The notes beneath the pieces were generated by a model. That model had not been told where the DNA came from, made no database searches, and was given only the letters and a program-made list of their open reading frames with translations. The position numbers and the translations under genes were made by a program. 64,000 nucleotides of DNA from Bradyrhizobium sp. CIAT3101. Its GTDB lineage: Bacteria > Pseudomonadota > Alphaproteobacteria > Rhizobiales > Xanthobacteraceae. Shown here piece after piece: positions 1-64,000 of the stretch. Position 1 is the first letter of the stretch, and every line of letters starts with the position of its first letter. The DNA lies in assembly GCF_029714945.1 (NCBI RefSeq), contig NZ_CP121634.1:2687001-2751000 (forward strand). Reading direction: 5' to 3'.

Positions 1-431
1 TGGAAAGCGGATGCTTCGTCGTCAATGCCACCGGCTGGCTGACTGAGGAACAGATCGCCAAGATCTCGCCGGAGGAGGGCCTGCGCAAAGGCCTGCGCGG
101 CGGCTGCATGACCGCGATCGTCTCTCCCGAAGGAAATCATCTGGTGCCGCCGCTGACCAGCGGCGAGGGCATCCTCGTCGCCGATCTCGATCTCGCCCTG
201 ATCACCAAACGCAAGCGGATGATGGACTCGGTCGGCCACTACGCGCGGCCGGAGCTGCTTTCGCTGGTGCTGAACGACCGAGCCGCGCGACCGATGCACG
301 GCTTTCACCCGAACCGCCTCGCGCCCATTCCCGGAGACCCATCAGATGAGACCGCAGATGCCGCAACCCAAGGCGATGCCGACCGAGCAGCTGATCAACG
401 AGTTGCAGTCCTTCGGGGTCCGGCTCGCTGA
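1..431 (+). CDS. nitC: Nitrilase of the Nit1C cluster, C-terminal part (5' end outside window)
   Basis: The open frame runs in from the left edge (first full codon at base 3) and ends at 431, so about 142 C-terminal residues are visible. They read [17 protein letters not shown]..., then a glycine-rich stretch and [12 protein letters not shown], which is the usual C-terminal part of a nitrilase-superfamily carbon-nitrogen hydrolase. The catalytic Glu-Lys-Cys residues lie outside the window. The gene directly precedes a radical SAM gene and the rest of a Nit1C set, where nitrilases convert nitriles (cyanide assimilation in pseudomonads) to acid plus ammonia. Its 3' end overlaps the next gene by 86 bases, so translation is probably coupled. 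The family call rests on the visible part plus context. Confidence 0.8.
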
Positions 432-1476
432 TCCCAAGACCGCGGGAACCGGCCGTCGCGGCGGTGCGGGGCCGTCGGATCACACGCCGTTCACGATCGA
501 CGGCGCGACCGTGATGATTCCGGTTCACAACGCGCCGGCCTTCGAGAGCCCCTACCTCGTCGAGCGTCCGGACGAGGCCGGGCGCAGCCGCATCTCGCGC
601 GATGGCGTGGTGCTCGCAGACGTCTCGTTTCCGTTGCGACCCAAATTCTACGACCGCACCACCGAGGACGGTGTTCCCTATTGGAAGATCGCGACCCTGC
701 ATGGGCGCGACGTCCTCGCCACCACCGTGCTGCAGACCTGCATCCGCTACCAGAGCCGCACCAAGACCTGTCAGTTCTGCGCCATCGGGCAGTCGCTCGC
801 GGCGGGACGCACGGTCGAGCGCAAGGCGCCGGCGCAGCTCGCCGAAGTGGCCAAGGCGGCCGTCGAGCTCGACGGTGTCCGCCATATGGTGATGACGACG
901 GGCACGCCGCATACGTCCGATCGCGGCGCCGGGATCCTTGCGGAGAGTGCGCAGGCCGTCAAAGCTGCCGTCGATCTCCCGATCCAGGCGCAATGCGAAC
1001 CGCCAGATGATTTCGCCTGGTTCCAGCGCATGAAGAGTTCGGGCGTCGACGCGCTCGGCATGCATCTGGAGGTGATCGGGCCGGCGGTGCGGCAGAGGAT
1101 CATGCCGGGCAAGGCGCAGGTCCAGGTCGAACGATATATGGAAGCGTTCGCTGCGGCCGTCCCGGTGTTTGGACGCGGTCAGGTCTCGACTTACATCCTC
1201 GCTGGCCTCGGCGACGAACCTTCCGAGATCCTCGCGTTGTCGCGCCGCCTCATCGATATCGGCGTCTATCCCTTCGTCGTGCCGTTCGTGCCGATTGCCG
1301 GCACGCCGCTGGAGAGCCATCCGACGCCGTCTGCAGCGTTCATGCACGACATCTTGCGTCCGCTCGCCGGGATGCTGCGCGCCGGCGGACTGCGCGCCAC
1401 CGACATCAAGGCAGGTTGCGGCAAATGCGGCGCCTGCTCGGCCCTGTCCACCTACGAACGCGGAGCCAGCGCATGA
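346..1476 (+). CDS. nitD: Radical SAM protein of the Nit1C (MSMEG_0568-like) family
   Basis: The 376-residue protein matches the radical SAM partner of Nit1C nitrilases. Its cluster-binding cysteines are spaced C132-X9-C142-X2-C145, not the textbook CX3CX2C. A second C358-X2-C361-X2-C364 group lies at the C terminus and could hold an auxiliary iron-sulfur cluster. MIETGTPHT-like and barrel segments lie between ([24 protein letters not shown]). The chosen ATG has GGAGA 9 bases upstream; an internal ATG at 376 would give a start more typical of the family. It overlaps nitC and, by ATGA, the following acetyltransferase. The reaction is not known to me; a role in forming or using a nitrile-related product is inferred from the operon. 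Confidence 0.85.
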
Positions 1477-2021
1477 TGTTCGAACCGTTCAAGCCATTCG
1501 TGGCGCCGGAATTCCAGGTGAAGTTCGCAACCGAAGCCTGGGAGCGTGCCGCCGCAGCAGCCCTGCGTCGCGACGTGTTTTGCGAAGAGCAGAACGTGTT
1601 TTCCGGCGATGATCGCGACGCGGTCGACGATATCGCCATTCCGCTCGTCGCCGTGTCGCTGCTCGGCGTGGCCGAGGCCGATGTCGTCGGCACCGTGCGC
1701 ATTCATGCCGATGAACACGAGGCGGATGTGTGGTGGGGCTCCCGCCTTGCCGTTGAAAAGGGCTATCGCCGGCTCAGCGCGGTCGGCGCCGGTCTGATCC
1801 GGCTTGCCGTCTCCTCTGCGCATGCGCGCGGCTGCCGGCGCTTCCTTGCCAACGTGCAGAGCCAGAATGCGCTTCTGTTCCAGCACATGCACTGGCGCTC
1901 GCTCGGCGAATTCGAACTGCTCGGCCGGCCGCACCATCGCATGGAGGCCGACCTTGACCACTACCCGCCATTCCGGACGCCGGAAACCGGCTTCCTGTCG
2001 CTCGCAAAACTGGCGGCCTGA
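1473..2021 (+). CDS. nitE: GNAT-type N-acetyltransferase of the Nit1C cluster (MSMEG_0567/Sll0786-like)
   Basis: The protein has 182 residues from the ATG that overlaps the nitD stop (ATGA), with GGAG 7 bases upstream; a second ATG follows directly. A longer open frame begins upstream but would run inside nitD. The C-terminal half has the GNAT fold pattern: VVGTVRIH strand, basic RLAVEKGYRRLSAVGAGLI acetyl-CoA loop and helix, then the FLANVQSQNALLFQHMHW strand and helix. The family is known as a nitrogen-starvation acetyltransferase and always travels with this cluster. The substrate is unknown. The tight overlap with both neighbours argues for one translationally coupled operon. Confidence 0.82.
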   Translation: MMFEPFKPFVAPEFQVKFATEAWERAAAAALRRDVFCEEQNVFSGDDRDAVDDIAIPLVAVSLLGVAEADVVGTVRIHADEHEADVWWGSRLAVEKGYRRLSAVGAGLIRLAVSSAHARGCRRFLANVQSQNALLFQHMHWRSLGEFELLGRPHHRMEADLDHYPPFRTPETGFLSLAKLAA

Positions 2022-2023
2022 TC

Positions 2024-3019
2024 ATGCTGACGGACGCCGCACTCACGAGCCTCGCCGAAAGGCTCCGCCAAAGCCGCGGCATCGCCGCCAAGGCCGACAT
2101 CGCTTCTGTTGCGGCCGCGCTCGACCTCTCGGGGGGCGACGCCATCGCGGTGGGGGACGACTGCGCGGCGATCCCGGAGGGGGATGGCTACACGCTGTTC
2201 GCGATCGAAGGCTTCATGAACGAATTCGTCGCCGCCGACCCCTGGTTTGCCGGCTGGTGCGGCGCCATGGTCAACATCTCGGACGTCGCGGCGATGGGCG
2301 GGCGGCCGACTGCCATCGTCAACGCGATCTGGTCCAATGGTGCGGACAAGGCCGCGCCCATCCTAGAAGGATTGAAAGCCGCCGCGAAGACATTCGGTGT
2401 GCCCGTGATCGGCGGGCATACCAATGTGCGCAGCGGCCAGAGCCAGTTTGCCGTCGCAATCCTCGGCCGCGCGAAGCGCCTCCTCACCAGCTTCGACGCC
2501 AGGCCCGGCGACAAGATCATCGCGGCGATAGATCTTCGCGGCCGTTACCGCGAGCCGTTCGCGAACTGGGAAGCGGCGACCGACGCACCGGCGCAGCGGT
2601 TGCGCGACGATCTGGAGATCCTGCCGTCCATTGCCGAGGCTGGGCTCGCGCTCGCCGCCAAGGATATCAGCCAGGGCGGTGTCGTCGGGACTGCGGCGAT
2701 GCTGGCCGAGTGTTCGCAGGTCGCCATCACGCTGGACGTTGAGGCGATTCCAATTCCCGCCGGTGCGCCGCTCGAGCGCTGGCTGCTCACATTCCCGAGC
2801 TTCGGTTATCTCCTGTCGGCGAAGCCCGACTCCGTCGACGAGATCCTGTCGCGCTTCCAGCGGCGCGGCATCGCAGCAGCCGCGATCGGAGACGTCAGCG
2901 TGGGAACGAGCGTGGATATTCGCGCCGCTTGCGGCCGCGCAACGGTCTGGGATTTTGCGGCACAGCCCTTGATCGGATGTGCGCCAGGTCAGAGCCATCA
3001 GCAGCGGAGCGTGGCATGA
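2024..3019 (+). CDS. nitF: AIR synthase-like ATP-binding protein of the Nit1C cluster (sll0787 family)
   Basis: The protein has 331 residues. It belongs to the PurM/ThiL/SelD fold: an N-terminal AIRS domain with VGDDCAAIPEGDGY and WCGAMVNISDVAAMGG, then a C-terminal AIRS_C half containing the glycine-rich KDISQGGVVGTAAMLAE segment. Such enzymes use ATP to activate amide or thiolate oxygens. The gene begins two bases after nitE and its stop overlaps the next ATG. Within Nit1C clusters it is one of the invariant members, but its substrate is not established; a role in ATP-dependent condensation around the nitrilase/radical SAM chemistry is an inference. Confidence 0.83.
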   Translation: MLTDAALTSLAERLRQSRGIAAKADIASVAAALDLSGGDAIAVGDDCAAIPEGDGYTLFAIEGFMNEFVAADPWFAGWCGAMVNISDVAAMGGRPTAIVNAIWSNGADKAAPILEGLKAAAKTFGVPVIGGHTNVRSGQSQFAVAILGRAKRLLTSFDARPGDKIIAAIDLRGRYREPFANWEAATDAPAQRLRDDLEILPSIAEAGLALAAKDISQGGVVGTAAMLAECSQVAITLDVEAIPIPAGAPLERWLLTFPSFGYLLSAKPDSVDEILSRFQRRGIAAAAIGDVSVGTSVDIRAACGRATVWDFAAQPLIGCAPGQSHQQRSVA

Positions 3020-4182
3020 GCGGCGGTTCGTCCGGGCTTCGCATCGCGATCCTCACGCATTCGACCAATCCACGAGGGGGCGTGGTGCACGCGCTCGCGC
3101 TTGCCGACGCGCTGGCAGACCTCGGGCATCGGCCGGTCGTGCACGCGCCCGATCCCGCAGGCAAAGGCTTCTTCCGCCGTAGCCGCGCCGCGACGCGCTC
3201 CGTGCCGGCGTCGCCCACCTCCGGCGACGTCGTCGCGATGGTCGAGGCGCGCATCGCGGACTATGTCAGGCATTTCGAGGATGCCGCAAACCGGCAGTAC
3301 GACGTCTTCCACGCCCAGGACGGTATCTCCGGCAATGCGCTCGCGACGCTGAAGCAGCGCGGCCTGATTCAACGTTACGTCCGCACCGTTCATCACATCG
3401 ATGCATTCAGGGACGAGCGGCTTTGCGAACTCGACCGTCGCTCGATTGTTCACGCCGACGGCCTGTTCGTCGTCAGCCGGTTCTGGCAAGCGCAGCTGAT
3501 GGCGGAGATGTCGCGCTCGGCGACGCTGGTCGGCAACGGCGTCGACACGGTGCGCTATTCAGCCACCCCGGCATCCGCCGACCAGATGCTGCGCGCCCGG
3601 CTCGGCCTTCGCGCCGGCCCGATCCTGCTCTCGGTCGGCGGCGTCGAGCAGCGCAAGAACACGCTCGGCATTCTCGATGCCTTCCGGCAGGTGCACGCCG
3701 TGCACCGGTCCGCGCAGCTCGTTATCGCAGGCGGCGCGTCTCTCCTCGACCATGGTCTCTATCGCCAACAGTTCAATTCGCGGTTGCGCGATGCCGGACT
3801 GCCGGCGGATGCGGTGATCGAGACCGGTCCGCTGATGGATGCCGATATGCCATCGCTCTATCGTCTGGCCGATGTGTTGCTGTTCCCGTCCTTGCGCGAA
3901 GGCTTTGGCCTGACTGTGCTGGAAGCGATGGCCAGCGGCGTGCCGGCGGCGGTCTCGCATATCGCACCTTTCACGGAATATCTCGGCCCCGACGATGTTG
4001 CCTGGTGCGATCCGCATCACGCGGGCTCGATCGCGGATGCCGCCCTCAGTGCGCTCGTCGAGCCCCTGCGCTCGCGCCTGATTGCGAATGGCGCTGGGGT
4101 CGCCAGGCATCACGACTGGAGCCGCGCTGCCAGGGCACACATGGCGGCCTATCAAGAGATGCGCGAGATGCATTATGCCTGA
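3016..4182 (+). CDS. Group-1 glycosyltransferase associated with Nit1C (MSMEG_0565-like)
   Basis: The protein has 388 residues from the ATG overlapping the nitF stop. An upstream in-frame extension (to 2929) lies inside nitF and was rejected. It is a GT-B enzyme: an N-terminal LRIAILTHSTNPRGGVVHAL glycine loop and a C-terminal nucleotide-sugar domain with GGVEQRKNTLGILDAF and the E-X7-E motif in EGFGLTVLEAMASG. Family members named MSMEG_0565-type occur almost only in nitrogen-starvation Nit1C-like clusters. Its presence suggests that the product of the cluster is glycosylated or is a sugar derivative. Acceptor and donor are unknown. It overlaps the next gene by 8 bases. Confidence 0.8.
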   Translation: MSGGSSGLRIAILTHSTNPRGGVVHALALADALADLGHRPVVHAPDPAGKGFFRRSRAATRSVPASPTSGDVVAMVEARIADYVRHFEDAANRQYDVFHAQDGISGNALATLKQRGLIQRYVRTVHHIDAFRDERLCELDRRSIVHADGLFVVSRFWQAQLMAEMSRSATLVGNGVDTVRYSATPASADQMLRARLGLRAGPILLSVGGVEQRKNTLGILDAFRQVHAVHRSAQLVIAGGASLLDHGLYRQQFNSRLRDAGLPADAVIETGPLMDADMPSLYRLADVLLFPSLREGFGLTVLEAMASGVPAAVSHIAPFTEYLGPDDVAWCDPHHAGSIADAALSALVEPLRSRLIANGAGVARHHDWSRAARAHMAAYQEMREMHYA

Positions 4183-4462
4183 GATGCATTTCAACGTGCG
4201 CTGGCCCGATGAGCGGATCGAGGCCTGCTATTCGCCCTCGCTCGTCATCAAGGATCATTTTGTCGCCGGCACGACCTATGCGCTCGACGATTTTCGCGAC
4301 CGCAGCCGCATCGCGCTGACGATCGCGGCCGAGCGCGTCCGTGAGAAGTACGGCTTTCTGTGCTCGCGCGCACTCGGACAGCTTGCCCGGATCGAAGCGG
4401 CGGTCGCGCAGTTCGAGGCCACGCCCGGCGCTTCCGTCACAATCGTCTCATTTGAAGAATAG
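4175..4462 (+). CDS. Small conserved Nit1C protein (MSMEG_0570-like)
   Basis: This 95-residue protein starts at the ATG giving MPEMHFNVRWPDERIEACYSPSLVIKDHF; a longer frame upstream overlaps the glycosyltransferase and was discarded. It is the small, domain-of-unknown-function member that accompanies Nit1C nitrilase clusters and the related nitrogen-starvation cluster of mycobacteria and cyanobacteria. No signal peptide or membrane segment is visible. It overlaps the preceding gene by 8 bases and is followed after 12 bases by the flavoprotein. No catalytic motif is recognised. The role is unknown; the fixed position suggests an accessory or scaffold function. Confidence 0.78.
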   Translation: MPEMHFNVRWPDERIEACYSPSLVIKDHFVAGTTYALDDFRDRSRIALTIAAERVREKYGFLCSRALGQLARIEAAVAQFEATPGASVTIVSFEE

Positions 4463-4474
4463 CAGGAGCTGATC

Positions 4475-5740
4475 ATGTCCGACCTTCACTCTCATTATCC
4501 GGTCGTGGTGATCGGCGGCGGCCAGGCTGGCCTTGCCATGAGCGCGCAACTCAAGGCGCGTGGCATCGAGCATGTCGTGCTTGAGAAAAATACCATCGCG
4601 CATTCCTGGAAGACCCAGCGCTGGGACGCATTCTGTCTGGTAACGCCGAACTGGCAATGCCAGCTTCCCGGCTTTCCATACACCGGCAGCGATCCGCATG
4701 GTTTCATGTTGCGCGACGAGATCGTCTCCTACATCGAGGATTTTGCGAAGCACATCGGTGCGCCGATCCGCGAAGGCGTCACCGTTACACGCCTTCGGCA
4801 GTCTGGTCGCGGCTTCGTGCTCGAGACGACGCTGGGCGAAATCGCCGCCGACAGCGTCGTGCTGGCCGTGAGCGGCTATCACATCCCGAAAGTGTTGCCG
4901 TTTGCCGACCGGCTCGATGTATCGATCACGCAGATCCACTCCTCCGCCTACCGCAATCCGGATCAGTTGCCGCCGGGCGAGATCCTCGTGGTGGGGAGTG
5001 GGCAGTCGGGCTGCCAGATCGCCGAAGACCTGCATCTGGCCGGTCGCAAGGTGCATCTCGCCGTCGGCAGCGCGCCGCGCTGCCCGCGCTTCTATCGCGG
5101 CCGGGATGCGGTCGACTGGCTCGACGATCTCGGTCAGTATGACCTGCCCGTCGACAAGCATTCGCTGAAGGAGGGCGTTCGCAAGAACGCCAATCACTAT
5201 TTGACCGGGCGGGACGGCGGCCGCGACATCGACCTGCGCAAATTCGCGCTCGAAGGCATGAAGCTCTACGGCCGCCTCAAGGACGGTCGCGGAACCTCCT
5301 TGCAGTTTGGCGATGATCTTCAGGCCAATCTCGACAGCGCTGATCGGGTCTACAACGGCATCTGCCGGCTGATCGACGACCACATTGCGAAGAACAGGAT
5401 CGCTGCACCCGTGACGCCTCACTATGAGCCCGTATGGTCTCCAAGTGCGGTCCCCACGGAGCTCGACCTCGCAGCGAGCGGCGTCACGAGCATCATCTGG
5501 ACGACCGGCTTCCGTTCCGACTGGTCCTGGATCGACCTGCCGATGTTCGATGGCACCGGGTATCCGACCCACAGGCGGGGCATCACGTCGGTTGACGGCG
5601 CCTATGTGGTCGGCCTGCCGTGGCTCTACACCTGGGGCTCCGGCCGGTTTGTGGGAATCGGGCGAGACACCGGCTTTGTCGCGGAGCACATCAACGAGCG
5701 ATCGAGCGCGTCACGCGTCGAAACGCGTGAGGTCGCATAA
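4475..5740 (+). CDS. nitH: Flavin-dependent monooxygenase-like oxidoreductase of Nit1C (MSMEG_0569-like)
   Basis: The 421-residue protein has an FAD-binding GGGQAG (residues 14-19) after a hydrophobic beta strand and a second Rossmann GSGQSGCQIAEDL near residue 175 for NAD(P)H. That is the two-dinucleotide-fold layout of YUCCA/FMO-like monooxygenases. AGGAG stands just upstream of the ATG. It is the last gene of the plus-strand Nit1C operon and converges on the SMP-30 gene 16 bases further on. In Nit1C clusters this member is proposed to oxidise a pathway intermediate; the substrate is not known. The family assignment is firm, the chemistry is inference. Confidence 0.85.
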   Translation: MSDLHSHYPVVVIGGGQAGLAMSAQLKARGIEHVVLEKNTIAHSWKTQRWDAFCLVTPNWQCQLPGFPYTGSDPHGFMLRDEIVSYIEDFAKHIGAPIREGVTVTRLRQSGRGFVLETTLGEIAADSVVLAVSGYHIPKVLPFADRLDVSITQIHSSAYRNPDQLPPGEILVVGSGQSGCQIAEDLHLAGRKVHLAVGSAPRCPRFYRGRDAVDWLDDLGQYDLPVDKHSLKEGVRKNANHYLTGRDGGRDIDLRKFALEGMKLYGRLKDGRGTSLQFGDDLQANLDSADRVYNGICRLIDDHIAKNRIAAPVTPHYEPVWSPSAVPTELDLAASGVTSIIWTTGFRSDWSWIDLPMFDGTGYPTHRRGITSVDGAYVVGLPWLYTWGSGRFVGIGRDTGFVAEHINERSSASRVETREVA

Positions 5741-5756
5741 TATCGGCGCAATCCAC

Positions 5757-6659
5757 TTAAACCGCCGCCTTCGTGTTGAGATAGATCGAATACAGCGAGG
5801 TCTGCCCGCAGATGTAGAGGCGGTTGCGGCGCGGGCCGCCGAAGCAGACATTGGCGACGATCTCGCCGATCGGGACCGTACCGAGATGGGTGCCGTCAGG
5901 CGCATAGCAGAACACGCTGCGGCCCGCCGAGGTCCAGACGTTGCCATGGATGTCGCAGCGGAAGCCGTCATAGAGCCCGTCCGGGCAGGTGGCAAACAGC
6001 GAGGCTTCCCCGACCGTTTGCCCCTTCACCTCGTAGGACCAGATCGTCGGCGGAAGCCCGCGGACATGGGTCGCGCCGGTGTCGGCGACGTAGAGCCGGG
6101 TCTCGTCCGGCGAGAACGCCAGTCCGTTGGGCTTCACCCGGTCGGACACGACGCGCGTGATGGCGCCGGAGCTGCCGTCGATCCGGTAGACGTTGGAGGC
6201 GCCGATCTCGGACGGACTCTGCTGCCCTTCATAATCGCTGTCGATGCCGTAGGTCGGATCGGAGAACCAGATCGAGTTGTCTGACTTGATCACGACGTCG
6301 TTGGGCGAATTCAGCCGGCGGCCCTCGAACGCGTCGGCCAGCACGGTGATCGAGCCGTCGTGCTCGGTCCGGGTGACGCGCCGCATGAAATGCTCGCAGG
6401 TCACGAGCCGCCCCTGGCGATCGGTCGTGTTGCCGTTGGAATTGAAGCTCGGCGAACGGAACACCGACACCGATCCGTCGGTCTCGTCGAAGCGCATCAT
6501 CCGGTTGTTCGGAATGTCGGACCAGATCAGGTAGCGTCCGGCCGGGAAGTAGGCGGGGCCTTCGGCCCAGCGGCATTCGCCGTTGGTGAGCTTCTCGAGA
6601 TTGACGTGGCCGAAGACCAGCTGGTCGAAACGAGGGTCGTGGGCGACATAGGGGAGCAT
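5757..6659 (-). CDS. SMP-30/gluconolactonase-family sugar lactonase (cytoplasmic)
   Basis: This is a 300-residue six-bladed beta-propeller of the SMP-30/gluconolactonase/LRE family. Expected metal and active-site positions are present: E33 in WAEGP, N120 in LNSPND, N178 in KPNGLAFSPD and D231 in YDGFRCD. No signal peptide is seen. A perfect AGGAGG precedes the ATG on the minus strand. It probably hydrolyses an aldono-lactone to the sugar acid. It stands alone, convergent with nitH and separated by a hairpin from the next minus-strand operon. It is closely similar throughout to the lactonase at 58127-59032, more so than to the Tat-exported paralogue at 16130-17353. Confidence 0.85.
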   Translation of the reverse strand: MLPYVAHDPRFDQLVFGHVNLEKLTNGECRWAEGPAYFPAGRYLIWSDIPNNRMMRFDETDGSVSVFRSPSFNSNGNTTDRQGRLVTCEHFMRRVTRTEHDGSITVLADAFEGRRLNSPNDVVIKSDNSIWFSDPTYGIDSDYEGQQSPSEIGASNVYRIDGSSGAITRVVSDRVKPNGLAFSPDETRLYVADTGATHVRGLPPTIWSYEVKGQTVGEASLFATCPDGLYDGFRCDIHGNVWTSAGRSVFCYAPDGTHLGTVPIGEIVANVCFGGPRRNRLYICGQTSLYSIYLNTKAAV

Positions 6660-6779
6660 GTGTCCTCCTTGATGAGCCGCAGATTCTTGGGATTGCCTGC
6701 GTGCGGTCCTTACTGTGATCGACCCTGCCGAATTTGCAAGCGTGCTTCACTTCGAGAGTGCATCGAGCCGGAAACGAAA

Positions 6780-6802
6780 TGCCCGGGGACAGGCCCCGGG
6801 CA
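6780..6802 (-). terminator. Terminator hairpin of the minus-strand ABC operon
   Basis: A 9-bp perfect stem (TGCCCGGGG / CCCCGGGCA) with a 5-base loop is followed, on the minus strand, by a T-rich TTTCGTTTCC. It lies 31 bases past the stop of the binding-protein gene at 6833. It is well placed to end the transcript of the transporter operon. Confidence 0.7.
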
Positions 6803-6832
6803 ATCGTCGTTGTGAAAGCGTTCTTTGGCTTC

Positions 6833-8071
6833 TTACTGCGACAGCTTCACGAAGTTCGGAAACTTCAGCTTGCCTTCCGCGATCTTCTCCGGCCAGACCA
6901 CGACCTGTTTCTGGTCCTGCCACTGGAAGACGAGGCCTGTGACCGCGCCCGCGCCGGACTTGATGCCGTGGGTGAACTCGTCGTCCTTGCCGTAGAACTT
7001 GATCTGGCCGATCGTGCCCTCGAAGTCGGTCTTCTCCATCTCGGCGACCATCTTGTCCGGATCGGTCGAGCCGGCGCGCTTGATGGCGTCGGTGATGATG
7101 TAGACCTCGTCATAGGCGGTGTAGCCGGTATAGGCCGGCGGCGTGCCGAACTTGGCCTTGAAGGCCGCGGCGAACGGCTTTGTCTTCGAGGTCACGGCGA
7201 CATCGGGCGTCGCGACGGCCAGCGACGGCACGCCGTCGGCGGCACCATTGGTGTCCTTCCAGAAGGTCGGGCTCAGCGCCTGCGCGCTGATGCCGAACAT
7301 CGGGATCGGCACCTGCTGGTTCTTCCACTGCACCGTCGGCTGCACGCCGACATGCGAGATGCCGGTAACGATCACATCCGGCTTCTTGCCTTCGATATTG
7401 TTGAAGATCGGCGTGAAGTCGGTGGTATCGGGCGAGAAGCGGACATGCTCGACGACCGTCAGCCCGGCCTTGGGCAGGCAGGCCTCGTAGCCGACATCGA
7501 GCGGCTTGGTCCAGGCGGCGTCCTCGCTCATGATCGCGACGGTCTTGAACTTGAGCTTGTCGACGAGGAGATCCTTCGCCGCATCGCAGACGAGCTGGGC
7601 CTGCGCGGCCGAGGTCAGATAGCCGTGGAAGGTGTACTTGTTCTTCTCGTAGTCGTTGTGGATCGCCTTGGTGATCTCGTTCGAGGCGGCGCCGGGAGTG
7701 ATCAGCGGCATCTTCAGGCGTGCCGCCCAGGGCTCGAGCGCCAGCACGACCTCGCTGATATAGCTCGCGATCACCGCGGACACCTTGTCCTCGCTCACCG
7801 CGCGCTGGAACGCGCGCACCGAGTCGGCCGAGGAGCTCTTGTTGTCATAGGTGACGATCTCGACCTTGCGGCCGAGAATGCCGCCCTTGGCGTTGATCTC
7901 GTCGGCGGCAATCTGCGCGCCGCCGGGCGTCGCGGCACCCGCGATCGATTGTACCTCGGCGATGACGCCGATCTTGATCGGATCGTTCGACTGCGCGTAG
8001 GCGGGGGCGGCGAGGCACAGCGCCAGCGCAGAGGTGAGGAGGCCAGAGCTCAAGATGCTCGATGATCGCAT
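6833..8071 (-). CDS. Branched-chain-type ABC transporter periplasmic binding protein (copy A)
   Basis: The protein has 412 residues with a Sec signal peptide ending at APAYA-Q (about residue 26), followed by IKIGVIAEVQSIAGAATPGGAQIAADEINAKGG, the hallmark start of the LivJ/LivK type 1 periplasmic fold. It is the last gene of a five-gene transporter operon, 54 bases downstream of the fused ATPase. It is strongly similar along its length to the binding protein that opens the operon (11502-12746), including the shared ISHVGVQPTVQWKNQQVPIPMFGIS segment. The ligand is unknown; family members bind hydrophobic amino acids, amides, urea or aromatic acids. Confidence 0.88.
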   Translation of the reverse strand: MRSSSILSSGLLTSALALCLAAPAYAQSNDPIKIGVIAEVQSIAGAATPGGAQIAADEINAKGGILGRKVEIVTYDNKSSSADSVRAFQRAVSEDKVSAVIASYISEVVLALEPWAARLKMPLITPGAASNEITKAIHNDYEKNKYTFHGYLTSAAQAQLVCDAAKDLLVDKLKFKTVAIMSEDAAWTKPLDVGYEACLPKAGLTVVEHVRFSPDTTDFTPIFNNIEGKKPDVIVTGISHVGVQPTVQWKNQQVPIPMFGISAQALSPTFWKDTNGAADGVPSLAVATPDVAVTSKTKPFAAAFKAKFGTPPAYTGYTAYDEVYIITDAIKRAGSTDPDKMVAEMEKTDFEGTIGQIKFYGKDDEFTHGIKSGAGAVTGLVFQWQDQKQVVVWPEKIAEGKLKFPNFVKLSQ

Positions 8072-8125
8072 GGTCGTTTCCCTTTCGTTGTTTTCTTGGG
8101 TTGTTTTGTTGTTGATACGTGCGAA

Positions 8126-9607
8126 CTAGAGAAAATCGGCGCCGGCTTCGCTGGCGAAGCGGCCGGGATCGCCTTCCCAGACGATCCTTGCGTGCTCCAG
8201 CACATAGACGCGGTCGGCGTGCGGAAGCGCGAATGTCACGTTCTGCTCGCCGAGCAGCACCGTGATCGAGGTGGTCTGCCGCAGTTTCTCCAGCGCCTTG
8301 GACAAAAGCTCGAGGATGACGGGCGCAAGGCCCAGCGTCGGCTCGTCCAGGATCAGGATCTGCGGCTGCATCATCAGCGCACGGCCGATTGCCAGCATCT
8401 GCTGCTCGCCGCCGGAGAGTGTCTGCGCCAATTGGCCCTGGCGCTCCTTGAGGATCGGGAACAGCTCGAACAGCCAGGCGAGCTGCGCCGCGCGCTTGTC
8501 GTCCGCGAGATGCTGCCCGCCGAGATCGAGATTCTCACGCACGCTCATCTCGCCGAACAGCTCGCGCGATTCCGGGCATTGCACGAGGCCGCTGCGGGCG
8601 ATCTTGGCCGGACTGGTGCCGCGCAGCTTTTCGCCACCGCGGATGATCTCGCCGGTGTAGGGCAGGAAGCCGGAGATGGTGTCGAACAGCGTGGTCTTGC
8701 CGGCGCCGTTGAGGCCGACGATCGAGACGAACTCGCCCTCGTGGATGTGGATCGAGACGTTCTCCAGCGCCTGCGCCTTGCCGTAATGGACGCTGACATT
8801 CTCGACCTGGAGCAGCGGCACCTTGTCCTTGAAGCTGGTCTCGGGCCGCGCATGGGTTTCGATGGCGCCGCCGAGATAGACCCGGCGCACCGTCTCGTTC
8901 TTCATGACGTCGTCAGCCTTGCCGGTGACGATCTCTTCGCCGAGATACATCGCGAGCACGCGGTCGACCAGTGCCGCGACGCTCTTGACGTTGTGGTCGA
9001 CCAGCATCACGGCACGGCCGTCATCGCGGAAGCTGCGGATCAGGTCGGAGAAGACATCGACCTCGGCGCGCGTCAGGCCGGCGAAGGGCTCGTCGACCAG
9101 CACGACTTTGGGGTCGCGCGCGATCGCCTTGGCGAGCTCGAGCCGGCGCAAATCGGCGAAGGGCAGCGTCGGCGGGCGGCGGTTCATCACGCTGCCGAGG
9201 CCGACGCGATCGGCGATCCATTTGGCGCGTTCGACCAGCGCTTTGTCCGGAAACAGCATGAACAGGCTGTCCGGCAGCAGCGCCACCATGATGTTTTCCA
9301 GCACGGTCTGCCGGTTCAGCGGCCGCGAGTGCTGGAACACCATGCCGAAGCCTTTGCGCGCGATCTTGTGCGCGGGCAGGCCGGCGACATTCTCGCCTTC
9401 GAAGATCACGTCGCCGGCAGTCGGGCGCTCGATGCCCATCACGCTCTTCATCGCGGTGGATTTGCCCGAGCCGTTCGGCCCGATCAGGCCGAAGATCTCG
9501 CCGCTGTTGACTTCGAAGCCGAGGTTCTTCACCGCGGTCAAGCCGCCGAAGCGTTTGGTCAGGCCGCGGACTTCCAGCACGGGCCGGTTTGAAAGCCTCT
9601 GATCCAT
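8126..9607 (-). CDS. Fused LivG-LivF double ATPase of the branched-chain-type ABC transporter
   Basis: This single 493-residue chain holds two nucleotide-binding domains, normally separate LivG and LivF proteins. Half one has Walker A GPNGSGKST at 43-51 and Walker B VVLVDEP at 168-174, but its signature reads LPFADLR (148-154) instead of LSGGQ. Half two has GLNGAGKTT at 298-306 and a canonical LSGGEQQ at 397-403. The ATPase sites are therefore probably asymmetric. The ATG overlaps the stop of livM by one base (TAATG). It powers uptake through the LivH/LivM pair encoded directly upstream. Confidence 0.88.
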   Translation of the reverse strand: MDQRLSNRPVLEVRGLTKRFGGLTAVKNLGFEVNSGEIFGLIGPNGSGKSTAMKSVMGIERPTAGDVIFEGENVAGLPAHKIARKGFGMVFQHSRPLNRQTVLENIMVALLPDSLFMLFPDKALVERAKWIADRVGLGSVMNRRPPTLPFADLRRLELAKAIARDPKVVLVDEPFAGLTRAEVDVFSDLIRSFRDDGRAVMLVDHNVKSVAALVDRVLAMYLGEEIVTGKADDVMKNETVRRVYLGGAIETHARPETSFKDKVPLLQVENVSVHYGKAQALENVSIHIHEGEFVSIVGLNGAGKTTLFDTISGFLPYTGEIIRGGEKLRGTSPAKIARSGLVQCPESRELFGEMSVRENLDLGGQHLADDKRAAQLAWLFELFPILKERQGQLAQTLSGGEQQMLAIGRALMMQPQILILDEPTLGLAPVILELLSKALEKLRQTTSITVLLGEQNVTFALPHADRVYVLEHARIVWEGDPGRFASEAGADFL

Positions 9608-10533
9608 TACGAGCGAGCCTCGCGCGAGAGGGCCGCTCCGAGGAAGCCGCCGGGGAAGAACAGGACGACGAGCAGTGCGACCGCCGAGACGATGAAGGTC
9701 GCGAGCTCACCGGTCGGGCGCAGGAATTCGCCGGCGACGATCAGGAAGATCGCCCCCAGTGCTGCGCCCAGCACGGTGCGCCGGCCGCCGAGAACGGCCG
9801 ACACGATGACGTTCACGCCGACCGCGACGTCGACGACGGTGCCGACCGAGGCGGTGCCGAAATAGAACACCAGCAGCGCACCCGACAGGCCTGAGAAGAA
9901 CGCGCTGACGATGAAGGCGGCGAGCTTGTGCTTGACGATGTTGAAGCCGAGCGCGCCGGCCTGCACCGGATCCTGGCCGCTGGCTTGCAGCACCAGGCCA
10001 ATCGGTGATTGCGACAGGCCATAGAGGATCGCGGCCGAGATCGTCATGAAGCCGAGCGCGATCCAGTAGTTCGTGCCGGCATTGATGCTGATGACGTCGG
10101 GGATGGTGAGGCCGATCTCGCCGCCGGTGAGGTCGGCGAACACGACGATGAAGTTCTGCAGCATCAAGACCGCGACCAGCGTGGTCAGGCCGAAATAAGG
10201 CCCGCGGACGCGCAACGCCGGCAACGCCAGCACGAGGCCGGCGACGACCGAGGCGCTCGCGCCCAGCACGATGCAGAGATAGACCGACCAGCCGAACTGG
10301 GCGTTGAGAATGCCGGCGGTGTAGGCGCCGACGCCGATCAGGAAGGTCGGGCCGAAATTCACTTCGCCCGCGAAGCCGAACAGCAGGTCCCAGGCCATCG
10401 CGAACACGCCGAAATAGAACGCGACGGTGAGGAGCCCGAGCACATAGCCGGAGACATAAAGCGGCAGGGTTGCCGCAACGATGACGAGCGCCAGCGAGAC
10501 GAAGAACAGGCGCGAGGTAAAGAAGCTCGCCAT
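9607..10533 (-). CDS. LivM-type ABC transporter permease
   Basis: The protein has 308 residues and is highly hydrophobic with roughly eight to nine membrane spans. It carries the LivM pattern FGFAGEVNFGPTFLIGVGAYTAG near residue 55 and LRVRGPYFGLTTLVAVLML near residue 107. It pairs with the LivH-type permease that ends one base before its ATG, and its own stop overlaps the fused ATPase start. The tight packing indicates one transcript. The substrate follows that of the two binding proteins and is unknown. Confidence 0.88.
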   Translation of the reverse strand: MASFFTSRLFFVSLALVIVAATLPLYVSGYVLGLLTVAFYFGVFAMAWDLLFGFAGEVNFGPTFLIGVGAYTAGILNAQFGWSVYLCIVLGASASVVAGLVLALPALRVRGPYFGLTTLVAVLMLQNFIVVFADLTGGEIGLTIPDVISINAGTNYWIALGFMTISAAILYGLSQSPIGLVLQASGQDPVQAGALGFNIVKHKLAAFIVSAFFSGLSGALLVFYFGTASVGTVVDVAVGVNVIVSAVLGGRRTVLGAALGAIFLIVAGEFLRPTGELATFIVSAVALLVVLFFPGGFLGAALSREARS

Positions 10534-10534
10534 C

Positions 10535-11410
10535 TCAGCGCCTCCCCAGAAGGCCCTGGGGCCGGATGTACATGACGAACACGAGCAGCAGCAGCGCCGG
10601 AATGGTGCGGTAAGCCGGCGAGACCAGGTAGGCCGTCAGCGTTTCCAGATAGCCGACCACGAAGGCGGCGATCAGCGAGCCGGAGACGCTGCCGAGGCCG
10701 CCGAGCACCACGATCGAGAACGCGCTCGCGGTCAGCGGACCCACGCTGTAGGAGCTAACGCCCAGGAACATGCCGAGCAGTACGCCGGCGATGCCGGCGA
10801 GGATGCCGTAGATACCCCACACCACGATGTAGATGTTGGTGAGCTCGAGCCCGAGCAGCGTGACGCCGCGCGGGTTCATCGAGGCCGCCAGCACCGCCTT
10901 GCCGGTGCGGGTGCGGTTCACCAGCAGCCACAGCAGTGCGATGACGAGGCAGCACACGATCGCCGTGAAAATCTCGTTCTTGGGCGTGCGGACGCCGAGG
11001 ATCTCGACGACACCCTCGACGATCGGCAGCACGGTCTTGGCGTTGTTGGTGAAGAAATAGGCGATCAGCTCCTGGATCATGATGCCCCAGAGCAGCGTTC
11101 CCGTGAGGACGAAGATCTCCTTCTCCTCATTCGGGATGCGCCGGGAGTCCTGGATCGGCTTCACCACCGCAAAGTAGGTGGCGAACGCCGCAAGAAGGGC
11201 GACGCCCACGCCGATCAGCGCGCCGGCATAGGTGCCGACATTGAGCACGCTGGCGGCGGCCCAGGCCGCCACCGCTGCCGCCACCATGATGGCACCGTGG
11301 GAAAGGTTGAGCACGCCGGAGACGCCGAAGATCAGTGTGAAGCCGGTGGCGCCGAGAGCGTAGAGAGCACTGATGGCAAAGCCATCGATCAGGATCTGGA
11401 AAGCTCGCAT
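10535..11410 (-). CDS. LivH-type ABC transporter permease
   Basis: This 291-residue inner-membrane permease has the LivH start FQILIDGFAISALYALGATGFTLIFGVSGVLNLSHGA and the conserved VLGGLGSVSGSLIAAFVVG segment near residue 235. It is separated from the upstream binding-protein gene by 91 bases that contain a strong hairpin, so its expression is probably lower than that of the binding protein. It forms the translocation pore together with the LivM protein. Confidence 0.88.
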   Translation of the reverse strand: MRAFQILIDGFAISALYALGATGFTLIFGVSGVLNLSHGAIMVAAAVAAWAAASVLNVGTYAGALIGVGVALLAAFATYFAVVKPIQDSRRIPNEEKEIFVLTGTLLWGIMIQELIAYFFTNNAKTVLPIVEGVVEILGVRTPKNEIFTAIVCCLVIALLWLLVNRTRTGKAVLAASMNPRGVTLLGLELTNIYIVVWGIYGILAGIAGVLLGMFLGVSSYSVGPLTASAFSIVVLGGLGSVSGSLIAAFVVGYLETLTAYLVSPAYRTIPALLLLVFVMYIRPQGLLGRR

Positions 11411-11467
11411 TGATGATTGGCCGAGAGTCTCACTTGAGGGAAGGTGCTGCGGGACGCCGCAAATGGA

Positions 11468-11494
11468 AGCTCCCGGGAGGTGGTCCCGGGAGCT
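11468..11494 (-). terminator. Intra-operon hairpin between binding protein and permease genes
   Basis: An 11-bp perfect inverted repeat (AGCTCCCGGGA, loop of 5, TCCCGGGAGCT) lies directly after the stop of the binding-protein gene and before livH. Such hairpins act as partial terminators or as 3' stabilisers that keep binding-protein mRNA in excess. On the minus strand it is followed by TCCATTT, a weak T tract, so read-through is likely. Confidence 0.6.
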
Positions 11495-11501
11495 ACTCCT
11501 G

Positions 11502-12746
11502 CTAGTTCGAGAGCTTGATGAAGCTCGGGAACTTGATGTCGACCTTGGCGACGTCCTTCGGCCAGACCGCGCTCTGCTTGCCGTCCTGCCATTGCAGCAT
11601 CAGCCCGGTGATCAGGCCCTTGCCGTATTTGATCGAGTGCGTGAACGGATCGTCCTTGCCGTAGAACTGGACGCGGCCGATCGTGCCTTCCCAGTCGGTC
11701 TTCTCCAGCGCATCGACCAGCTTGTCGGCATCGGTCGAGCCGGCGCGCTTCACGGCGTCGGCGATGTAGTAGACCTCATCATAGGCGGTGTAGCCGGCAT
11801 AGGACGGGTAGTTGCCGAACTTCTTCTTGAAGTTTTCGGCGAACGGCACCGACTTCGGCGTCACCGCGACGCCTGGCCCGGAGACGCCCTGATAGAGCAC
11901 GCCTTCGGCGGCCTGGTTGGTGTCCTTGCCGAAGGTTTCGTTGGTGGCCTGCGAGGAGATGCCGAACATCGGGATCGGCACCTGCTGGTTCTTCCACTGC
12001 ACCGTCGGCTGCACGCCGACATGGGAGATGCCAGTGATGATCACGTCGGGCTTCGAGCCCTCGATCTTGTTGAAGATCGGGGTGAAGTCGGTGGTGTCGG
12101 GCGAGAAGCGGATGTGATCGAGCACTTTCAGCCCGATCTTGGGCAGGCATTCCTCGTAGCCGATATCGAGCGGCTTGGTCCAGGCGGCGTCCTCGCTCAT
12201 GATGACCGCCGTCTTCATGTGCAGCCTGTCGACGAGCAGGTCCTTGGCGCCGTCGCAGACCGAGAGCGCGAGCGCGGCCGAGGTCAGGTAGCCGTGGAAG
12301 GTGTACTTGTTCTTCTCGTAATCGGCGTGAACGCTCTTGCTGATCTCGTTGGAGGCCGCACCGGGCGTGACGAACGGCGTCTTCAGCCGCGAAGCCCAGG
12401 GCTCCAGCGCCAGCACCACTTCGCTGATATAGCTGGCGATGACCGCGTTGACCTTGTCCTCGTTCACCGCGCGCTGGAAGGCGCGCACCGAGTCGGCGGA
12501 GGAGGAGTGATTGTCGTAACCGATGATCTCGATCTTGCGGCCGTCGACGCCGCCGGCGGCGTTGATCTCGTCGGCGGCGAGTTGCGCCGCTTGCGGGATC
12601 GATGCGCCGGCAATCGCCTGCGCTTCCGCGATGACGCCGATCTTGATCGGATCGGCCGCAAAGGCCGGGCCTGACGCTGCCAACAATGCACCGGTCGCGA
12701 CTGCGCCAAGCGCACTTCGCAATGCACCAGAGAGTGCTTTATTCAT
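11502..12746 (-). CDS. Branched-chain-type ABC transporter periplasmic binding protein (copy B, first gene of operon)
   Basis: The protein has 414 residues with a Sec signal peptide ending near SGPAFA-A (about residue 30), then IKIGVIAEAQAIAGASIPQAAQLAADEINAAGG of the LivJ/K fold. It is a close paralogue of the protein at 6833-8071, which closes the same operon. An AAGGGAGAG ribosome site precedes the ATG. The gene is followed by a strong hairpin, as is the other copy. Two binding proteins on one permease set suggest either two ligands or a duplication. The ligand is not deducible from the sequence. Confidence 0.88.
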   Translation of the reverse strand: MNKALSGALRSALGAVATGALLAASGPAFAADPIKIGVIAEAQAIAGASIPQAAQLAADEINAAGGVDGRKIEIIGYDNHSSSADSVRAFQRAVNEDKVNAVIASYISEVVLALEPWASRLKTPFVTPGAASNEISKSVHADYEKNKYTFHGYLTSAALALSVCDGAKDLLVDRLHMKTAVIMSEDAAWTKPLDIGYEECLPKIGLKVLDHIRFSPDTTDFTPIFNKIEGSKPDVIITGISHVGVQPTVQWKNQQVPIPMFGISSQATNETFGKDTNQAAEGVLYQGVSGPGVAVTPKSVPFAENFKKKFGNYPSYAGYTAYDEVYYIADAVKRAGSTDADKLVDALEKTDWEGTIGRVQFYGKDDPFTHSIKYGKGLITGLMLQWQDGKQSAVWPKDVAKVDIKFPSFIKLSN

Positions 12747-12967
12747 GTTGTTCTCTCCCTTGAACCAAGCTTCTTTGAGCTATTGGCGCGACTATAACGG
12801 CGAGAGAATCCTCGGCAAGTAAAACTGTATTCAGGATTGTACGATGGGGACTAAAGTCTAGCGCTGCGTAATTATCGGGCATGGCGGAGCCATATTCCGC
12901 ACACAGGCATGCAGATTTCGTCGGCGGGCATGCGAGTGTATCGCAGGCGCACTGCCGTTGAGCAGCC
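12747..12967 (-). promoter_or_regulatory. Upstream region of the liv-type operon
   Basis: These 221 bases lie between the DAO-family gene and the first binding-protein gene, both on the minus strand. The region must hold the promoter of the transporter operon. It is more AT-rich next to the ATG. No convincing palindromic operator was recognised. The ribosome site AAGGGAGAG lies 6-8 bases before the start codon. Confidence 0.4.
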
Positions 12968-14065
12968 TCAGCGCGCTTGCAGCATCGATGGATCGAGCGG
13001 CGAGAGCCGGGCCGGATTGAATGGCGCGAGGTTCACCTCGCGCGTCGTACCATCCGCGATCAGCTGCGCCATGGCCTCGCCGGTCGCGGGCGCATTCAGG
13101 ATGCCCCACACATTGTGTCCGGTCGCGACATAAAGACCCTCGCTCTGCGGCACCCGGCCGATCAGCGGCAGGCCGTCCTCCGTGACGGGGCGGAAGCAGG
13201 CCTGCTGCGCGATGATTTTTTCAGGACGAAACAGCGGCGAGAGCCGCTCCGACATGGCTTGCAGGCGTGCGATCGCATCGCGGTCCGGCGTCACCGCAGC
13301 CGGATCGAGCGGCAGCGGCACAATGTCGGACAGCGCGGTGACATGCGTGCTGCCGTCGGCGCGCGGAAACACCTCGATCGACACGGCGCTGCCATCCGTC
13401 TCGCATTCCAGGAACAATGCATCGGCCGGCACGTTGGGGCCGATGTCGTAGACGATGCTCGGGCTGCGCTGGCCATAGACAGCGGGCAGGCTCATCCATT
13501 GCGCCGCGAGCAGCGACCATGGTCCCATCGCGATCACGACGGCATCCGCTTCGATGAGATTGCCTTCGACCGCGATACCCTTCGCACGCGTCGCGTCGCG
13601 GACGATACCGGTGACGCGGCCGCGGCGAAGCTCGGCGCCTTGCGCCAGCGCCGCGTTCATCACGGCCGAGGTGAACTTTTGCGGATGAACGATCGCGGTC
13701 GTCTCGGTTGTGCCGATGCGCTGCGTGATGACGACGCCGTCGCCGAGCCAGCCGAGCGCTGACGGCGTCATCCGGCGCGGATCGCCGTCGGGAGCAACAT
13801 AGCCGCCATACGCGCTCATCGGGCGGTAGCCCCAATCGCCCGCGATCTCGCCGGGCAGTTGTGCGTGGAGCGCAAAACTGCGTCGCGCCAGCGCATCGAG
13901 CGGCGTGCCCGCACACCAGTCGCGCGCCAGAAAGCCGCCGGCCTTGCCGGAGGCCGCGGCCGCGACCTCGGTCGGCTCCACGACGATGACATCGACGCCG
14001 AGGCGGCGGAGGAAGTAGGCGGTGCAGGCCCCGATCACGCCGCCGCCGCAGATCACAACGCGCAT
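12968..14065 (-). CDS. FAD-dependent oxidoreductase of the DAO (D-amino-acid/glycine oxidase) family
   Basis: The 365-residue protein begins with the FAD-binding MRVVICGGGVIGACTAYFLRRLG (GGGVIG at 7-12) and has the family C-terminal signature FRPVTEDGLPLIGRVPQSEGLYVATGHNVWGILNAPATGEAMA. There is no signal peptide. Enzymes of this fold oxidise D-amino acids, glycine, sarcosine or related amines, passing electrons to oxygen or quinone. It lies 55 bases downstream of the D-Ala-D-Ala ligase gene on the same strand, so co-transcription is possible and D-amino acid metabolism is a natural guess. The substrate is inferred only. Confidence 0.8.
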   Translation of the reverse strand: MRVVICGGGVIGACTAYFLRRLGVDVIVVEPTEVAAAASGKAGGFLARDWCAGTPLDALARRSFALHAQLPGEIAGDWGYRPMSAYGGYVAPDGDPRRMTPSALGWLGDGVVITQRIGTTETTAIVHPQKFTSAVMNAALAQGAELRRGRVTGIVRDATRAKGIAVEGNLIEADAVVIAMGPWSLLAAQWMSLPAVYGQRSPSIVYDIGPNVPADALFLECETDGSAVSIEVFPRADGSTHVTALSDIVPLPLDPAAVTPDRDAIARLQAMSERLSPLFRPEKIIAQQACFRPVTEDGLPLIGRVPQSEGLYVATGHNVWGILNAPATGEAMAQLIADGTTREVNLAPFNPARLSPLDPSMLQAR

Positions 14066-14120
14066 GGCTTGTTTCCCGACATGGCTTGTTTCCTGATCCG
14101 GCTAATCCCGAGGAGACAAC

Positions 14121-15239
14121 CTAGCTCGAATAGCCACGTTCCAGGGCGTGACGCTGCTGATGGCGACCCAGCGCCAGATGGACGAGGCGCGTCAGCAACT
14201 CTCCATACGGCACGCCAGAGGCTTCCATCATCTTCGGATACATGCTGATCGAGGTGAAGCCGGGCAGGGTGTTGATCTCGTTGAAGCAGAATTCGCCGGT
14301 CTGCCGATCGAGGAAGAAATCGACCCGCGCGAGGTCACTGCATTCGAGCGCCGCGAACACTTGCACCGCGAGCGCGCGCACGCGCTCCATCTGTGCCGGG
14401 TCGAGCCTTGCCGGAAGATCGACGCGGGCGCCGTCGGGATCGAGATATTTGGCCTCGTACGAATAGAATTCGTGATGGGCGTTCGGATTGAGTTCGCTCG
14501 CGACGCTCGCGAACAGCGTCTCGCCATCGAGCACGGCGACCTCGATCTCGCGGGCGTCGATGCCCTGTTCGACCAGCACCTTGAGGTCATAGCGAAACGC
14601 GTCGTCGAGTGCAGGCCCGAGCGCGTCCCACGTCTTGACCTTGTGAATGCCGACACTGGAGCCCATGTTGCACGGCTTGACGAACACCGGGAGGTTCAGG
14701 CCCTCGACCGCCTTGACGAGAGACGCGGCACGATCCGCAGCGAAGGCCTTGCGGGTGAGCACGCGATACGGCGCGACCGGAACGCCGGCGAAGTCCGCGA
14801 GCCGCTTGGCGACATCCTTGTCCATGCTGACCGCGGAGGCCAGAACGCCGGAGCCGACGTAGGCGACCTCGGCCAGCTCCAGAAGGCCCTGCACGGTGCC
14901 GTCCTCGCAAAGGGGGCCGTGCATGACCGGAAAGACGACGTCGATCTCGATCGGTCCTGTCGCGCTTTCGGAGATCGGCACGAGAATGCCGCGTCCATCG
15001 GCGCCTCTGGCAAGCCGCATCTCGGGCGCATCGGGCAGGATCGGCAAGGCCGCCTGCGTCGGATCGATCCTGGCAAGATCGTTCCATTGCCAGCGACCCG
15101 TCTTGTCGATGGAGACCGGGATCACCTCGAAAAGCGCACGGTCGAGATGCCTGAGCACGGAGGCCGCCGAATTCAGCGAAACCTCGTGCTCGCCGGACCT
15201 GCCGCCATAGAGAACCACGACGCGAATTTTGTCTGCCAT
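14121..15239 (-). CDS. ddlA: D-alanine--D-alanine ligase
   Basis: The 372-residue ATP-grasp enzyme starts IRVVVLYGGRSGEHEVSLNSAASVLRHLD. It has the VFVKPCNMGSSVGIHKV lysine/serine loop and the metal-binding C-terminal FCFNEINTLPGFTSISMYPKM with the expected Glu and Asn ligands. Its length is that of the long DdlA type. It joins two D-alanines for peptidoglycan in the cytoplasm. No mur/fts genes surround it, so it is outside a dcw cluster and may be a second ligase. KdsB lies 50 bases upstream on the same strand, so two envelope precursor genes are adjacent. Confidence 0.92.
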   Translation of the reverse strand: MADKIRVVVLYGGRSGEHEVSLNSAASVLRHLDRALFEVIPVSIDKTGRWQWNDLARIDPTQAALPILPDAPEMRLARGADGRGILVPISESATGPIEIDVVFPVMHGPLCEDGTVQGLLELAEVAYVGSGVLASAVSMDKDVAKRLADFAGVPVAPYRVLTRKAFAADRAASLVKAVEGLNLPVFVKPCNMGSSVGIHKVKTWDALGPALDDAFRYDLKVLVEQGIDAREIEVAVLDGETLFASVASELNPNAHHEFYSYEAKYLDPDGARVDLPARLDPAQMERVRALAVQVFAALECSDLARVDFFLDRQTGEFCFNEINTLPGFTSISMYPKMMEASGVPYGELLTRLVHLALGRHQQRHALERGYSS

Positions 15240-15289
15240 GGCTCAATTATCACGCGCTCTGTCCGGAAGTCACGTGCGGCCTCGGGCGG

Positions 15290-16033
15290 CTAGATCGCCC
15301 TGGCTGCCAAAAGTTCTCGGGCGCGCTCCAGATCGGCCAGCGTGTCCACGCCGAGCGGCTCCGTCTGGATCACCTTCGCGTCCATCCGCATGCCATTCTC
15401 GATCGCTCTGAGCTGTTCAAGGCTTTCTCGCTGCTCGAGAACGCCGCGCGGCAGGCCGACATATTTCGCTAACGCCTCGCGGCGGTAGGTGTACATGCCG
15501 ACGTGATGATAGTGCATCCCGGCCCCTGAGGGGATCACGGCCCGGCTGAAATAGACCGCGCGACCGATGGTTTCTCCGGGGTGGATCGCGAGGGCGATCT
15601 TCACGACGCTCGGCGCCTGGAGCTCGATGGGATCCTCGATCTCGGTGGCAAACGTGGCGATCGAACAATCGGCATGCCGGGACAATGGCTCCATTGTCGC
15701 CCGTATCGTCGATGGATCGATGGTCGGCAGATCGCCCTGAAGCACGACGACGACATCGTAGGCCGCTTCCGCGTCGATCAACTGCAACGCTGCGTGCGCA
15801 CGGTCAGATCCCGTCGGGAGGGCCGGCTCAGTCAAGACCGCCCGGCCGCCCAGATCGTCGATGACGTCCACGATGGCTTGATCGCCACAGGCGACGACGA
15901 CGGGGCCAATATCGGCCTCGAGGCCTCTTCGCCAGACGTGAGAGATCATTGGTTGACCATTGATATCGGTCAGTGCCTTGCCGGGGAGCCGGGTTGAACC
16001 GAGCCGAGTGGGTATGATCACGATCGGACGCAT
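15290..16033 (-). CDS. kdsB: 3-deoxy-manno-octulosonate cytidylyltransferase (CMP-KDO synthetase)
   Basis: The protein has 247 residues from the ATG at 16033, giving MRPIVIIPTRLGSTRLPGKAL, which is the nucleotide-binding signature. A 12-residue longer frame was rejected because AAAGG stands 5 bases before this ATG and the length then equals that of KdsB. Other motifs are VVACGDQAI, LPTGSDRAHAAL and VVVLQGDLPTI. It activates KDO with CTP for lipopolysaccharide inner core synthesis. It is upstream of ddlA on the same strand. Confidence 0.93.
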   Translation of the reverse strand: MRPIVIIPTRLGSTRLPGKALTDINGQPMISHVWRRGLEADIGPVVVACGDQAIVDVIDDLGGRAVLTEPALPTGSDRAHAALQLIDAEAAYDVVVVLQGDLPTIDPSTIRATMEPLSRHADCSIATFATEIEDPIELQAPSVVKIALAIHPGETIGRAVYFSRAVIPSGAGMHYHHVGMYTYRREALAKYVGLPRGVLEQRESLEQLRAIENGMRMDAKVIQTEPLGVDTLADLERARELLAARAI

Positions 16034-16077
16034 TGAAACCTTTCGTTTCCTGAACGGGCAACATCGCACGCAAGTTT

Positions 16078-16106
16078 GAGGCGCCAGCGGGGAACGCTGG
16101 CGCCTC
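16078..16106 (-). terminator. Strong hairpin between the Tat-SMP-30 gene and kdsB
   Basis: A 12-bp perfect stem (GAGGCGCCAGCG / CGCTGGCGCCTC) with the loop GGGAA lies 24 bases beyond the stop of the exported SMP-30 gene on the minus strand. Only a short AAACTT follows, so it may be a Rho-independent terminator with a weak tail or a 3' stabiliser. It separates that gene from kdsB. Confidence 0.6.
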
Positions 16107-16129
16107 GTCGCAATTCAGCTCACGCCTGC

Positions 16130-17353
16130 TCAGCCCGGCCCTGCACCTTGCGTCGCGGTGAACACCGCATAGAGCGACTGGCTCGCGGCCATGAACAGGC
16201 GGTTGCGCTTCGGACCGCCGAAGCAGACGTTGCCGCAGACTTCCGGCAGGCGAATGCGGCCGAGCAGCTTGCCGTCCGGCGACCACACTGTCACGCCGTT
16301 ATAGCCGACCGCGCGACCGGCATTGCTGGAAGCCCAGACATTGCCGTTGACGTCGCAGCGCACGCCGTCCGGCCCGCACTTCACGCCGTCGATCACGCAA
16401 TCGGAGAAGCGCTTTCCGTTGGACAGCTTGTTGTCCGCGCCGACATCGAACACGAAAATCTCGCCCTTGCCGCCGGGGCCGGTGTCGCCCGGTCCCTTGC
16501 CGGTCGAGACGACATAGAGCTTCTTGAAGTCGGGCGAGAAGCACAAGCCGTTGGGATCGGGCACCTGCTCCTCGGTGACGACGAGATCGACGCGGCCGCT
16601 TGGGTCGATGCGATAGCAATTGGTCGGCAGCTCGCGCTTGCCAGGTGTGAAGCCGGCCGGCTGTCCGATCCGCGGATTGAGCTTGCCGCCCGCGTTGCTC
16701 GGTCCGCCCGCCGCATCGGGCTCACCTTCATACAGCTGGCCGCCATAGGGCGGGTCGGTGAACCAGTAGCTGCCGTCAGGATGCGCGACGACGTCGTTCG
16801 GCGAGTTCAGCTTCTTGCCGTTATAATTGTCGCACAGCACGGTGGCGGTGCCGTCATGCTCGTAGCGCGTCACCCGCCGGGTCAGATGCTCGCAGGAGAG
16901 CTGGCGGCCCAGGAAGTCGAACGAGTTGCCGTTGGAATTGTTGGAAGGCGTGCGGAACACGCTGACGCGGCCGTCATCCTCGCTCCAGCGCATCTGCCTG
17001 TTGTTGGGAATGTCGCTCCAGAGCAGATACCGTCCTTGCGCGCTCCAGGCCGGACCTTCCGCCCACAGCAGACCGGTATGGAGCCGCTTGATCGCTGTGT
17101 TGGGCTGCGCCAGATCGTTGAAGGAGGGATCGACCGCGATGATATCGGGGTCCCAGAAATAGGTGGTCGGTGCGCCGTGCGGGCCGAAGTCGCGCGGCGG
17201 TGTGGTGATCGTCGTCGGCGGGGCGGCAGGTCCGGTCTGTGCCAGTGCGGTGCCCGCTCCGGCCATCGTGGCCGCGGCACCGAGTGCAAGTCCCTGGACC
17301 AGCGTCCGTCGTGAAAGCGCGGCATCCTGCTCACGCTGCTGTTGGCGTGTCAT
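16130..17353 (-). CDS. Tat-exported SMP-30/gluconolactonase-family protein
   Basis: The 407-residue protein has a twin-arginine signal: SRRTLVQGLALGAAATMAG with R15-R16, and cleavage likely after ALAQ near residue 39. The mature part is an SMP-30 propeller with WAEGPAW, KLNSPNDVV, VPDPNGLCFSPD and PDGVRCDVNGN as the metal and active-site elements. It carries inserts around residues 205-260 that the two cytoplasmic paralogues lack. It is probably a periplasmic lactonase folded before export. It is monocistronic by position, with a strong hairpin after its stop. The substrate is unknown. Confidence 0.85.
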   Translation of the reverse strand: MTRQQQREQDAALSRRTLVQGLALGAAATMAGAGTALAQTGPAAPPTTITTPPRDFGPHGAPTTYFWDPDIIAVDPSFNDLAQPNTAIKRLHTGLLWAEGPAWSAQGRYLLWSDIPNNRQMRWSEDDGRVSVFRTPSNNSNGNSFDFLGRQLSCEHLTRRVTRYEHDGTATVLCDNYNGKKLNSPNDVVAHPDGSYWFTDPPYGGQLYEGEPDAAGGPSNAGGKLNPRIGQPAGFTPGKRELPTNCYRIDPSGRVDLVVTEEQVPDPNGLCFSPDFKKLYVVSTGKGPGDTGPGGKGEIFVFDVGADNKLSNGKRFSDCVIDGVKCGPDGVRCDVNGNVWASSNAGRAVGYNGVTVWSPDGKLLGRIRLPEVCGNVCFGGPKRNRLFMAASQSLYAVFTATQGAGPG

Positions 17354-17650
17354 TCGCGTCCTCCCAGGTTGTGTTCAGCTGGCCGGTTGATCCGGCTGAG
17401 CAAGGGCAAGGTTAGTCCCGTCCGCGATGAGTTGCGAGGGCCGACGTCGCATCCTCCGTGCGATTTAGAGATCGTTGAATTCGCCAATTTGCCGATTCAT
17501 GCGGGAATAAATGTGAACCGCCGTTCTGCGCGGTGTGACGCGACAATTCGCGCGCCTGTGGGGAATTAACCGAGCCCCAGTTTGGGCCCTGTCAAGCCTT
17601 GACGTCGCCTCTATTGCTGCGCAGAAATCTTGAAAGAAAGGCCGCAGCCA
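17354..17650. other. Intergenic region between divergent genes
   Basis: About 300 bases separate the exported SMP-30 gene (minus) from the small membrane protein gene (plus). The region must hold both promoters. It contains an AT-richer stretch around 17465-17515. No repeat or convincing gene is seen. Confidence 0.35.
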
Positions 17651-17899
17651 ATGGTGCAGGGTGTCATCACATTGATCGTGTTGCTCGGGATCGCGTATGC
17701 GGCCGGCTATTTCACGCGCGATTTCCAGTCACGCAAACGGCGTGCCGCGGCTCGCCGCACGGGCGGCTACACGCAGCCGGACTGGCTTAACCCCACCGTT
17801 GCCGCCAACACCAACGAAACTCCGTCCCCCGCCGTCGGCGAACTCGGCCAGATGCTGGATCGCTGGGAAAGCAGGGCCCGCTCGCGTCGCGCGGGGTAG
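17651..17899 (+). CDS. Small single-pass membrane protein of unknown function
   Basis: This is an 82-residue protein starting MVQGVITLIVLLGIAYAAGYFTRD, with one N-terminal membrane helix (residues 4-22). A basic stretch, RKRRAAARR, follows and suggests that the rest is cytoplasmic; the tail is polar. AAAGG stands 8 bases before this ATG; a TTG at 17630 would add seven residues. It is single, between the divergent SMP-30 gene and the leuA leader. No family is recognised. Codon use fits the surrounding genes, so it is likely real. Confidence 0.6.
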   Translation: MVQGVITLIVLLGIAYAAGYFTRDFQSRKRRAAARRTGGYTQPDWLNPTVAANTNETPSPAVGELGQMLDRWESRARSRRAG

Positions 17900-18193
17900 C
17901 TTTCTAGAGACGACAAGCGCGACCGTCATCCTTGTAACCGCGCGCTCAAAAATATTCCGCTTTACCGAAATTCTGATTTTTCGTATGTGTTGCCGCCCCT
18001 GATCCGGCAAAAAGGGGCGGTCGTCTGGCATGACAGCACGAATGGCGAGGGCTCGTAACCAGGTCAGCCCCCCTGACCATCTTTTGGCGTTGCAGTTGCG
18101 GCCATTTCTCGTCTAGAAACGGCGCGTTGAGCCTCCCGGCAACCAACCGTCAACGGTTTTGACCGAGGATTTGGGGCTCAAAAGGGTCTGGCA
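17900..18193 (+). promoter_or_regulatory. leuA upstream region
   Basis: The stretch between the small membrane protein gene and the leucine-rich leader peptide should contain the leuA promoter. A 14-base inverted repeat AACCGT-CA-ACGGTT sits at 18145-18158, a possible operator. A further hairpin at 18062-18078 may end the upstream transcript. No sigma-70 boxes are clear enough to place. Confidence 0.4.
18062..18085 (+). terminator. Possible terminator upstream of leuA
   Basis: A 6-bp stem, GGTCAG / CTGACC, with a five-C loop is followed by ATCTTTT. It lies 160 bases past the stop of the small membrane protein and ahead of the leuA leader. The stem is short, so this is only a candidate. Confidence 0.35.
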
Positions 18194-18313
18194 ATGCTGA
18201 TTCGCGGCCAAATCGATGGGATTTCGGGGGAGGTGGCTCTGGCCGCCGCCACGATCCCGGCTGCGCTGCTGCCCACCCTCCTTATTGGCGGCCTTCTTCT
18301 TACTTGCCCCTGA
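18194..18313 (+). CDS. leuL: Leucine-rich leader peptide of leuA (attenuation peptide)
   Basis: The ATG has AAAGGG about 8 bases upstream and opens a 39-codon frame ending in TGA at 18311-18313. Its last third reads AALLPTLLIGGLLLTCP: seven leucine codons in twelve, as CTG CTG, CTC CTT and CTT CTT CTT. The frame ends about 110 bases before leuA and runs straight into GC-rich nested inverted repeats. This is the layout of ribosome-mediated attenuation, in which ribosome stalling at leucine codons under leucine starvation changes RNA folding. The peptide itself needs no function. It was found by reading frames, not by homology. Confidence 0.72.
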   Translation: MLIRGQIDGISGEVALAAATIPAALLPTLLIGGLLLTCP

Positions 18314-18384
18314 GGGCCGGCTGGGCGCCACGCGCCTGGGCGCTCAGGGGTTGGTCGAGATCACCGGACACCTCAAGCGCCCAG
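18307..18384 (+). promoter_or_regulatory. Putative leuA attenuator (alternative RNA stems)
   Basis: CCCCTGAG (18307-18314), overlapping the leader stop codon, pairs with CTCAGGGG (18343-18350), enclosing GGCGC-CAC-GCGCC (18324-18336). Competing pairs exist. CTGGGCGC occurs twice (18321-18328, 18336-18343), and either copy can pair with GCGCCCAG (18377-18384). CGGCC among the leucine codons (18289-18293) can pair with GGCCG (18315-18319). Mutually exclusive stems right after a leucine-codon run are what an attenuator needs. No clear U run follows, so the terminator arm could not be fixed. Confidence 0.55.
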
Positions 18385-18421
18385 CAGACTGACGGCGCAA
18401 AAGCTCAAAAGGAAATTTGCA

Positions 18422-19984
18422 ATGGCCCCCGCGAACAAGTCCGACAAGGACCGCGTCATCATTTTCGACACCACGCTGCGCGACGGCGAGCAGTGCCCCG
18501 GCGCCACCATGACCTTCGAGGAGAAGCTCGAGGTCGCCGAGCTCCTGGACGATATGGGCGTCGACGTCATCGAAGCCGGCTTCCCCATTACCTCGCAGGG
18601 TGACTTCGAGGCGGTGAGCGAGATCGCCCGCCGCTCCAAGAATGCCGTCATCGCCGGCTTGTCTCGCGCGCATCCGGCCGATATCGACCGCTGCGCCGAA
18701 GCCGTGAAATTTGCAAAACGCGGCCGCGTCCACACCGTGATCGCGACCTCGCCGCTGCACATGCGGGTGAAGCTGAACAAGACGCCGGAGGAGGTGTTGG
18801 AGACCTCGGTCGCGATGGTTGCGCGCGCCCGCAACCAGATCGACGACGTCGAATGGTCGGCCGAGGACGGCACCCGCAGCGAGATGGATTATCTGTGCCG
18901 CATCGTCGAGGCCGTCATCAAGGCCGGTGCGACCACGGTGAACATCCCCGACACCGTCGGCTACACGGTGCCGGAGGAATACACCCACTTCATGAAGACG
19001 CTGATCGAACGCGTGCCGAACTCCGACAAGGCCGTGTTCTCCGTGCACTGCCACAACGACCTCGGCATGGCGGTGGCGAACTCGCTGGCCGGCGTGGTCG
19101 GCGGTGCGCGTCAGGTCGAGTGCACCATCAACGGTATCGGCGAACGCGCCGGCAACGCCGCGCTCGAAGAGATCGTGATGGCGATCAACGTGCGCAACGA
19201 CAAATTCCCCTACTGGAACAAGATCGACACCACCCAGCTGACCCGCGCCTCGAAAGTGGTGTCGGCGGCAACCTCGTTCCCGGTGCAGTACAACAAGGCC
19301 ATCGTCGGCCGGAACGCCTTTGCGCATGAGAGCGGCATTCACCAGGACGGCGTGCTGAAGGATGCCTCGACCTACGAGATCATGCGGCCCGAAATGGTCG
19401 GTCTGAAGCAGTCCTCGCTGGTGCTCGGCAAGCATTCCGGCCGCCACGCCTTCGTGCACAAGCTGGAGGAGATGGGCTACAAGCTCGGCCCGAACCAGCT
19501 GGAAGATGCGTTCACGCGGATGAAGGCGCTCGCCGACCGCAAGAAGGACATCTACGACGAGGACATCGAGGCGCTGGTCGACGAGGAGATGGCGGCCTCG
19601 CACGACCGCATCAAGCTGACCTCGCTGACCGTGATCGCCGGCACGCATGGCCCGCAGCGCGCGACCATGAAGCTCGACGTCGACGGCCAGATCAAGATCG
19701 AGGAGGCCGAAGGCAACGGTCCCGTCGATGCGGTGTTCAACTGCATCAAGCGCCTGGTGCCGCACGAGGCCAAGCTCGAGCTGTATCAGGTCCATGCGGT
19801 GACCGAAGGCACCGACGCGCAGGCGGAAGTCTCGGTGCGACTGTCGCAGGAGGGGCGTGCGATGACGGCGCGTGCAGCGGATCCGGATACGCTGGTGGCG
19901 TCCGCCAAGGCCTATCTCGGCGCGCTCAACAAGATCGTCATGAAGCGCCAGCGCGACAATGTGACGACGGCTGCGGCGAGCTGA
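18422..19984 (+). CDS. leuA: 2-isopropylmalate synthase
   Basis: This 520-residue enzyme condenses acetyl-CoA with 2-ketoisovalerate, the first step specific to leucine. The HMGL-like barrel shows FDTTLRDGEQCPGATMTFEEK (metal Asp and Arg), the SVHCHNDLGMAVANSL metal histidines and GIGERAGNAALEEI. The C-terminal regulatory LeuA dimer domain for leucine feedback occupies about residues 390-510. AAAGGAAA precedes the ATG. It is monocistronic here and preceded by the leucine-codon leader peptide, so attenuation is the likely control in addition to feedback inhibition. Confidence 0.95.
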   Translation: MAPANKSDKDRVIIFDTTLRDGEQCPGATMTFEEKLEVAELLDDMGVDVIEAGFPITSQGDFEAVSEIARRSKNAVIAGLSRAHPADIDRCAEAVKFAKRGRVHTVIATSPLHMRVKLNKTPEEVLETSVAMVARARNQIDDVEWSAEDGTRSEMDYLCRIVEAVIKAGATTVNIPDTVGYTVPEEYTHFMKTLIERVPNSDKAVFSVHCHNDLGMAVANSLAGVVGGARQVECTINGIGERAGNAALEEIVMAINVRNDKFPYWNKIDTTQLTRASKVVSAATSFPVQYNKAIVGRNAFAHESGIHQDGVLKDASTYEIMRPEMVGLKQSSLVLGKHSGRHAFVHKLEEMGYKLGPNQLEDAFTRMKALADRKKDIYDEDIEALVDEEMAASHDRIKLTSLTVIAGTHGPQRATMKLDVDGQIKIEEAEGNGPVDAVFNCIKRLVPHEAKLELYQVHAVTEGTDAQAEVSVRLSQEGRAMTARAADPDTLVASAKAYLGALNKIVMKRQRDNVTTAAAS

Positions 19985-20008
19985 GGCTCGACGCTGCTGG
20001 TTGTTGCA

Positions 20009-20126
20009 CCTCTCCCGCTTGCGGGAGAGGTCGGCGCGTAGCGCCGGGTGAGGGTTCTTTCCTCACCGGGAATATCTCGACGTGGAGATGCCCTCTCCCC
20101 AGCCCTCTCCCGCAAGCGGGAGAGGG
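20009..20126. repeat. Extragenic palindromic repeat pair
   Basis: Two related hairpins, CCTCTCCCGC-TT-GCGGGAGAGG (20009-20030) and CCCTCTCCCGC-AA-GCGGGAGAGGG (20103-20126), flank a segment with GGCGCGTAGCGCCGGGTGAGGG. A relaxed copy of the same stem occurs at 29737-29764. The pattern matches the short interspersed palindromes common between genes in Bradyrhizobium-type genomes. Here it lies between leuA and the TRAP binding-protein gene and may also end the leuA transcript. Confidence 0.7.
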
Positions 20127-20272
20127 AGTGCAGCGGAATCCGCGGTGTTAACGGCGAATAGCTGCCCTGCTAACGGACAATAGCGGCTCAATGCGCGAGC
20201 CGCTATTGATGCTCCCGGCTTGAGGATAGGCGCCCACATTGGGCAGCCCAAGAGAACAATAAGGGAGAGAAT

Positions 20273-21277
20273 ATGCGCACCTTCGCGATCGCGGCATCCG
20301 TCGCGGCATTGGCTTTGGCATTGACCGGGCCGGCATCGGCTCAATCGCCTATCATCATCAAGTTCAGCCATGTCGTCGCGACCGACACCCCGAAGGGCAA
20401 GGCGTCGGAAAAATTCAAGGAACTCGCCGAGAAGTACACCGGCGGCAAGGTCAAGGTCGAGGTCTACCCGAACTCGACGCTGTACAAGGACAAGGAAGAG
20501 CTCGAGGCGCTGCAGCTCGGCAGCGTGCAGATGCTGGCGCCGTCCAACTCGAAATTCGGCCCGCTCGGCATCCGCGAGTTCGAGGTGTTCGATCTGCCCT
20601 ACATCCTTCCGGATCTGAAGACGCTGCGGAAGGTGACGGAAGGCCCGCTCGGCGCGCGGCTGCTCAAGCTGCTGGAGCCGAAGGGCATCACCGGCCTTGC
20701 CTATTGGGACAACGGCTTCAAGCAGATGAGCGCCAACAAGAAGCTGGTGGCACCGAGTGACTATCAGGGCGTCAAGTTCCGCATCCAGTCGTCGCGCGTG
20801 CTGCAGGCGCAGTTCAAGGCGCTCGGCTCGCTGCCGCAGGTCATGGCGTTCTCGGAAGTCTACCAGGCGCTGCAGACCGGCGTGGTCGACGGCCAGGAGA
20901 ATACCTGGTCCAACATCTATACCCAAAAGATGCACGAGGTGCAGAAGTACATCACCGAGACCAATCACGGTTACATCGGCTACGTCGTGATCGTGAACAA
21001 GAAGTTCTGGGACGATCTGCCGGCCGACATCCGCGACCAGCTCTCGAAGGCGATGAAGGAAGCGACCGACTTCAACAACGCGCAGTCGCAGAAGGAAAAC
21101 GACGACGCTCTCGCCGAGATCAAGAAGAGCGGCAAGAGCGAGATCATCAAGCTCACGCCGGAGCAGGACGAGGCGATGCGCAAGGCGATGGAGCCGGTCT
21201 ACAAGGACGCGGCAAGCCGCGTCGGCCAGCCGCTGATCGACGAGTTCCTGAAGGAAGCCAAGAGCACGACGAACTAG
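20273..21277 (+). CDS. TRAP transporter periplasmic binding protein, DctP type
   Basis: The 334-residue protein has a signal peptide ending GPASA-Q (about residue 23), then the DctP fold: IIIKFSHVVATDTPKGKASEKFKELAEKYTGG, LEALQLGSVQMLAPS, and the conserved arginine segment GVKFRIQSSRVLQAQFKALGS. EVYQALQTGVVDGQENTW is the family signature of carboxylate-binding TRAP proteins. It captures a C4-dicarboxylate or similar acid in the periplasm. No DctQ or DctM membrane genes follow: a strong terminator closes the unit after one gene. It therefore either shares membrane parts encoded elsewhere or is a sensor-type binding protein. Confidence 0.9.
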   Translation: MRTFAIAASVAALALALTGPASAQSPIIIKFSHVVATDTPKGKASEKFKELAEKYTGGKVKVEVYPNSTLYKDKEELEALQLGSVQMLAPSNSKFGPLGIREFEVFDLPYILPDLKTLRKVTEGPLGARLLKLLEPKGITGLAYWDNGFKQMSANKKLVAPSDYQGVKFRIQSSRVLQAQFKALGSLPQVMAFSEVYQALQTGVVDGQENTWSNIYTQKMHEVQKYITETNHGYIGYVVIVNKKFWDDLPADIRDQLSKAMKEATDFNNAQSQKENDDALAEIKKSGKSEIIKLTPEQDEAMRKAMEPVYKDAASRVGQPLIDEFLKEAKSTTN

Positions 21278-21288
21278 CACGACGAACT
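21263..21288 (+). repeat. 13-base tandem duplication across the dctP-type stop codon
   Basis: AGCACGACGAACT is present twice head to tail, the first copy ending within the stop codon region and the second just beyond it. It looks like a small slippage duplication at the 3' end and does not change the protein. Confidence 0.6.
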
Positions 21289-21352
21289 AGCACAAGGAAT
21301 TGGCGCAACGAACCGAGCGCACGTCGAACGAATCTAAACGAAATATGAAGGA

Positions 21353-21387
21353 GGGCTTCCGTGCGGGCTGCACGGAAGCCCTTTTTT
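21353..21387 (+). terminator. Rho-independent terminator of the TRAP binding-protein gene
   Basis: A 12-bp perfect stem GGGCTTCCGTGC / GCACGGAAGCCC, loop GGGCT, is directly followed by TTTTTTG. It is the clearest intrinsic terminator in the window and shows that no further TRAP genes follow. Confidence 0.92.
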
Positions 21388-21529
21388 GTTACGGATGATG
21401 TCCAGCAATGGCTGAACGGACGTTCAAGTGAATTACATCTCCGTCAGAACGCCCTCTCTGTCCAAGTTGTAAGTTGCACCTCGGCCTTCCGACCCTCATC
21501 TTCAGGACATCCTTCCAGAGGAGGTTCGT

Positions 21530-22126
21530 ATGAGGAAGTTCACCATCGCCGCCATCGCCGTGCTCAGCATCGCCGGCTCGGGCGCGGTCTATGCCCAATA
21601 TCATCGCCCGTGGATGGAGCACTTCCGCCACATCCGCATGAACCCCGAAGACCGCGCCGCCTTCGTCGACGCGCGGATCGCAGCGGTCCATGCCGGGCTG
21701 AAGCTCAACGCCGACCAGGAGAAGCTATGGCCGCCGGTCGAGGCCGCCGTGCGCGACTTCGCCAAGCTGCGGATCGACCGCGCTAATGCGCGGATGAACA
21801 CCGGTTCCGGAGACGCTGCCAAGGACGGCAACAAGCCGGACGATCCGGTCGCCCGCCTGCGCCAGCGCGCCGACGACATGGGCGCGACCTCGGCGGCGCT
21901 GAAGAAGATCGCCGATGCCGCCGATCCGCTCTACAAGAGCCTCGACGACGGCCAGAAGCGCCGTCTGGCCATGCTGACCCACCACCGCGGCCCGTTCGGC
22001 GGCGGCGAGGACGGCCCGCCCCGCCACTTCATGGAGCGCGGCATGGACCGCATGATGGAGCGTGGCATGGACCATTTCCGCGGCCGCGACCGCGACGATG
22101 GCCCGGATCGGGAAGGGCGTCTTTGA
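21530..22126 (+). CDS. LTXXQ-motif (Spy/CpxP-like) periplasmic protein
   Basis: The 198-residue protein has a signal peptide (MRKFTIAAIAVLSIAGSGAVYA-Q). It carries two Spy/CpxP-type motifs: LNADQEKLWPPVEAAVRDFAKLR near residue 58 and a second degenerate one, SLDDGQKRRLAML, near 140, with a helical segment between. The C terminus is rich in Gly, Arg, His, Met and Asp (repeats of ERGMD), possibly metal-binding or disordered. Family members are periplasmic chaperones or envelope and metal stress sensors. It is monocistronic, with terminators on both sides. The function is inferred from the family only. Confidence 0.8.
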   Translation: MRKFTIAAIAVLSIAGSGAVYAQYHRPWMEHFRHIRMNPEDRAAFVDARIAAVHAGLKLNADQEKLWPPVEAAVRDFAKLRIDRANARMNTGSGDAAKDGNKPDDPVARLRQRADDMGATSAALKKIADAADPLYKSLDDGQKRRLAMLTHHRGPFGGGEDGPPRHFMERGMDRMMERGMDHFRGRDRDDGPDREGRL

Positions 22127-22160
22127 GCGCTCCGGGATTTCCCGGATATTAACCTCTGAG

Positions 22161-22186
22161 AAGCCGCTGGAATCCAGCGGCTTTTC
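22161..22186 (+). terminator. Terminator after the LTXXQ gene
   Basis: A 10-bp stem AAGCCGCTGG / CCAGCGGCTT with a three-base loop runs into TTTTCGCATTTT. It lies 35 bases past the stop codon. Confidence 0.85.
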
Positions 22187-22293
22187 GCATTTTGGCGGCT
22201 GTGGAAGAACCTTGGAAAACATGCGTCACATCGCTTGCCAGACCCGGATCGCTTTGCTAAACGACCGGCCTCGCAAGGCATTGACCGCCTTTC

Positions 22294-22369
<76 letters not shown>

Positions 22370-22500
22370 CTAATAACTCTTGCCGCGAAGTCGTTGTCAG
22401 AGCGCCCCCTGTGCGCACCGCGACGGGCGAACGCGAGCTCTCCAATGATGAATTGGCTGAACGCACCTTGCGGACGCTGGGGGCAGAATGCCGGTTGGAG
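22370..22500. other. Gap between tRNA-Lys and the Gfo/Idh gene
   Basis: These 131 bases hold no gene that I can support. A short plus-strand frame crosses from the tRNA into this stretch but has no start site or known motif. No integrase or copy of the tRNA 3' end was noticed. Confidence 0.4.
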
Positions 22501-23598
22501 CTACAGGCGGACGACTTCGCCGCTCCGAACGCTTTCATCGGCGGCAAAGACGATACGGAGTGAGTTGATCGCGTCCTCGTGATGCTCGGACAGGTCAATC
22601 TCGCCACGGACAGCACCCAGAAACAGCTGCTGCTCGCGCTCGCATAACTCCTGATGGCCGGGTTCGTCAGCTGTCGAGATCAACTCGTCCGGCTTTGCAA
22701 GATGGCCTTCGGCGCCGCGCGCCGCGTGATGGATGCGAAGGGCGTTGGTCCGCGTATGCGTGTCATGGTCGGCCGAATGCGCGGCGGCTTCGCTGCTCTC
22801 TTTCGCGACCATCGACACGCTGCCGTTCGGGCCGATCAAATCCTTCACGAAATGAGCGGTCTCGCTCATCATCGGACCCCAGCCGACCTCGTACCATCCG
22901 ACGGATCCATCGTCGAACACGATGTGAAGATGCCCGTAATTGTACATGGTCGGCGCGATCTCGTTCGTCAGCCGCGCCCCGACCGCATGGACCGCAACGG
23001 GACGCGCTCGCGTCACCTGGCACATGATGTCGACGTAATGGACGCCGCAATCGACGATCGGAGAAGTCGACCGCATGAGATTCTTATGAACCTCCCAGAA
23101 GGAGCCCGCGGACTGCTGGTTGAGATTCATACGCATCACGAGCGGCTTTCCGAGCGTCCGGCCGATCTCGACGAACTGCGACCATGCGGGATGCACGCGC
23201 AGGATATAGCCGATCAGCAGCGCCTTTCCGGCCGTACGTGCCGCGCTGACGACCCGTCGCGCGGCCTCCAGCGTGTCGGCGAGCGGCTTTTCGCAGAAAA
23301 CATGCGCCCCTGCGGCGATAGCCTGCAAGGCCATGGTGGCGTGATGCTCCGTGTAGGTGCAGATCGCGACAGCGTCGGGACGCAGGCTGGCGAGCGCCTC
23401 GTCGAAGGTTTCGAAGCGCGGGAGGGAGAGAAACTCGGCCTCGAGATCGTTGCGCTCGGCTGCACGCGAGGTGCAAAGCCCGACGAGCTCAAATCCTTCG
23501 ATCGATCTGTAGGCGCGGGCATGACTGGTTCCCATGGTGCCGAGGCCAACCACGAGAACGCGAACCTTCTGTGCGGTCGAGATGGAGGGCGAGGACAT
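22501..23598 (-). CDS. Gfo/Idh/MocA-family NAD(P)-dependent oxidoreductase
   Basis: The 365-residue protein has the Rossmann GLGTMGTSHARAYRSIEG at its N terminus (about 18-35) and the family EKP motif in GAHVFCEKPLADTLE near residue 110, followed by the GFO_IDH_MocA_C sheet domain with PIVDCGVHYVDIM. It oxidises or reduces a sugar or inositol derivative in the cytoplasm. It is the last gene of the minus-strand amino-sugar operon, 46 bases after nagA. Its precise substrate is unknown. An unusual companion for nag genes, it may handle a non-standard sugar such as a keto or lactyl derivative. Confidence 0.82.
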   Translation of the reverse strand: MSSPSISTAQKVRVLVVGLGTMGTSHARAYRSIEGFELVGLCTSRAAERNDLEAEFLSLPRFETFDEALASLRPDAVAICTYTEHHATMALQAIAAGAHVFCEKPLADTLEAARRVVSAARTAGKALLIGYILRVHPAWSQFVEIGRTLGKPLVMRMNLNQQSAGSFWEVHKNLMRSTSPIVDCGVHYVDIMCQVTRARPVAVHAVGARLTNEIAPTMYNYGHLHIVFDDGSVGWYEVGWGPMMSETAHFVKDLIGPNGSVSMVAKESSEAAAHSADHDTHTRTNALRIHHAARGAEGHLAKPDELISTADEPGHQELCEREQQLFLGAVRGEIDLSEHHEDAINSLRIVFAADESVRSGEVVRL

Positions 23599-23644
23599 GG
23601 CTCAATCGGTCTCTCGGTCAGATGTTGGTTGCCAACTCGTCGCG

Positions 23645-24784
23645 CTAGCAGCCGTCGGCGTTTGGCCGGCCCTCGATCCAGGTTTCGAGCACGCGCAAAT
23701 CGTCACCGAGATGTACGAGGCTCGCGAGATAGCCTGGCGCGATGCGGCCTAGCTCCATGTCGCGTCGTAGAAACGTCGCCGGAATGCGGGACGCCATCGC
23801 GAGGGCGTCAGCGAGATCGAGCCGCACGTCGTTGACCGCGTAGCGTACGGCTTCGTCCATGGTCAGAACGGAGCCCGCGAGCGTTCCATCCTCGAGCCGC
23901 AGGTAGCCGTCTGCGCGAGTGACGCGGCGGCCCTGTAAGTTGAACTGATCCGGCCCACCGGCCGCCGGTGGCATTGCGTCCGTAATCAGCATGAAGCGGT
24001 CATGCCGCTTGGCGGCGAAGGCGATACGCAGGTTCGCCTCGTGGACATGATGACCGTCCGCGATGATTCCAACGAAAGCCTCGTCGAGATCGAGCGCCGC
24101 GCCGACCATGCCTGGCTCGCGTCCGGCGGGCGCACTCATCGCATTGAAGAGATGGGTGAACGCCCGTGCGCCGGCTTTGACGGCCGTGCAAGCCTCTGCG
24201 TAGCTTGCATTGGAGTGGCCGAGCGAAATGAGCACGCCATGCTGCGCGAGTTTGGCAATGTCCGCTGCTCCGACCCTGTTAGGCGCGAGCGTCAGGATGA
24301 CGGCGCCACAATTCGCCTCGGCGATCGTCGCGATGTCGCTCGGCTCGAGATCGCGGATATAACCGAGCTCGTGTGCGCCCTTGCGGAGGGGATCCAGGAA
24401 TGGGCCTTCCAGATGGATGCCGAGCGTCGCCGGAGTCCGTTGTCGCGCCTCGCGCGTCGCGGCGATGGCCGCTGCCATCACCTGCGGCGTATCGGTCACC
24501 AGCGTCGGTAACAACCCAACGGTGCCGTACTTGCGATGCGCTGCGGCGATTTGAGCGATGCCCTCAGGCGTTGGGTCGTCGTTGAACAGGATTCCGCCGC
24601 CGCCATTGACCTGCACATCGATGTAGCCGGGCGCAAGCAGGCCGCCGCCGAGATCGTGCACCTCGCCGTGAGGCCTATCGGTATGGGGCACGATTGCGGC
24701 GATGCGGGCGCCTTCGATGACGACCACGTGGTCATCGAGAAAACGTTCGCCATCAAAAATCCGCGCGCCGGACAGAACGCTCAT
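23645..24784 (-). CDS. nagA: N-acetylglucosamine-6-phosphate deacetylase
   Basis: The protein has 379 residues from the ATG overlapping the upstream stop (TGATG); an in-frame TTG one codon earlier is less likely. The amidohydrolase fold shows GYIDVQVNGGGG, the metal Glu in GIHLEGPFLDP, GHSNASY, THLFNAMSAP, ADGHHVH and the catalytic Asp in LITDAMPP. It removes acetate from GlcNAc-6-P, giving GlcN-6-P for the neighbouring SIS deaminase. The one-base overlap with that gene indicates coupled translation. Confidence 0.93.
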   Translation of the reverse strand: MSVLSGARIFDGERFLDDHVVVIEGARIAAIVPHTDRPHGEVHDLGGGLLAPGYIDVQVNGGGGILFNDDPTPEGIAQIAAAHRKYGTVGLLPTLVTDTPQVMAAAIAATREARQRTPATLGIHLEGPFLDPLRKGAHELGYIRDLEPSDIATIAEANCGAVILTLAPNRVGAADIAKLAQHGVLISLGHSNASYAEACTAVKAGARAFTHLFNAMSAPAGREPGMVGAALDLDEAFVGIIADGHHVHEANLRIAFAAKRHDRFMLITDAMPPAAGGPDQFNLQGRRVTRADGYLRLEDGTLAGSVLTMDEAVRYAVNDVRLDLADALAMASRIPATFLRRDMELGRIAPGYLASLVHLGDDLRVLETWIEGRPNADGC

Positions 24785-25809
24785 CAAACAGTCTCCGTCA
24801 CCTTGCGCAAATTGCGCGGGCGGTCGGGATCGCGCCCGAGCCGGAGCGCAAGCGCCTCGGCAAGGCGGTAGAAGCGGTGGATCATGACGATGGGCTCCAG
24901 GAGCGTTGCCTCGACCTTTGCCGTCGCGAGACGATCCTCCTCATCGATACCGCCCGCTTCGATTGCAATCACCGTTGCGCCGGCCTTGGTCAGCGCCGTG
25001 AGCGTCGGCAGCATGCCTTCGCGCGCCGCGTCGGACGGCAGGAAGGCGATGACGGGGAAGCCCGGGGCTACGAGTTCGGCCGGGCCATGCAGCACCTCGG
25101 CCGCGGAATAAGCCTCGGCGTGAATCGCGCAGGTTTCCTTGAGCTTCAGCGCCGCCTCCGCGGCGATCGCAAGCGTGGCACCGCGACCGAGCACAAAAGC
25201 GCTGCGGGCATTTGCGAGCCTCTCGAGCATCGCCGCGGGTGGCGCCGTCCCTTGACCGCGCAGAATGCCAGGCAAGGCGGCGAGGGCGTCTGCGAGTTGC
25301 CGGTCCTCGCGCCAGGCCGCGACAAGGCTCGCGCCCGCGACAAGACCCGCAATCATCGATTTGGTCGCGGCGACGGAACGTTCCGTGCCTGCGCACAACG
25401 GCAGCAGCAGTTCGGCCTCTCGCGCCAGCGGAGAGTCGACGTCGTTGACCAGTGCGACGGCAAGCGCACCGCCGAGTCGTGCGGCGCGCTGCATTTCGAC
25501 GATGTCCGGGCTGCGTCCCGATTGCGAGATCGCGACGGAAACGCCGCCTTCGAGCCGCATCGGCGTACGATAGAGTGTCGCGATGGAGGGGCCGATGGAG
25601 GCACAGGGTACGCCCGAAACGATTTCGACGAGGTATTTCAGATAGAGCGCGCAGCAATCCGACGAGCCGCGGGCGATGGTTGCGACGAGGGGCGGGTCGA
25701 GGGTGCGCAGGCGCGCTCCCAGCTTGGCGAGCGGCTCCGCATTCTCGCTGAGCTGCCGCGCGACCGCATCGCCCGACTCGCCGATCTCCTGAAACATGAG
25801 GGTCGTCAT
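24784..25809 (-). CDS. SIS-domain glucosamine-6-phosphate deaminase (NagB-II/GlmS-isomerase type)
   Basis: The 341-residue protein carries two SIS domains and no glutaminase domain. Motifs are ARGSSDCCALYLKYLVE, SQSGRSPDIVEMQRAARLGGA, GTERSVAATKSMIAG and EAALKLKETCAIHAEAYSAAEVLHGP, the last typical of the isomerase half of GlmS. It most likely deaminates and isomerises GlcN-6-P to fructose-6-P. It overlaps the GntR gene (ATGA) upstream and nagA downstream. The symbol is left blank because NagB-II proteins are not orthologous to classical NagB. Confidence 0.85.
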   Translation of the reverse strand: MTTLMFQEIGESGDAVARQLSENAEPLAKLGARLRTLDPPLVATIARGSSDCCALYLKYLVEIVSGVPCASIGPSIATLYRTPMRLEGGVSVAISQSGRSPDIVEMQRAARLGGALAVALVNDVDSPLAREAELLLPLCAGTERSVAATKSMIAGLVAGASLVAAWREDRQLADALAALPGILRGQGTAPPAAMLERLANARSAFVLGRGATLAIAAEAALKLKETCAIHAEAYSAAEVLHGPAELVAPGFPVIAFLPSDAAREGMLPTLTALTKAGATVIAIEAGGIDEEDRLATAKVEATLLEPIVMIHRFYRLAEALALRLGRDPDRPRNLRKVTETV

Positions 25810-26561
25810 CGCTGCGACTTTCGGGCCGGTGGTGACAGCGTGAGTTCAGAGACGAAATCATACGCATCGGCGCGGTACCAGGATTTCGTGAATTCGACGC
25901 AGGATCCGTCGGCGAGATAGGCGATACGCTGGATATAGAGCGCCGGGCTGTTCGGTGCGACGCCGAGCAGTTCGGCATCCGTATGATCGAGGAGGGTCGC
26001 ACGTAATCGCTGCAGGCCCCGGGTGGGCTTGAAGCCGTTCGCGGAGAGCGCCTCGTAAAGCGAATCGCCGACTGACTCCTGTTCAGGAAGAAAACCGATC
26101 GGCACGGCGGCGCGCTCGATGGCCATGGGCGAACCGTCGGCCAGGCGCAAGCGTCCCAGTCGGAACACCCGTTCGTTCGGCCGTACGCCAAGCATCATGG
26201 CCTCTTCCGGCGTCGGGAGGAACACGCCGCGCTCGAGCTCGCGTGAGCTCGCCTCCAATCCGCGCAGCCGCATGTCTTCCGTGAAGCTCGTCAGGCGCGA
26301 GGAGGGCTGTTCGACGCGCGGCGTTGCACGATGGATGAAGGTGCCGGCGCCATGACGGTGAAACAGCACCCCTTCGGCGATCAAATCGGCAATCGCCTTG
26401 CGCAACGTGGTGCGCGATACCTCGAGCAGCTCGCACAATATGCGCTCGGCCGGAAGCAATTGCGTCTCCGCGAACCGTCCGGTCTCGATCTCGCGCCGAA
26501 GCGCGTCGACCACGGCCCGATAGAGTTTCTGGCCTGGCGCCGTCTCGACCGTCATGGACAT
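25806..26561 (-). CDS. GntR/HutC-family regulator with UTRA ligand domain
   Basis: The 251-residue protein has an N-terminal winged helix (about 10-75) with LPAERILCELLEVSRTTLRKAIADLIAEGVLFHRHGAGTFI. A UTRA domain (about 90-240) follows with RLADGSPMAIERAAVPIGFLP and the C-terminal AYLADGSCVEFTKSWYRADAYDFVSEL. Proteins such as NagR and DasR in this group respond to amino-sugar phosphates. It is encoded inside the operon it probably controls, and a palindrome near the divergent promoters (27501-27510) is the candidate site. The start is the first of two close ATG codons and overlaps the kinase gene. Confidence 0.88.
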   Translation of the reverse strand: MSMTVETAPGQKLYRAVVDALRREIETGRFAETQLLPAERILCELLEVSRTTLRKAIADLIAEGVLFHRHGAGTFIHRATPRVEQPSSRLTSFTEDMRLRGLEASSRELERGVFLPTPEEAMMLGVRPNERVFRLGRLRLADGSPMAIERAAVPIGFLPEQESVGDSLYEALSANGFKPTRGLQRLRATLLDHTDAELLGVAPNSPALYIQRIAYLADGSCVEFTKSWYRADAYDFVSELTLSPPARKSQR

Positions 26562-27430
26562 TGCGGGTCCTCCGCGAGCGTTCCACCGGCGAGCAGGATT
26601 GCGCCATCGACTGCGTCGCGCCGCGGCGGCGCGAGGCGCTTGGCCACATCAGGCGGCAAGAAGGGCCGCAAGGGCTCACCGAAGCCGCCGGCAAGCGCAA
26701 TGCGCTGCGCGCCGAGCGCCGTCAGCGCGTTTGCAAGCGTCGCGATCGCACCGGCTGCCTCGCCGACGATTTCGCGCGCGCGCATGTCTCCGGATCTGGC
26801 GACGTCCAGGATCTGGGGTGCAAAGGCGCCGTAGTCTCTGGGTCTCGCGTCCGCTGCCCAGCGGCTCATCCGTAACGGGTCGTCTTCGAAATGACGCCCG
26901 AGCGCTTGCGCGAGCCCGCTCATCGGTTCGAGGCCATCAATCGCACGCAGCGTCGCGCGCAACGCCGACTCGCCGAGGCGTGCGGCAGATCCGTCATCGC
27001 CGAGCCAGAAACCGCGTCCGCCAATGATGGTCGTTCGAGCTCCCACGCGAGCGATGCCCGCCGAGCCCGTGCCGGCGATGATGAGGCCGCCGTCGCCAAG
27101 GCCATTGGCACCAACGCAGGCGGCGACAGCGTCGTTGACAGCGACGATGCGGGCAAAGCCGGGCAGGGCGGCGGAGACGCGCTCGGCTTCCCTGTCGTCC
27201 GAAAGCCCCGCAAGGCTAAGGCCGACTGCGATCTCCTGCCTTGGCGCGCCGGCACTGATCGCGGATTCGATGGTTTCGCGCACGACGCGCATCGCCTCGT
27301 CGAAGTCGAGATAGATGTTCGAAGCCGGCCCGAGCCCGCGCCCGAGCTCTTGGCCTGACGAATCCCGCAGTCTCGCGCGGCAACGGGTGGCGCCGCCGTC
27401 TACTCCGAGAAAGAACCGGGCTGTCGCCAA
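26552..27430 (-). CDS. BadF/BcrA-family amino-sugar kinase (GlcNAc/MurNAc kinase-like)
   Basis: This 292-residue ASKHA kinase has the phosphate-1 loop FLGVDGGATRCRARL, the VNDAVAAC phosphate-2 segment, LIIAGTGSAGIARVG, GRGFWLGDDGSAARLGESAL and the C-terminal adenosine loop IALAGGFGEPLRPFL. Members of this family phosphorylate GlcNAc, MurNAc or glucosamine. The first gene of the minus-strand operon, it faces the MurQ-like gene across an 81-base divergent region. In context it should phosphorylate the amino sugar brought in unmodified by the ABC importer. Confidence 0.85.
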   Translation of the reverse strand: MATARFFLGVDGGATRCRARLRDSSGQELGRGLGPASNIYLDFDEAMRVVRETIESAISAGAPRQEIAVGLSLAGLSDDREAERVSAALPGFARIVAVNDAVAACVGANGLGDGGLIIAGTGSAGIARVGARTTIIGGRGFWLGDDGSAARLGESALRATLRAIDGLEPMSGLAQALGRHFEDDPLRMSRWAADARPRDYGAFAPQILDVARSGDMRAREIVGEAAGAIATLANALTALGAQRIALAGGFGEPLRPFLPPDVAKRLAPPRRDAVDGAILLAGGTLAEDPQCP

Positions 27431-27511
27431 GGAGCCTCCTAAAAATATTCTTAACGCCTCTAGACAAGTGGTATGTCACGTGGCTAAAACGAATACAAGA
27501 GGTATCTACCA
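27431..27511. promoter_or_regulatory. Divergent amino-sugar promoter with candidate GntR operator
   Basis: These 81 bases serve both operons. A near-palindrome GGTA-TC-TACC occupies 27501-27510, and the hexamer TGGTAT/AGGTAT recurs at 27469, 27500 and 27513. Repeated half-sites around a palindrome fit a dimeric GntR/HutC repressor. The palindrome overlaps the ribosome site AAGAGG (27497-27502) of the MurQ-like gene, so binding would block plus-strand transcription close to its start. Confidence 0.5.
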
Positions 27512-28465
27512 TTGGTATTCACGATGCTGGTACTGCCGAGCGCGGAGACGGGAGAGAGGTGCGGCGACACCGCTGACATCGTGACGACCGATGAAGCGGT
27601 GTTTGCAGACGCGATGCTTGCCTCCTACCGCCGGGCGATTGCTTCGGTTGCGGCTGCCTCAAAGGACATTCGCACGGCGGCACTTCGGCTCGCCGCCATT
27701 TGGCGGGCCGGCGGGCGTCTGGTCTTTGCCGGTGCGGGGTCTTCGGGCCTTGCGGCGGCCGCGGATGCTGCCGAGCTTCCCGGTACGTTCGGCCTTGACC
27801 AGAGCCGCATCGCAATTGTTCTGCCCGGCGGGACCGCCGAGCCATTTCGCATCGACGGCGCGGCGGAGGATGATGCTGTAGCCGGCGAGAGGTCCATGAC
27901 CGAGCTTGGCGATCTCTCCCGCGACGCGGTGATCGCCGTCTCGGCAAGCGGCTCGACGCCGTTCACCGTCGCCGCGGCCGCAGCGGCGCGCAGGCGCGGC
28001 GCCTTCGTGGTCGGCATCGCGCACCATCCGGCCTCTCCGTTGCTCGCAGGCGCCGACGCCTCGATCCTGCTCGAAAGCGGGGAGGAGGCGCTGCGCGGCT
28101 CGACGCGGCTTGCGGCCGGAGCCGCGCAAAAGGCCGCGCTCGGCATGCTCTCATCATTGATGGGACTCGAGCTCGGTCACATCCACCAGGGGCTGATGGT
28201 CAACCTGAAGGCCGATAATGCGAAGTTGCGGGAACGGGCGCGCGGGATCGTCGCATCGATCGCTGGTGTCAGCGATGCCAAAGCGGCGGCGGCGTTGCTT
28301 GAGGCAGGCGGCGATGTCAAGCCAGCGGTGCTGATTGCCCACGGCATCGCCAGCATGAGCGAAGCCGTCAACTGGCTCGCCGCTGCAGAAGGCCGCATAG
28401 ACGACGCGTTGCGCCGCGCAAAGGTCAACGAAATCGAGGGCGAAGGCCCGAACAAGGGAGCGTAG
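27512..28465 (+). CDS. N-acetylmuramic acid 6-phosphate etherase-like SIS protein
   Basis: The protein has 317 residues if started at TTG 27512, which has AAGAGG nine bases upstream; ATG 27524 is the alternative. The MurQ layout is visible: GAGSSG sugar-phosphate loop, ADAAELPGTFG with E88, GAAEDD with E119, SASGSTPFTV, and GSTRLAAGAAQKAALGMLSSLMGLELG...NLMVNLKADNAKLRERARGIV. E88 and E119 keep the 31-residue spacing of the two catalytic glutamates of MurQ. It should split MurNAc-6-P into GlcNAc-6-P and lactate. It lacks the Arg of the usual GTSGRLG loop, so a related lactyl or ether sugar is possible. It leads the importer operon. Confidence 0.75.
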   Translation: MVFTMLVLPSAETGERCGDTADIVTTDEAVFADAMLASYRRAIASVAAASKDIRTAALRLAAIWRAGGRLVFAGAGSSGLAAAADAAELPGTFGLDQSRIAIVLPGGTAEPFRIDGAAEDDAVAGERSMTELGDLSRDAVIAVSASGSTPFTVAAAAAARRRGAFVVGIAHHPASPLLAGADASILLESGEEALRGSTRLAAGAAQKAALGMLSSLMGLELGHIHQGLMVNLKADNAKLRERARGIVASIAGVSDAKAAAALLEAGGDVKPAVLIAHGIASMSEAVNWLAAAEGRIDDALRRAKVNEIEGEGPNKGA

Positions 28466-28466
28466 C

Positions 28467-29729
28467 ATGAGACGGACATTCAAGGCCGCATTGGGAACTG
28501 AGGTTGCCGCGTTGGCGTTGCTCGCGGGGCTGGCGTCGGCCCAGGCAGGTTCATTGAAGATCGAGAGCTGGCGTAACGACGACGCCGATATCTGGAATTC
28601 GAAGATCATTCCCGCTTTCAACAAACACTATCCCGACATCAAGATCGAATTCGCGCCGTCCGCGCCCAAGGAATACAACGCCGCTCTCAATGCGCGGCTC
28701 GATGGTGGCACCGCCGGCGACCTGATTACCTGCCGTCCGTTCGACGCCTCGCTCGCGCTCTATCAGAAACATCAGCTCGATGCTGTCGACGGCATCAAGG
28801 GCATGGACAATTTCTCTGATGTCGCGAAGGCCGCGTGGCAGACCGACGATGGCAAGACCACCTTCTGTGTTCCGATGGCCTCCGTGATCGCAGGGTTTAT
28901 CTACAACAAGGAAGCATTCGCCAAACTCGGCGTGTCCGAGCCGAAGACGCTCGACGAATTCCACGCCGTGCTCGAGAAATTCAAGAAGGACGGGACCTAT
29001 GTCCCGCTGGTGATGGGCACGGCTGATCAATGGGAGGCCGCGACCATGGGATTCCAGAATGTCGGTCCGGACTATTGGAAGGGCGAGACGGGTCGCGCCA
29101 ATCTGATTGCCGGCAAGGAGAAGCTCACCGATCCGCAATACGTTGCCGCCTTTAAGGAGATCGCGAACTGGGCACCGTATCTTGGATCGGGTTTCCAGGC
29201 GCAGACCTACGCTGACAGCCAGAACCTGTTCTCGCTCGGCAAGGGCGCAATCTATGCGGCTGGCTCGTGGGACATCTCGACATTCCGCGGCCAGGCGAAG
29301 TTTGCCATGGGGGCATTCCCGCCGCCGCAGCCGGCCGGCACGGCGGATTGCTATATCTCCGATCACACTGACATCGCGATGGGTGTCAACGCAGCTTCGA
29401 AGAACAAGGAAGATGCGAAGAAGTTTCTGGAATGGCTAACGACGCCGGAGTTCGCAACGATCTACGCCAACGCGCTTCCCGGCTTCTTTCCTCTCGCCAA
29501 GACGCCGGTGAAGGTCGATGACGACGTCGCGGCGACGATGGTCGGCTGGCGCCAGACCTGCAAGTCGACGATCCGCAACTCGTATCAGATCCTGTCTCGC
29601 GGTACACCAAACCTGGAAAACGAGCTTTGGAACGTGTCGGCGCAGGTCGTCAACGGCAAGCTGACGCCCGATGCTGCCGGCAAGCAACTGCAGGACGGCC
29701 TCGACAAGTGGTACAAGCCTGCCAAATGA
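28467..29729 (+). CDS. Sugar ABC transporter binding protein (extracellular family 1, CUT1)
   Basis: The protein has 420 residues with a signal peptide ending ASAQA (about residue 27). The family-1 solute-binding fold follows: LKIESWRNDDADIWNSKIIPAFNKHYPDIKIEF, LNARLDGGTAGDLITCRPFDA, PMASVIAGFIYNKEAFAKLGV and the C-terminal WLTTPEFATIYANALPGFFP. It starts two bases after the etherase stop. The neighbours point to an amino sugar (GlcNAc, MurNAc or a muropeptide sugar) as ligand. A hairpin after its stop probably keeps it in excess over the permeases. Confidence 0.87.
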   Translation: MRRTFKAALGTEVAALALLAGLASAQAGSLKIESWRNDDADIWNSKIIPAFNKHYPDIKIEFAPSAPKEYNAALNARLDGGTAGDLITCRPFDASLALYQKHQLDAVDGIKGMDNFSDVAKAAWQTDDGKTTFCVPMASVIAGFIYNKEAFAKLGVSEPKTLDEFHAVLEKFKKDGTYVPLVMGTADQWEAATMGFQNVGPDYWKGETGRANLIAGKEKLTDPQYVAAFKEIANWAPYLGSGFQAQTYADSQNLFSLGKGAIYAAGSWDISTFRGQAKFAMGAFPPPQPAGTADCYISDHTDIAMGVNAASKNKEDAKKFLEWLTTPEFATIYANALPGFFPLAKTPVKVDDDVAATMVGWRQTCKSTIRNSYQILSRGTPNLENELWNVSAQVVNGKLTPDAAGKQLQDGLDKWYKPAK

Positions 29730-29736
29730 AGCCAGT

Positions 29737-29771
29737 CCCTCTCTCCGCGCTTGCGGGGAGAGGGATTTTCC
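29737..29771 (+). terminator. Hairpin after the binding-protein gene (partial terminator)
   Basis: A 12-bp stem (CCCTCTCTCCGC / GCGGGGAGAGGG, one G-U pair) with loop GCTT is followed by ATTTTCC. It lies 7 bases past the stop and before the first permease. The same stem family occurs as the extragenic repeat at 20009-20126. It is likely a read-through terminator or mRNA stabiliser. Confidence 0.65.
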
Positions 29772-29866
29772 TTGTTCGACCTGCCTCCATACTTCGCTGA
29801 CTCGCGGCACCGGCCGCAGGCGCGGAGAGGGACGATAACGCACGCTAGGTTCAATCTCTTCCCGTC

Positions 29867-30817
29867 ATGCCCGAATCCGTTTCGAACATCACTGCCCAGA
29901 TGCCTCGCGCAAAACTCGCGGGCCTTCTGCTGTTCTTTCTCGGGCCGGCGGTGGCGATCTATACCCTATTCTCGATCTATCCGCTCGTTGCGACGATGAC
30001 GCTCTCCACCTATACGAGCGATCCGTCGGGAGCCCGGTCTTTCGTCGGGCTCGCCAATTTCGCGACGCTGCTCGGCGATGCGCTCTGGTCGAAGCCATTC
30101 TGGAATGCCTTCGGAAACAATCTGATCTTCTTCGCCGTGCACATGTGCGTGCAGAATCCAGTCGGTATCGCGCTCGCTGGATTGCTGAGCCTGCCGGGTC
30201 TGAGGCTCAAGGGATTTTATCGCACAGTCATGTTTCTGCCCACGATGCTTTCGGTTGTCATCGTCGGCTTCTCCTGGAACCTGATCCTTTCCCCGCTATG
30301 GGGCGTCGCTGCCGGCGCCTTGAAGGCCGTGGGTCTGGGCTCGCTGTTTGCTCCCTGGCTGGGGCTCGAATCGAGCGCGCTCGTGACGCTGTCCCTCATT
30401 TCCGTGTGGCAATTTGTCGGCATCCCGATGATGCTGATCTATGCCGCCCTGCTCAACATCCCCGAAGAATTGATCGACGCGGCACGCGTCGACGGGCTCG
30501 GACATTTCCGCATCTTCTTCCACATCAAGCTTCCGCTGGTCCTGCCGACGATCAGCCTGGTCTCGGTCTTGACCTTCGTTGCCAACTTCAACGCGTTCGA
30601 CTTGATCTATTCAATCAAGGGCGCGCTTGCGGGGCCGAATTTCGCGACCGACATTCTCGGCACCTTCTTCTACCGCACCTTCTTCGGCAATCAGCTGCAG
30701 CTCGGCAATCCGACCATGGGCTCCGCGGTCGCGACCGTCATGTTCCTTATCATCCTCGTCGGCCTCTGCCTCTATCTCTTCTTCGTGCAGCGGCGCATCC
30801 GCCGTTACGCTTTCTGA
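29867..30817 (+). CDS. Sugar ABC transporter permease, MalF/UgpA type
   Basis: The 316-residue permease has about six membrane spans, and its first helix (AGLLLFFLGPAVAIYTLFSIYPLVATMTLS) is typical of CUT1 permeases. The EAA loop that contacts the ATPase reads IPEELIDAARVDGLGHFRIFFHIKLPLVLP near residue 203. It pairs with the next gene. A 137-base gap with a hairpin separates it from the binding-protein gene, but no other promoter is obvious. Confidence 0.9.
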   Translation: MPESVSNITAQMPRAKLAGLLLFFLGPAVAIYTLFSIYPLVATMTLSTYTSDPSGARSFVGLANFATLLGDALWSKPFWNAFGNNLIFFAVHMCVQNPVGIALAGLLSLPGLRLKGFYRTVMFLPTMLSVVIVGFSWNLILSPLWGVAAGALKAVGLGSLFAPWLGLESSALVTLSLISVWQFVGIPMMLIYAALLNIPEELIDAARVDGLGHFRIFFHIKLPLVLPTISLVSVLTFVANFNAFDLIYSIKGALAGPNFATDILGTFFYRTFFGNQLQLGNPTMGSAVATVMFLIILVGLCLYLFFVQRRIRRYAF

Positions 30818-30830
30818 AAGGGACGGCGGG

Positions 30831-31664
30831 ATGACGGCGGAGCAGCGCGCAAGGAGCCTGAGCGTTCATCTCGTCCTGATCGCCTATAGCCTGCTGGCGG
30901 TCGGTCCAATCCTGCTCGTGGTCATGAATTCGTTCAAGGTGCGCAGCGCCATCTTCGGCAGCCCGCTTGCGCCGCCGGACGCCACGACTTTCAGCCTCGT
31001 CGGCTATGAGAAGGTTTTTCGCTCCTCCCATATCCTGACCTACTATTCGAATTCGCTGATCGTGACCCTCGTCAGCATGGGGCTCGTGCTGCTGTTCGGC
31101 GCGATGGCGGCCTGGGCGCTGACCGAATACCGCTTTCGCGGTTCGACGGCGCTGGCACTGTTTCTGTCGATCGGCATCATGGTTCCGATCCGGCTCGGGT
31201 CCGTCGCGATCCTCAATATGATGCGGTCCGCCGGCCTCAACGACACGCTGACGGCCTTGATCCTCGTCTATGTCGCGCAGGGGCTGCCGATGTCGATCTT
31301 CATCCTGAGCGAGTTCGTTCAGCAGATCCCCAAGGACCTGCGCGACGCGGCACGCTGCGACGGCGTGCCGGAAACCCGCATCTTCTTCGAGGTGGTCCTG
31401 CCTCTGCTGCGCCCGGCGATCGCGACGGTGGCCGTCTTCACGATCGTGCCGATCTGGAACGACCTCTGGTTTCCATTGATCCTGACGTCGAGCGATTCGA
31501 CCCATACGGTGACGCTCGGCGTGCAGCAGTTTCTCGGCCAATACATCACCGACTGGAATTCCGTGCTCGCCGCGCTGTCGATGGCGATCTTGCCTGTCGT
31601 CATCATCTACGTGATCCTCTCGCGCCAACTCATCGCAGGCCTCACCTCCGGCGCAGTCAAATAG
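30831..31664 (+). CDS. Sugar ABC transporter permease, MalG/UgpE type
   Basis: The protein has 277 residues from the ATG with GAAAGGGA nine bases upstream; the longer frame runs into the preceding permease and was rejected. It has six predicted membrane helices and an EAA loop IPKDLRDAARCDGVPETRIFFEVVLPLLRP near residue 180. It begins 13 bases after the first permease and forms the heterodimeric channel with it. Confidence 0.9.
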   Translation: MTAEQRARSLSVHLVLIAYSLLAVGPILLVVMNSFKVRSAIFGSPLAPPDATTFSLVGYEKVFRSSHILTYYSNSLIVTLVSMGLVLLFGAMAAWALTEYRFRGSTALALFLSIGIMVPIRLGSVAILNMMRSAGLNDTLTALILVYVAQGLPMSIFILSEFVQQIPKDLRDAARCDGVPETRIFFEVVLPLLRPAIATVAVFTIVPIWNDLWFPLILTSSDSTHTVTLGVQQFLGQYITDWNSVLAALSMAILPVVIIYVILSRQLIAGLTSGAVK

Positions 31665-31672
31665 GTTGTCAA

Positions 31673-32752
31673 ATGGCCAATCTGCGCATCGAGCACCTCA
31701 ACAAGCGTTATGGCGCGACGACAGTGCTCAACGATGTCAACCTGAGCATCGAGGACGGTGAGTTCGTCGTTCTCGTCGGCCCTTCAGGTTGCGGCAAGTC
31801 GACGCTGCTGCGCATGATTGCCGGGCTCGACGGTGCATCGGGCGGCGACATCCATATTGCCGGCAAGCTCGTCAATACGCTCGCGCCTGCCGAGCGTGGC
31901 ATCGCCATGGTGTTTCAGTCCTACGCGCTCTATCCACACATGAACGTGCGCAAGAACATGACGTTTGGGTTGAAGTTCACCGGAGTCCCGCCCGCTGAGC
32001 GCGATCGGCGCGTCTCGGAGGCGGCCCGCATGCTGCGACTCGATGAGCTGCTCGAGCGCTATCCACGCGATCTCTCCGGCGGCCAGCGACAACGCGTCGC
32101 GATCGGCCGCGCGATCGTGCGCGAGCCGGCCGTTTTCCTGTTCGATGAGCCGCTCTCCAATCTCGATGCGTCCCTGCGCGTCTCGACGCGCGTTGAGATC
32201 GCGAATTTGCACAGGCTGCTGAAATCCACCATCGTCTATGTCACGCACGATCAGGTCGAGGCAATGACACTCGCCGATCGGATCGTCGTGATGAACAAGG
32301 GTTGCATCGAGCAGGTCGGCAGGCCGCTGGATCTCTACTATGCGCCCGCCAATCTGTTCGTTGCCGGCTTCATCGGCTCGCCTGCGATGAATTTCTTCGA
32401 GGCCAAGGTCGGCAGTGTGGAGGGCGGATGCGCACGTGTGACTGGACCCGGCTTTCGTAACTTCGATTTGCCGGCGCCCTCATTGAAAATCGGCGACACG
32501 CTGACGGTCGGCGTCCGTCCGGAGCATCTTGTCCGGGGCGCCGACGGCGGATTCGTCGCCGAGGGCATCGTTGAGCTGGTCGAACGGCTTGGCGAGGCCT
32601 CGTTCGCCTATGTGCGCCGCGTCGACGGCAGGATGTTCGTTGTCGAGATCCGCGGCCGCCAGACGCCGGCGCCAGGCGAAACGGTGACGGTCGTTGCGGC
32701 GACTTCCGACGTGCACGTCTTTAATGCTTCCGGGTTGCGCGTTGCCTCATAG
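31673..32752 (+). CDS. Sugar ABC transporter ATP-binding protein, UgpC/MalK type
   Basis: The 359-residue ATPase has Walker A GPSGCGKST (about 37-45), Q-loop MVFQSYALYPHMNV, signature LSGGQRQRVAIGRAI, Walker B VFLFDEPLSNLD and H-loop YVTHDQVEAMTLADR. A C-terminal TOBE/OB regulatory region (about 235-355) follows, with GVRPEHL. It energises the two permeases encoded just upstream. The short gaps in this run suggest a single transcript from the etherase gene to here. Confidence 0.92.
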   Translation: MANLRIEHLNKRYGATTVLNDVNLSIEDGEFVVLVGPSGCGKSTLLRMIAGLDGASGGDIHIAGKLVNTLAPAERGIAMVFQSYALYPHMNVRKNMTFGLKFTGVPPAERDRRVSEAARMLRLDELLERYPRDLSGGQRQRVAIGRAIVREPAVFLFDEPLSNLDASLRVSTRVEIANLHRLLKSTIVYVTHDQVEAMTLADRIVVMNKGCIEQVGRPLDLYYAPANLFVAGFIGSPAMNFFEAKVGSVEGGCARVTGPGFRNFDLPAPSLKIGDTLTVGVRPEHLVRGADGGFVAEGIVELVERLGEASFAYVRRVDGRMFVVEIRGRQTPAPGETVTVVAATSDVHVFNASGLRVAS

Positions 32753-32809
32753 ATCGGCTAACGGTGCGACTTCGGTTGCATGCAGGTTCGGTGGCGCGAT
32801 CGTTCAATC

Positions 32810-33388
32810 ATGACAAATGTCGTACGCTATCTGACCCATCCTCAGGTGAGTATCGATCCGTCGATCCCCGTTCCGCGCTGGGGTCTGAGTGCGGTTGGGA
32901 AGGCGCGTACAGAAGCCGTGACGATCACCGGATCGCTGTCGGCTACCACGCGGGTCGTCTCCAGCGGAGAGCGGAAGGCGATCGAGACGGCTGAGATCAT
33001 TGCCGCAAAGCTGGGCGTTGACGTAGAGGTGTGCGATGCGATGCATGAGAACGACCGATCGGCCACGGGCTTCCTCGTCCCCGACGAGTTCGAGGCAGTG
33101 GCCAATCAGTTCTTCGGGCACCCCCGCATCAGCGTTCGTGGCTGGGAACGAGCGATTGACGCCCAGTTGCGCATTGTCCAGGAGGTAGAGCGCGTATTGG
33201 CGCACGACAGGCCGGGTGATGTGCTCCTTGTCGGCCACGGTGGCGTTGGTACTCTCCTATACTGCCATTATTCCGGTTTTGCGATTGCTCGCGCCCATGA
33301 CCAACCCGCTGGCGGCGGTTGCTTCTTCGCGTTTCGACTGCATGATCGTCGCGTGTTGCATGCGTGGCGTCGCCTCGAAGAGCTGTGA
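32810..33388 (+). CDS. Histidine phosphatase-like protein
   Basis: The protein has 192 residues from the ATG giving MTNVVRYLTHPQVSID; a start 10 codons upstream is possible and neither has a good ribosome site. It looks like a phosphoglycerate-mutase-type phosphatase: SSGERKAIETAEIIAAKLG supplies the second arginine, MHENDRSATGF the acidic residue, and LVGHGGVGTLLY the second histidine. The first signature is RYLTHP, not the usual RHG, so the nucleophilic His may be displaced. It follows the ATPase by 57 bases and may remove phosphate from a sugar phosphate, which is inference. Confidence 0.65.
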   Translation: MTNVVRYLTHPQVSIDPSIPVPRWGLSAVGKARTEAVTITGSLSATTRVVSSGERKAIETAEIIAAKLGVDVEVCDAMHENDRSATGFLVPDEFEAVANQFFGHPRISVRGWERAIDAQLRIVQEVERVLAHDRPGDVLLVGHGGVGTLLYCHYSGFAIARAHDQPAGGGCFFAFRLHDRRVLHAWRRLEEL

Positions 33389-33678
33389 TTTTCGCGAAGG
33401 GCAATCCCGATTGGACGATCCGTAGGAGTTCCCGAGCCAGTGGCGCTGGGCGCATCAGCCGCAGGCTTTGTCTCCGACGCGTTCGGACGACGCCAGACCG
33501 CGACACGCGGCGGCGGTGACGATCTTGCTGCGATCAGGCAGGCCACATCGTCTCTCGCGAGGGCGTCGAGAGGGTTGCATCCGTGAGCTTCCGAGGCGAA
33601 GAAACGTTGCAATGAAGGCACGACATCAAACGAAGGCGAGCATCTTACAACCGCCTCCGTCGAGACAGGAGCAGACCA
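33389..33678. other. Gene-free gap before the aldehyde dehydrogenase
   Basis: These 290 bases separate the amino-sugar operon from the next island. A very long antisense frame covers it but is a shadow of the aldehyde dehydrogenase gene. I see no conserved protein, hairpin or operator. The promoter of the dehydrogenase should lie here; AGGAG precedes its ATG. Confidence 0.4.
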
Positions 33679-35160
33679 ATGACAAAAGCCGAGATTCGAT
33701 TTCCGATCGACGGCCGAACCCGCAAGATGTTCATCGATGGCGCATGGGTAGAAGCCCGCTCGGGGAAGGTCTTCGAGACGCGCAATCCTGCGACAGGCGA
33801 GGTGATCGGTTGCGTGCCGCGTGGCGACGCGGCCGACATCGGCCTTGCCGTCACCGCGGCCCGTCGGGCGTTTGATGGCCCGTGGAGCCGCTTCAAGCCG
33901 TTCGAGCGGCAAGCGCTGCTGCTGCGGATCGCCGACCTCTTCGAGAAGCACTGGGAGGAGATCAGCCAGTCCGACACGACTGACATGGGCATGCCGATCG
34001 TCAGGACGCGGGCGAACAAGCTTCGCGTGCTCGGCATGCTCCGATATTACGCCGGCATGGCCACCGCGATCCACGGCCAGACGATCGACAATTCGCTTCC
34101 GGGTGACATCGTCTCCTTCACGCGAAAGGAGCCGGTGGGTGTCGTTGGCGCCATCATCCCCTGGAACGCGCCCACGGCGGCATCGGTGTGGAAGATCGGC
34201 CCTGCGCTCGCGACCGGCTGCACCATCGTGCTCAAGCCCTCCGAAGAGGCGCCGCTGACGCCACTGCTGATCGCGGATCTGATGAACGAGGCGGGTGTGC
34301 CGCCCGGCGTGGTCAACGTCGTGACCGGGACCGGACAGGAGGCGGGTGCGCCGCTGGCCGAACATTCCGGCGTCGACAAGATCGTCTTCACTGGCTCGAC
34401 AGCAACCGGACAGGCCATCGTTCGCGCCTCGGCCGGCAACCTCAAGCGGGTGGCGCTCGAGCTCGGTGGAAAGTCGCCGGTCATCGTCTGTGCCGACGCG
34501 GATCTCGACAAGGCTGTGCCGATTGCCGCGATGGCCGCATTCGCCAATTCGGGCCAGATCTGTATCGCCGGCTCCCGTTTGTTCGTCGAACGATCGATCC
34601 ACGACGAGCTGGTCGAACGGCTCGGCAAGTTTGCTTCGGCCCTGAAGATCGGCGATGGGGCCGATCCCACAACCGAGATCGGACCGATCGTGTCCGAGCG
34701 ACAGCTCGACAAGGTCGAAGGATTCCTGCGGAGCGGGCGCGACGAGGGTGCGAAGCTCGTGGCGGGAGGCCGAAGACTGAAAGAGGGCGCGCTTGCGAAG
34801 GGCAATTTCGTCGAGCCGACCGTGTTCGCCGGCGTCTCCGACAACATGCAGATCGCCCGTGACGAAATCTTCGGTCCGGTCATTTCCGCTCTGCCGTTCG
34901 ACACGCTGGACGAAGCCGTGACGCGTGCCAATGCGACGCCGTATGGGCTCGCGGCGGGTCTGTTCACGCGCGACGTGAGCAAGGCCCATATCATCTCGCG
35001 CAGTCTGCGCGCCGGATCGGTCTGGGTGAACACCTATCACGCCATCGACCCTGCCTTGCCCTTCGGCGGTTACAAGATGAGCGGATATGGACGAGAAGGC
35101 GGTACCGAGCAGCTCGATGAATACCTGAACACGAAGGGGGTCTGGATCAAGCTGGATTGA
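33679..35160 (+). CDS. NAD(P)-dependent aldehyde dehydrogenase
   Basis: The 493-residue enzyme has the full set of catalytic elements: N163 in IIPWNAPTAAS, the FTGSTATGQAIV nucleotide loop, general base E261 in ELGGKSP and nucleophile C295 in NSGQICIAGSR, plus the EIFGPV motif. It oxidises an aldehyde to an acid in the cytoplasm. It is upstream of a liv-type importer; a Nac-type site starts 42 bases after its stop, so it may have its own promoter. Aldehyde identity is unknown; it might act on the aldehyde released by the aldolase at 47019-47720. Confidence 0.92.
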   Translation: MTKAEIRFPIDGRTRKMFIDGAWVEARSGKVFETRNPATGEVIGCVPRGDAADIGLAVTAARRAFDGPWSRFKPFERQALLLRIADLFEKHWEEISQSDTTDMGMPIVRTRANKLRVLGMLRYYAGMATAIHGQTIDNSLPGDIVSFTRKEPVGVVGAIIPWNAPTAASVWKIGPALATGCTIVLKPSEEAPLTPLLIADLMNEAGVPPGVVNVVTGTGQEAGAPLAEHSGVDKIVFTGSTATGQAIVRASAGNLKRVALELGGKSPVIVCADADLDKAVPIAAMAAFANSGQICIAGSRLFVERSIHDELVERLGKFASALKIGDGADPTTEIGPIVSERQLDKVEGFLRSGRDEGAKLVAGGRRLKEGALAKGNFVEPTVFAGVSDNMQIARDEIFGPVISALPFDTLDEAVTRANATPYGLAAGLFTRDVSKAHIISRSLRAGSVWVNTYHAIDPALPFGGYKMSGYGREGGTEQLDEYLNTKGVWIKLD

Positions 35161-35201
35161 TCCGGACGTTCGCCGGCTCGCGGCACGCGCGCGTGGATCC
35201 T

Positions 35202-35222
35202 GCCATAAGAATTCGCTATGGC
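35202..35222. promoter_or_regulatory. Predicted LysR (Nac-type) binding site, copy 1
   Basis: GCCATA-N9-TATGGC is a perfect inverted repeat with an ATA-N9-TAT core, matching both the LysR T-N11-A rule and the known Nac consensus. The flank GGCAGAC that follows is also identical to the second copy at 42340-42360. It lies 143 bases before the binding-protein gene of the liv-type operon. Confidence 0.72.
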
Positions 35223-35254
35223 GGCAGACCGCAGTCGTGCTTCCCCCGCCCGCA

Positions 35255-35348
35255 GCTGCAAATCTATTTTTTACTGTCGGCCGCAGCAAAAAATTCCAAG
35301 AGCAAGATCGCAAAAGCGGCGGAGTGGTCAGGCGCATAGATTTGCAGC
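35255..35348 (+). promoter_or_regulatory. Spaced 13-base inverted repeat in the leader of the liv-type operon
   Basis: GCTGCAAATCTAT (35255-35267) and ATAGATTTGCAGC (35336-35348) are exact reverse complements, 68 bases apart. The right arm ends 17 bases before the ATG of the binding-protein gene, next to its ribosome site. It could form a long-range stem in the mRNA leader or be two half-sites for a protein. Its function is unknown. Confidence 0.55.
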
Positions 35349-35365
35349 AGCAATGGAGCGGGGAA

Positions 35366-36550
35366 ATGACGATTGAGTTGAGCCGACGGGGTTTTTGCAT
35401 CGGGACCGCCCTGATTGGACTGCAATCCGCTTCCTCCATTGCCTTCGCCCGAACTGAGGATGGCACGGTCAAGCTTGGCCTCGTCGCACCGATGAGCGGT
35501 CCGAACGCCAGATATGGCGCTTTTTCGCTGCGCGGCGCCGAGATGGCGGCGAAAGAGATCAACGCAGCCGGAGGCGTCGGGGGCCGCAAGATCAACGTCA
35601 TGCCCGCGGACAGCCAGGGAACGCCGGTCGAGGGCGTTTCGGCGACCCGGCGCCTGATCGACCAGAACCAGGTCGACTACATCATCGGCGACGTCTCGAG
35701 CTCGGTCACGCTGGCCATGCAGCCGGTCGTCGAGGACGCGGGTGTGCTGCTCCTCAATGCGGCGTCGTCCAACCCCATGATCACCTACAAGGCCGGTGTC
35801 GGCGGCTTCAAATGGACCTTCCGCAACTATCCGACCGACGAGAACCGCGCGCTGATCGTGCTGCAATACGCCGCCGAGAAGAAGGGCTTTACCAAATACG
35901 CTGTCCTCTCCGTCGACACCGACTATGGGCGCGCGGCCATCGCCTTCACCAAGAAGTACCTGCCTCGCTTCAACAGCCAGATCCTGACCGAGGATTACTA
36001 TAAGGAAGGTGAAGTCGATTTCCGCAGCGTGCTTTCCAAGATCCGCGATTCCGGCGCCCAGGCCATCATCATGTATGGCAATGCAGATTCGACGCCCATC
36101 GTCGGTCGACAGATGATCGAGGTCGGGATCGCCGGCAAGATTCCGCTGATCGGCAATGCCGAGTTCAATACGGCAAGCTCGATCAAGGCGGCACCGAAGG
36201 CGCTCGAAGGAGCCATCGAGGCGGCGGCCTGGCTTCCGGCGTACGACTCCCCGAAGAGCAAGGCCTTCGTGGAGAAGTTCATCGCCGAGTACGGCGAGGC
36301 GCCAAACAATCACGCCTATGTGCATTGGGAGACGGTGCATCTGCTGGCCAAGGCGATCGAGCAGGCCCAGAGCATCGACCGCGAGAAGGTCCGCGCCGCG
36401 CTCTCCGCCATCCACTACGATAGCGCAGTTGGCGAGGTGACGTTCGACGATCACAATCAGGCCCGCTTGCCGATGATCCTGCTGGAGATCGAGCACGGCA
36501 AGCCCGCGATCAAGGGAGCCTACTCGGCCGAGATCGACTATCCGAAGTAA
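35366..36550 (+). CDS. Branched-chain-type ABC binding protein with twin-arginine signal
   Basis: The protein has 394 residues from the ATG following AGCGGGGAA; an upstream frame of 43 codons runs through the inverted repeat and was discarded. The N terminus MTIELSRRGFCIGTALIGLQSASSIAFA has R7-R8 in a Tat-like setting. The LivJ/K fold follows: VKLGLVAPMSGPNARYGAFSLRGAEMAAKEINAAGGVGG. It is the first gene of a Liv operon under the predicted Nac-type site. The ligand is probably a nitrogenous compound degraded by the HyuAB enzyme downstream, which is inference. Confidence 0.87.
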   Translation: MTIELSRRGFCIGTALIGLQSASSIAFARTEDGTVKLGLVAPMSGPNARYGAFSLRGAEMAAKEINAAGGVGGRKINVMPADSQGTPVEGVSATRRLIDQNQVDYIIGDVSSSVTLAMQPVVEDAGVLLLNAASSNPMITYKAGVGGFKWTFRNYPTDENRALIVLQYAAEKKGFTKYAVLSVDTDYGRAAIAFTKKYLPRFNSQILTEDYYKEGEVDFRSVLSKIRDSGAQAIIMYGNADSTPIVGRQMIEVGIAGKIPLIGNAEFNTASSIKAAPKALEGAIEAAAWLPAYDSPKSKAFVEKFIAEYGEAPNNHAYVHWETVHLLAKAIEQAQSIDREKVRAALSAIHYDSAVGEVTFDDHNQARLPMILLEIEHGKPAIKGAYSAEIDYPK

Positions 36551-36570
36551 GGCAAAGCAACGAGACTCAT

Positions 36571-37443
36571 ATGTTCTACACGGTCATCGAGCAGGTCGTT
36601 AACGGCATCGTCTCCGGATCAGTCTACGCGATCGTTGCCGTTGGCATGACGATGATCTTCGGCGTGTTGCGCGCCATCAATTTCGCCCATGGCGAATACT
36701 ACATGCTGGGGACCTTCGGCGCCTGGTTCGCGATCGACTATTTCGATCTGCCTTATCCGGTGGCGATCGTGATCGGCGTGGTGGCGACGGCATTGATCGC
36801 CGTCGTCGTCGGCAATCTCGTGATGCAGCGGATCGTGGGAGCGCCAGCCGAGGCCGGGGTGCTCGCGACCCTCGGCGTCGCGCTGATCCTCCAGAATACC
36901 GTTATCCTGGTGTTCGGTGGCAGCTACAAGTTCTTCTCCGGCGGCTATATCGAGCCGGTGACGCTGTTTGGCTTCACGCTGGCCGAGCAGCGCATCCTCA
37001 TCATCATCGTCGGCCTCATCGTGTTCGTCGGCCTCGAACTGATGGTCACCTACAGCCGGATGGGCAAGGCGATGCGCGCGGTCTCGCAGAATATCGAGTG
37101 CTGTGCGGTGGTCGGCATCGACGTCCGACACATCGCGCTGTGGACCTTCATCCTCGGCGCCGGCCTTGCCGGGCTGTCAGGTGTGCTGACCGCGCCCGTC
37201 AACGTCAGTGTCTACGGCGGCATGGGCGAACTCATCACCTTCAAGACGCTGCCGATCATCATCATGGGCGGACTAGGCAATGTCCGTGGCACCTTCGTCG
37301 CGGCGATGATCCTCGGCATCGCCGAGAGCCTGGTCGCGACCTATGTCGGGTTGCAGTTCCGCGACACCGTCGGCTTTGCAACCCTGATGCTGGTGCTGAT
37401 GTGGCGTCCGCACGGGCTGTTCTCCGCGCAGGCGCGCTTTTGA
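36571..37443 (+). CDS. LivH-type permease
   Basis: The 290-residue membrane protein has the LivH signature VVNGIVSGSVYAIVAVGMTMIFGVLRAINFAHGEYYMLG at the N terminus and IIMGGLGNVRGTFVAAMILG near residue 230. It follows the binding-protein gene by 20 bases and is paired with the LivM-type permease 10-43 bases downstream, depending on the start chosen for that gene. Confidence 0.9.
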   Translation: MFYTVIEQVVNGIVSGSVYAIVAVGMTMIFGVLRAINFAHGEYYMLGTFGAWFAIDYFDLPYPVAIVIGVVATALIAVVVGNLVMQRIVGAPAEAGVLATLGVALILQNTVILVFGGSYKFFSGGYIEPVTLFGFTLAEQRILIIIVGLIVFVGLELMVTYSRMGKAMRAVSQNIECCAVVGIDVRHIALWTFILGAGLAGLSGVLTAPVNVSVYGGMGELITFKTLPIIIMGGLGNVRGTFVAAMILGIAESLVATYVGLQFRDTVGFATLMLVLMWRPHGLFSAQARF

Positions 37444-37486
37444 TCGCTGGGATGTGACATTGACCGAGATTGTCCGAGACCAGACC

Positions 37487-38473
37487 ATGACACCGGCAGA
37501 AAGCCCAGTGGCGAAGACCGGAACGGATCTGCGCGTCGCGTTCGGCCTTGCGCTGGCAGCGCTGGCCTGCCTGGCACCGCTGTTCCTCGGGAACTACCCG
37601 CTGCATGCAATCATCATCGCGTTGATCTTCCTGCTGCCGGCTCATGGTCTCAATCTGCTGCTCGGATACACCGGGCTGCTGTCGTTGGCGCAGGCAGCGT
37701 TCTTCGGCATCGGGGCCTATGCCTCGGCGCTGCTGGCGGTGCATTTCGGCACCCCGTTCTATCTGAATTTCCTCGCCGCCGGGCTCATCGCCGGTGCGAT
37801 CGCGCTTCCGCTCGGAATTCCCGCTTTGCGCCTGCGCTCGACCTCGTTCGTGATGTGCACGCTCGGCTTCGTGATCATCGGGCAGGCGATTGCGAAAAAC
37901 TGGATCAGCCTGACGCGTGGCGACATGGGCCTGGCCGCAATACCGAAGCCCTACTTTGCGCTAGGGCCGGCTTCATTCACGGTCTCCAGCACCGTCGGTT
38001 TCTATTATCTGGTGCTCGCGATCGCGGCGCTGGCGACCTTGGCGATCTATCTGATCGTGCGTTCGCCCGCGGGGCGCAACATGATCGCCATCCGCGAAAA
38101 CGAGACGCTGGCTGAATCCGTGGGCATCCCCACCTGGTACTACAAGCTCATCGTGTTCATGATCAGCGCCGCGTTTGCCGGGCTCGGCGGCAGCCTCTAT
38201 GCGCATTACCTCACGGTGGTGAGCCCGCTGACCTTCCAGATGTATTATTCGACCACGATGTTGATCATCGTGCTCGGCGGCGGCGCAGGCACCATCTCGG
38301 GCGTCATCTTCGGCAGCCTGCTGTTCGTCGGTCTCACCGAAGCCCTGCGCGTCGCGCCGGAACTGCGCATGATCGCCTACGGCTTCTTCCTGCTCGCCCT
38401 CGTCTTCTATTTCCCGAACGGTTTCGCGCCGCTGATCGGCCGTTTCTGGTCATTCCTCGAGAGGCGCAAATGA
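37487..38473 (+). CDS. LivM-type permease
   Basis: The protein has 328 residues from the ATG at 37487; an in-frame GTG at 37454 would add 11 residues and neither start has a clear ribosome site. The LivM core LNLLLGYTGLLSLAQAAFFGIGAYASALL is near residue 60 and LRLRSTSFVMCTLGFVIIGQ near 115. It has about ten hydrophobic spans. Its stop overlaps the LivG-type start (ATGA), so the two are translationally coupled. Confidence 0.88.
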   Translation: MTPAESPVAKTGTDLRVAFGLALAALACLAPLFLGNYPLHAIIIALIFLLPAHGLNLLLGYTGLLSLAQAAFFGIGAYASALLAVHFGTPFYLNFLAAGLIAGAIALPLGIPALRLRSTSFVMCTLGFVIIGQAIAKNWISLTRGDMGLAAIPKPYFALGPASFTVSSTVGFYYLVLAIAALATLAIYLIVRSPAGRNMIAIRENETLAESVGIPTWYYKLIVFMISAAFAGLGGSLYAHYLTVVSPLTFQMYYSTTMLIIVLGGGAGTISGVIFGSLLFVGLTEALRVAPELRMIAYGFFLLALVFYFPNGFAPLIGRFWSFLERRK

Positions 38474-39240
38474 GCGGGCTGCCGATTCTCGACATCTCCG
38501 GGCTCTGCAAATCCTACGGCGCGGTGCGCGCGGTCGACGGTGTCGACCTGCACGTCAACCGCGGCGAGATCTGCGGGCTGATCGGACCAAATGGTTCCGG
38601 AAAGTCCACTTTCTTCGATTGCGTGACCGGGCTTGCGAAGCCCAGCGCAGGTGCTGTGAAGCTCGATGGCCAGGACATCACCGGCTGGTCGCTGAACGAC
38701 ATTGCGCGGGAAGGACGCATGCTGCGCTCGTTCCAGAAGACGGTGGTGTTCTCTGCGCTCGATATCGAGGAGAACCTCGTCATCGCCGGCCAGATGTTTG
38801 CCTTCCCTGGAATCCTGTCGACCTTCGGGATCGGCGCCGCCGCGCGCAATCGCATTAAAGCCCTGCGGGAACGGGCGCGCGAGCTGATCAAGATCGCCGG
38901 CCTCTGGGACGTGCGCTTCCAGCCCGCGGGAAAGCTTTCGGGCGGACAACAGAAGCTGATCCAGTTTGCTTCCATGCTGATGCCGGAGCCGAAGCTCATC
39001 CTGCTCGACGAGCCCATGGCGGGCATCAATCCGAAGCTGATCGAACGTGTGGTCGAGAGCATTCGTCTTGCCAACACCTCGTTCGGCGTCAGCTTCTTGA
39101 TCATCGAGCACAACATCGACGTGGTCACCAGCCTGTGCCGGCGCGTGGTCGTGCTCGATCAGGGGCGCAAGCTCGCTGAGGGAACACCGGACGAGATCGT
39201 CCAGAATCAGGCGGTGCGGGAGGCCTATCTCGGTGGCTGA
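38470..39240 (+). CDS. LivG-type ATP-binding protein
   Basis: The 256-residue ATPase has Walker A GPNGSGKST near residue 38, signature LSGGQQK near 156, Walker B LILLDEPMAGINP and the LivG C-terminal tail EIVQNQAVREAYLGG. Unlike the other liv-type cluster in this window, LivG and LivF are separate proteins here. It overlaps LivM by 4 bases and LivF by 8. Confidence 0.92.
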   Translation: MSGLPILDISGLCKSYGAVRAVDGVDLHVNRGEICGLIGPNGSGKSTFFDCVTGLAKPSAGAVKLDGQDITGWSLNDIAREGRMLRSFQKTVVFSALDIEENLVIAGQMFAFPGILSTFGIGAAARNRIKALRERARELIKIAGLWDVRFQPAGKLSGGQQKLIQFASMLMPEPKLILLDEPMAGINPKLIERVVESIRLANTSFGVSFLIIEHNIDVVTSLCRRVVVLDQGRKLAEGTPDEIVQNQAVREAYLGG

Positions 39241-39973
39241 ACCCTCTCTTTCGATCAAGGGACTGCGCGCGGGCTACGGCTCGCTCGATATCCTCAACGG
39301 CGTCGATCTCGATGTGCCGCAGGGGCAGTTCGTTGCGCTGATGGGTCCGAATGGGGCAGGAAAATCGACGCTGCTCAAGACGCTTTACGGCATGACGACC
39401 GTCAAGGGCGGCAGCATCAACTGGCGGGGCAAGGACATTTCAGCCTTCAAGTCCCGCGCAATCCTGGCCGAAGGCATCTCCTGGGTGCCGCAGGGCCGTT
39501 GCAACTTTCCGGTGATGACGGTCGACGAGAATCTGCAGATGGCCGCCTACACGCTGCGCGACAGGAACGTGAAGGCGGAGCGCGACTATGTCTACGACTT
39601 GTTCCCGATCCTGAAGACACGCCGCAACACGCTGGCGGGCAACATGTCCGGCGGCGAGCAGCAATTGCTCGAGGTCGCAATGGCTGTGTTGCAGCGGCCA
39701 AAGATCCTGCTGGTCGACGAACCCTCGGTCGGCCTGTCGCCGACTGCGATCGGCGTCGTGTTCGACGAGCTGCTGCGTATCAACGCGGCCGGCCAGACCA
39801 TCCTGCTGGTCGAGCAGAACACCAAAAAGGCCATGCAGGTCGCTCAGCGCGCCGTCATCCTGCGGCTCGGCAAAGTGATCTGGGACGGGCGGCCCGCAGA
39901 CATCACCCACGACGAGCTCGGCGAGCTGTTCCTCACCGGCCGCATGCGCGGCGAGACCGACGTCGAGCACTGA
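39233..39973 (+). CDS. LivF-type ATP-binding protein
   Basis: The 246-residue ATPase starts at a GTG inside the end of the LivG-type gene, with GGAGG nine bases upstream. Motifs are GPNGAGKST, LSGGEQQ-equivalent MSGGEQQLLEVAMAVLQ, and ILLVDEPSVGLSP. It forms the ATPase heterodimer with the LivG-type protein and completes the five-part importer. Confidence 0.92.
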   Translation: MAEPSLSIKGLRAGYGSLDILNGVDLDVPQGQFVALMGPNGAGKSTLLKTLYGMTTVKGGSINWRGKDISAFKSRAILAEGISWVPQGRCNFPVMTVDENLQMAAYTLRDRNVKAERDYVYDLFPILKTRRNTLAGNMSGGEQQLLEVAMAVLQRPKILLVDEPSVGLSPTAIGVVFDELLRINAAGQTILLVEQNTKKAMQVAQRAVILRLGKVIWDGRPADITHDELGELFLTGRMRGETDVEH

Positions 39974-40002
39974 CACGACTTACAATCAAAAGGACGACCA
40001 CA

Positions 40003-41211
40003 GTGACGATCTTCGTGCCGGCCGCGCGCGTCTCGCGCATCAAGATATCCCCGACCACCGCGGCGTCCGCGCGCGTGCGCGAGCTGAAGGCTGCCGGCCG
40101 CGACATCGTCGACATGGCGATCGGCGAGCCTGACTTCGACACGCCCGACGACGTCAAGGCGGCGGCGCACGCGGCGATCGATCGCGGCGAGACGAAATAT
40201 ACCGCCGTCAACGGCACCGTGGCGCTGCGCAAGGGGATTATTGCCGACTACAAGCGTCGCCTCGGGCTCGACTATAGTGACAACGAGATCTGCGTCGGCG
40301 GCGGCGCCAAGCAGATCCTGTTTCTCGCGTTGATGGCGAGCGTGGAGGAGGGCGCCGAGGTCATCATTCCCGCGCCGTACTGGGTCTCCTATCCCGACAT
40401 GGTCATTGCCAACGACGGCAAACCGGTGATCGTCCGCTGCTCCGAGAACCAGGGATTCAAGCTGACGGCTGATGCGCTGGAGGCCGCTATCACGCCGAGG
40501 ACGCGGTGGCTGATCCTCAACGCTCCCTCAAATCCGACTGGAGCTGCCCATTCCCGCAGCGATCTCGAAGCGCTCGGCGCTGTGCTGTCGCGCCATCCCG
40601 ACGTCCTCGTGCTCTCGGACGATATTTACGACCAGATCTGGTACCGCGACGAACCGGCGACGACGCTTGCGGCGGCGGTGCCCGCGTTGAAGGATCGCAT
40701 CCTGCTGACCAACGGCGTGTCAAAGACCTATGCCATGACCGGATGGCGGATCGGTTATGCCGCCGGCCCCGCGCCGCTGGTTTCGGCGATCAACAAGCTG
40801 CAATCGCAGATGTCGTCGTGCCCATCGTCGATCAGCCAGGCCGCTGCGGCCCATGCGCTGACCAGCGACCAGTCGTTCGTGCGCGACAGCGTCAAGCTCT
40901 ACAAGGAGCGGCGCGATTATGCCTGTGCACGGCTGAACGCAATCCCGGGCCTGTCCTGCCTCGTGCCTGACGGCGCGTTCTATCTCTATCCCGGCTGTGC
41001 CGGCGTGATCGGCAAGACCACGCCCGAAGGCAAGGTCATCGAGAACGATCTCGACTTCGTACTTTATCTTCTGGACGGTGTCGGCGTTGCTGCGGTGCAG
41101 GGCGCGGCCTACGGGCTCTCGCCGTATTTCCGCCTGTCGATCGCGACCTCGATGGAGGCGATCAAGGAGGCCTGCGACCGTATCGAAAAGGCCTGTCGGG
41201 CGCTTCGTTGA
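40003..41211 (+). CDS. Class I/II pyridoxal-phosphate aminotransferase
   Basis: The protein has 402 residues from GTG with AAAAGGA nine bases upstream; the upstream frame overlaps livF and was rejected. The fold type I motifs are MAIGEPDFDTPDDV, NAPSNPTGAAHS, LSDDIYDQIWY and the PLP lysine K241 in SKTYAMTGWRIGYAAGP, as in aspartate aminotransferase subgroup I-gamma. It follows the importer by 29 bases, so it is probably co-transcribed. It likely removes the amino group from an amino acid freed by HyuAB or imported directly; the specific substrate is unknown. Confidence 0.88.
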   Translation: MTIFVPAARVSRIKISPTTAASARVRELKAAGRDIVDMAIGEPDFDTPDDVKAAAHAAIDRGETKYTAVNGTVALRKGIIADYKRRLGLDYSDNEICVGGGAKQILFLALMASVEEGAEVIIPAPYWVSYPDMVIANDGKPVIVRCSENQGFKLTADALEAAITPRTRWLILNAPSNPTGAAHSRSDLEALGAVLSRHPDVLVLSDDIYDQIWYRDEPATTLAAAVPALKDRILLTNGVSKTYAMTGWRIGYAAGPAPLVSAINKLQSQMSSCPSSISQAAAAHALTSDQSFVRDSVKLYKERRDYACARLNAIPGLSCLVPDGAFYLYPGCAGVIGKTTPEGKVIENDLDFVLYLLDGVGVAAVQGAAYGLSPYFRLSIATSMEAIKEACDRIEKACRALR

Positions 41212-41333
41212 GCACGCCGGGGCGCGGACCGAAGAACCAGGGGCGCTTCGCGAAGAATCTCATTGAAATCAACAGGCTAGATAAAGGATATTGCTGGTCA
41301 GAGTGACATCCTCAGAGCCGGTATTCGACACAT

Positions 41334-42272
41334 ATGAGCGTCGATTTCAGGAAGCTGAAAAGCTTTGTCAAAGTCGTCGATGCCGGAAGCGTCTCGCGCG
41401 CGGCCGGCCTGCTGCGCACGGCGCAACCGGCGCTCTCGCAGCAGATCGCTGCTCTTGAGAGCCACTTCAAGCACAAGCTGCTTCTGCGCAGCAATCACGG
41501 CATTGTCCCGACCGAAGCCGGCCTGATTCTCTATCGTCACGCCCAGTTGCTGTTGAAGCAGATCGAGCAGGCGCAGATCGACATCGACCAGTCGACCAAG
41601 GCACTGGCAGGGCGCGTGTCGATCGGACTTGCGACCTATTCGGCGTCGAGCACGCTATCGCTGCCGATTCTGAAAGAGATGTCGGCTCTGCATCCGCAGA
41701 TCATCGTCCATATCAACGATAGTTTCGGTCACGTGCTCAGCGAGCTCATCATGACCGGCAAGATGGATATGGCCATGATCTACGGTTCCGGGCCAATCAA
41801 GGGCGTCAAGCTCCAGCCGCTGTTTCGCGAGGAGCTGTATCTCGTGTCGCGCGCCGAGACCGCGAAGAAGTCGACGGACGAGCCGCTGCCGCTGTCGGCG
41901 CTGGCCGACGTCAAGCTGCTGCTGCCAAGCCAGGGGCATTTTTTGCGCCGCCTGATTGATGAATCGCTCGCGCGCGCGAGGGTAACGCCGAACGTCGCCT
42001 CCGAGATTGAATCGGTCTCGGCACTCGGCGCGGCCGTGACCGAGGGGTTGGGCTCGACCATCCTGCCGGCCTCGGTCGCCGCCGCCAGCGCGTCGAGCTT
42101 TGCGGGTGTCGAGGTGCGGCGCCTGGTGCGCCCCGCCATCGAGGCGACCGTGTCCTTGTGCGTCTCCGATCATCTGCCGCTGTCGGAGCCCGCGCTGGCC
42201 ACGCGCTCGGTGCTTCTGACAGTCGTCGAGAAGCTGATGCGCAGTCATCCGCAAGGCATTCGGGCGGTCTAA
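41334..42272 (+). CDS. LysR-family regulator resembling Nac (nitrogen assimilation control)
   Basis: The 312-residue protein has an N-terminal winged helix-turn-helix, FRKLKSFVKVVDAGSVSRAAGLLRTAQPALSQQIAALE, and a dimerisation helix through about residue 90. The effector domain ends with the hinge EIESVSALGAAVTEGLGSTILPAS, which closely follows the Nac/Cbl-like group (enteric Nac has EIESITTLTAAIASGMGATVLPES). It sits between the aminotransferase and hyuA. Two copies of an ATA-N9-TAT palindrome, the form bound by Nac, precede the liv and hyu units, so it is probably their activator or repressor. Effector unknown. Confidence 0.87.
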   Translation: MSVDFRKLKSFVKVVDAGSVSRAAGLLRTAQPALSQQIAALESHFKHKLLLRSNHGIVPTEAGLILYRHAQLLLKQIEQAQIDIDQSTKALAGRVSIGLATYSASSTLSLPILKEMSALHPQIIVHINDSFGHVLSELIMTGKMDMAMIYGSGPIKGVKLQPLFREELYLVSRAETAKKSTDEPLPLSALADVKLLLPSQGHFLRRLIDESLARARVTPNVASEIESVSALGAAVTEGLGSTILPASVAAASASSFAGVEVRRLVRPAIEATVSLCVSDHLPLSEPALATRSVLLTVVEKLMRSHPQGIRAV

Positions 42273-42339
42273 GCAGAACGCTTGCCATCTATGGCACGAG
42301 CATCGACGCAGCTCGGCTGCATTGTGCCGGTTTCGCTAT

Positions 42340-42360
42340 GCCATAAACAAAACCTATGGC
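42340..42360. promoter_or_regulatory. Predicted LysR (Nac-type) binding site, copy 2
   Basis: GCCATA-N9-TATGGC lies between the regulator gene and hyuA, 73 bases before the hyuA start. The arms and the following GGCAGAC are identical to copy 1 at 35202-35222, while seven inner spacer bases differ. Conservation of arms but not spacer is the mark of a protein-binding site. Confidence 0.75.
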
Positions 42361-42433
42361 GGCAGACGGGAGTTGTGGTGGTCGCGTGCGGCCGCATTTC
42401 CTACCCTCGAAAACAATCGCTTCGAGGAAAAAG

Positions 42434-44500
42434 ATGGCCAAGCTCGCATTCGATACCGGGGGAACCTTCACCGATTTCGCGCTGCTCGACGACAAGGGCG
42501 AACTTCATCTCCACAAGGTGTTGAGCACACCGGCCAATCCGGCCGAGGCCGTGGTTCGCGGGGTGTCCGAACTGCTCGCGGAATTCGGCGACGTCGTTGA
42601 CCTCGATGGCCTTCAGGTCTTGGGGGCGACCACCGTCGTCACCAATGCGGTGCTGGAGCGCAAGGGCGTCAAGACCGGATTCATCTCGACCGCCGGCTTC
42701 CAGGACATGCTCCGCATCCGCAACGAAGGACGCTACGATCTCTACGACCTGAACTTGAAATATCCGGATCCGCTGGTGACGCGCGCGAACAGCTTCGGTG
42801 CGATCGAGCGCATATCGGCGGACGGCGAGGTCGTCACGGCGCTCGAGGAGGAGACGGTCCGCGAGATCGCCGGCCGATTGCGCGAGGAAGGCATCAAGTC
42901 CGTCGCCGTCTGCCTGCTGCACGCCTACAAATATCCTGATCATGAGCAGCGCATCGCGTCGCTGCTGCGCGAGGAATACCCCGGTATCTTCGTGTCGCTG
43001 TCGTCGGAAGTTTGCCCGGAGGTTCGTGAGTTCGACCGCGCCTCGACCACCGTCGTCAACGCCTACACGCGGCCGCAGATGTCCGGCCACGTCGCGCATC
43101 TCGAGCACGAGTTCGCCGCGAAGGGTATCCATCGCCAGGTGCTCTGGATGACGTCGTCGGGCGGCCTCGTGCCGAGCAGCCGGGCTGCGGAGCTGCCGGT
43201 ACGGCTCATTGAATCGGGCCCGGCCGCCGGCGCCGTTGCAGCTGCCGAATTCGGCCGCATCGCGGGCGAGGGCAGCGTGCTGTCGTTCGACATGGGCGGC
43301 ACCACCGCAAAGCTGTGTCTGATTCCGAACGGCGAACCGACGGTCGGCACTGATCTCGAGGTTGCGCATTATCATCGCTTCCGCAAAGGCTCGGGCTTTC
43401 CCCTGAAGATCCAGTCGATCCGCATGATCGAGATCGGCGCTGGGGGAGGCTCGATCGCAGCGAAGAATCCGCTCGGTCTGCTCGACGTCGGTCCGCGTTC
43501 GGCGGGCGCGCTGCCGGGGCCGGCCGCCTATCAGCGCGGCGGCACCGAGCCAACCGTGACCGACGCCGATATCCTGCTCGGCTATATGGGCACCGAATCC
43601 TTCGTCGGCGGGTCGTTCAAGGTTTCCAAGGACGCCGCCCTCTCGGCCATGTCGAAGCTCGCAGCTTCGCTCGACGTCAGCGTGCCGCGCTGCGCCTTCG
43701 GTATCCACGATCTCGTCAATGAATCCATGAGCAAGGCGGCGGCCGTGCATGCGACCGACCTCGGCGTCGATCCGCGAAGCCTGCCCATGGTCGCCTTTGG
43801 CGGCGCCGGTCCCGTGCATGCCTATGGCATCGCGCGCAAGCTCGGTATCAAGCGCATCATCTGCCCGACCGGCGCCGGTGTCACCTCGGCGATCGGCTTG
43901 TTGATTGCTCCCGTTGCGGTGGACCTCTCCGCGAGCTTCCCGATGCAGGTCGACAATTGGGATTTCGCTACGATGGATCGCCTGCTCGGCGACCTCTCCG
44001 CGCAAGGGGCGGACGTCGTGCGCGCCGCGGGCGTCGCCCCGGACACGATCACCAACAGCTACACGGTGGACATGCGGCACGTCGGCCAGGGCCACGAGAT
44101 CACCGTTGCATTGCCGGATCGCAGCCTGCCGCCGGAGCAATTCCACGAGGAGCTGCTCGGCAATTTCTACAAGCTTTATCGCGAACTGTTCGGGCGCACC
44201 GTTGCTGGTTCATCCGTCGAGGTCATCACCTGGCGTCTGCGCTCCAGCGGCAAGAAGGATCAGGTGACTCGCCCCCATGCGCGCGATGTTGCCGAGGCCA
44301 GGAAGGGCGCACGTTCGGTCTATTTCAGCGAAGCTGGCGGCTTCGTCGATACGCCGGTCTACGATCACTACAAGCTGCCGGTCGACGGGAAGATCCAGGG
44401 CCCGGCGATCGTCGAGCAGCGGGAATCGACCGCTGTCGTCGGACCGAGCGGAACGGCTCACGTCGACGTCAACGGCAATCTCGTGATCAACATCGCCTGA
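42434..44500 (+). CDS. hyuA: Hydantoinase/oxoprolinase-type ATPase subunit A
   Basis: The protein has 688 residues from the ATG with GAGG six bases upstream; a 26-codon longer frame was rejected. The Hydant_A N-terminal domain starts LAFDTGGTFTDFALLDD. The hydantoinase A core includes GAAEFGRIAGEGSVLSFDMGGTTAKLCLI (ASKHA phosphate loop), IGAGGGSIA and VAFGGAGPVHAYGIARKLG. With HyuB this forms an ATP-dependent enzyme that opens cyclic amides such as 5-oxoproline, N-methylhydantoin or lactams; related pairs carboxylate ketones. The substrate cannot be read from the sequence. It is 12 bases from hyuB. Confidence 0.88.
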   Translation: MAKLAFDTGGTFTDFALLDDKGELHLHKVLSTPANPAEAVVRGVSELLAEFGDVVDLDGLQVLGATTVVTNAVLERKGVKTGFISTAGFQDMLRIRNEGRYDLYDLNLKYPDPLVTRANSFGAIERISADGEVVTALEEETVREIAGRLREEGIKSVAVCLLHAYKYPDHEQRIASLLREEYPGIFVSLSSEVCPEVREFDRASTTVVNAYTRPQMSGHVAHLEHEFAAKGIHRQVLWMTSSGGLVPSSRAAELPVRLIESGPAAGAVAAAEFGRIAGEGSVLSFDMGGTTAKLCLIPNGEPTVGTDLEVAHYHRFRKGSGFPLKIQSIRMIEIGAGGGSIAAKNPLGLLDVGPRSAGALPGPAAYQRGGTEPTVTDADILLGYMGTESFVGGSFKVSKDAALSAMSKLAASLDVSVPRCAFGIHDLVNESMSKAAAVHATDLGVDPRSLPMVAFGGAGPVHAYGIARKLGIKRIICPTGAGVTSAIGLLIAPVAVDLSASFPMQVDNWDFATMDRLLGDLSAQGADVVRAAGVAPDTITNSYTVDMRHVGQGHEITVALPDRSLPPEQFHEELLGNFYKLYRELFGRTVAGSSVEVITWRLRSSGKKDQVTRPHARDVAEARKGARSVYFSEAGGFVDTPVYDHYKLPVDGKIQGPAIVEQRESTAVVGPSGTAHVDVNGNLVINIA

Positions 44501-44512
44501 GGACCACGCCCC

Positions 44513-46195
44513 ATGTCCGTGAATGCTGCCGATTTCAATGATCCCATCAATCTGCAGGTGATGTGGAATCGCCTGATCTTCATCGCCGATCAGGCCGACA
44601 TCGTGCTCGGCCGAACCGCATTCTCGCCGATCGTACGCGAAAACCACGATTATGTGACCGTGCTGCTCGACAGCCGCGGCCGTGCACTGGCCCAATGCAC
44701 CTGGTCGATCCCTGTGTTCATCACCTCGCTGCCGGTGGCGGCGCAGAAATACTTCCTGCCGAAGTTTCCGGCCGAGACGTTGCAAGAGGGCGACGTGCTT
44801 GCCACCAATGATCCTGAGATCGGCACCGGTCATTTGCCCGATGTCACGATGATCACGCCGATCTTCAAGAACGGCAAGGTCGTGGCCTACGCCGGCTCGA
44901 TCGCGCATCTTCCTGACATCGGCGGCGCACCCCTGCATTCCGAAGCCAGCGATATCTTCGAGGAGGGTATCCGCTTCCCGATCGTGAAGCTGCACAAGGC
45001 CGGCGTCCCCAATCAGGACGCGCTCGACATCATTGCCGCGTCCGTTCGGCTTCCCACCGAAGTGATGGGCGATCTTGAATCCATGGTGGCGGCCAACAAT
45101 GTCATGGGCCGCGAGCTGGTCAAATTCCTGGACGAGTATGGTCTCGACGGGATCGACGAGCTGGCCGACGCGATCCACACCCGCTCCGAAGCGCAAACCC
45201 GGCGCGCGATCCGGCAATGGCCGAACGGTACCTACAGCGCCGAGGTCCTGCTCGACGGATACGATACCGATGTGACCCTCAAGGCCGCGGTGATCGTCCG
45301 CGACGATTCCATTCATGTCGACTACACCGGAACGTCGGAGCAGATCCTCCACTCGATCAATTGTCGCACCAACTATCGCTACGCGCATTCGGTCTATGCG
45401 CTGAAATGCCTGCTGGACCCCGATACGCCGAACAATGAGGGTTGCATCACGCCGATCACGGACGAGGCGCCGCTCGGTTCCATTCTCAATCCCGAGGAAT
45501 GGACCGCTGGCAATTCGCGTAACCTGATCGGGCATGTGATTCCGTCGCTGATCTTCAAGGCGCTGGAAGGCGTGGTGCCTGATAAGGTGATGGGCGATAG
45601 CGGCGGTGCGCCGATCTGGGCCGCCAATTGCGTCGGACGGCGCGACGATGGTTCGCAATATGGTTCGGTGCAGAATTTTCACGGCGGGCAGGGCGCCCGC
45701 GCCGAATTCGACGGTCTGGACACCCTGAGCTTCCCGTCCAATTGCCGGGTTACGGCGATCGAGATGTTCGAGATCGCGGTCCCTGCGCTCACCGAGTGCA
45801 AGGAGCTGATCGCGGATTCCGGCGGCGCCGGTAGGAGCCGCGGCGGTCTCGGCCAACGCGTCGTGTTGCGCAACCTCGGGCGCAACCCGATGAACATTTA
45901 TCTGGCGTCAGAGCGCGTGCGACACCCCTGTTTCGGTGTCGTCGGCGGCAAGTCCGGGAGCGCCGGCAAGGTGTACAGGAATGGCGAGCCCCAGTTTCCC
46001 AAGGGCAAGGTCGTGCTGAAGACCGGCGACCGCCTGGAAGTCGAGACGCCCGGTGGCGGGGGCTGGGGGCGCACAGCCGATCGTACGGCGGCCGCGATCG
46101 AGCTCGACCTCGCCGAAGGCTTGATTACGCCCGAGGCGGCGAGGCAGATTTACGGCTATCAGAGCTCCAGCGTGGCGGCGACCGCAGCCGAATAG
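44513..46195 (+). CDS. hyuB: Hydantoinase/oxoprolinase-type subunit B
   Basis: The 560-residue HyuB/acetone-carboxylase-alpha-like subunit shows the family features DPINLQVMWNRLIFIADQADIVLGRTAFSPIVRENHDY, GDVLATNDPEIGTGHLPDVTMITP and SGGAGRSRGGLGQRVVLRNLG, with the C-terminal VETPGGGGWG. It has the catalytic amide-opening half in HyuA/HyuB, caprolactamase and oxoprolinase complexes. It lies between hyuA and the SDR gene with gaps of 12 and 7 bases, hence one operon. Confidence 0.88.
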   Translation: MSVNAADFNDPINLQVMWNRLIFIADQADIVLGRTAFSPIVRENHDYVTVLLDSRGRALAQCTWSIPVFITSLPVAAQKYFLPKFPAETLQEGDVLATNDPEIGTGHLPDVTMITPIFKNGKVVAYAGSIAHLPDIGGAPLHSEASDIFEEGIRFPIVKLHKAGVPNQDALDIIAASVRLPTEVMGDLESMVAANNVMGRELVKFLDEYGLDGIDELADAIHTRSEAQTRRAIRQWPNGTYSAEVLLDGYDTDVTLKAAVIVRDDSIHVDYTGTSEQILHSINCRTNYRYAHSVYALKCLLDPDTPNNEGCITPITDEAPLGSILNPEEWTAGNSRNLIGHVIPSLIFKALEGVVPDKVMGDSGGAPIWAANCVGRRDDGSQYGSVQNFHGGQGARAEFDGLDTLSFPSNCRVTAIEMFEIAVPALTECKELIADSGGAGRSRGGLGQRVVLRNLGRNPMNIYLASERVRHPCFGVVGGKSGSAGKVYRNGEPQFPKGKVVLKTGDRLEVETPGGGGWGRTADRTAAAIELDLAEGLITPEAARQIYGYQSSSVAATAAE

Positions 46196-46202
46196 GGGAA
46201 AC

Positions 46203-47006
46203 ATGGGTCTGCTCGATGGAAAGGTCGCACTCGTTACCGGTGCCGGAACGGGGATCGGCCGCGAGACCGCGATCCTGCTCGCAGGGGAGGGCGCAACGGT
46301 TGTCCTGACCGGACGCCGGATCGAGCCGCTGCGCGACGTCGCCGCGATCATCGAGAAGGCCGGCGGAAAGGCTGTCGCTCACGAGCTGGACGTGGCATCG
46401 CGCGAGGCGATCCTGGAGACGGTCGCCTGGGCCAAGCGCAACGTCGGAGCGATCGACATTCTCGTCAACAATGCCGGCAGTGCCAGCAAGGTGTTGAACG
46501 CGCGTTTCCTCAGCGAAGTCGAATGGAACGCCACGGTGAATGTCAATCTCACCGCAGTGTTCAACCTGACGCAGGCCGTTCTGGAGGACATGATTGCCAG
46601 GACGGAAGGCACGATCATCACCGTGTCGTCGCTCGCGGTGGTGAATCCCAATCTGCTCGGCGGCGCCGCCTATGGTGCGGCCAAGGCCGGTGTGAAGAAC
46701 TTCATGACTTTCCTGCACAACACCTACCGCAACCAGGGTATTCGTGCGACGACCATCCTACCGGGCGAGACGGATACGCCGATCATGGACAATCGCGCGC
46801 GGCCGCCGCTCGACAATGAGCGTGCCGTGATGCTGAATCCGCACGACGTCGCGCGCGCGGTCCTGCTCTGCGCAAGCCTGCAAAAGGGTGCAGTCATTCC
46901 GGAGCTGCATATCTGCCCGACCTTCATGCGCGACACATCGGCGGATATCGAGGTGGCCCGCTGGGTTGGCGCGCCCGCGGATCTGAAAGACAAGCCAAAG
47001 AGCTAG
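46203..47006 (+). CDS. Short-chain dehydrogenase/reductase
   Basis: The 267-residue classical SDR has cofactor loop TGAGTGIG (12-19), NNAG (89-92), and a catalytic Ser-Tyr-Lys set with S142/143, Y157 and K161 in YGAAK. A typical GxG plus R38-R39 after the second strand favours NADP(H). It oxidises or reduces a hydroxy/keto intermediate in the hyu operon, between hyuB (7 bases) and the aldolase (12 bases). Substrate unknown. The hydroxyacid or semialdehyde linked to the aldolase is a reasonable guess. Confidence 0.87.
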   Translation: MGLLDGKVALVTGAGTGIGRETAILLAGEGATVVLTGRRIEPLRDVAAIIEKAGGKAVAHELDVASREAILETVAWAKRNVGAIDILVNNAGSASKVLNARFLSEVEWNATVNVNLTAVFNLTQAVLEDMIARTEGTIITVSSLAVVNPNLLGGAAYGAAKAGVKNFMTFLHNTYRNQGIRATTILPGETDTPIMDNRARPPLDNERAVMLNPHDVARAVLLCASLQKGAVIPELHICPTFMRDTSADIEVARWVGAPADLKDKPKS

Positions 47007-47018
47007 AGAGGACTTCCC

Positions 47019-47720
47019 ATGAACGGAGCCAGGCTGCGCGAACGTCTTGCCAAGGGCGAGGCGGTGACGATGCTCACGCCGCATCATGCCTCGTCGGGAT
47101 TGGCGGTCCGGCTCATCGAGCTCGGGGCAGACGCCATATTCGTCGATTGCGAGCACGGCACCTGGAGTTTCGAGGACGTGCGCGTGGCAGCGCAAGTCAT
47201 CCGTGGTGCAGGCGGCGCGGCGATCGTGCGCCCGCATTCGCATGAGCGGCCAGTCCTCATCCGCTACCTCAATGCGGGCGCTGATGGCCTCATGGTGCCG
47301 ATGGTCGACACGGCGGAGCAGGCGCGCGCAATCGTCGATGCTGTGCGATATGCCTGTCCCGCCGACCACCAGAAGCGGTTGATCATCGCGATGATCGAGA
47401 CGCCTCAGGCAATCGACAATATCGATCAGCTTCTCACGGTGGAAGGCATTGACGTGTTCTTCATTGGCCCCGGCGATCTCTCTCAGAACATGGGATATCC
47501 GCCGGCCCCTGCGTTCGGTGAACCGAGGCCCCAAGCAGTGATCGATCGGGTCGAGTTTGCCGTGAAAAAGATTTGCGCGGCGGGCAAGATCGCCGGGACG
47601 CTGGTGACATCAGACGAACTGCCGTTTTGGCTCGGGCGCGGCGTCAAATATTTCTACATTCATTCGGACCCATTCCTGCGGATTGGTCTCGCCGGAATCA
47701 AGAAAGCGCTTGGCCGGTAA
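47019..47720 (+). CDS. HpcH/HpaI-family aldolase
   Basis: This 233-residue TIM-barrel enzyme of the HpcH/HpaI aldolase/citrate lyase family has FVDCEHGTWSFEDVR, the metal-site Glu in IAMIETPQAIDNIDQLL, and GIDVFFIGPGDLSQNMGYP. It splits a 2-keto-4-hydroxy acid into pyruvate (or oxaloacetate relatives) and an aldehyde. It ends the hyu operon and converges with the LacI gene 75 bases on. The aldehyde could feed the aldehyde dehydrogenase at 33679. It might alternatively serve the sulfoquinovose set next door, but the strand and spacing favour the hyu operon. Confidence 0.87.
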   Translation: MNGARLRERLAKGEAVTMLTPHHASSGLAVRLIELGADAIFVDCEHGTWSFEDVRVAAQVIRGAGGAAIVRPHSHERPVLIRYLNAGADGLMVPMVDTAEQARAIVDAVRYACPADHQKRLIIAMIETPQAIDNIDQLLTVEGIDVFFIGPGDLSQNMGYPPAPAFGEPRPQAVIDRVEFAVKKICAAGKIAGTLVTSDELPFWLGRGVKYFYIHSDPFLRIGLAGIKKALGR

Positions 47721-47795
47721 GCTCGCGGCATCGGGAGGGGCGCCACGCGGGGAATCGGGATGTGCCGATCGGCAAAAGCGACGTCTTGCCGATCG

Positions 47796-48836
47796 TCAGC
47801 TGCTTTGCCGATGGAGCAGGGTGAAGCGCGTATCGATGACGGCCTGTTCTGACCCGGCGTCGGGGTGCAGGAGCCGTGCGATGATCAGCCGCGCGGCTTC
47901 CTTCCCGATCAGGTCGCCGGGAGGGCGGATCGTCGTAAGCGACGGATTTGCGGACGCGCTGAAGCTCAAATCGCCGAAGCCCACCACCGATAGGCGATCG
48001 GGGATGGCAATGCCCAGCCGCTGGCATTCGAAGATCACGCCGAGGGCGATGTGGTCGTTGGAGCAGGCAATCCCATCGACGTGCGGAAAGCGATGCATGG
48101 CCTCACCGAGTAGCATCGCGCCGACCTCTGCGCTCGCCGGCGCAGGGTGCTGGATGATCTCTGCGGTGACGTCAGGTGCGTTTCGCGCCGTCTCGACGAA
48201 GCCTTGGGCCCGCCGCGCGGCGCGGCGATCCTCATGGAGCCGGGCGCCAAGAAACAAGAGCCGCTTGCGTCCTCGCTGCAACAGATGCGACGCAGCGGTC
48301 TGACCGACCTGGCCGTGGTGAAAACCGACTGCCATGTCCATGGTCGGGGAGCCGAGCTCCCAGATTTCGACAACTGGCACCTTGCTGTCGCGGAGCAGCC
48401 TGCGTGTTGCGGTGCTATGCGAGAGGCCGGTCAAGACGACAGCGGCAGGGGCCCAGGAGAGTGCCGTGCGGACCAGATTCTCCTCGTCGTGCTCTTTGTA
48501 CTCAGTGTGGCTGAGCATCACCTGAAGTCGCTGCTTGCCGAGCTCGTCCTGCAGGGCCGCGACGGTCTCGGCGAAGAACGCATTGCGGACGGATGGCACG
48601 ATGATGCTCACGACGCGCGATGAGGCCGCCGCCAGGCCTCCGGCCATCAGGTTCGGCACGTAGTCGAGCGCTTCGATGGCGCGTGCGATCGACTCGCTTG
48701 CCGCCGCCGAGACCGCATCGGGCTTTCTGAAATAGAGGGATACCGTGGAGGGCGACAGCTCCGCGCGCGCCGCCACATCCATGATCGTGACCCGTTGCAT
48801 CTTGCGCCGGGTGCGTATGGGCTTTGGTGCCGCCAT
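47796..48836 (-). CDS. LacI-family regulator of the sulfoquinovoside (smo-like) operon
   Basis: The 346-residue protein has a LacI helix-turn-helix, VTIMDVAARAELSPSTVSLYFRKPDAVSAA (about 16-45), hinge helix around residue 60, and a type 1 periplasmic-fold sensor domain with VVSIIVPSVRNAFFAETV and GIACSNDHIALGVIFECQRLGIAIPDRLSVVGFGD. It is divergent from the ABC/GH31 operon. TAGCGCTA palindromes lie near both start codons, which suggests autoregulation and repression of the operon, released by a sulfoquinovose-type ligand. Ligand and operator are inferred. Confidence 0.88.
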   Translation of the reverse strand: MAAPKPIRTRRKMQRVTIMDVAARAELSPSTVSLYFRKPDAVSAAASESIARAIEALDYVPNLMAGGLAAASSRVVSIIVPSVRNAFFAETVAALQDELGKQRLQVMLSHTEYKEHDEENLVRTALSWAPAAVVLTGLSHSTATRRLLRDSKVPVVEIWELGSPTMDMAVGFHHGQVGQTAASHLLQRGRKRLLFLGARLHEDRRAARRAQGFVETARNAPDVTAEIIQHPAPASAEVGAMLLGEAMHRFPHVDGIACSNDHIALGVIFECQRLGIAIPDRLSVVGFGDLSFSASANPSLTTIRPPGDLIGKEAARLIIARLLHPDAGSEQAVIDTRFTLLHRQSS

Positions 48837-48852
48837 CTCTACAGTGGCTCGA

Positions 48853-48868
48853 ATAATAGCGCTATTAT
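48853..48868. promoter_or_regulatory. LacI-type operator next to the regulator gene
   Basis: ATAATAGCGCTATTAT is a 16-base perfect palindrome with the central CG typical of LacI-family operators. It lies 17 bases from the start codon of the regulator gene. It shares TAGCGCTA with the second site at 49008-49017. Confidence 0.68.
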
Positions 48869-49007
48869 ATAGCTGAAGCGTCCGATTGATACAATCATGT
48901 TCTCCAACAGGATGATATTTGTATTATTATCAGTCATATAGAACAGGACTATGCCCCTTTATCCTCTGGATCAGTTGGTGCGGCTCGGTCGTTGATTTCC
49001 AAAAATC

Positions 49008-49017
49008 GTAGCGCTAC
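49008..49017. promoter_or_regulatory. LacI-type operator before the smo-like operon
   Basis: GTAGCGCTAC is a 10-base palindrome 52 bases before the ATP-binding-protein gene. It has the same TAGCGCTA core as the site at 48853-48868, about 150 bases away, a spacing that would allow looping by a tetramer or independent control of each promoter. Confidence 0.62.
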
Positions 49018-49068
49018 TATTAGCTATCACCACGGCTTCAAGAACCGTCGGGACGGGAGACACGGCTC

Positions 49069-50142
49069 ATGGCTTCGGTCAGCCTGCGCAAGCTTGAGAA
49101 GAGCTACGGCGCGTTCCGCGTCGTGAAGGCCATTGATCTTGAGATCGTCGACGGCGAATTCCTGGTGCTGGTCGGTCCGTCCGGTTGCGGCAAGTCGACC
49201 ACGTTGCGGATGATCGCCGGCCTCGAACGCATCAGTGGCGGCGAGATCCGGATCGGCGACCGCATCGTCAACGATCTGCCGCCGCGCGAGCGCGACATCG
49301 CCATGGTGTTCCAGGACTACGCGCTGTACCCGCACAAGACGGTGCGCGAGAACATGGGCTTCAGCCTCAAGGTGCGCGGTACGAACGCGACGGACGCGGA
49401 CGCCAAGATCCGCGATGCGGCAGAGATGCTCGGCATCACCCATCTGCTCGACCGGCGGCCGGGACAGCTCTCCGGCGGCCAGCGGCAGCGGGTTGCGATG
49501 GGCCGGGCCATCGTGCGGCGGCCGCAGGTCTTTCTGTTCGATGAGCCGCTGTCCAATCTCGACGCAAAGCTGCGCGGTCAGGTCCGCACCGAGATCAAGC
49601 GGCTGCACCAGACGATCGGCACCACCATCGTCTACGTCACCCACGATCAGGTCGAGGCGATGACCCTGGCCGATCGCATCGTCATCCTGCGCGGGGGCGA
49701 CATCGAGCAGATCGGAACGCCGGAAGAGGTCTACAACAATCCCGCGAGCGTTTTCGTCGGTGGCTTCGTCGGCGCTCCCTCCATGAACTTTGCCAAGGCC
49801 AAGGCCACTCAGGGTTATCTCGATTTCGCCGATGGCAACCGCTTGCCGCTCGCGGGCCTCGCCGGCGCGGCCCTTTCGGCAGTTGACGGGCGCGAATTCA
49901 TCGTCGGCATCAGGCCCGAGCATTTTACGCCGGGCGCGTCCGATGTCGGCCTCGACAGCCAGGTTCAGGTCGTCGAGCCGCTTGGCTCCGACACGCTGGT
50001 GCATTTTGCGGTGGGCGGCGCGACCTTGACCGCGCGGCTGCCGCCCGAGCTTCGGCCGCAAGCCGGTCAGGCCATCAAGCTGGGGCTGGACCCCGCCAAA
50101 ATTCACCTGTTCGATGCGGAGACGGAGCGCGCCTTGCAATAG
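49069..50142 (+). CDS. smoE: ABC transporter ATP-binding protein of the sulfoquinovoside importer (SmoE-like)
   Basis: The 357-residue MalK/UgpC-type ATPase has Walker A GPSGCGKST (about 37-45), MVFQDYALYPHKTV, signature LSGGQRQRVAMGRAI, VFLFDEPLSNLDAKL, YVTHDQVEAMTLADR and a C-terminal TOBE region with GIRPEHF. It opens the plus-strand operon. ATPase, binding protein, two permeases and a GH31 enzyme follow in the same order as smoE-F-G-H-I in Agrobacterium. Membrane-attached on the cytoplasmic side. The smo assignment depends on the GH31 gene and on order. Confidence 0.8.
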   Translation: MASVSLRKLEKSYGAFRVVKAIDLEIVDGEFLVLVGPSGCGKSTTLRMIAGLERISGGEIRIGDRIVNDLPPRERDIAMVFQDYALYPHKTVRENMGFSLKVRGTNATDADAKIRDAAEMLGITHLLDRRPGQLSGGQRQRVAMGRAIVRRPQVFLFDEPLSNLDAKLRGQVRTEIKRLHQTIGTTIVYVTHDQVEAMTLADRIVILRGGDIEQIGTPEEVYNNPASVFVGGFVGAPSMNFAKAKATQGYLDFADGNRLPLAGLAGAALSAVDGREFIVGIRPEHFTPGASDVGLDSQVQVVEPLGSDTLVHFAVGGATLTARLPPELRPQAGQAIKLGLDPAKIHLFDAETERALQ

Positions 50143-51459
<1,317 letters not shown>

Positions 51460-51488
51460 CGGCGTCCAGCACATCCGGGTTGGTCTGC

Positions 51489-52436
51489 ATGACAACGACA
51501 TCTACGGTCAAGAACGGAGCGGGCGGCGCTACCGCACGGCGTGCGTTTCTGTCGCGCTGGTTCGATCCGGACGACACCACGCTCGCGGTGCTGCTGTTCT
51601 TGCCCGCCGCGATCCTGCTCGGCGTGATGATCGTCTATCCGGTGTCGCGGTTGATCTACACCAGTTTTCTCGACCTGTCGCTGACGTCGGGCCTGCCGGC
51701 GCGCTTTGCCGGGCTCGCGAACTTCAGGCAGATGCCTGACGATCCCGTGTTCTGGCAGGCGACCTGGAACACGGTGCTGATCACGCTCATCACCGTGCCC
51801 GGCTCGCTCGTCGTCGGGTTTGCGCTGGCGCTGCTCGCCAATTTGCCGTTCCAGATGAAATGGCCGGTGCGGCTCTCGCTGTTGATCCCCTGGGCACTGC
51901 CGCTCTCCTTCGCCGGCCTGATCTTCGGCTGGTTCTTCCATTCCGAGTATGGCGTCGTCAACGATGTGCTCAACCGGATCGGTTTGCCCACCGTGATCTG
52001 GTTCAACTCGCCGCGTCTCGCCTTCGCCGCGATCTGCCTTGCGATCATCTGGAAGGCCTCGTCCTTCATGGCAATGATCATTCTCGCGGGCCTGCAGACC
52101 ATTCCACGTTCGCTTTACGAGGCCGCGGACGTCGACGGCGCCGGCCGCGTGCGGCAGTTCTTCGAGATCACGCTGCCGCTGCTCAAGCCCACCATCGTGG
52201 TCGCGCTGATCTTCCGCACCATCACTGCGCTGCAGACTTTCGACATTCCCTACATGATGACGGGCGGCGGGCCGGGCACCGAAACTGCGACGCTCGCCAT
52301 GTACATCCACCAGAATACCGTGTCGTTCCTCGACCTCGGCTACGGATCGGCGCTCGCGGTGGTGATGTTCGGACTGTCGATGCTGGTCACGGCGCTTTAC
52401 CTGCGTATGATCCGCAGCAGCGGGGCTGCATCGTGA
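51489..52436 (+). CDS. smoG: Sugar ABC permease (SmoG-like)
   Basis: The protein has 315 residues from ATG 51489; the longer frame is inside the binding-protein gene. Six or so membrane helices begin with LAVLLFLPAAILLGVMIVYPVSRLIYTSFLDLSL. The EAA loop reads IPRSLYEAADVDGAGRVRQFFEITLPLLKP near residue 207. It overlaps the next permease by the GTGA junction. With that partner it forms the channel of the importer. Confidence 0.8.
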   Translation: MTTTSTVKNGAGGATARRAFLSRWFDPDDTTLAVLLFLPAAILLGVMIVYPVSRLIYTSFLDLSLTSGLPARFAGLANFRQMPDDPVFWQATWNTVLITLITVPGSLVVGFALALLANLPFQMKWPVRLSLLIPWALPLSFAGLIFGWFFHSEYGVVNDVLNRIGLPTVIWFNSPRLAFAAICLAIIWKASSFMAMIILAGLQTIPRSLYEAADVDGAGRVRQFFEITLPLLKPTIVVALIFRTITALQTFDIPYMMTGGGPGTETATLAMYIHQNTVSFLDLGYGSALAVVMFGLSMLVTALYLRMIRSSGAAS

Positions 52437-53287
52437 GCACGGCGGTCGCCTCCACCCTCAACTCGGTCCTGTCGGGAAAACCGCTCCGGGCCATTGCCGC
52501 GCTCGTTCTAGTCGTCAACGGCCTGTTTCCGGCGCTGTGGATCCTGCTGACCTCGTTCAAGACCGAGGCGGAGCTCACGCAAAAGCCGATCACCTGGTTG
52601 CCGCACGCGGCGACGCTGCGGAACTACATCCAGGCGTTCTCCGACCAGCCGCTGCTCACTTTCTTGTTCAATAGTTTCATGGTCGCGCTGCTCTCGACTG
52701 CGCTCACGCTTCTGGTGTCGGTTCTCGCGGCCTATGCGCTGGCGCGGCTGAATCTGCGGTTCAGGGGGCTGATCATGTCCGTCATCATCGCGATCTCGAC
52801 CTTTCCGCTGGTGACGCTGCTGGTCCCCTTGTTCGAGACGATGCGTGCGCTCAATTTGCTCAACTCGTGGACGGCGCTGATCCTGCCCTACACCGTGCTC
52901 AGCCTGCCCGTGTGCACCCTGGTGCTGACGTCGTTCTTCGAAGGCATCCCGCGCGATCTGGAGAATGCCGCCATGATCGACGGCTGCACGCGATTTGGCG
53001 CGCTGTTCAGGGTTGTGGTGCCGCTGTCGGCGCCAGGCGTCTTCACCGCCGGCATCCTCGCCTTCGTCAACGCCTGGGACGAATTCCTATTGGCCCTGTC
53101 GTTCAACTCCAATCCCGGATTGCGGACGCTGCCGGTCGGCATCCAGCTCTATCAGGGTGAGTTTGCGTTTCCCTGGCCGGTGATCTCGGCTGCGCTCGTC
53201 GTCGGCATCGTGCCTATCGCAATTCTGATCGTGATCTTCCAGGAGCGCGTCGTCTCGGGGCTGACCGCAGGCGGCATCAAGGGCTGA
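52433..53287 (+). CDS. smoH: Sugar ABC permease (SmoH-like)
   Basis: The protein has 284 residues from a GTG that overlaps the stop of the first permease; a longer frame in that gene was rejected. The MalG-type permease has an EAA loop IPRDLENAAMIDGCTRFGALFRVVVPLSAPG near residue 175 and a C-terminal IVIFQERVVSGLTAGGIKG, which is the usual end of this subunit. It is 17 bases upstream of the glycosidase. Confidence 0.8.
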   Translation: MSTAVASTLNSVLSGKPLRAIAALVLVVNGLFPALWILLTSFKTEAELTQKPITWLPHAATLRNYIQAFSDQPLLTFLFNSFMVALLSTALTLLVSVLAAYALARLNLRFRGLIMSVIIAISTFPLVTLLVPLFETMRALNLLNSWTALILPYTVLSLPVCTLVLTSFFEGIPRDLENAAMIDGCTRFGALFRVVVPLSAPGVFTAGILAFVNAWDEFLLALSFNSNPGLRTLPVGIQLYQGEFAFPWPVISAALVVGIVPIAILIVIFQERVVSGLTAGGIKG

Positions 53288-53304
53288 CGGAAAGGCCAAG
53301 TGGA

Positions 53305-55302
53305 ATGGACTTGAAACTCGAGACAACCCCATCCGGCTTTGCGCTTTCCATGTCGGGCCGCCGGATTCTCGCTCACAGTGCTGCGGCGCCGTGTTTCTTC
53401 GTCGGCCGAGGCGATGACAGCATCAAAATGCACCGCGGCCGCTTCGTAATCGAAGATCGCCTGGCCGAACGCTGCCCGCTCGGGCATGCCGAGATCGACG
53501 GCAACACGGTCCTGCTATCCGCGGCCAAGGGGCAGCCCGCGCGCCTCGCCGTGACGCTCGAAGGCAATGCGTTGGCGCTACGGTCGCTCGATCCGTCCGT
53601 GAACCGATTCTGGCTGCGCGTCGCGGCTGACCGTGACGAGCATGTCTGGGGTGGCGGCGAGCAGTTCTCCTATTTCGACCTGCGTGGCCGGCGGTTTCCG
53701 CTGTGGAGCTCCGAGCCGGGTGTCGGGCGCGACAAGACCACCGAGATCACCTTCAAGGCGGACGTGGCCGGGCAGGCGGGTGGCGACTACTATCACACCA
53801 ACTATCCGCAGCCGACCTACCTGTCGTCGGCGCGCTACGCGCTTCACGTCGAGACGTCTGCCTACAGCGTGTTTGATTTTCGCGAATGTGAATTTCACGA
53901 GATCGAAGTCTGGTCCGTTCCGGCGCGCATCGAGCTGTTTGCCGCTCCGACCTTCGTCGCGCTGGTGGAGACGCTGTCTGGTCGTTTCGGCCGCCAACCG
54001 CCGCTTCCGGAATGGATCTACAACGGCGCGATCGTCGGCCTGAAGGATGGCGCGAATTCGTTCACTCGCCTCGCGAAGATGCGCGCCGCCGGCGTCAAGG
54101 TGTCCGGCCTCTGGTGCGAGGATTGGGTCGGGATTCGGCCGACCGCCTTTGGCGCGCGGCTGTTCTGGGACTGGAAGGCCAACGAGACGCGTTATCCGGG
54201 CCTGCGGCAGCGCATCGCCGAATTGCACGACCAAGGCATCCGCTTTCTCGGTTACGTGAACCCGTATCTCTGTAACGACGGCGTCCTGTTCGAGGAGGCC
54301 GAGAATGCCGGTTACTTCGTCAAGGACGCCTCGGGGCGAACGGCCCTGATCGACTTCGGCGAGTTTCACTGCGGCACCGTCGATTTCACCAATCCGGACG
54401 CCGCGGCATGGTTCTCCGAGGAAATCATCGGCAAGAAGATGCTCGACTATGGTCTGTCCGGCTGGATGGCGGATTTCGGTGAGTATCTGCCGGTGGACGT
54501 GCGTCTCGCCAGCGGCGTCGATGCACGGCTTGCGCACAACCTTTGGCCGACGCTGTGGGCCGAAGTGAACGCGAAGGCGGTGGCGAGCCGCGGCCGCACC
54601 GGAGAGGCCGTGTTCTTCATGCGGTCCGGCTTCACGGGTGTGCAGAAGTCGTGCCCTTGGCTTTGGGCCGGCGATCAATCGGTCGACTTTTCGCGGCATG
54701 ACGGTCTGGTCACGGTGATCTGCGCCGCCCTGTCGTCGGGATTGCTCGGCAACGCGTTTCATCACTCCGACATCGGCGGCTACACTAGCCTGTTCGGCAA
54801 TCTGCGCACGCCCGAGTTGCTGATGCGTTGGAGCGAGATGGCGGCCTTCACGCCCGTGATGCGCAGCCACGAAGGCAACAGGCCCCGTGACAATCTGCAG
54901 CTCGATGGCGATCCAGCGGTCCTCAAGCATTTCGCCAGGATGACTGCGATCTACGTTCACCTCTCGCCTTATCTAAGGACCTTGTCGCTGGAAGCTGCGC
55001 GTCTGGGCCTTCCGGTCCAACGTCCGCTGTTCCTCCATCACGAAGACGACCGGCGAACCTACGGCATTCAGGATTGCTATCTCTATGGCCGCGATCTGCT
55101 TGTCGCGCCCGTCTGGCAGGCTTCCCAGGATCAGCGGAGCCTCTACCTTCCGGCAGGGAGCGACTGGATCCATGTCTGGACCGGTCAGTCATTTACAGGC
55201 GGGCAGGAGATATCGGTCGCTGCGCCGTTGGGACGACCTGCGGTGTTGTATCGGGCGGATAGCGAATTCAAACCGCTTTTTGCAGGACTGCGCGAGGTGT
55301 AG
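53305..55302 (+). CDS. smoI: Sulfoquinovosidase (glycoside hydrolase family 31)
   Basis: The 665-residue enzyme aligns by eye end to end with E. coli YihQ, for example EQFSYFDLRGRRFPLWSSEPGVGR, GWMADFGEYLPVD and HHSDIGGYTSLF. Nucleophile D390 (GWMAD) and acid/base D457 (WAGDQ) are in place. The sulfonate-binding set is K247, E272, R285, W288 and Y493, i.e. the KERWY form described for the Agrobacterium enzyme, where E. coli has QQRWY. It should release sulfoquinovose from sulfoquinovosyl glycerol in the cytoplasm; no signal peptide is present. Other GH31 alpha-glucosidases or xylosidases lack this Arg-Trp-Tyr set. Confidence 0.92.
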   Translation: MDLKLETTPSGFALSMSGRRILAHSAAAPCFFVGRGDDSIKMHRGRFVIEDRLAERCPLGHAEIDGNTVLLSAAKGQPARLAVTLEGNALALRSLDPSVNRFWLRVAADRDEHVWGGGEQFSYFDLRGRRFPLWSSEPGVGRDKTTEITFKADVAGQAGGDYYHTNYPQPTYLSSARYALHVETSAYSVFDFRECEFHEIEVWSVPARIELFAAPTFVALVETLSGRFGRQPPLPEWIYNGAIVGLKDGANSFTRLAKMRAAGVKVSGLWCEDWVGIRPTAFGARLFWDWKANETRYPGLRQRIAELHDQGIRFLGYVNPYLCNDGVLFEEAENAGYFVKDASGRTALIDFGEFHCGTVDFTNPDAAAWFSEEIIGKKMLDYGLSGWMADFGEYLPVDVRLASGVDARLAHNLWPTLWAEVNAKAVASRGRTGEAVFFMRSGFTGVQKSCPWLWAGDQSVDFSRHDGLVTVICAALSSGLLGNAFHHSDIGGYTSLFGNLRTPELLMRWSEMAAFTPVMRSHEGNRPRDNLQLDGDPAVLKHFARMTAIYVHLSPYLRTLSLEAARLGLPVQRPLFLHHEDDRRTYGIQDCYLYGRDLLVAPVWQASQDQRSLYLPAGSDWIHVWTGQSFTGGQEISVAAPLGRPAVLYRADSEFKPLFAGLREV

Positions 55303-55390
55303 GGCCTCCTGGCTTGCGTGCGACTTTATATCACCGGCTTGCAGGACGGGTGTGGAAGGTTCCTTCTGCGGCAGGTGCCCCGTCGACAAG

Positions 55391-56338
55391 TCAGAGGATG
55401 GGACTGGGCAGCGTGCGGCCAGCGAAATGCGCGGCGAGATTGTCGCGCATCAACTGACCCATCGCCTTGCGGGTCTCGACCGTCCCGGAGGCGTGGTGAG
55501 GCTGCAGGAGGACGTTCGGTAGCTCCAGGAATTTCGGATTCAGGTTCGGTTCGCCCTCGAAGACGTCGAGCGCCGCCGCGCCGAGCTTGCCGCCGGCAAG
55601 CGCCGAGATGAGTGCCTCTTCGTCGATGTTGGAGGCTCGTGAGACGTTGATGAGCAGTCCGTTGGGGCCGAGCGTTTCGAGAACCGCAGGTCCGACGATG
55701 TGCCGCGTTGCCGCCGAGGCGGCGAGCGTGACGAACAGGACATCCGAACGCGCGGCGAGCGCGACCGGATCGGCGACGAAGGTCCAATCGCCGGCGTATG
55801 GCTTCGCCTCGATGTCGGAATAAGCGACGTCCATGTCGAAGCCGGCCAGCCGGCGCGCCACCTCAAACCCGATGCGGCCGAGGCCGAGGACGCCTGCGCG
55901 CTTGCCCCAGGCTCGTGTCCTCAGGGGATAGAGTCCCTTGGCGGCCCATGAACCGTCCCGCACCCAGCGCTCGGCACCGTTCACGCCGCGCCATTGCGCG
56001 AGCATCATCGCGATCGCGAGGTCGGCCACGTCCTTCGTCAGCACGTCCGGCGTGTTGGTGACGCGGATGCCGCGCGACCGGCAGCTGTCCAGATGCACGG
56101 CATCGAAGCCGACGCCGTAGATCGAGATGATCTCGAGCTTTGGACATGCCGCGATGAGTTCCGCGTTCGCGCCGAGCTCGCCGCGCGTAGCGATGGCTCG
56201 CACGCGGGCTCCCACTTCGGCGAGGAGGGCGGGCCTGTCGGCCGCCTCGAAGTAGCGGTGCGCGATGTAGGTTTCATCAAGCGGGAGCTGATCCCATTCC
56301 GGATAGGGGCCCATCTGAAGGATTTCAGGCTTCGACAT
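55391..56338 (-). CDS. D-isomer-specific 2-hydroxyacid dehydrogenase
   Basis: The 315-residue enzyme has NAD(P) loop GLGRIG (152-157) and the catalytic triad R234 (INVSRASNID), E263 (DVFEGEP) and H281 or H282 (LQPHHASGT), as in hydroxypyruvate/glyoxylate reductases. IYGVGFDAVHLD near residue 74 is also typical. It reduces a 2-keto acid or oxidises a D-2-hydroxyacid. It is divergent from the gluconate-5-dehydrogenase-like SDR, and the operator at 56378-56393 lies between them, so both are probably controlled by the same LacI protein. It converges with smoI. Confidence 0.88.
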   Translation of the reverse strand: MSKPEILQMGPYPEWDQLPLDETYIAHRYFEAADRPALLAEVGARVRAIATRGELGANAELIAACPKLEIISIYGVGFDAVHLDSCRSRGIRVTNTPDVLTKDVADLAIAMMLAQWRGVNGAERWVRDGSWAAKGLYPLRTRAWGKRAGVLGLGRIGFEVARRLAGFDMDVAYSDIEAKPYAGDWTFVADPVALAARSDVLFVTLAASAATRHIVGPAVLETLGPNGLLINVSRASNIDEEALISALAGGKLGAAALDVFEGEPNLNPKFLELPNVLLQPHHASGTVETRKAMGQLMRDNLAAHFAGRTLPSPIL

Positions 56339-56377
56339 GCAGGTGAGCGCTCCTCTTTGGCGCGGTCTTGACAGTTC

Positions 56378-56393
56378 ATGTTATCGATAACAT
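56378..56393. promoter_or_regulatory. LacI-type operator between divergent dehydrogenase genes
   Basis: ATGTTATCGATAACAT is a perfect 16-base palindrome with central CG. The ATGTTA-N4-TAACAT pattern is that of GntR/IdnR-like LacI-family operators. The inner 14 bases recur exactly at 63414-63427 before the Rbs-type transporter. It lies 40 bases from the 2-hydroxyacid dehydrogenase start and 46 from the SDR start. Confidence 0.78.
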
Positions 56394-56438
56394 AGTGTAG
56401 TGAGAGTGGTATGTCGAGCCGCAAGAAAAGGAAACAGG

Positions 56439-57194
56439 GTGGCAATCAACTTGTTCGATCTGACAGGACGCCGAGCGCTGGTGACAGGATCTTCGCAAGG
56501 TATCGGCTTTGCGCTTGCGCGCGGCCTGTCCGAGGCCGGTGCGCAGGTCGTTCTCAACGGTCGCGACGAGGCCAAGCTTGCGGCTGCCGCGAGCTCCATT
56601 GCCGGCGCGCGAACGCTCGCCTTCGATGCCGCTGATCACGCCGCGGCCCGTACGGCCGTCGACCGCTTCGAGGCCGACATCGGGCCCATCGACATCCTCG
56701 TCAACAATGCCGGCATGCAGCACCGCGCGCCGCTCGAGGATTTCCCGGCGGACGCGTTCCAACGCCTGCTGCAAACCAACATCGCCTCGGTCTTCAATGT
56801 TGGCCAGGCCTGCGCGCGCCACATGATCGCGCGTGGCGCCGGGAAGATCATCAACATCGCGTCGGTGCAGACTGCGCTCGCGCGCCCGTCGATTGCGCCC
56901 TACACAGCGACGAAGGGCGCGGTCGGAAATCTGACGAAGGGCATGGCGACGGACTGGGCGAAACACGGCCTTCAGGTCAACGCGATCGCGCCCGGCTATT
57001 TCGATACGCCGCTCAATGCCGCGCTGGTTGCGGATTCCGCGTTCTCGGCTTGGCTCGAAAAGCGCACCCCCGCGGGCCGCTGGGGCAAAGTCGAGGAACT
57101 CGTCGGCGCCTGCATCTTCCTCGCTTCGGGCGCGTCCTCCTTCGTCAACGGGCACGTGCTCTATGTCGACGGCGGGATCACGGCCTCGCTCTGA
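56439..57194 (+). CDS. SDR-family oxidoreductase, gluconate 5-dehydrogenase-like
   Basis: The protein has 251 residues from a GTG with AAGGA six bases upstream, giving MAINLFDLTGRRALVTGSSQGIG. The cofactor loop is TGSSQGIG (16-23) and the catalytic residues are S142, Y155 and K159. NIASVQTALARPSIAPYTATKGAVGNLTKGMATDWAKHGLQVNAIAPGYFDTP is the pattern of gluconate 5-dehydrogenase/IdnO-like enzymes. It likely interconverts a sugar acid and its keto acid. It leads a two-gene plus-strand unit and has the palindromic operator in front. Confidence 0.85.
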   Translation: MAINLFDLTGRRALVTGSSQGIGFALARGLSEAGAQVVLNGRDEAKLAAAASSIAGARTLAFDAADHAAARTAVDRFEADIGPIDILVNNAGMQHRAPLEDFPADAFQRLLQTNIASVFNVGQACARHMIARGAGKIINIASVQTALARPSIAPYTATKGAVGNLTKGMATDWAKHGLQVNAIAPGYFDTPLNAALVADSAFSAWLEKRTPAGRWGKVEELVGACIFLASGASSFVNGHVLYVDGGITASL

Positions 57195-57229
57195 GGCGTG
57201 CCGCCGAAACTCACCGCGGAGATGTCGAA

Positions 57230-58111
57230 ATGCCCTGTTCAGTCGCATTGATCGGCGCCGGCGCCATGGGCGGCGCGATCGGAACTCGATTGGCTCAGAC
57301 CAACACCCGCCTGTTGGTGTTCGATCTCGATGCTGCGAAGGTAGCTAGCCTCGTCGAAAAGGGCGCGACCGCGGCCACCACCGCTGCGAAGGCTGCGGCC
57401 GAAGCTGACGCCGTGATCCTCAGCCTCAACTCGCCCAAGATCGTCCGAGCCGCCGTGTTCGGACCGGCAGGCGTCGCCGAAGGCGCGCGGAAGGGCACGC
57501 TCATCATCGACATGTCGTCGATCGATCCGGAATCCACGCGCGCGCTGGCGAAGGACGCGGCCGCAGCCGATCTGCGCTGGGTCGATAGCCCTCTGTCCGG
57601 CGGCGCGCCGAAAGCCTTGATCGGTCAGTTGACCTGCATGGCCGGTGGGGACGCTGCCGATGTCGCGGAGGCGCGGGCGGTGCTCGCCGAGGTCGCCTCG
57701 AATTTCACGCATATGGGTCCGAGCGGCGCAGGACAGACCACGAAACTGATCAACCAGGTTCTGTGCGCGCTCAACTTCGTCGCCGTCGCCGAGGCGACGG
57801 CGCTGGCTGAGGCCTCAGGTGTGGATGCGGCCAAGATTCCGCAAGCCTTGCGTGGCGGCCGCGCCGACAGCGCGATCCTCCAGGAATACATGCCGCGCTT
57901 TGCCGCGCGCGACTATCGTCCGACGGGCCGCATCGACAACATGGTGAAGGACCTGAACGGCGCGCAAGATCTTGCGCGCCAGACGGGCATCGCGATGCCG
58001 ATGACTGTCGTCTGCGCCGAGATCCATCGCCTGCTGACCGCGATCGGGTGCGGGGCGATGGATCAGGCCGCGCTCATGGAATTCTGGGCGGCGCGCACGC
58101 CGCCCACCTGA
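57230..58111 (+). CDS. Beta-hydroxyacid dehydrogenase (3-hydroxyisobutyrate dehydrogenase family)
   Basis: The protein has 293 residues from the ATG with GGAG eight bases upstream; the longer frame overlaps the SDR. The Rossmann loop is GAGAMG (9-14), the substrate loop DSPLSGGAPKALIGQLTCMAGG has SGG at 123-125, and the catalytic lysine is K172 in GAGQTTKLINQVLCALNF. The SGG loop differs from the GRTS loop of sulfolactaldehyde reductase YihU, so that role is not favoured. It probably reduces a semialdehyde or oxidises a 3-hydroxyacid of the sugar-acid route. It is convergent with the lactonase gene 15 bases on. Confidence 0.87.
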   Translation: MPCSVALIGAGAMGGAIGTRLAQTNTRLLVFDLDAAKVASLVEKGATAATTAAKAAAEADAVILSLNSPKIVRAAVFGPAGVAEGARKGTLIIDMSSIDPESTRALAKDAAAADLRWVDSPLSGGAPKALIGQLTCMAGGDAADVAEARAVLAEVASNFTHMGPSGAGQTTKLINQVLCALNFVAVAEATALAEASGVDAAKIPQALRGGRADSAILQEYMPRFAARDYRPTGRIDNMVKDLNGAQDLARQTGIAMPMTVVCAEIHRLLTAIGCGAMDQAALMEFWAARTPPT

Positions 58112-58126
58112 TGCGCACGTGCGGGC

Positions 58127-59032
58127 TCAGGACAATCCGTGCGCGTTGACGAAGATCGCGTAGAGCGATGTCTGGGCGGTGATGTAGAGCCTGTTTCGTT
58201 TCGGTCCGCCGAAGGTCAGGTTGGAGACGATCTCAGGCACCGGAATGCGTCCGATCAGCGTGCCGTCGGGCGCATAGACGGCGACGGCATCCGCCGTCGA
58301 CGTCCAGATATTGCCGTTCCGATCGACGCGGAATCCATCATAGAATCCGGCCGGTGAGGTCGCGAAAATGCGGCCTTCGTTCACCGTAAGCCCGCTCGGT
58401 GCAACGTCATAGGCGCGGATGATAGCCGGCAGGCCCGGCACGTGCGTCGCGCCCGTTTCGGCGACATAGAGCAGCCGTTCGTCGGGCGAGAAGGCGAGAC
58501 CGTTCGGCTTCACCATGTCTGTCACAACTGCCGACAGTACGCCGCTCGCCGGCTCGAAGCGATAGACATTGCTGGCGCCGATCTCGCTGGGCCCGGCATG
58601 CCCTTCATACTCGCTGTCGATGCCGTAGGTCGGATCGGAGAACCAGATGGTTCCGTCCGACTTGACCACGACATCATTGGGAGAATTGAAACGCTTTCCT
58701 TCGAAGCGCTCGACCAGTCCCACCCAGCGGCCATCGGGCTCCAGCCGCGAGATGCGGCGGCCGCCGTGTTCGCAGGCGATCACACGTCCCTGCGCATCGC
58801 GGCTATGACCGTTGTGGTAGCCACAAGGGTTTTCGAACACCGAGACCGAACCGTCGGTCTCGTCGAAGCGCAACACGCGGTCGTTGGGAATGTCGGACCA
58901 CAGCAGCGACTTGGCGGCCGGCACATAGACCGGGCCCTCGGCCCAGCGGCTGCCAGTCCAGAGCCTGTCGAGCTTGGCATGTCCGATGACCAGCGCGTGA
59001 AAGCGCTGGTCGAGAACGTCGTAAGTGCTCAC
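58127..59032 (-). CDS. SMP-30/gluconolactonase-family sugar lactonase
   Basis: This is a 301-residue SMP-30 propeller with WAEGPVY, FNSPNDVVVKSDGTIWFSDPTYGID, VKPNGLAFSPDE and YDGFRVDRNGN supplying the metal and active-site residues. No signal peptide is present. It is closely similar throughout to the lactonase at 5757-6659. It probably opens an aldonolactone produced by a sugar dehydrogenase. It lies 18 bases from the small barrel protein on the same strand, so it belongs to the minus-strand group downstream of the Rbs-type transporter, though a terminator pair at 59427-59477 may separate them. Confidence 0.85.
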   Translation of the reverse strand: MSTYDVLDQRFHALVIGHAKLDRLWTGSRWAEGPVYVPAAKSLLWSDIPNDRVLRFDETDGSVSVFENPCGYHNGHSRDAQGRVIACEHGGRRISRLEPDGRWVGLVERFEGKRFNSPNDVVVKSDGTIWFSDPTYGIDSEYEGHAGPSEIGASNVYRFEPASGVLSAVVTDMVKPNGLAFSPDERLLYVAETGATHVPGLPAIIRAYDVAPSGLTVNEGRIFATSPAGFYDGFRVDRNGNIWTSTADAVAVYAPDGTLIGRIPVPEIVSNLTFGGPKRNRLYITAQTSLYAIFVNAHGLS

Positions 59033-59050
59033 GGCGTCAGATCTCCGCGA

Positions 59051-59389
59051 TCAGTCGGTCGGCAGCGCGAAATCATCGGCCTTGAAGACCGTGTGGAAGA
59101 TGGAGCCGTCGAACATCTCTGTCAGCCCCTTGGTCACTTCGCGGCTCTCGAAGCGAACCGGCGAGGCGAGCGCTTGCTCGATGGCCTCCCGCGAGGGATA
59201 GCGGATCGCGAGCACCATCTCGTAATGCTGGGCGTCACTGTCGCTTTCCTCCTGGCGCAGCACGCGAACCTCCTCGGCGCCGGGAAAGCGCGTCCACAGC
59301 GGCACGAGTTTCTCGCGCACATAGGCGGTGAATTCAGCTTCGCGTCCCGGCTTGATGCGGCCACTGAAAAAAGCGCAACGGATGAACAT
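59051..59389 (-). CDS. Small dimeric alpha/beta-barrel protein
   Basis: The 112-residue protein has the ferredoxin-like repeat of dimeric alpha-beta barrel (Dabb/EthD/NIPSNAP-like) proteins: an N-terminal strand FIRCAFFSGRIKPGREAEFTAYVREKLVPLW, a second strand YEMVLAIRYPSREAIEQALASPVR, and an acidic C-terminal tail. Some such proteins are sugar mutarotases or monooxygenases, but no decisive residue set is recognised. Position next to a lactonase suggests a helper role with sugars. Function uncertain. Confidence 0.65.
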   Translation of the reverse strand: MFIRCAFFSGRIKPGREAEFTAYVREKLVPLWTRFPGAEEVRVLRQEESDSDAQHYEMVLAIRYPSREAIEQALASPVRFESREVTKGLTEMFDGSIFHTVFKADDFALPTD

Positions 59390-59426
59390 CGGTATTCGCT
59401 CGTCTGTCTGATGGGTGGAAGAAAAT

Positions 59427-59477
59427 CGGCGGTCAGCTTCCGGCCGACCGCCGAGGGAGCACGGTCATGCCGTGCTC
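59427..59477 (-). terminator. Tandem hairpins after the Rbs-type binding-protein gene
   Basis: Two stems lie just past the minus-strand stop: GAGCACGG/CCGTGCTC (59457-59477, loop TCATG) and CGGCGGTC/GACCGCCG (59427-59453). Together they probably terminate or stabilise the transporter transcript and separate it from the small barrel protein gene. Confidence 0.6.
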
Positions 59478-59496
59478 GGGGTGAGGGGAAGGACGC

Positions 59497-60594
59497 TTAG
59501 AGGCCCCAGGCTTTCTTGTAGGAGTCGCGATAGCCGTTGCCCGGGTCGAACGTATTGGTCGGGCCGCCGTCGAATTCGACATTGGCCTTGGTCACCACAT
59601 GCAGCGGCGAGACGTAACCCGACCACTTCTCTCCGGCAATGGCGCGGTTCAATTCGTCGACAAGCTGCCAGCCCTGGAGGTTGAGTGGTTCGGCCACGGT
59701 GACAGCCTGGTAGGCGCCGGAGCGGATGCGTTGATAGGCGCTTTCGGAGCCGTCGCCCGCAGCGACATTGACGGGCGCGCCGGTGCCCTTGATGCCGGCC
59801 GCGGACAGCGAGGGCGCCATGAAGTCATAGTAGAGGTCGTTGATCGCAAGCGAATGCGTCCAGGCGGCGCCGTGCTTTTGCAGCAGCGAGGTGGTGAGCT
59901 GCGGCATGCGCGTCGAGGTCTCGGCGATCGGCGTATCGACCCATTCGAGAACCTTGCCGCCGAGCGCCTCGATCACCTCTTTCATCTTCTTGGCCTTGGC
60001 GATCGCGATCTCATAGGTCGAATCGGTGAAGATGATCACGCCCGGCTTGCCCTTGGCATCGACGAACGCCCAGTTGGCCGCGGCCGTGGAGACGGCCATC
60101 GGATCGGTCGTCACATTGGCGAAGACGCCGGCTTCGGGCACGGGGCCGATGGCGGGAGCGGCGTGCCAGGAGACCATCGGAATCTTGGCGGCCTTGGCCG
60201 CCTCCATGCCAGGCTTCTGCTCGACCGCGTCGAAACCGCAGATCACGAGGCCGTCGGGCTTGAGGGTCATGGCCTGACCGAAGGCGGCGGTGCGGCCGGA
60301 GACCGAGCCGGCGCCATCAAGCGTGCGCACGGTCCAGCCGGCGGCCTTCGCCGCTTCCTCGATGCCCTTGGTGACGCCGAGCACACCGCCGTTCTTCATG
60401 TCGGAAGCAAGCACGACGATGGTCTTGCCCTTGGCGATCTTCGGAGCGGTGGTCGGACCGTCCCATTTGTCGACCTTGGAAGCATATTTCTCGACGAAGG
60501 CGTTGGCATCAGCGAGCGAGTCGGCGTGGGCGGAGGCAAGACCGAATGCGAGGCCGGCGACGACAGCGCCGGTTCTTATCATCGAATGCAACAT
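59497..60594 (-). CDS. Sugar ABC transporter binding protein, RbsB type
   Basis: The protein has 365 residues from ATG 60594 with AAGGAG eight bases upstream; a much longer frame upstream has no signal peptide and was rejected. The signal peptide ends ASAHA-D (about residue 23). The type 1 periplasmic fold includes IVVLASDMKNGGVLGVTKGIEEAAKAAGW and GLVICGFDAVEQKPGMEAAKAAKIPMVSWHAAP. It is the last gene of an ATPase-permease-binding protein operon on the minus strand. Ligand unknown; the neighbouring sugar-acid enzymes point to a sugar, lactone or polyol. Confidence 0.85.
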   Translation of the reverse strand: MLHSMIRTGAVVAGLAFGLASAHADSLADANAFVEKYASKVDKWDGPTTAPKIAKGKTIVVLASDMKNGGVLGVTKGIEEAAKAAGWTVRTLDGAGSVSGRTAAFGQAMTLKPDGLVICGFDAVEQKPGMEAAKAAKIPMVSWHAAPAIGPVPEAGVFANVTTDPMAVSTAAANWAFVDAKGKPGVIIFTDSTYEIAIAKAKKMKEVIEALGGKVLEWVDTPIAETSTRMPQLTTSLLQKHGAAWTHSLAINDLYYDFMAPSLSAAGIKGTGAPVNVAAGDGSESAYQRIRSGAYQAVTVAEPLNLQGWQLVDELNRAIAGEKWSGYVSPLHVVTKANVEFDGGPTNTFDPGNGYRDSYKKAWGL

Positions 60595-60659
60595 AGAGCG
60601 TTCTCCTTGGTAAATTGCCGTTTCGGTTTCATCGCCGGCTTTGCGCCGGACTTTCCGTT

Positions 60660-60682
60660 GTGGCCGGCTCGTCGCCGGCCAC
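60660..60682 (-). terminator. Intra-operon hairpin between permease and binding-protein genes
   Basis: A 9-bp perfect stem GTGGCCGGC / GCCGGCCAC with loop TCGTC sits in the 109-base gap between the permease stop and the binding-protein start on the minus strand. No T tract follows, so it is more likely an RNA-processing or stability element than a full terminator. Confidence 0.45.
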
Positions 60683-60703
60683 GAACTCCATCGTTGGTTG
60701 GTT

Positions 60704-61762
60704 TCAAGCCCTGCGATCGGGTGCGCCGACCGGGACCTTCGCAACGGCCCCGCGCTTCCTCTGCGCGTATCCGGCCATTCCGATTGCGGCGAGCAGCGTG
60801 AGGCCGTTGAAGAGCGGCTCGACCCAGAAGGAGCCGCCGAACTGCTGAATGCCGGCGATGCCGACCGCGAGCACCGCGACGCCGACGATGGTGCCCCAGA
60901 CGTTGACGCGGCCGGGCTTGATGGTGGTCGAACCGAGGAAGGCGCCGACCAGGGCGGGCAGGAGATATTCGAGGCCGACGCTCGCCTGGCCGATGCGCAG
61001 CTTCGAGGCAAGCAAAACGCCGGTGACAGCGGTGAGGATGCCCGAGGCCATGAAGGCGCCGACCGTGAAGCGCTGCACCGGAATGCCGTTGAGCGCGGCC
61101 GTCTTCGGGTTGGCGCCGATGGCGTAGATGTAGCGGCCGAGCGGCAGATATTCGAACATCAGCCACATCGCCACCGCGAGAACGAGCACATAGAAGCCCG
61201 TGATCGGCAGGCCGAAGACCATCGTGCCGTTGAGCGCGAGGAACCCTTCCGGCAGCATCGCGACGACCTGCCGGCCGCCGGTGTGCCAAAGCGCGAGCGC
61301 ATACAGCACCGTGCCGGTGCCGAGCGTGGCGATGAAGCTGTCGATGCGCGCGACTTCGACCAGCAGACCGTTGAGAAGGCCGGTGAAGGCGCCCAGGCAG
61401 ATGACGACGAGGACCGCGACCGGCCAGGGCAGGCCGAAGGCGGTTTGCAGGCTGATCACCAGGATGTGCCAGAGCACGATGCCATAGCCGACCGTGAGGT
61501 CGATCTTGCCGGCGGCCATCGGGATCATCGCCGCGAGCGACAGCATGGCGATGATCGACTTGTCGGACACGATCGAGCGCAGGTTGAGCAGCGTCGGAAA
61601 TGTGTTGGGCAGGAGGATCGAGAACAGCGCGATCAGCGCCACGGTGATGATCGGCAGGCCGTACACCGGCAGCAGCCGCGTGATCTTCTGCGACAGCGAC
61701 GCGCCGGCGAGATCCGCGCGCGTCGGCTCCAGTGCGTTCGATTCGATCGAATTCATTCCCAT
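60704..61762 (-). CDS. Sugar ABC transporter permease, RbsC type
   Basis: The 352-residue permease has around ten membrane spans and the RbsC-family segments MLSLAAMIPMAAGKIDLTVGYGIVLWHIL, VARIDSFIATLGTGTVLYALAL and YAIGANPKTAALNGIPVQRFTVGAFMASGIL. It works with the double-domain ATPase encoded 45 bases upstream and the binding protein downstream. Confidence 0.9.
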   Translation of the reverse strand: MGMNSIESNALEPTRADLAGASLSQKITRLLPVYGLPIITVALIALFSILLPNTFPTLLNLRSIVSDKSIIAMLSLAAMIPMAAGKIDLTVGYGIVLWHILVISLQTAFGLPWPVAVLVVICLGAFTGLLNGLLVEVARIDSFIATLGTGTVLYALALWHTGGRQVVAMLPEGFLALNGTMVFGLPITGFYVLVLAVAMWLMFEYLPLGRYIYAIGANPKTAALNGIPVQRFTVGAFMASGILTAVTGVLLASKLRIGQASVGLEYLLPALVGAFLGSTTIKPGRVNVWGTIVGVAVLAVGIAGIQQFGGSFWVEPLFNGLTLLAAIGMAGYAQRKRGAVAKVPVGAPDRRA

Positions 61763-61807
61763 GCGTTCCTCCCGGCGGGCCTCTCGCGAGCCCGTGCGAT
61801 TTGTCCC

Positions 61808-63307
61808 TTACGCGGCCTCGGAGGCCGACGCGGCGGTGATCAGGGCTTCGGTCGTAAGGTTGTCGCCGGCGATCTCGGTGATGATCCGGCCGCGGTTGAA
61901 GACGAGCGCGCGATGGCAGATATGCGCAACTTCTTCGAAATCGGTGGAGACGACGACGACAGCAAGTCCTTCGGTGATGGCGCGCGCGATCAGCCGATAG
62001 ATCTCAGCTTTGGCGCCGACGTCGACGCCGGCAGTCGGATCCTCGGCCACCAGCAGCTTGCGGCCGGTGGCAAGCCAGCGTCCGACGACGACCTTCTGCT
62101 GATTGCCGCCTGACAGCCCCTCGATGGCGAGATGCGGATCATTGGGCCGCAGGCCCACGAGGGCGCCGAGCTTGACCGCCTCTTCCGCTTCGCGGCGCGG
62201 TGCCAGCACGTCGAACAGGCCGCGCCCGGAAGCGCCCGGGTTGAGGAAGGCATTTTCGCGGATCGACAAGGATGCCGCGATCGATTCCTCCGTTCGGTCG
62301 CGGGCAACCAGGCCAATGCCGCCGGCCATGGCGGTCACGGGGCTGGACAGATCGGGGGCCGTGCCGTCGATCAGGATCTCACCGCGATGCGCGACCGCGC
62401 CGAACAGCGCGCGGCCGACGTCCTCCTGGCCCGCGCCGCGCAAGCCCACGAGGCCGAGGAGTTCGCCCTCGCGCACGTCGAAATCCACAGGACCGGCCTT
62501 CGGGGTGATCAATCCTCGCACCGTGACGCGGGTCTTGCCGGAGTGGGAAGCCGCTTTCTCGAACATGTCGAGCAGGGGCCTGCCGACGATCAGCCGCACC
62601 AGATCTTCCGGCGAAGTCTCGCTGATCGCCTTCTCGCCGACGAGCTGACCGTCGCGCAACACGACGACGCGGTCGGCGATGCGGAAGATCTCGTCGAGGC
62701 GGTGCGACACATAGATCATGCCGACGCCCTGCTCGCGCAGGCGCCGCAGCGCCGCGAACAGGCGCTCAACCTCATCTGCCGGCAGGCTCGCGGTCGGCTC
62801 GTCGAGCACGAGGAAATCGCAATTGACGACGAGCGCGCGGGCGATGGCGACCAGCGACTTCTCGGTGCGCGACAGGCTCGACACGCGCGTGGTCGGGTCG
62901 ATATCGCAGCCCACGAGCGCGAGCGCTTTGGTCGCGCGCGCCTCGGCGCCACGCCAGTCGATGAGGCCGAACGGCCGGGTTCGTGGAAAGCCCTGCGCGA
63001 GGCCGACATTCTCCGCCACCGTCATCCATTCGACGAGGCCGAGATCCTGATGGATGAAGGCGACAGGCTGGTGGTCGGCGCGGCCGCCGGGCGCATGGTG
63101 ATAGGGCTCGCCTGCGATCGTCACCGCGCCGGCATCCGGACGATGGATGCCGCCGAGTACCTTGATGAGGGTCGACTTGCCCGCGCCGTTCTCGCCGAGC
63201 AGGGCGACGATTTCGCCGCGCCCGACGCCGAAGCTGACGCCTTTGAGCGCGCGAGTGCCGCCAAACGACTTGACGACTCCATCGAAGCGCAGCGCACCCG
63301 ATGCCAT
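61808..63307 (-). CDS. Sugar ABC transporter double ATPase, RbsA/MglA type
   Basis: The protein has 499 residues from ATG 63307 with GGGAGGAG upstream; a 17-codon longer frame was rejected. The first ATPase domain has GENGAGKST and FLVLDEPTASL with the signature SSLSRTEKSLVAIARAL. The second has the usual degenerate Walker A GLRGAGQED, LSGGNQQKVVVGRWLATG and LVAEDPTAGVD. This asymmetry is normal for RbsA-type proteins. It is the first gene of the minus-strand transporter operon and the palindromic LacI-type operator lies about 107 bases upstream. Confidence 0.9.
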   Translation of the reverse strand: MASGALRFDGVVKSFGGTRALKGVSFGVGRGEIVALLGENGAGKSTLIKVLGGIHRPDAGAVTIAGEPYHHAPGGRADHQPVAFIHQDLGLVEWMTVAENVGLAQGFPRTRPFGLIDWRGAEARATKALALVGCDIDPTTRVSSLSRTEKSLVAIARALVVNCDFLVLDEPTASLPADEVERLFAALRRLREQGVGMIYVSHRLDEIFRIADRVVVLRDGQLVGEKAISETSPEDLVRLIVGRPLLDMFEKAASHSGKTRVTVRGLITPKAGPVDFDVREGELLGLVGLRGAGQEDVGRALFGAVAHRGEILIDGTAPDLSSPVTAMAGGIGLVARDRTEESIAASLSIRENAFLNPGASGRGLFDVLAPRREAEEAVKLGALVGLRPNDPHLAIEGLSGGNQQKVVVGRWLATGRKLLVAEDPTAGVDVGAKAEIYRLIARAITEGLAVVVVSTDFEEVAHICHRALVFNRGRIITEIAGDNLTTEALITAASASEAA

Positions 63308-63413
63308 GCCTGGCTCTCCTCCCGAAATCGCCAGCCGGCCGCGAACGATTGGGAGCATCTCCCGACCGTTGACCAGGCGCTTGGCGATCGTGATCCGTTA
63401 TGGCGTCATATTT

Positions 63414-63427
63414 GTTATCGATAACAC
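63414..63427. promoter_or_regulatory. LacI-type operator before the Rbs-type transporter
   Basis: TGTTATCGATAACA is a perfect 14-base palindrome identical to the core of the site at 56378-56393. It lies between the end of the LacI gene and the start of the ATPase gene, where the transporter promoter must be. Confidence 0.78.
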
Positions 63428-63460
63428 CGTACCCGGTCGGGCGACGCTGTCAAGCCGGGC

Positions 63461-64000
63461 TCAGCTGCTTTCGCGCTCGATGACCTCGAAGGGGACGATC
63501 AAGGTCTCGGGCCCGGGTCTCCGGCCTTCCCTCACGTCGTCGATGGCGCGCAGCAGGACGCTGCCGGCTTCCAGTCCGATATTGCGGCAATCGACGGCGA
63601 CGGTCGTGATCCTCGGCCAGGAGCAGCGCGAAACCTCGAAGTCGCCGAAGCCGGCCACCGCGATCCGGCCAGGGACTGCCCAGCCGCGGCGATGGCATTC
63701 CATGATCGCGCCAAAGGCAGACAGGTCGGAGACGCAAACGGCGGCGTCCACGTCCGGCCATTGCTCGATGAGCTGGACAATGGCCTCGCCGCCCTGTTGC
63801 ATGGAGATTGGCGGATTGCCAAACGAGATCGTACGCCCGACCGGCAGGCCGAGCTCCTCGACGGCTCGCTTGTAGCCGAGCCGGCGATCTGCGCCGCGCG
63901 TGTCGCGCCTGCTTGCGCCGCCGATGAACGCAATGTTGCGGTAGCCCTTCTGGTAAAGCCGGTGCACCAGCGCGCGCGACGCTTCGGCATTGGAGAAGCC
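63461..64000 (-). CDS. LacI-family regulator, C-terminal part (5' end outside window)
   Basis: The frame is open to the right edge, so about 179 residues of the sensor domain are visible: RLYQKGYRNIAFIGGASRRDTRGADRRLGYKRAVEELGL, VDAAVCVSDLSAFGAIMECHRRGWAVPGRIAVAGFGDFEVSR and a C-terminal TLIVPFEVIERESS. This is the periplasmic-fold half of a LacI-family protein; the helix-turn-helix is outside. It precedes the Rbs-type transporter on the same strand. The two TGTTATCGATAACA palindromes are its probable targets; the sensor half resembles that of GntR-type (gluconate) LacI proteins. Confidence 0.87.
   Translation of the reverse strand, partial: GFSNAEASRALVHRLYQKGYRNIAFIGGASRRDTRGADRRLGYKRAVEELGLPVGRTISFGNPPISMQQGGEAIVQLIEQWPDVDAAVCVSDLSAFGAIMECHRRGWAVPGRIAVAGFGDFEVSRCSWPRITTVAVDCRNIGLEAGSVLLRAIDDVREGRRPGPETLIVPFEVIERESS

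Follow-up and report, generated by a model that had tools for sequence, protein, structure and literature searches.

Two copies of a probable LysR-type operator before putative uptake and ring-opening genes in Bradyrhizobium sp. CIAT3101

In the window, a stretch of 64,000 nucleotides from contig NZ_CP121634.1 of Bradyrhizobium sp. CIAT3101, one element, probably a LysR-type operator, occurs twice, before two putative promoters, and the LysR-type regulator encoded between the sites probably binds both of them and thereby switches uptake and ring opening jointly. The proposal of the sequence-only reading that one regulator links uptake and degradation appears plausible, and the operator could be read from the sequence. 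The predicted substrate is a ring compound of the lactam or hydantoin class that is opened in an ATP-dependent reaction. A base-level-constrained operator and a named candidate partner protein are supplied for this regulator group, whose members are encoded both chromosomally and on plasmids in rhizobia and related bacteria; none of the papers listed from open-licence PubMed Central was recognisable as a description of the operator or of the LysR clade.

Probable operator pair, putative promoters and gene runs

The inverted repeat GCCATA-N9-TATGGC has two mismatch-free matches in the whole 9.37 Mb genome, both on the + strand at window positions 35202-35222 and 42340-42360, as first read, and both at the heads of gene runs (Table 1). 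The genome scan proposed as a check found no perfect match beyond this pair. The centres lie 7138 bases apart, in agreement with the 7.1 kb given initially, and the arms are indeed identical and directly followed by GGCAGAC, but six of the nine bases, and not seven, are different between the spacers (AGAATTCGC and AACAAAACC). A further 13 places in the genome match the 12 arm positions with one mismatch, compared with 9 places for the reversed control when up to one mismatch is allowed. Among the 49 perfect 6-N9-6 inverted repeats of the window there are 46 different arms, three of which, including GCCATA, occur twice; a repeated arm pair alone is therefore unremarkable, and ATA-N9-TAT by itself is too short for assigning a protein.

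The identity between the two sites extends past the palindrome (GCCATAA..A....CTATGGCGGCAGAC.G.AGT.GTG). The longer element is GCYATAA-N7-CTATRGCGGCAGA, which in most cases is followed by AGTTGTG and promoter-like sequence. Across 12 divergent two-unit loci, the information content is 1.5-1.9 bits per base between -10 and +29 relative to the centre, compared with 0.2-0.5 upstream. With up to three mismatches, the long-form pattern matches only the two window sites in the genome (reversed control, 0), and a third copy beyond the reversed-control level was not found there; more degenerate sites may exist. In both putative promoters of the window, a -10-like element has its TA 52-54 bases past the palindrome centre, and the blocks of promoter 1 are kept at fixed spacing across the 12 loci. 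The putative transcription starts would lie near 35276 and 42413. The -35 and -10 assignments of both promoters are weak. The T-N11-A geometry and the conserved second stretch are present in the two-unit loci, and the centring at -64/-65 is counted from the putative start only. The AGTTGTG stretch is absent from three one-unit loci (L110-L112) and the -10-like CTA from hyuA of two Agrobacterium loci (L125 and L127), so conservation reaches less far for these outer elements than for the palindrome.

Table 1. Features of the operator-bearing region (window coordinates)
Feature	Position	Strand	Basis or remark
Operator 1	35202..35228	+	GCCATAA-N7-CTATGGCGGCAGA, upstream of liv-type binding-protein gene; arms 35202-35207 and 35217-35222
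Rest of promoter 1 (putative)	35229..35269	+	AGTCGTG block; -35-like TTCCCC 35241-35246; -10-like CTATTT 35264-35269
liv-type substrate-binding protein (Peripla_BP_6)	35366..36550	+	PF13458, 261.7 bits
LivH/UrtB-type permease	36571..37443	+	under curated cut-offs of both models
LivM-type permease	37454..38473	+	under curated cut-off
LivG-type ATP-binding protein	38470..39240	+	under curated cut-off
LivF/UrtE-type ATP-binding protein	39233..39973	+	under curated cut-offs
Aspartate-transaminase-type aminotransferase	40003..41211	+	NF004769, 740.7 bits (cut-off 617)
LysR-type regulator and Nac-like paralogue, which would bind both operators	41334..42272	+	profile matches, alignment, trees
Operator 2	42340..42366	+	GCCATAA-N7-CTATGGCGGCAGA, upstream of hyuA
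Rest of promoter 2 (putative)	42367..42406	+	AGTTGTG block; -35-like region TGGTCG 42379-42384; -10-like CTACCC 42401-42406
HyuA-type subunit (Hydantoinase/oxoprolinase A)	42434..44500	+	PF01968, PF05378
HyuB-type subunit (Hydantoinase B)	44513..46195	+	PF02538, 493.9 bits
Short-chain dehydrogenase	46203..47006	+	profile match
HpcH/HpaI-type aldolase	47019..47720	+	profile match
LacI-like gene	47796-48836		named by eye

For the binding-protein gene, ATG 35366 was chosen as the start instead of the mechanical GTG 35237. The closest solved relatives of the aminotransferase are aspartate aminotransferases, and a 2-keto-3-deoxy-sugar aldolase is among the best ones of the aldolase, as are 4-hydroxy-2-oxoheptanedioate aldolases. 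The gene order at the short-chain dehydrogenase is kept across 15 related loci. HyuA and HyuB belong to the same two-subunit families as the caprolactamase CapAB and the N-methylhydantoinase/oxoprolinase HyuAB. The four metal-ligand positions of CapB, numbered D41, H99, D102 and H124 in a passage on that enzyme (PMC8453981), are kept in HyuB, of which D46, H107, D110 and H132 align with these residues of the solved chain 6yra_B. The curated CapA and CapB models give 524.1 and 215.7 bits, under their cut-offs of 1000, so that by these models the enzyme is no caprolactamase.

Conservation of the site pair with its LysR clade

Within three mismatches, the core element matches exactly twice in each of 27/27 two-unit loci and exactly once in each of 3/3 one-unit loci, and its reversed form has 0 matches over the same 655,855 bases. 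The loss of the sites from orthologous loci, which the sequence-only reading had named as the refuting outcome, was not seen. Because the loci are related and partly from one species, these counts are not independent; the conservation spans several families of the order. Where the gap between lysR and hyuA is enlarged to 1.3-1.5 kb, the site remains with hyuA (site 12246 and hyuA 12394 in L018; site 12122 and hyuA 12267 in L123). Among the six plasmid loci whose annotation lists the LysR gene, it is the sole regulator gene at the same place in all six. Rhizobium johnstonii 3841 has an identical gene order on pRL12.

In the genus sample, at least 23 of 265 genomes have a LysR of 84% identity or more, and all 23 carry both sites, with at most one mismatch and 7.0-7.2 kb apart. 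Among the remaining 242 genomes, 18 have a site match and none has a pair on one contig; the reversed control matches in 4 of 265. The LysR searches at genus, order, class and phylum level scored at most 5 or 8 first-look candidates per genome. Relatives were found in at least 13 of 397 genomes of the order sample (E <= 1e-80), where, besides the window genome, at least two exceed 70% identity (95 and 74%) and at least ten others lie at 46-48%. With the window genome counted, the class and phylum samples gave at least 2 of 385 and at least 2 of 398 genomes, respectively (E <= 1e-90); the class hit (L120) was entered in the trees and upstream scans.

Relationship of the regulator to Nac

The window LysR contains PF00126 (N-terminal HTH_1, 65.1 bits) and PF03466 (LysR substrate-binding, 102.8 bits), and among solved structures it retrieves general LysR relatives only (best, OxyR at 5.1e-19; none at 1e-20). 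Its likeness to Nac over the whole length was borne out, with 38.9% identity to E. coli Nac across 296 amino acids and a narrow pass of the NCBIfam NAC model NF008410 (324.7 bits; cut-off 309), and many of its relatives carry the database name NAC. The consensus operator of Nac is ATA-N9-TAT, which was correctly noted at both target promoters, and genes of nitrogen type lie close by. These features would accord with a true Nac orthologue that places both units in a global nitrogen-limitation regulon under NtrC and sigma-54. This explanation is nevertheless very unlikely, as E. coli Nac, the only enterobacterial Nac in the tree, groups with four other Bradyrhizobium LysRs (L100-L103; support 98/99; 50-53% identity), and its placement in the window clade was rejected by the AU test (p = 0.0023). 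A first tree of 37 rows with long outgroup branches also joined E. coli Nac with L101 and L102 (98/99). In the second tree, 10 rows were removed (four distant outgroups and six near-duplicates) and L100 and L103 were added, each cut at one stop inside the matched stretch to leave 298 residues. In this tree, 11 of the 26 inner branches are open, no starred set includes the window LysR and the row of E. coli Nac is long; the exclusion of Nac from the window clade is therefore firmer than the finer order.

Further evidence against Nac orthology comes from a genome (G426) in which a LysR of the window type (95%) coexists with one of the Nac clade. The best sigma-54-like score upstream of the window lysR is 7/12, no higher than the background given by 2000 random 300-mers; the other 17 loci give 7 to 9, also background, whereas the E. 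coli nac control gives 11. The two target promoters likewise score 7 and 9 of 12 at best, which is background. Together with the placement of the LysR outside the E. coli Nac clade and the lack of extra sites beyond the reversed controls in the genome, these results do not sustain the nitrogen-type regulon of the sequence-only reading. With the same NAC model, 491.1 bits were obtained for a member of the Nac clade and 303.5, under the cut-off, for a relative 57% identical to the window LysR; the curated cut-off thus falls among paralogues, and the automatic name NAC is no sign of nitrogen-starvation control for this clade. ATA-N9-TAT is present in 8/15 regions upstream of other Nac-like LysR genes (0.69 expected); the 15 regions were picked from 19 loci without near-duplicates, and the 8 positives represent about three related groups. 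A passage of a Rhizobium etli network study uses the E. coli nac citation for a regulator named nac (PMC9611204).

The balance tips slightly towards a view of one clade of alphaproteobacterial regulators with the database name NAC as paralogues without visible nitrogen-status wiring, which would act as a dedicated switch for one lactam- or hydantoin-type nutrient through a 27-base operator that tracks transcription units, with one operator per single gene run and two where the regulator gene splits the run.

Proposed control circuit and its alternatives

In the proposed circuit, the LysR would bind the palindrome through its T-N11-A core, centred about -64 from the putative transcription start, and the downstream GGCAGA-N4-AGTTGTG stretch beside the -35 region probably assists. 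When an inducer is present, probably the imported ring compound or its breakdown product, the LysR may activate both promoters, and the transporter-aminotransferase-lysR and hyuAB-SDR-aldolase units would consequently be switched jointly. That both operons carry one switch, and that related bacteria retain the two copies next to a single regulator gene, speaks for a small, dedicated circuit more than for a broad nitrogen-response network.

LysR proteins can also repress, and the conserved stretch extends toward the -35 region, so that the LysR could chiefly repress both units until an inducer lifts repression, with no activation involved; this is unlikely, because activation is usually exerted from a site centred at about -64, a position that leaves -35/-10 free, and the weak -35-like elements suggest a need for an activator. 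That a different regulator owns the sites, with the LysR lying between them by chance or serving other targets, is decidedly unlikely: although a LacI-like gene follows the cluster and one genome (G610) has a similar site by an unrelated LysR, the palindrome is laid out like a LysR box (T-N11-A), this LysR clade and the site pair co-occur across the 265 genomes, the LacI-like gene is present in just 1/15 related loci (L006), and further nearby regulators vary among the six annotated plasmid loci. The recurrence of three arms among the window repeats could hint that the sites are palindromes arisen by chance, members of a repeat family or part of an RNA leader. Such an origin is barely conceivable, given only two perfect copies in the 9.37 Mb genome, conservation over several families, the absence of Rfam matches reaching the gathering score between 35160 and 42440, and a position upstream of the putative transcription start.

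The proposed joint activation by the LysR resembles and departs from known systems. At hut, which Nac activates, the site is centred near -64, as the window sites would be from the putative start. Nac is not known to need a small-molecule inducer. The window system differs from enteric Nac in the clade of its LysR, in a lysR gene lacking an above-background sigma-54-like promoter, in a longer and asymmetric operator, and in the confinement of the long element to local operons. LysR boxes have the form T-N11-A, and activators of the BenM, CatM and ThnR kind use recognition and activation sites. The window system would share with them a T-N11-A palindrome placed some 64 bases before the putative start, an adjoining conserved stretch toward -35 and a regulator gene within the controlled cluster, and differs in having two separated putative promoters that are both read in one direction, where those systems have a single divergent promoter. 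Many LysR genes are autoregulated, whereas no copy of the element was found upstream of the window lysR itself, a further difference from BenM, CatM and ThnR.

Points against the proposed circuit are the lack of the element upstream of lysR and one genome (G541) in which the operator is retained without the LysR or the operon. Where the regulator gene divides the gene run, it is mostly accompanied by an aminotransferase gene.

Conservation of the two proposed operator sites

The sequence-only reading was correct in describing two ATA-N9-TAT sites with identical arms, and a scan of the genome (9.37 Mb, single contig; the window begins at genome position 2687001) returned these two as the sole zero-mismatch matches to GCCATA-N9-TATGGC, although their spacers differ at six of nine bases and not, as had been stated, at seven. 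Perfect 6-N9-6 inverted repeats number 49 in the window, and because three arms are seen twice among them, an equal arm pair is by itself weak evidence; likewise, the 13 genome places with one mismatch come close in number to the 9 that the reversed control yields when up to one mismatch is allowed. The evidential force comes instead from placement, from a site-to-site identity that extends beyond the palindrome, and from the relatives.

Coordinates of the operator sites and associated features
Feature	Locus	Coordinates	Remark
Antisense open frame	window	33268-35601	777 aa; likely no gene
Operator 1 (palindrome)	window	35202-35228 (35202-35222)	before the binding-protein gene
Predicted transcription start	window	near 35276	uptake unit
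Conserved block	window	41260-41294	perhaps the promoter of lysR itself
lysR	window	41334-42272 (+)	Nac-like regulator
Short dyad GCCATCTATGGC	window	42284-42295	between lysR and operator 2
Operator 2 (palindrome)	window	42340-42366 (42340-42360)	before hyuA
Predicted transcription start	window	near 42413	hyuA unit
Second Nac-like LysR gene	L118 (window genome)	8970-9863	genome position 5927969
Uptake-promoter copy	L107 (genome G541)	5572-5721	
Operator-like site	L119 (genome G610)	9020-9046	

The comparison covered 27 loci in which lysR keeps the uptake and hyuAB runs apart (the window, L006-L020, L108, L109, L113 and L121-L128), from sources including Bradyrhizobium, Bosea, Sinorhizobium, Rhizobium, Agrobacterium, Neorhizobium, Microvirga and Terrarubrum, with one from a record named Frankia sp. 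RB7. At up to three mismatches, the core GCYATAA-N7-CTATRGCGGCAGA has exactly two matches in each, one before the binding-protein gene and one before hyuA (49 of the 54 with zero mismatches, five with one), and the loss of sites in orthologous loci that had been named as counting against the proposal was not seen in any of the 27. Among these loci, both sites are present even in Bosea (L016) and Terrarubrum (L122), where the aminotransferase gene is absent at the locus, and the site remains with hyuA in L018 and L123, where the lysR-hyuA gap is widened to 1.3-1.5 kb. In three Bradyrhizobium-type genomes (L110-L112; LysR 57% identical), lysR, the binding-protein gene, livHMGF and hyuAB form a single run with one core match each, at two or three mismatches, between lysR and the binding-protein gene. 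The reversed pattern gave no match over the same 655,855 bases of these 30 loci, which are related and partly of the same species and so represent fewer than 30 independent cases.

Within the genus, a LysR at least 84% identical to that of the window occurs in 23 of 265 genomes, all of which carry two matches to CCATA-N9-TATGGCGNCAGA 7.0-7.2 kb apart, with zero mismatches at both sites in 21, one mismatch at one site in G582 and one at each in G620. A match was found in 18 of the other 242 genomes, with zero mismatches only in G610 and as a same-contig pair in none; the reversed control matched in four of the 265. The G610 site is single, has one mismatch to the core and adjoins a different LysR gene (27% identity). 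G541, another of the 18, retains an operator-bearing stretch of about 140-150 bases that copies the uptake promoter (81-83% identity to the longest-matching loci) with neither the operon nor a window-type LysR, and this orphan promoter is apparently a deletion remnant. Judged from these comparisons, the well-conserved two-promoter operator is real.

Relationship of the regulator to Nac and nitrogen control

Both LysR domains were found in the window LysR, which exceeds the cut-off of the NCBIfam NAC equivalog model (NF008410, 309 bits) by 16 bits, the next model scoring 131, and shares 38.9% identity with E. coli Nac over 296 residues. On the NAC model the Nac-clade protein L101 reaches 491.1, whereas members of other Nac-like groups straddle the cut-off with 303.5 to 326.3. 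Phylogenetic analysis of 29 proteins joined E. coli Nac to four Bradyrhizobium-type proteins (50-53% identity to it, support 98/99), and one of these (L103) occurs in genome G426 together with a window-type LysR (95% identity), so that the two types are paralogues. The regulator is, by the tree, Nac-like yet not Nac. A placement of E. coli Nac inside the window LysR clade was rejected (AU p = 0.0023).

Over 300 upstream bases, the best match to the 12-position sigma-54 consensus scores 11 for E. coli nac, 7 for the window lysR and 7 to 9 at the other 17 loci; among 2000 random window 300-mers, 339 reach 9, 30 reach 10 and none reaches 11. Among the Nac-clade genes, L101 and L102 score 10 and 9 at an equal distance from the start, L100 and L103 score 7 and 8, and 9 is also reached at two genes outside that clade (L040 and L097). 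These scores do no more than hint at sigma-54 wiring in the Bradyrhizobium Nac clade, and the window lysR gives no sign of it. Further copies of the 27-base core in the window genome amount to two at three mismatches, versus five in the reversed control. The proposed nitrogen regulon thus finds no support in the tree, the sigma-54 scores or the core copy count. PMC5979394 presents a hydantoinase operon of Paraburkholderia phymatum as a predicted RpoN target and cites, for B. diazoefficiens, a gene of hydantoin utilization that RpoN targets directly, which favours nitrogen or sigma-54 control for enzymes of this type outside the present locus. For the window, the two-promoter candidate LysR operator most likely belongs to a dedicated nutrient circuit.

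ATA-N9-TAT lies upstream of eight of the 15 Nac-like LysR genes examined (0.69 expected), and the operator core is therefore seemingly common to the wider Nac-like group. The window genome encodes a second Nac-like LysR (NAC model, 302.9 bits; 39.4% identity to E. coli Nac over 279 residues), whose gene has such a site directly upstream. Within the order, further Nac-like LysR genes (L114-L117) have a same-family aminotransferase gene (49-70% identity) no more than about 5 kb away, which suggests that there are several such pathway-specific circuits.

Promoter anatomy

A profile was built from 12 divergent two-unit loci selected among 19, with near-copies and the three one-unit loci set aside. 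Around the palindrome centre, positions -10 to +29 carry 1.5-1.9 bits of information per base, and positions farther upstream 0.2-0.5; downstream the content is lower, with a second rise of 1.0-1.2 at +50 to +59. The consensus reads GCCATAA, spacer, CTATGGCGGCAGA, N4, AGTTGTG, T, followed by CTA-like letters about 50 bases from the centre; the one-unit loci do not retain AGTTGTG, and the CTA letters were not seen at hyuA in L125 and L127. If CTA represents the first letters of an alphaproteobacterial-type -10 element, the palindrome centre would lie near -64, the usual binding position of LysR activators; the tabulated transcription starts are predictions. The conserved block ATTGAAATCAA ... 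CTAGATAAAGGATA in the gap preceding lysR is found in most near Bradyrhizobium loci and was not seen in the distant loci L015, L016, L018, L020, L108, L109 and L113. The dyad downstream of lysR has operator-like letters with a 2-base spacer. The antisense frame, which overlaps the aldehyde dehydrogenase gene and operator 1, is likely a by-product of G+C-rich coding sequence.

Genes of the two units

Behind site 1 lie the liv-type uptake operon (binding protein, two permeases and two ATPases), an aspartate-transaminase-type gene and lysR, and behind site 2 lie hyuA, hyuB, a short-chain dehydrogenase gene and an HpcH/HpaI-type aldolase gene. Enzymes of the HyuAB type catalyze, according to PMC8453981, the ATP-dependent opening of lactam, hydantoin or oxoproline rings. 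In an alignment with chain 6yra_B, D46, H107, D110 and H132 of HyuB fall on D41, H99, D102 and H124, which are the numbers of the CapB metal ligands in PMC8453981; caprolactamase models scored window HyuAB far under their cut-offs. As a guess that fits the aminotransferase and aldolase families, a ring compound could be opened to an amino acid, transaminated to a 4-hydroxy-2-oxo acid and then cleaved. Hyu-type genes also occur on the Ti plasmid pTiEU6, for which PMC6733357 describes hyuA/hyuB-type genes, a LysR gene in their vicinity and a possible role in lactam-opine opening.
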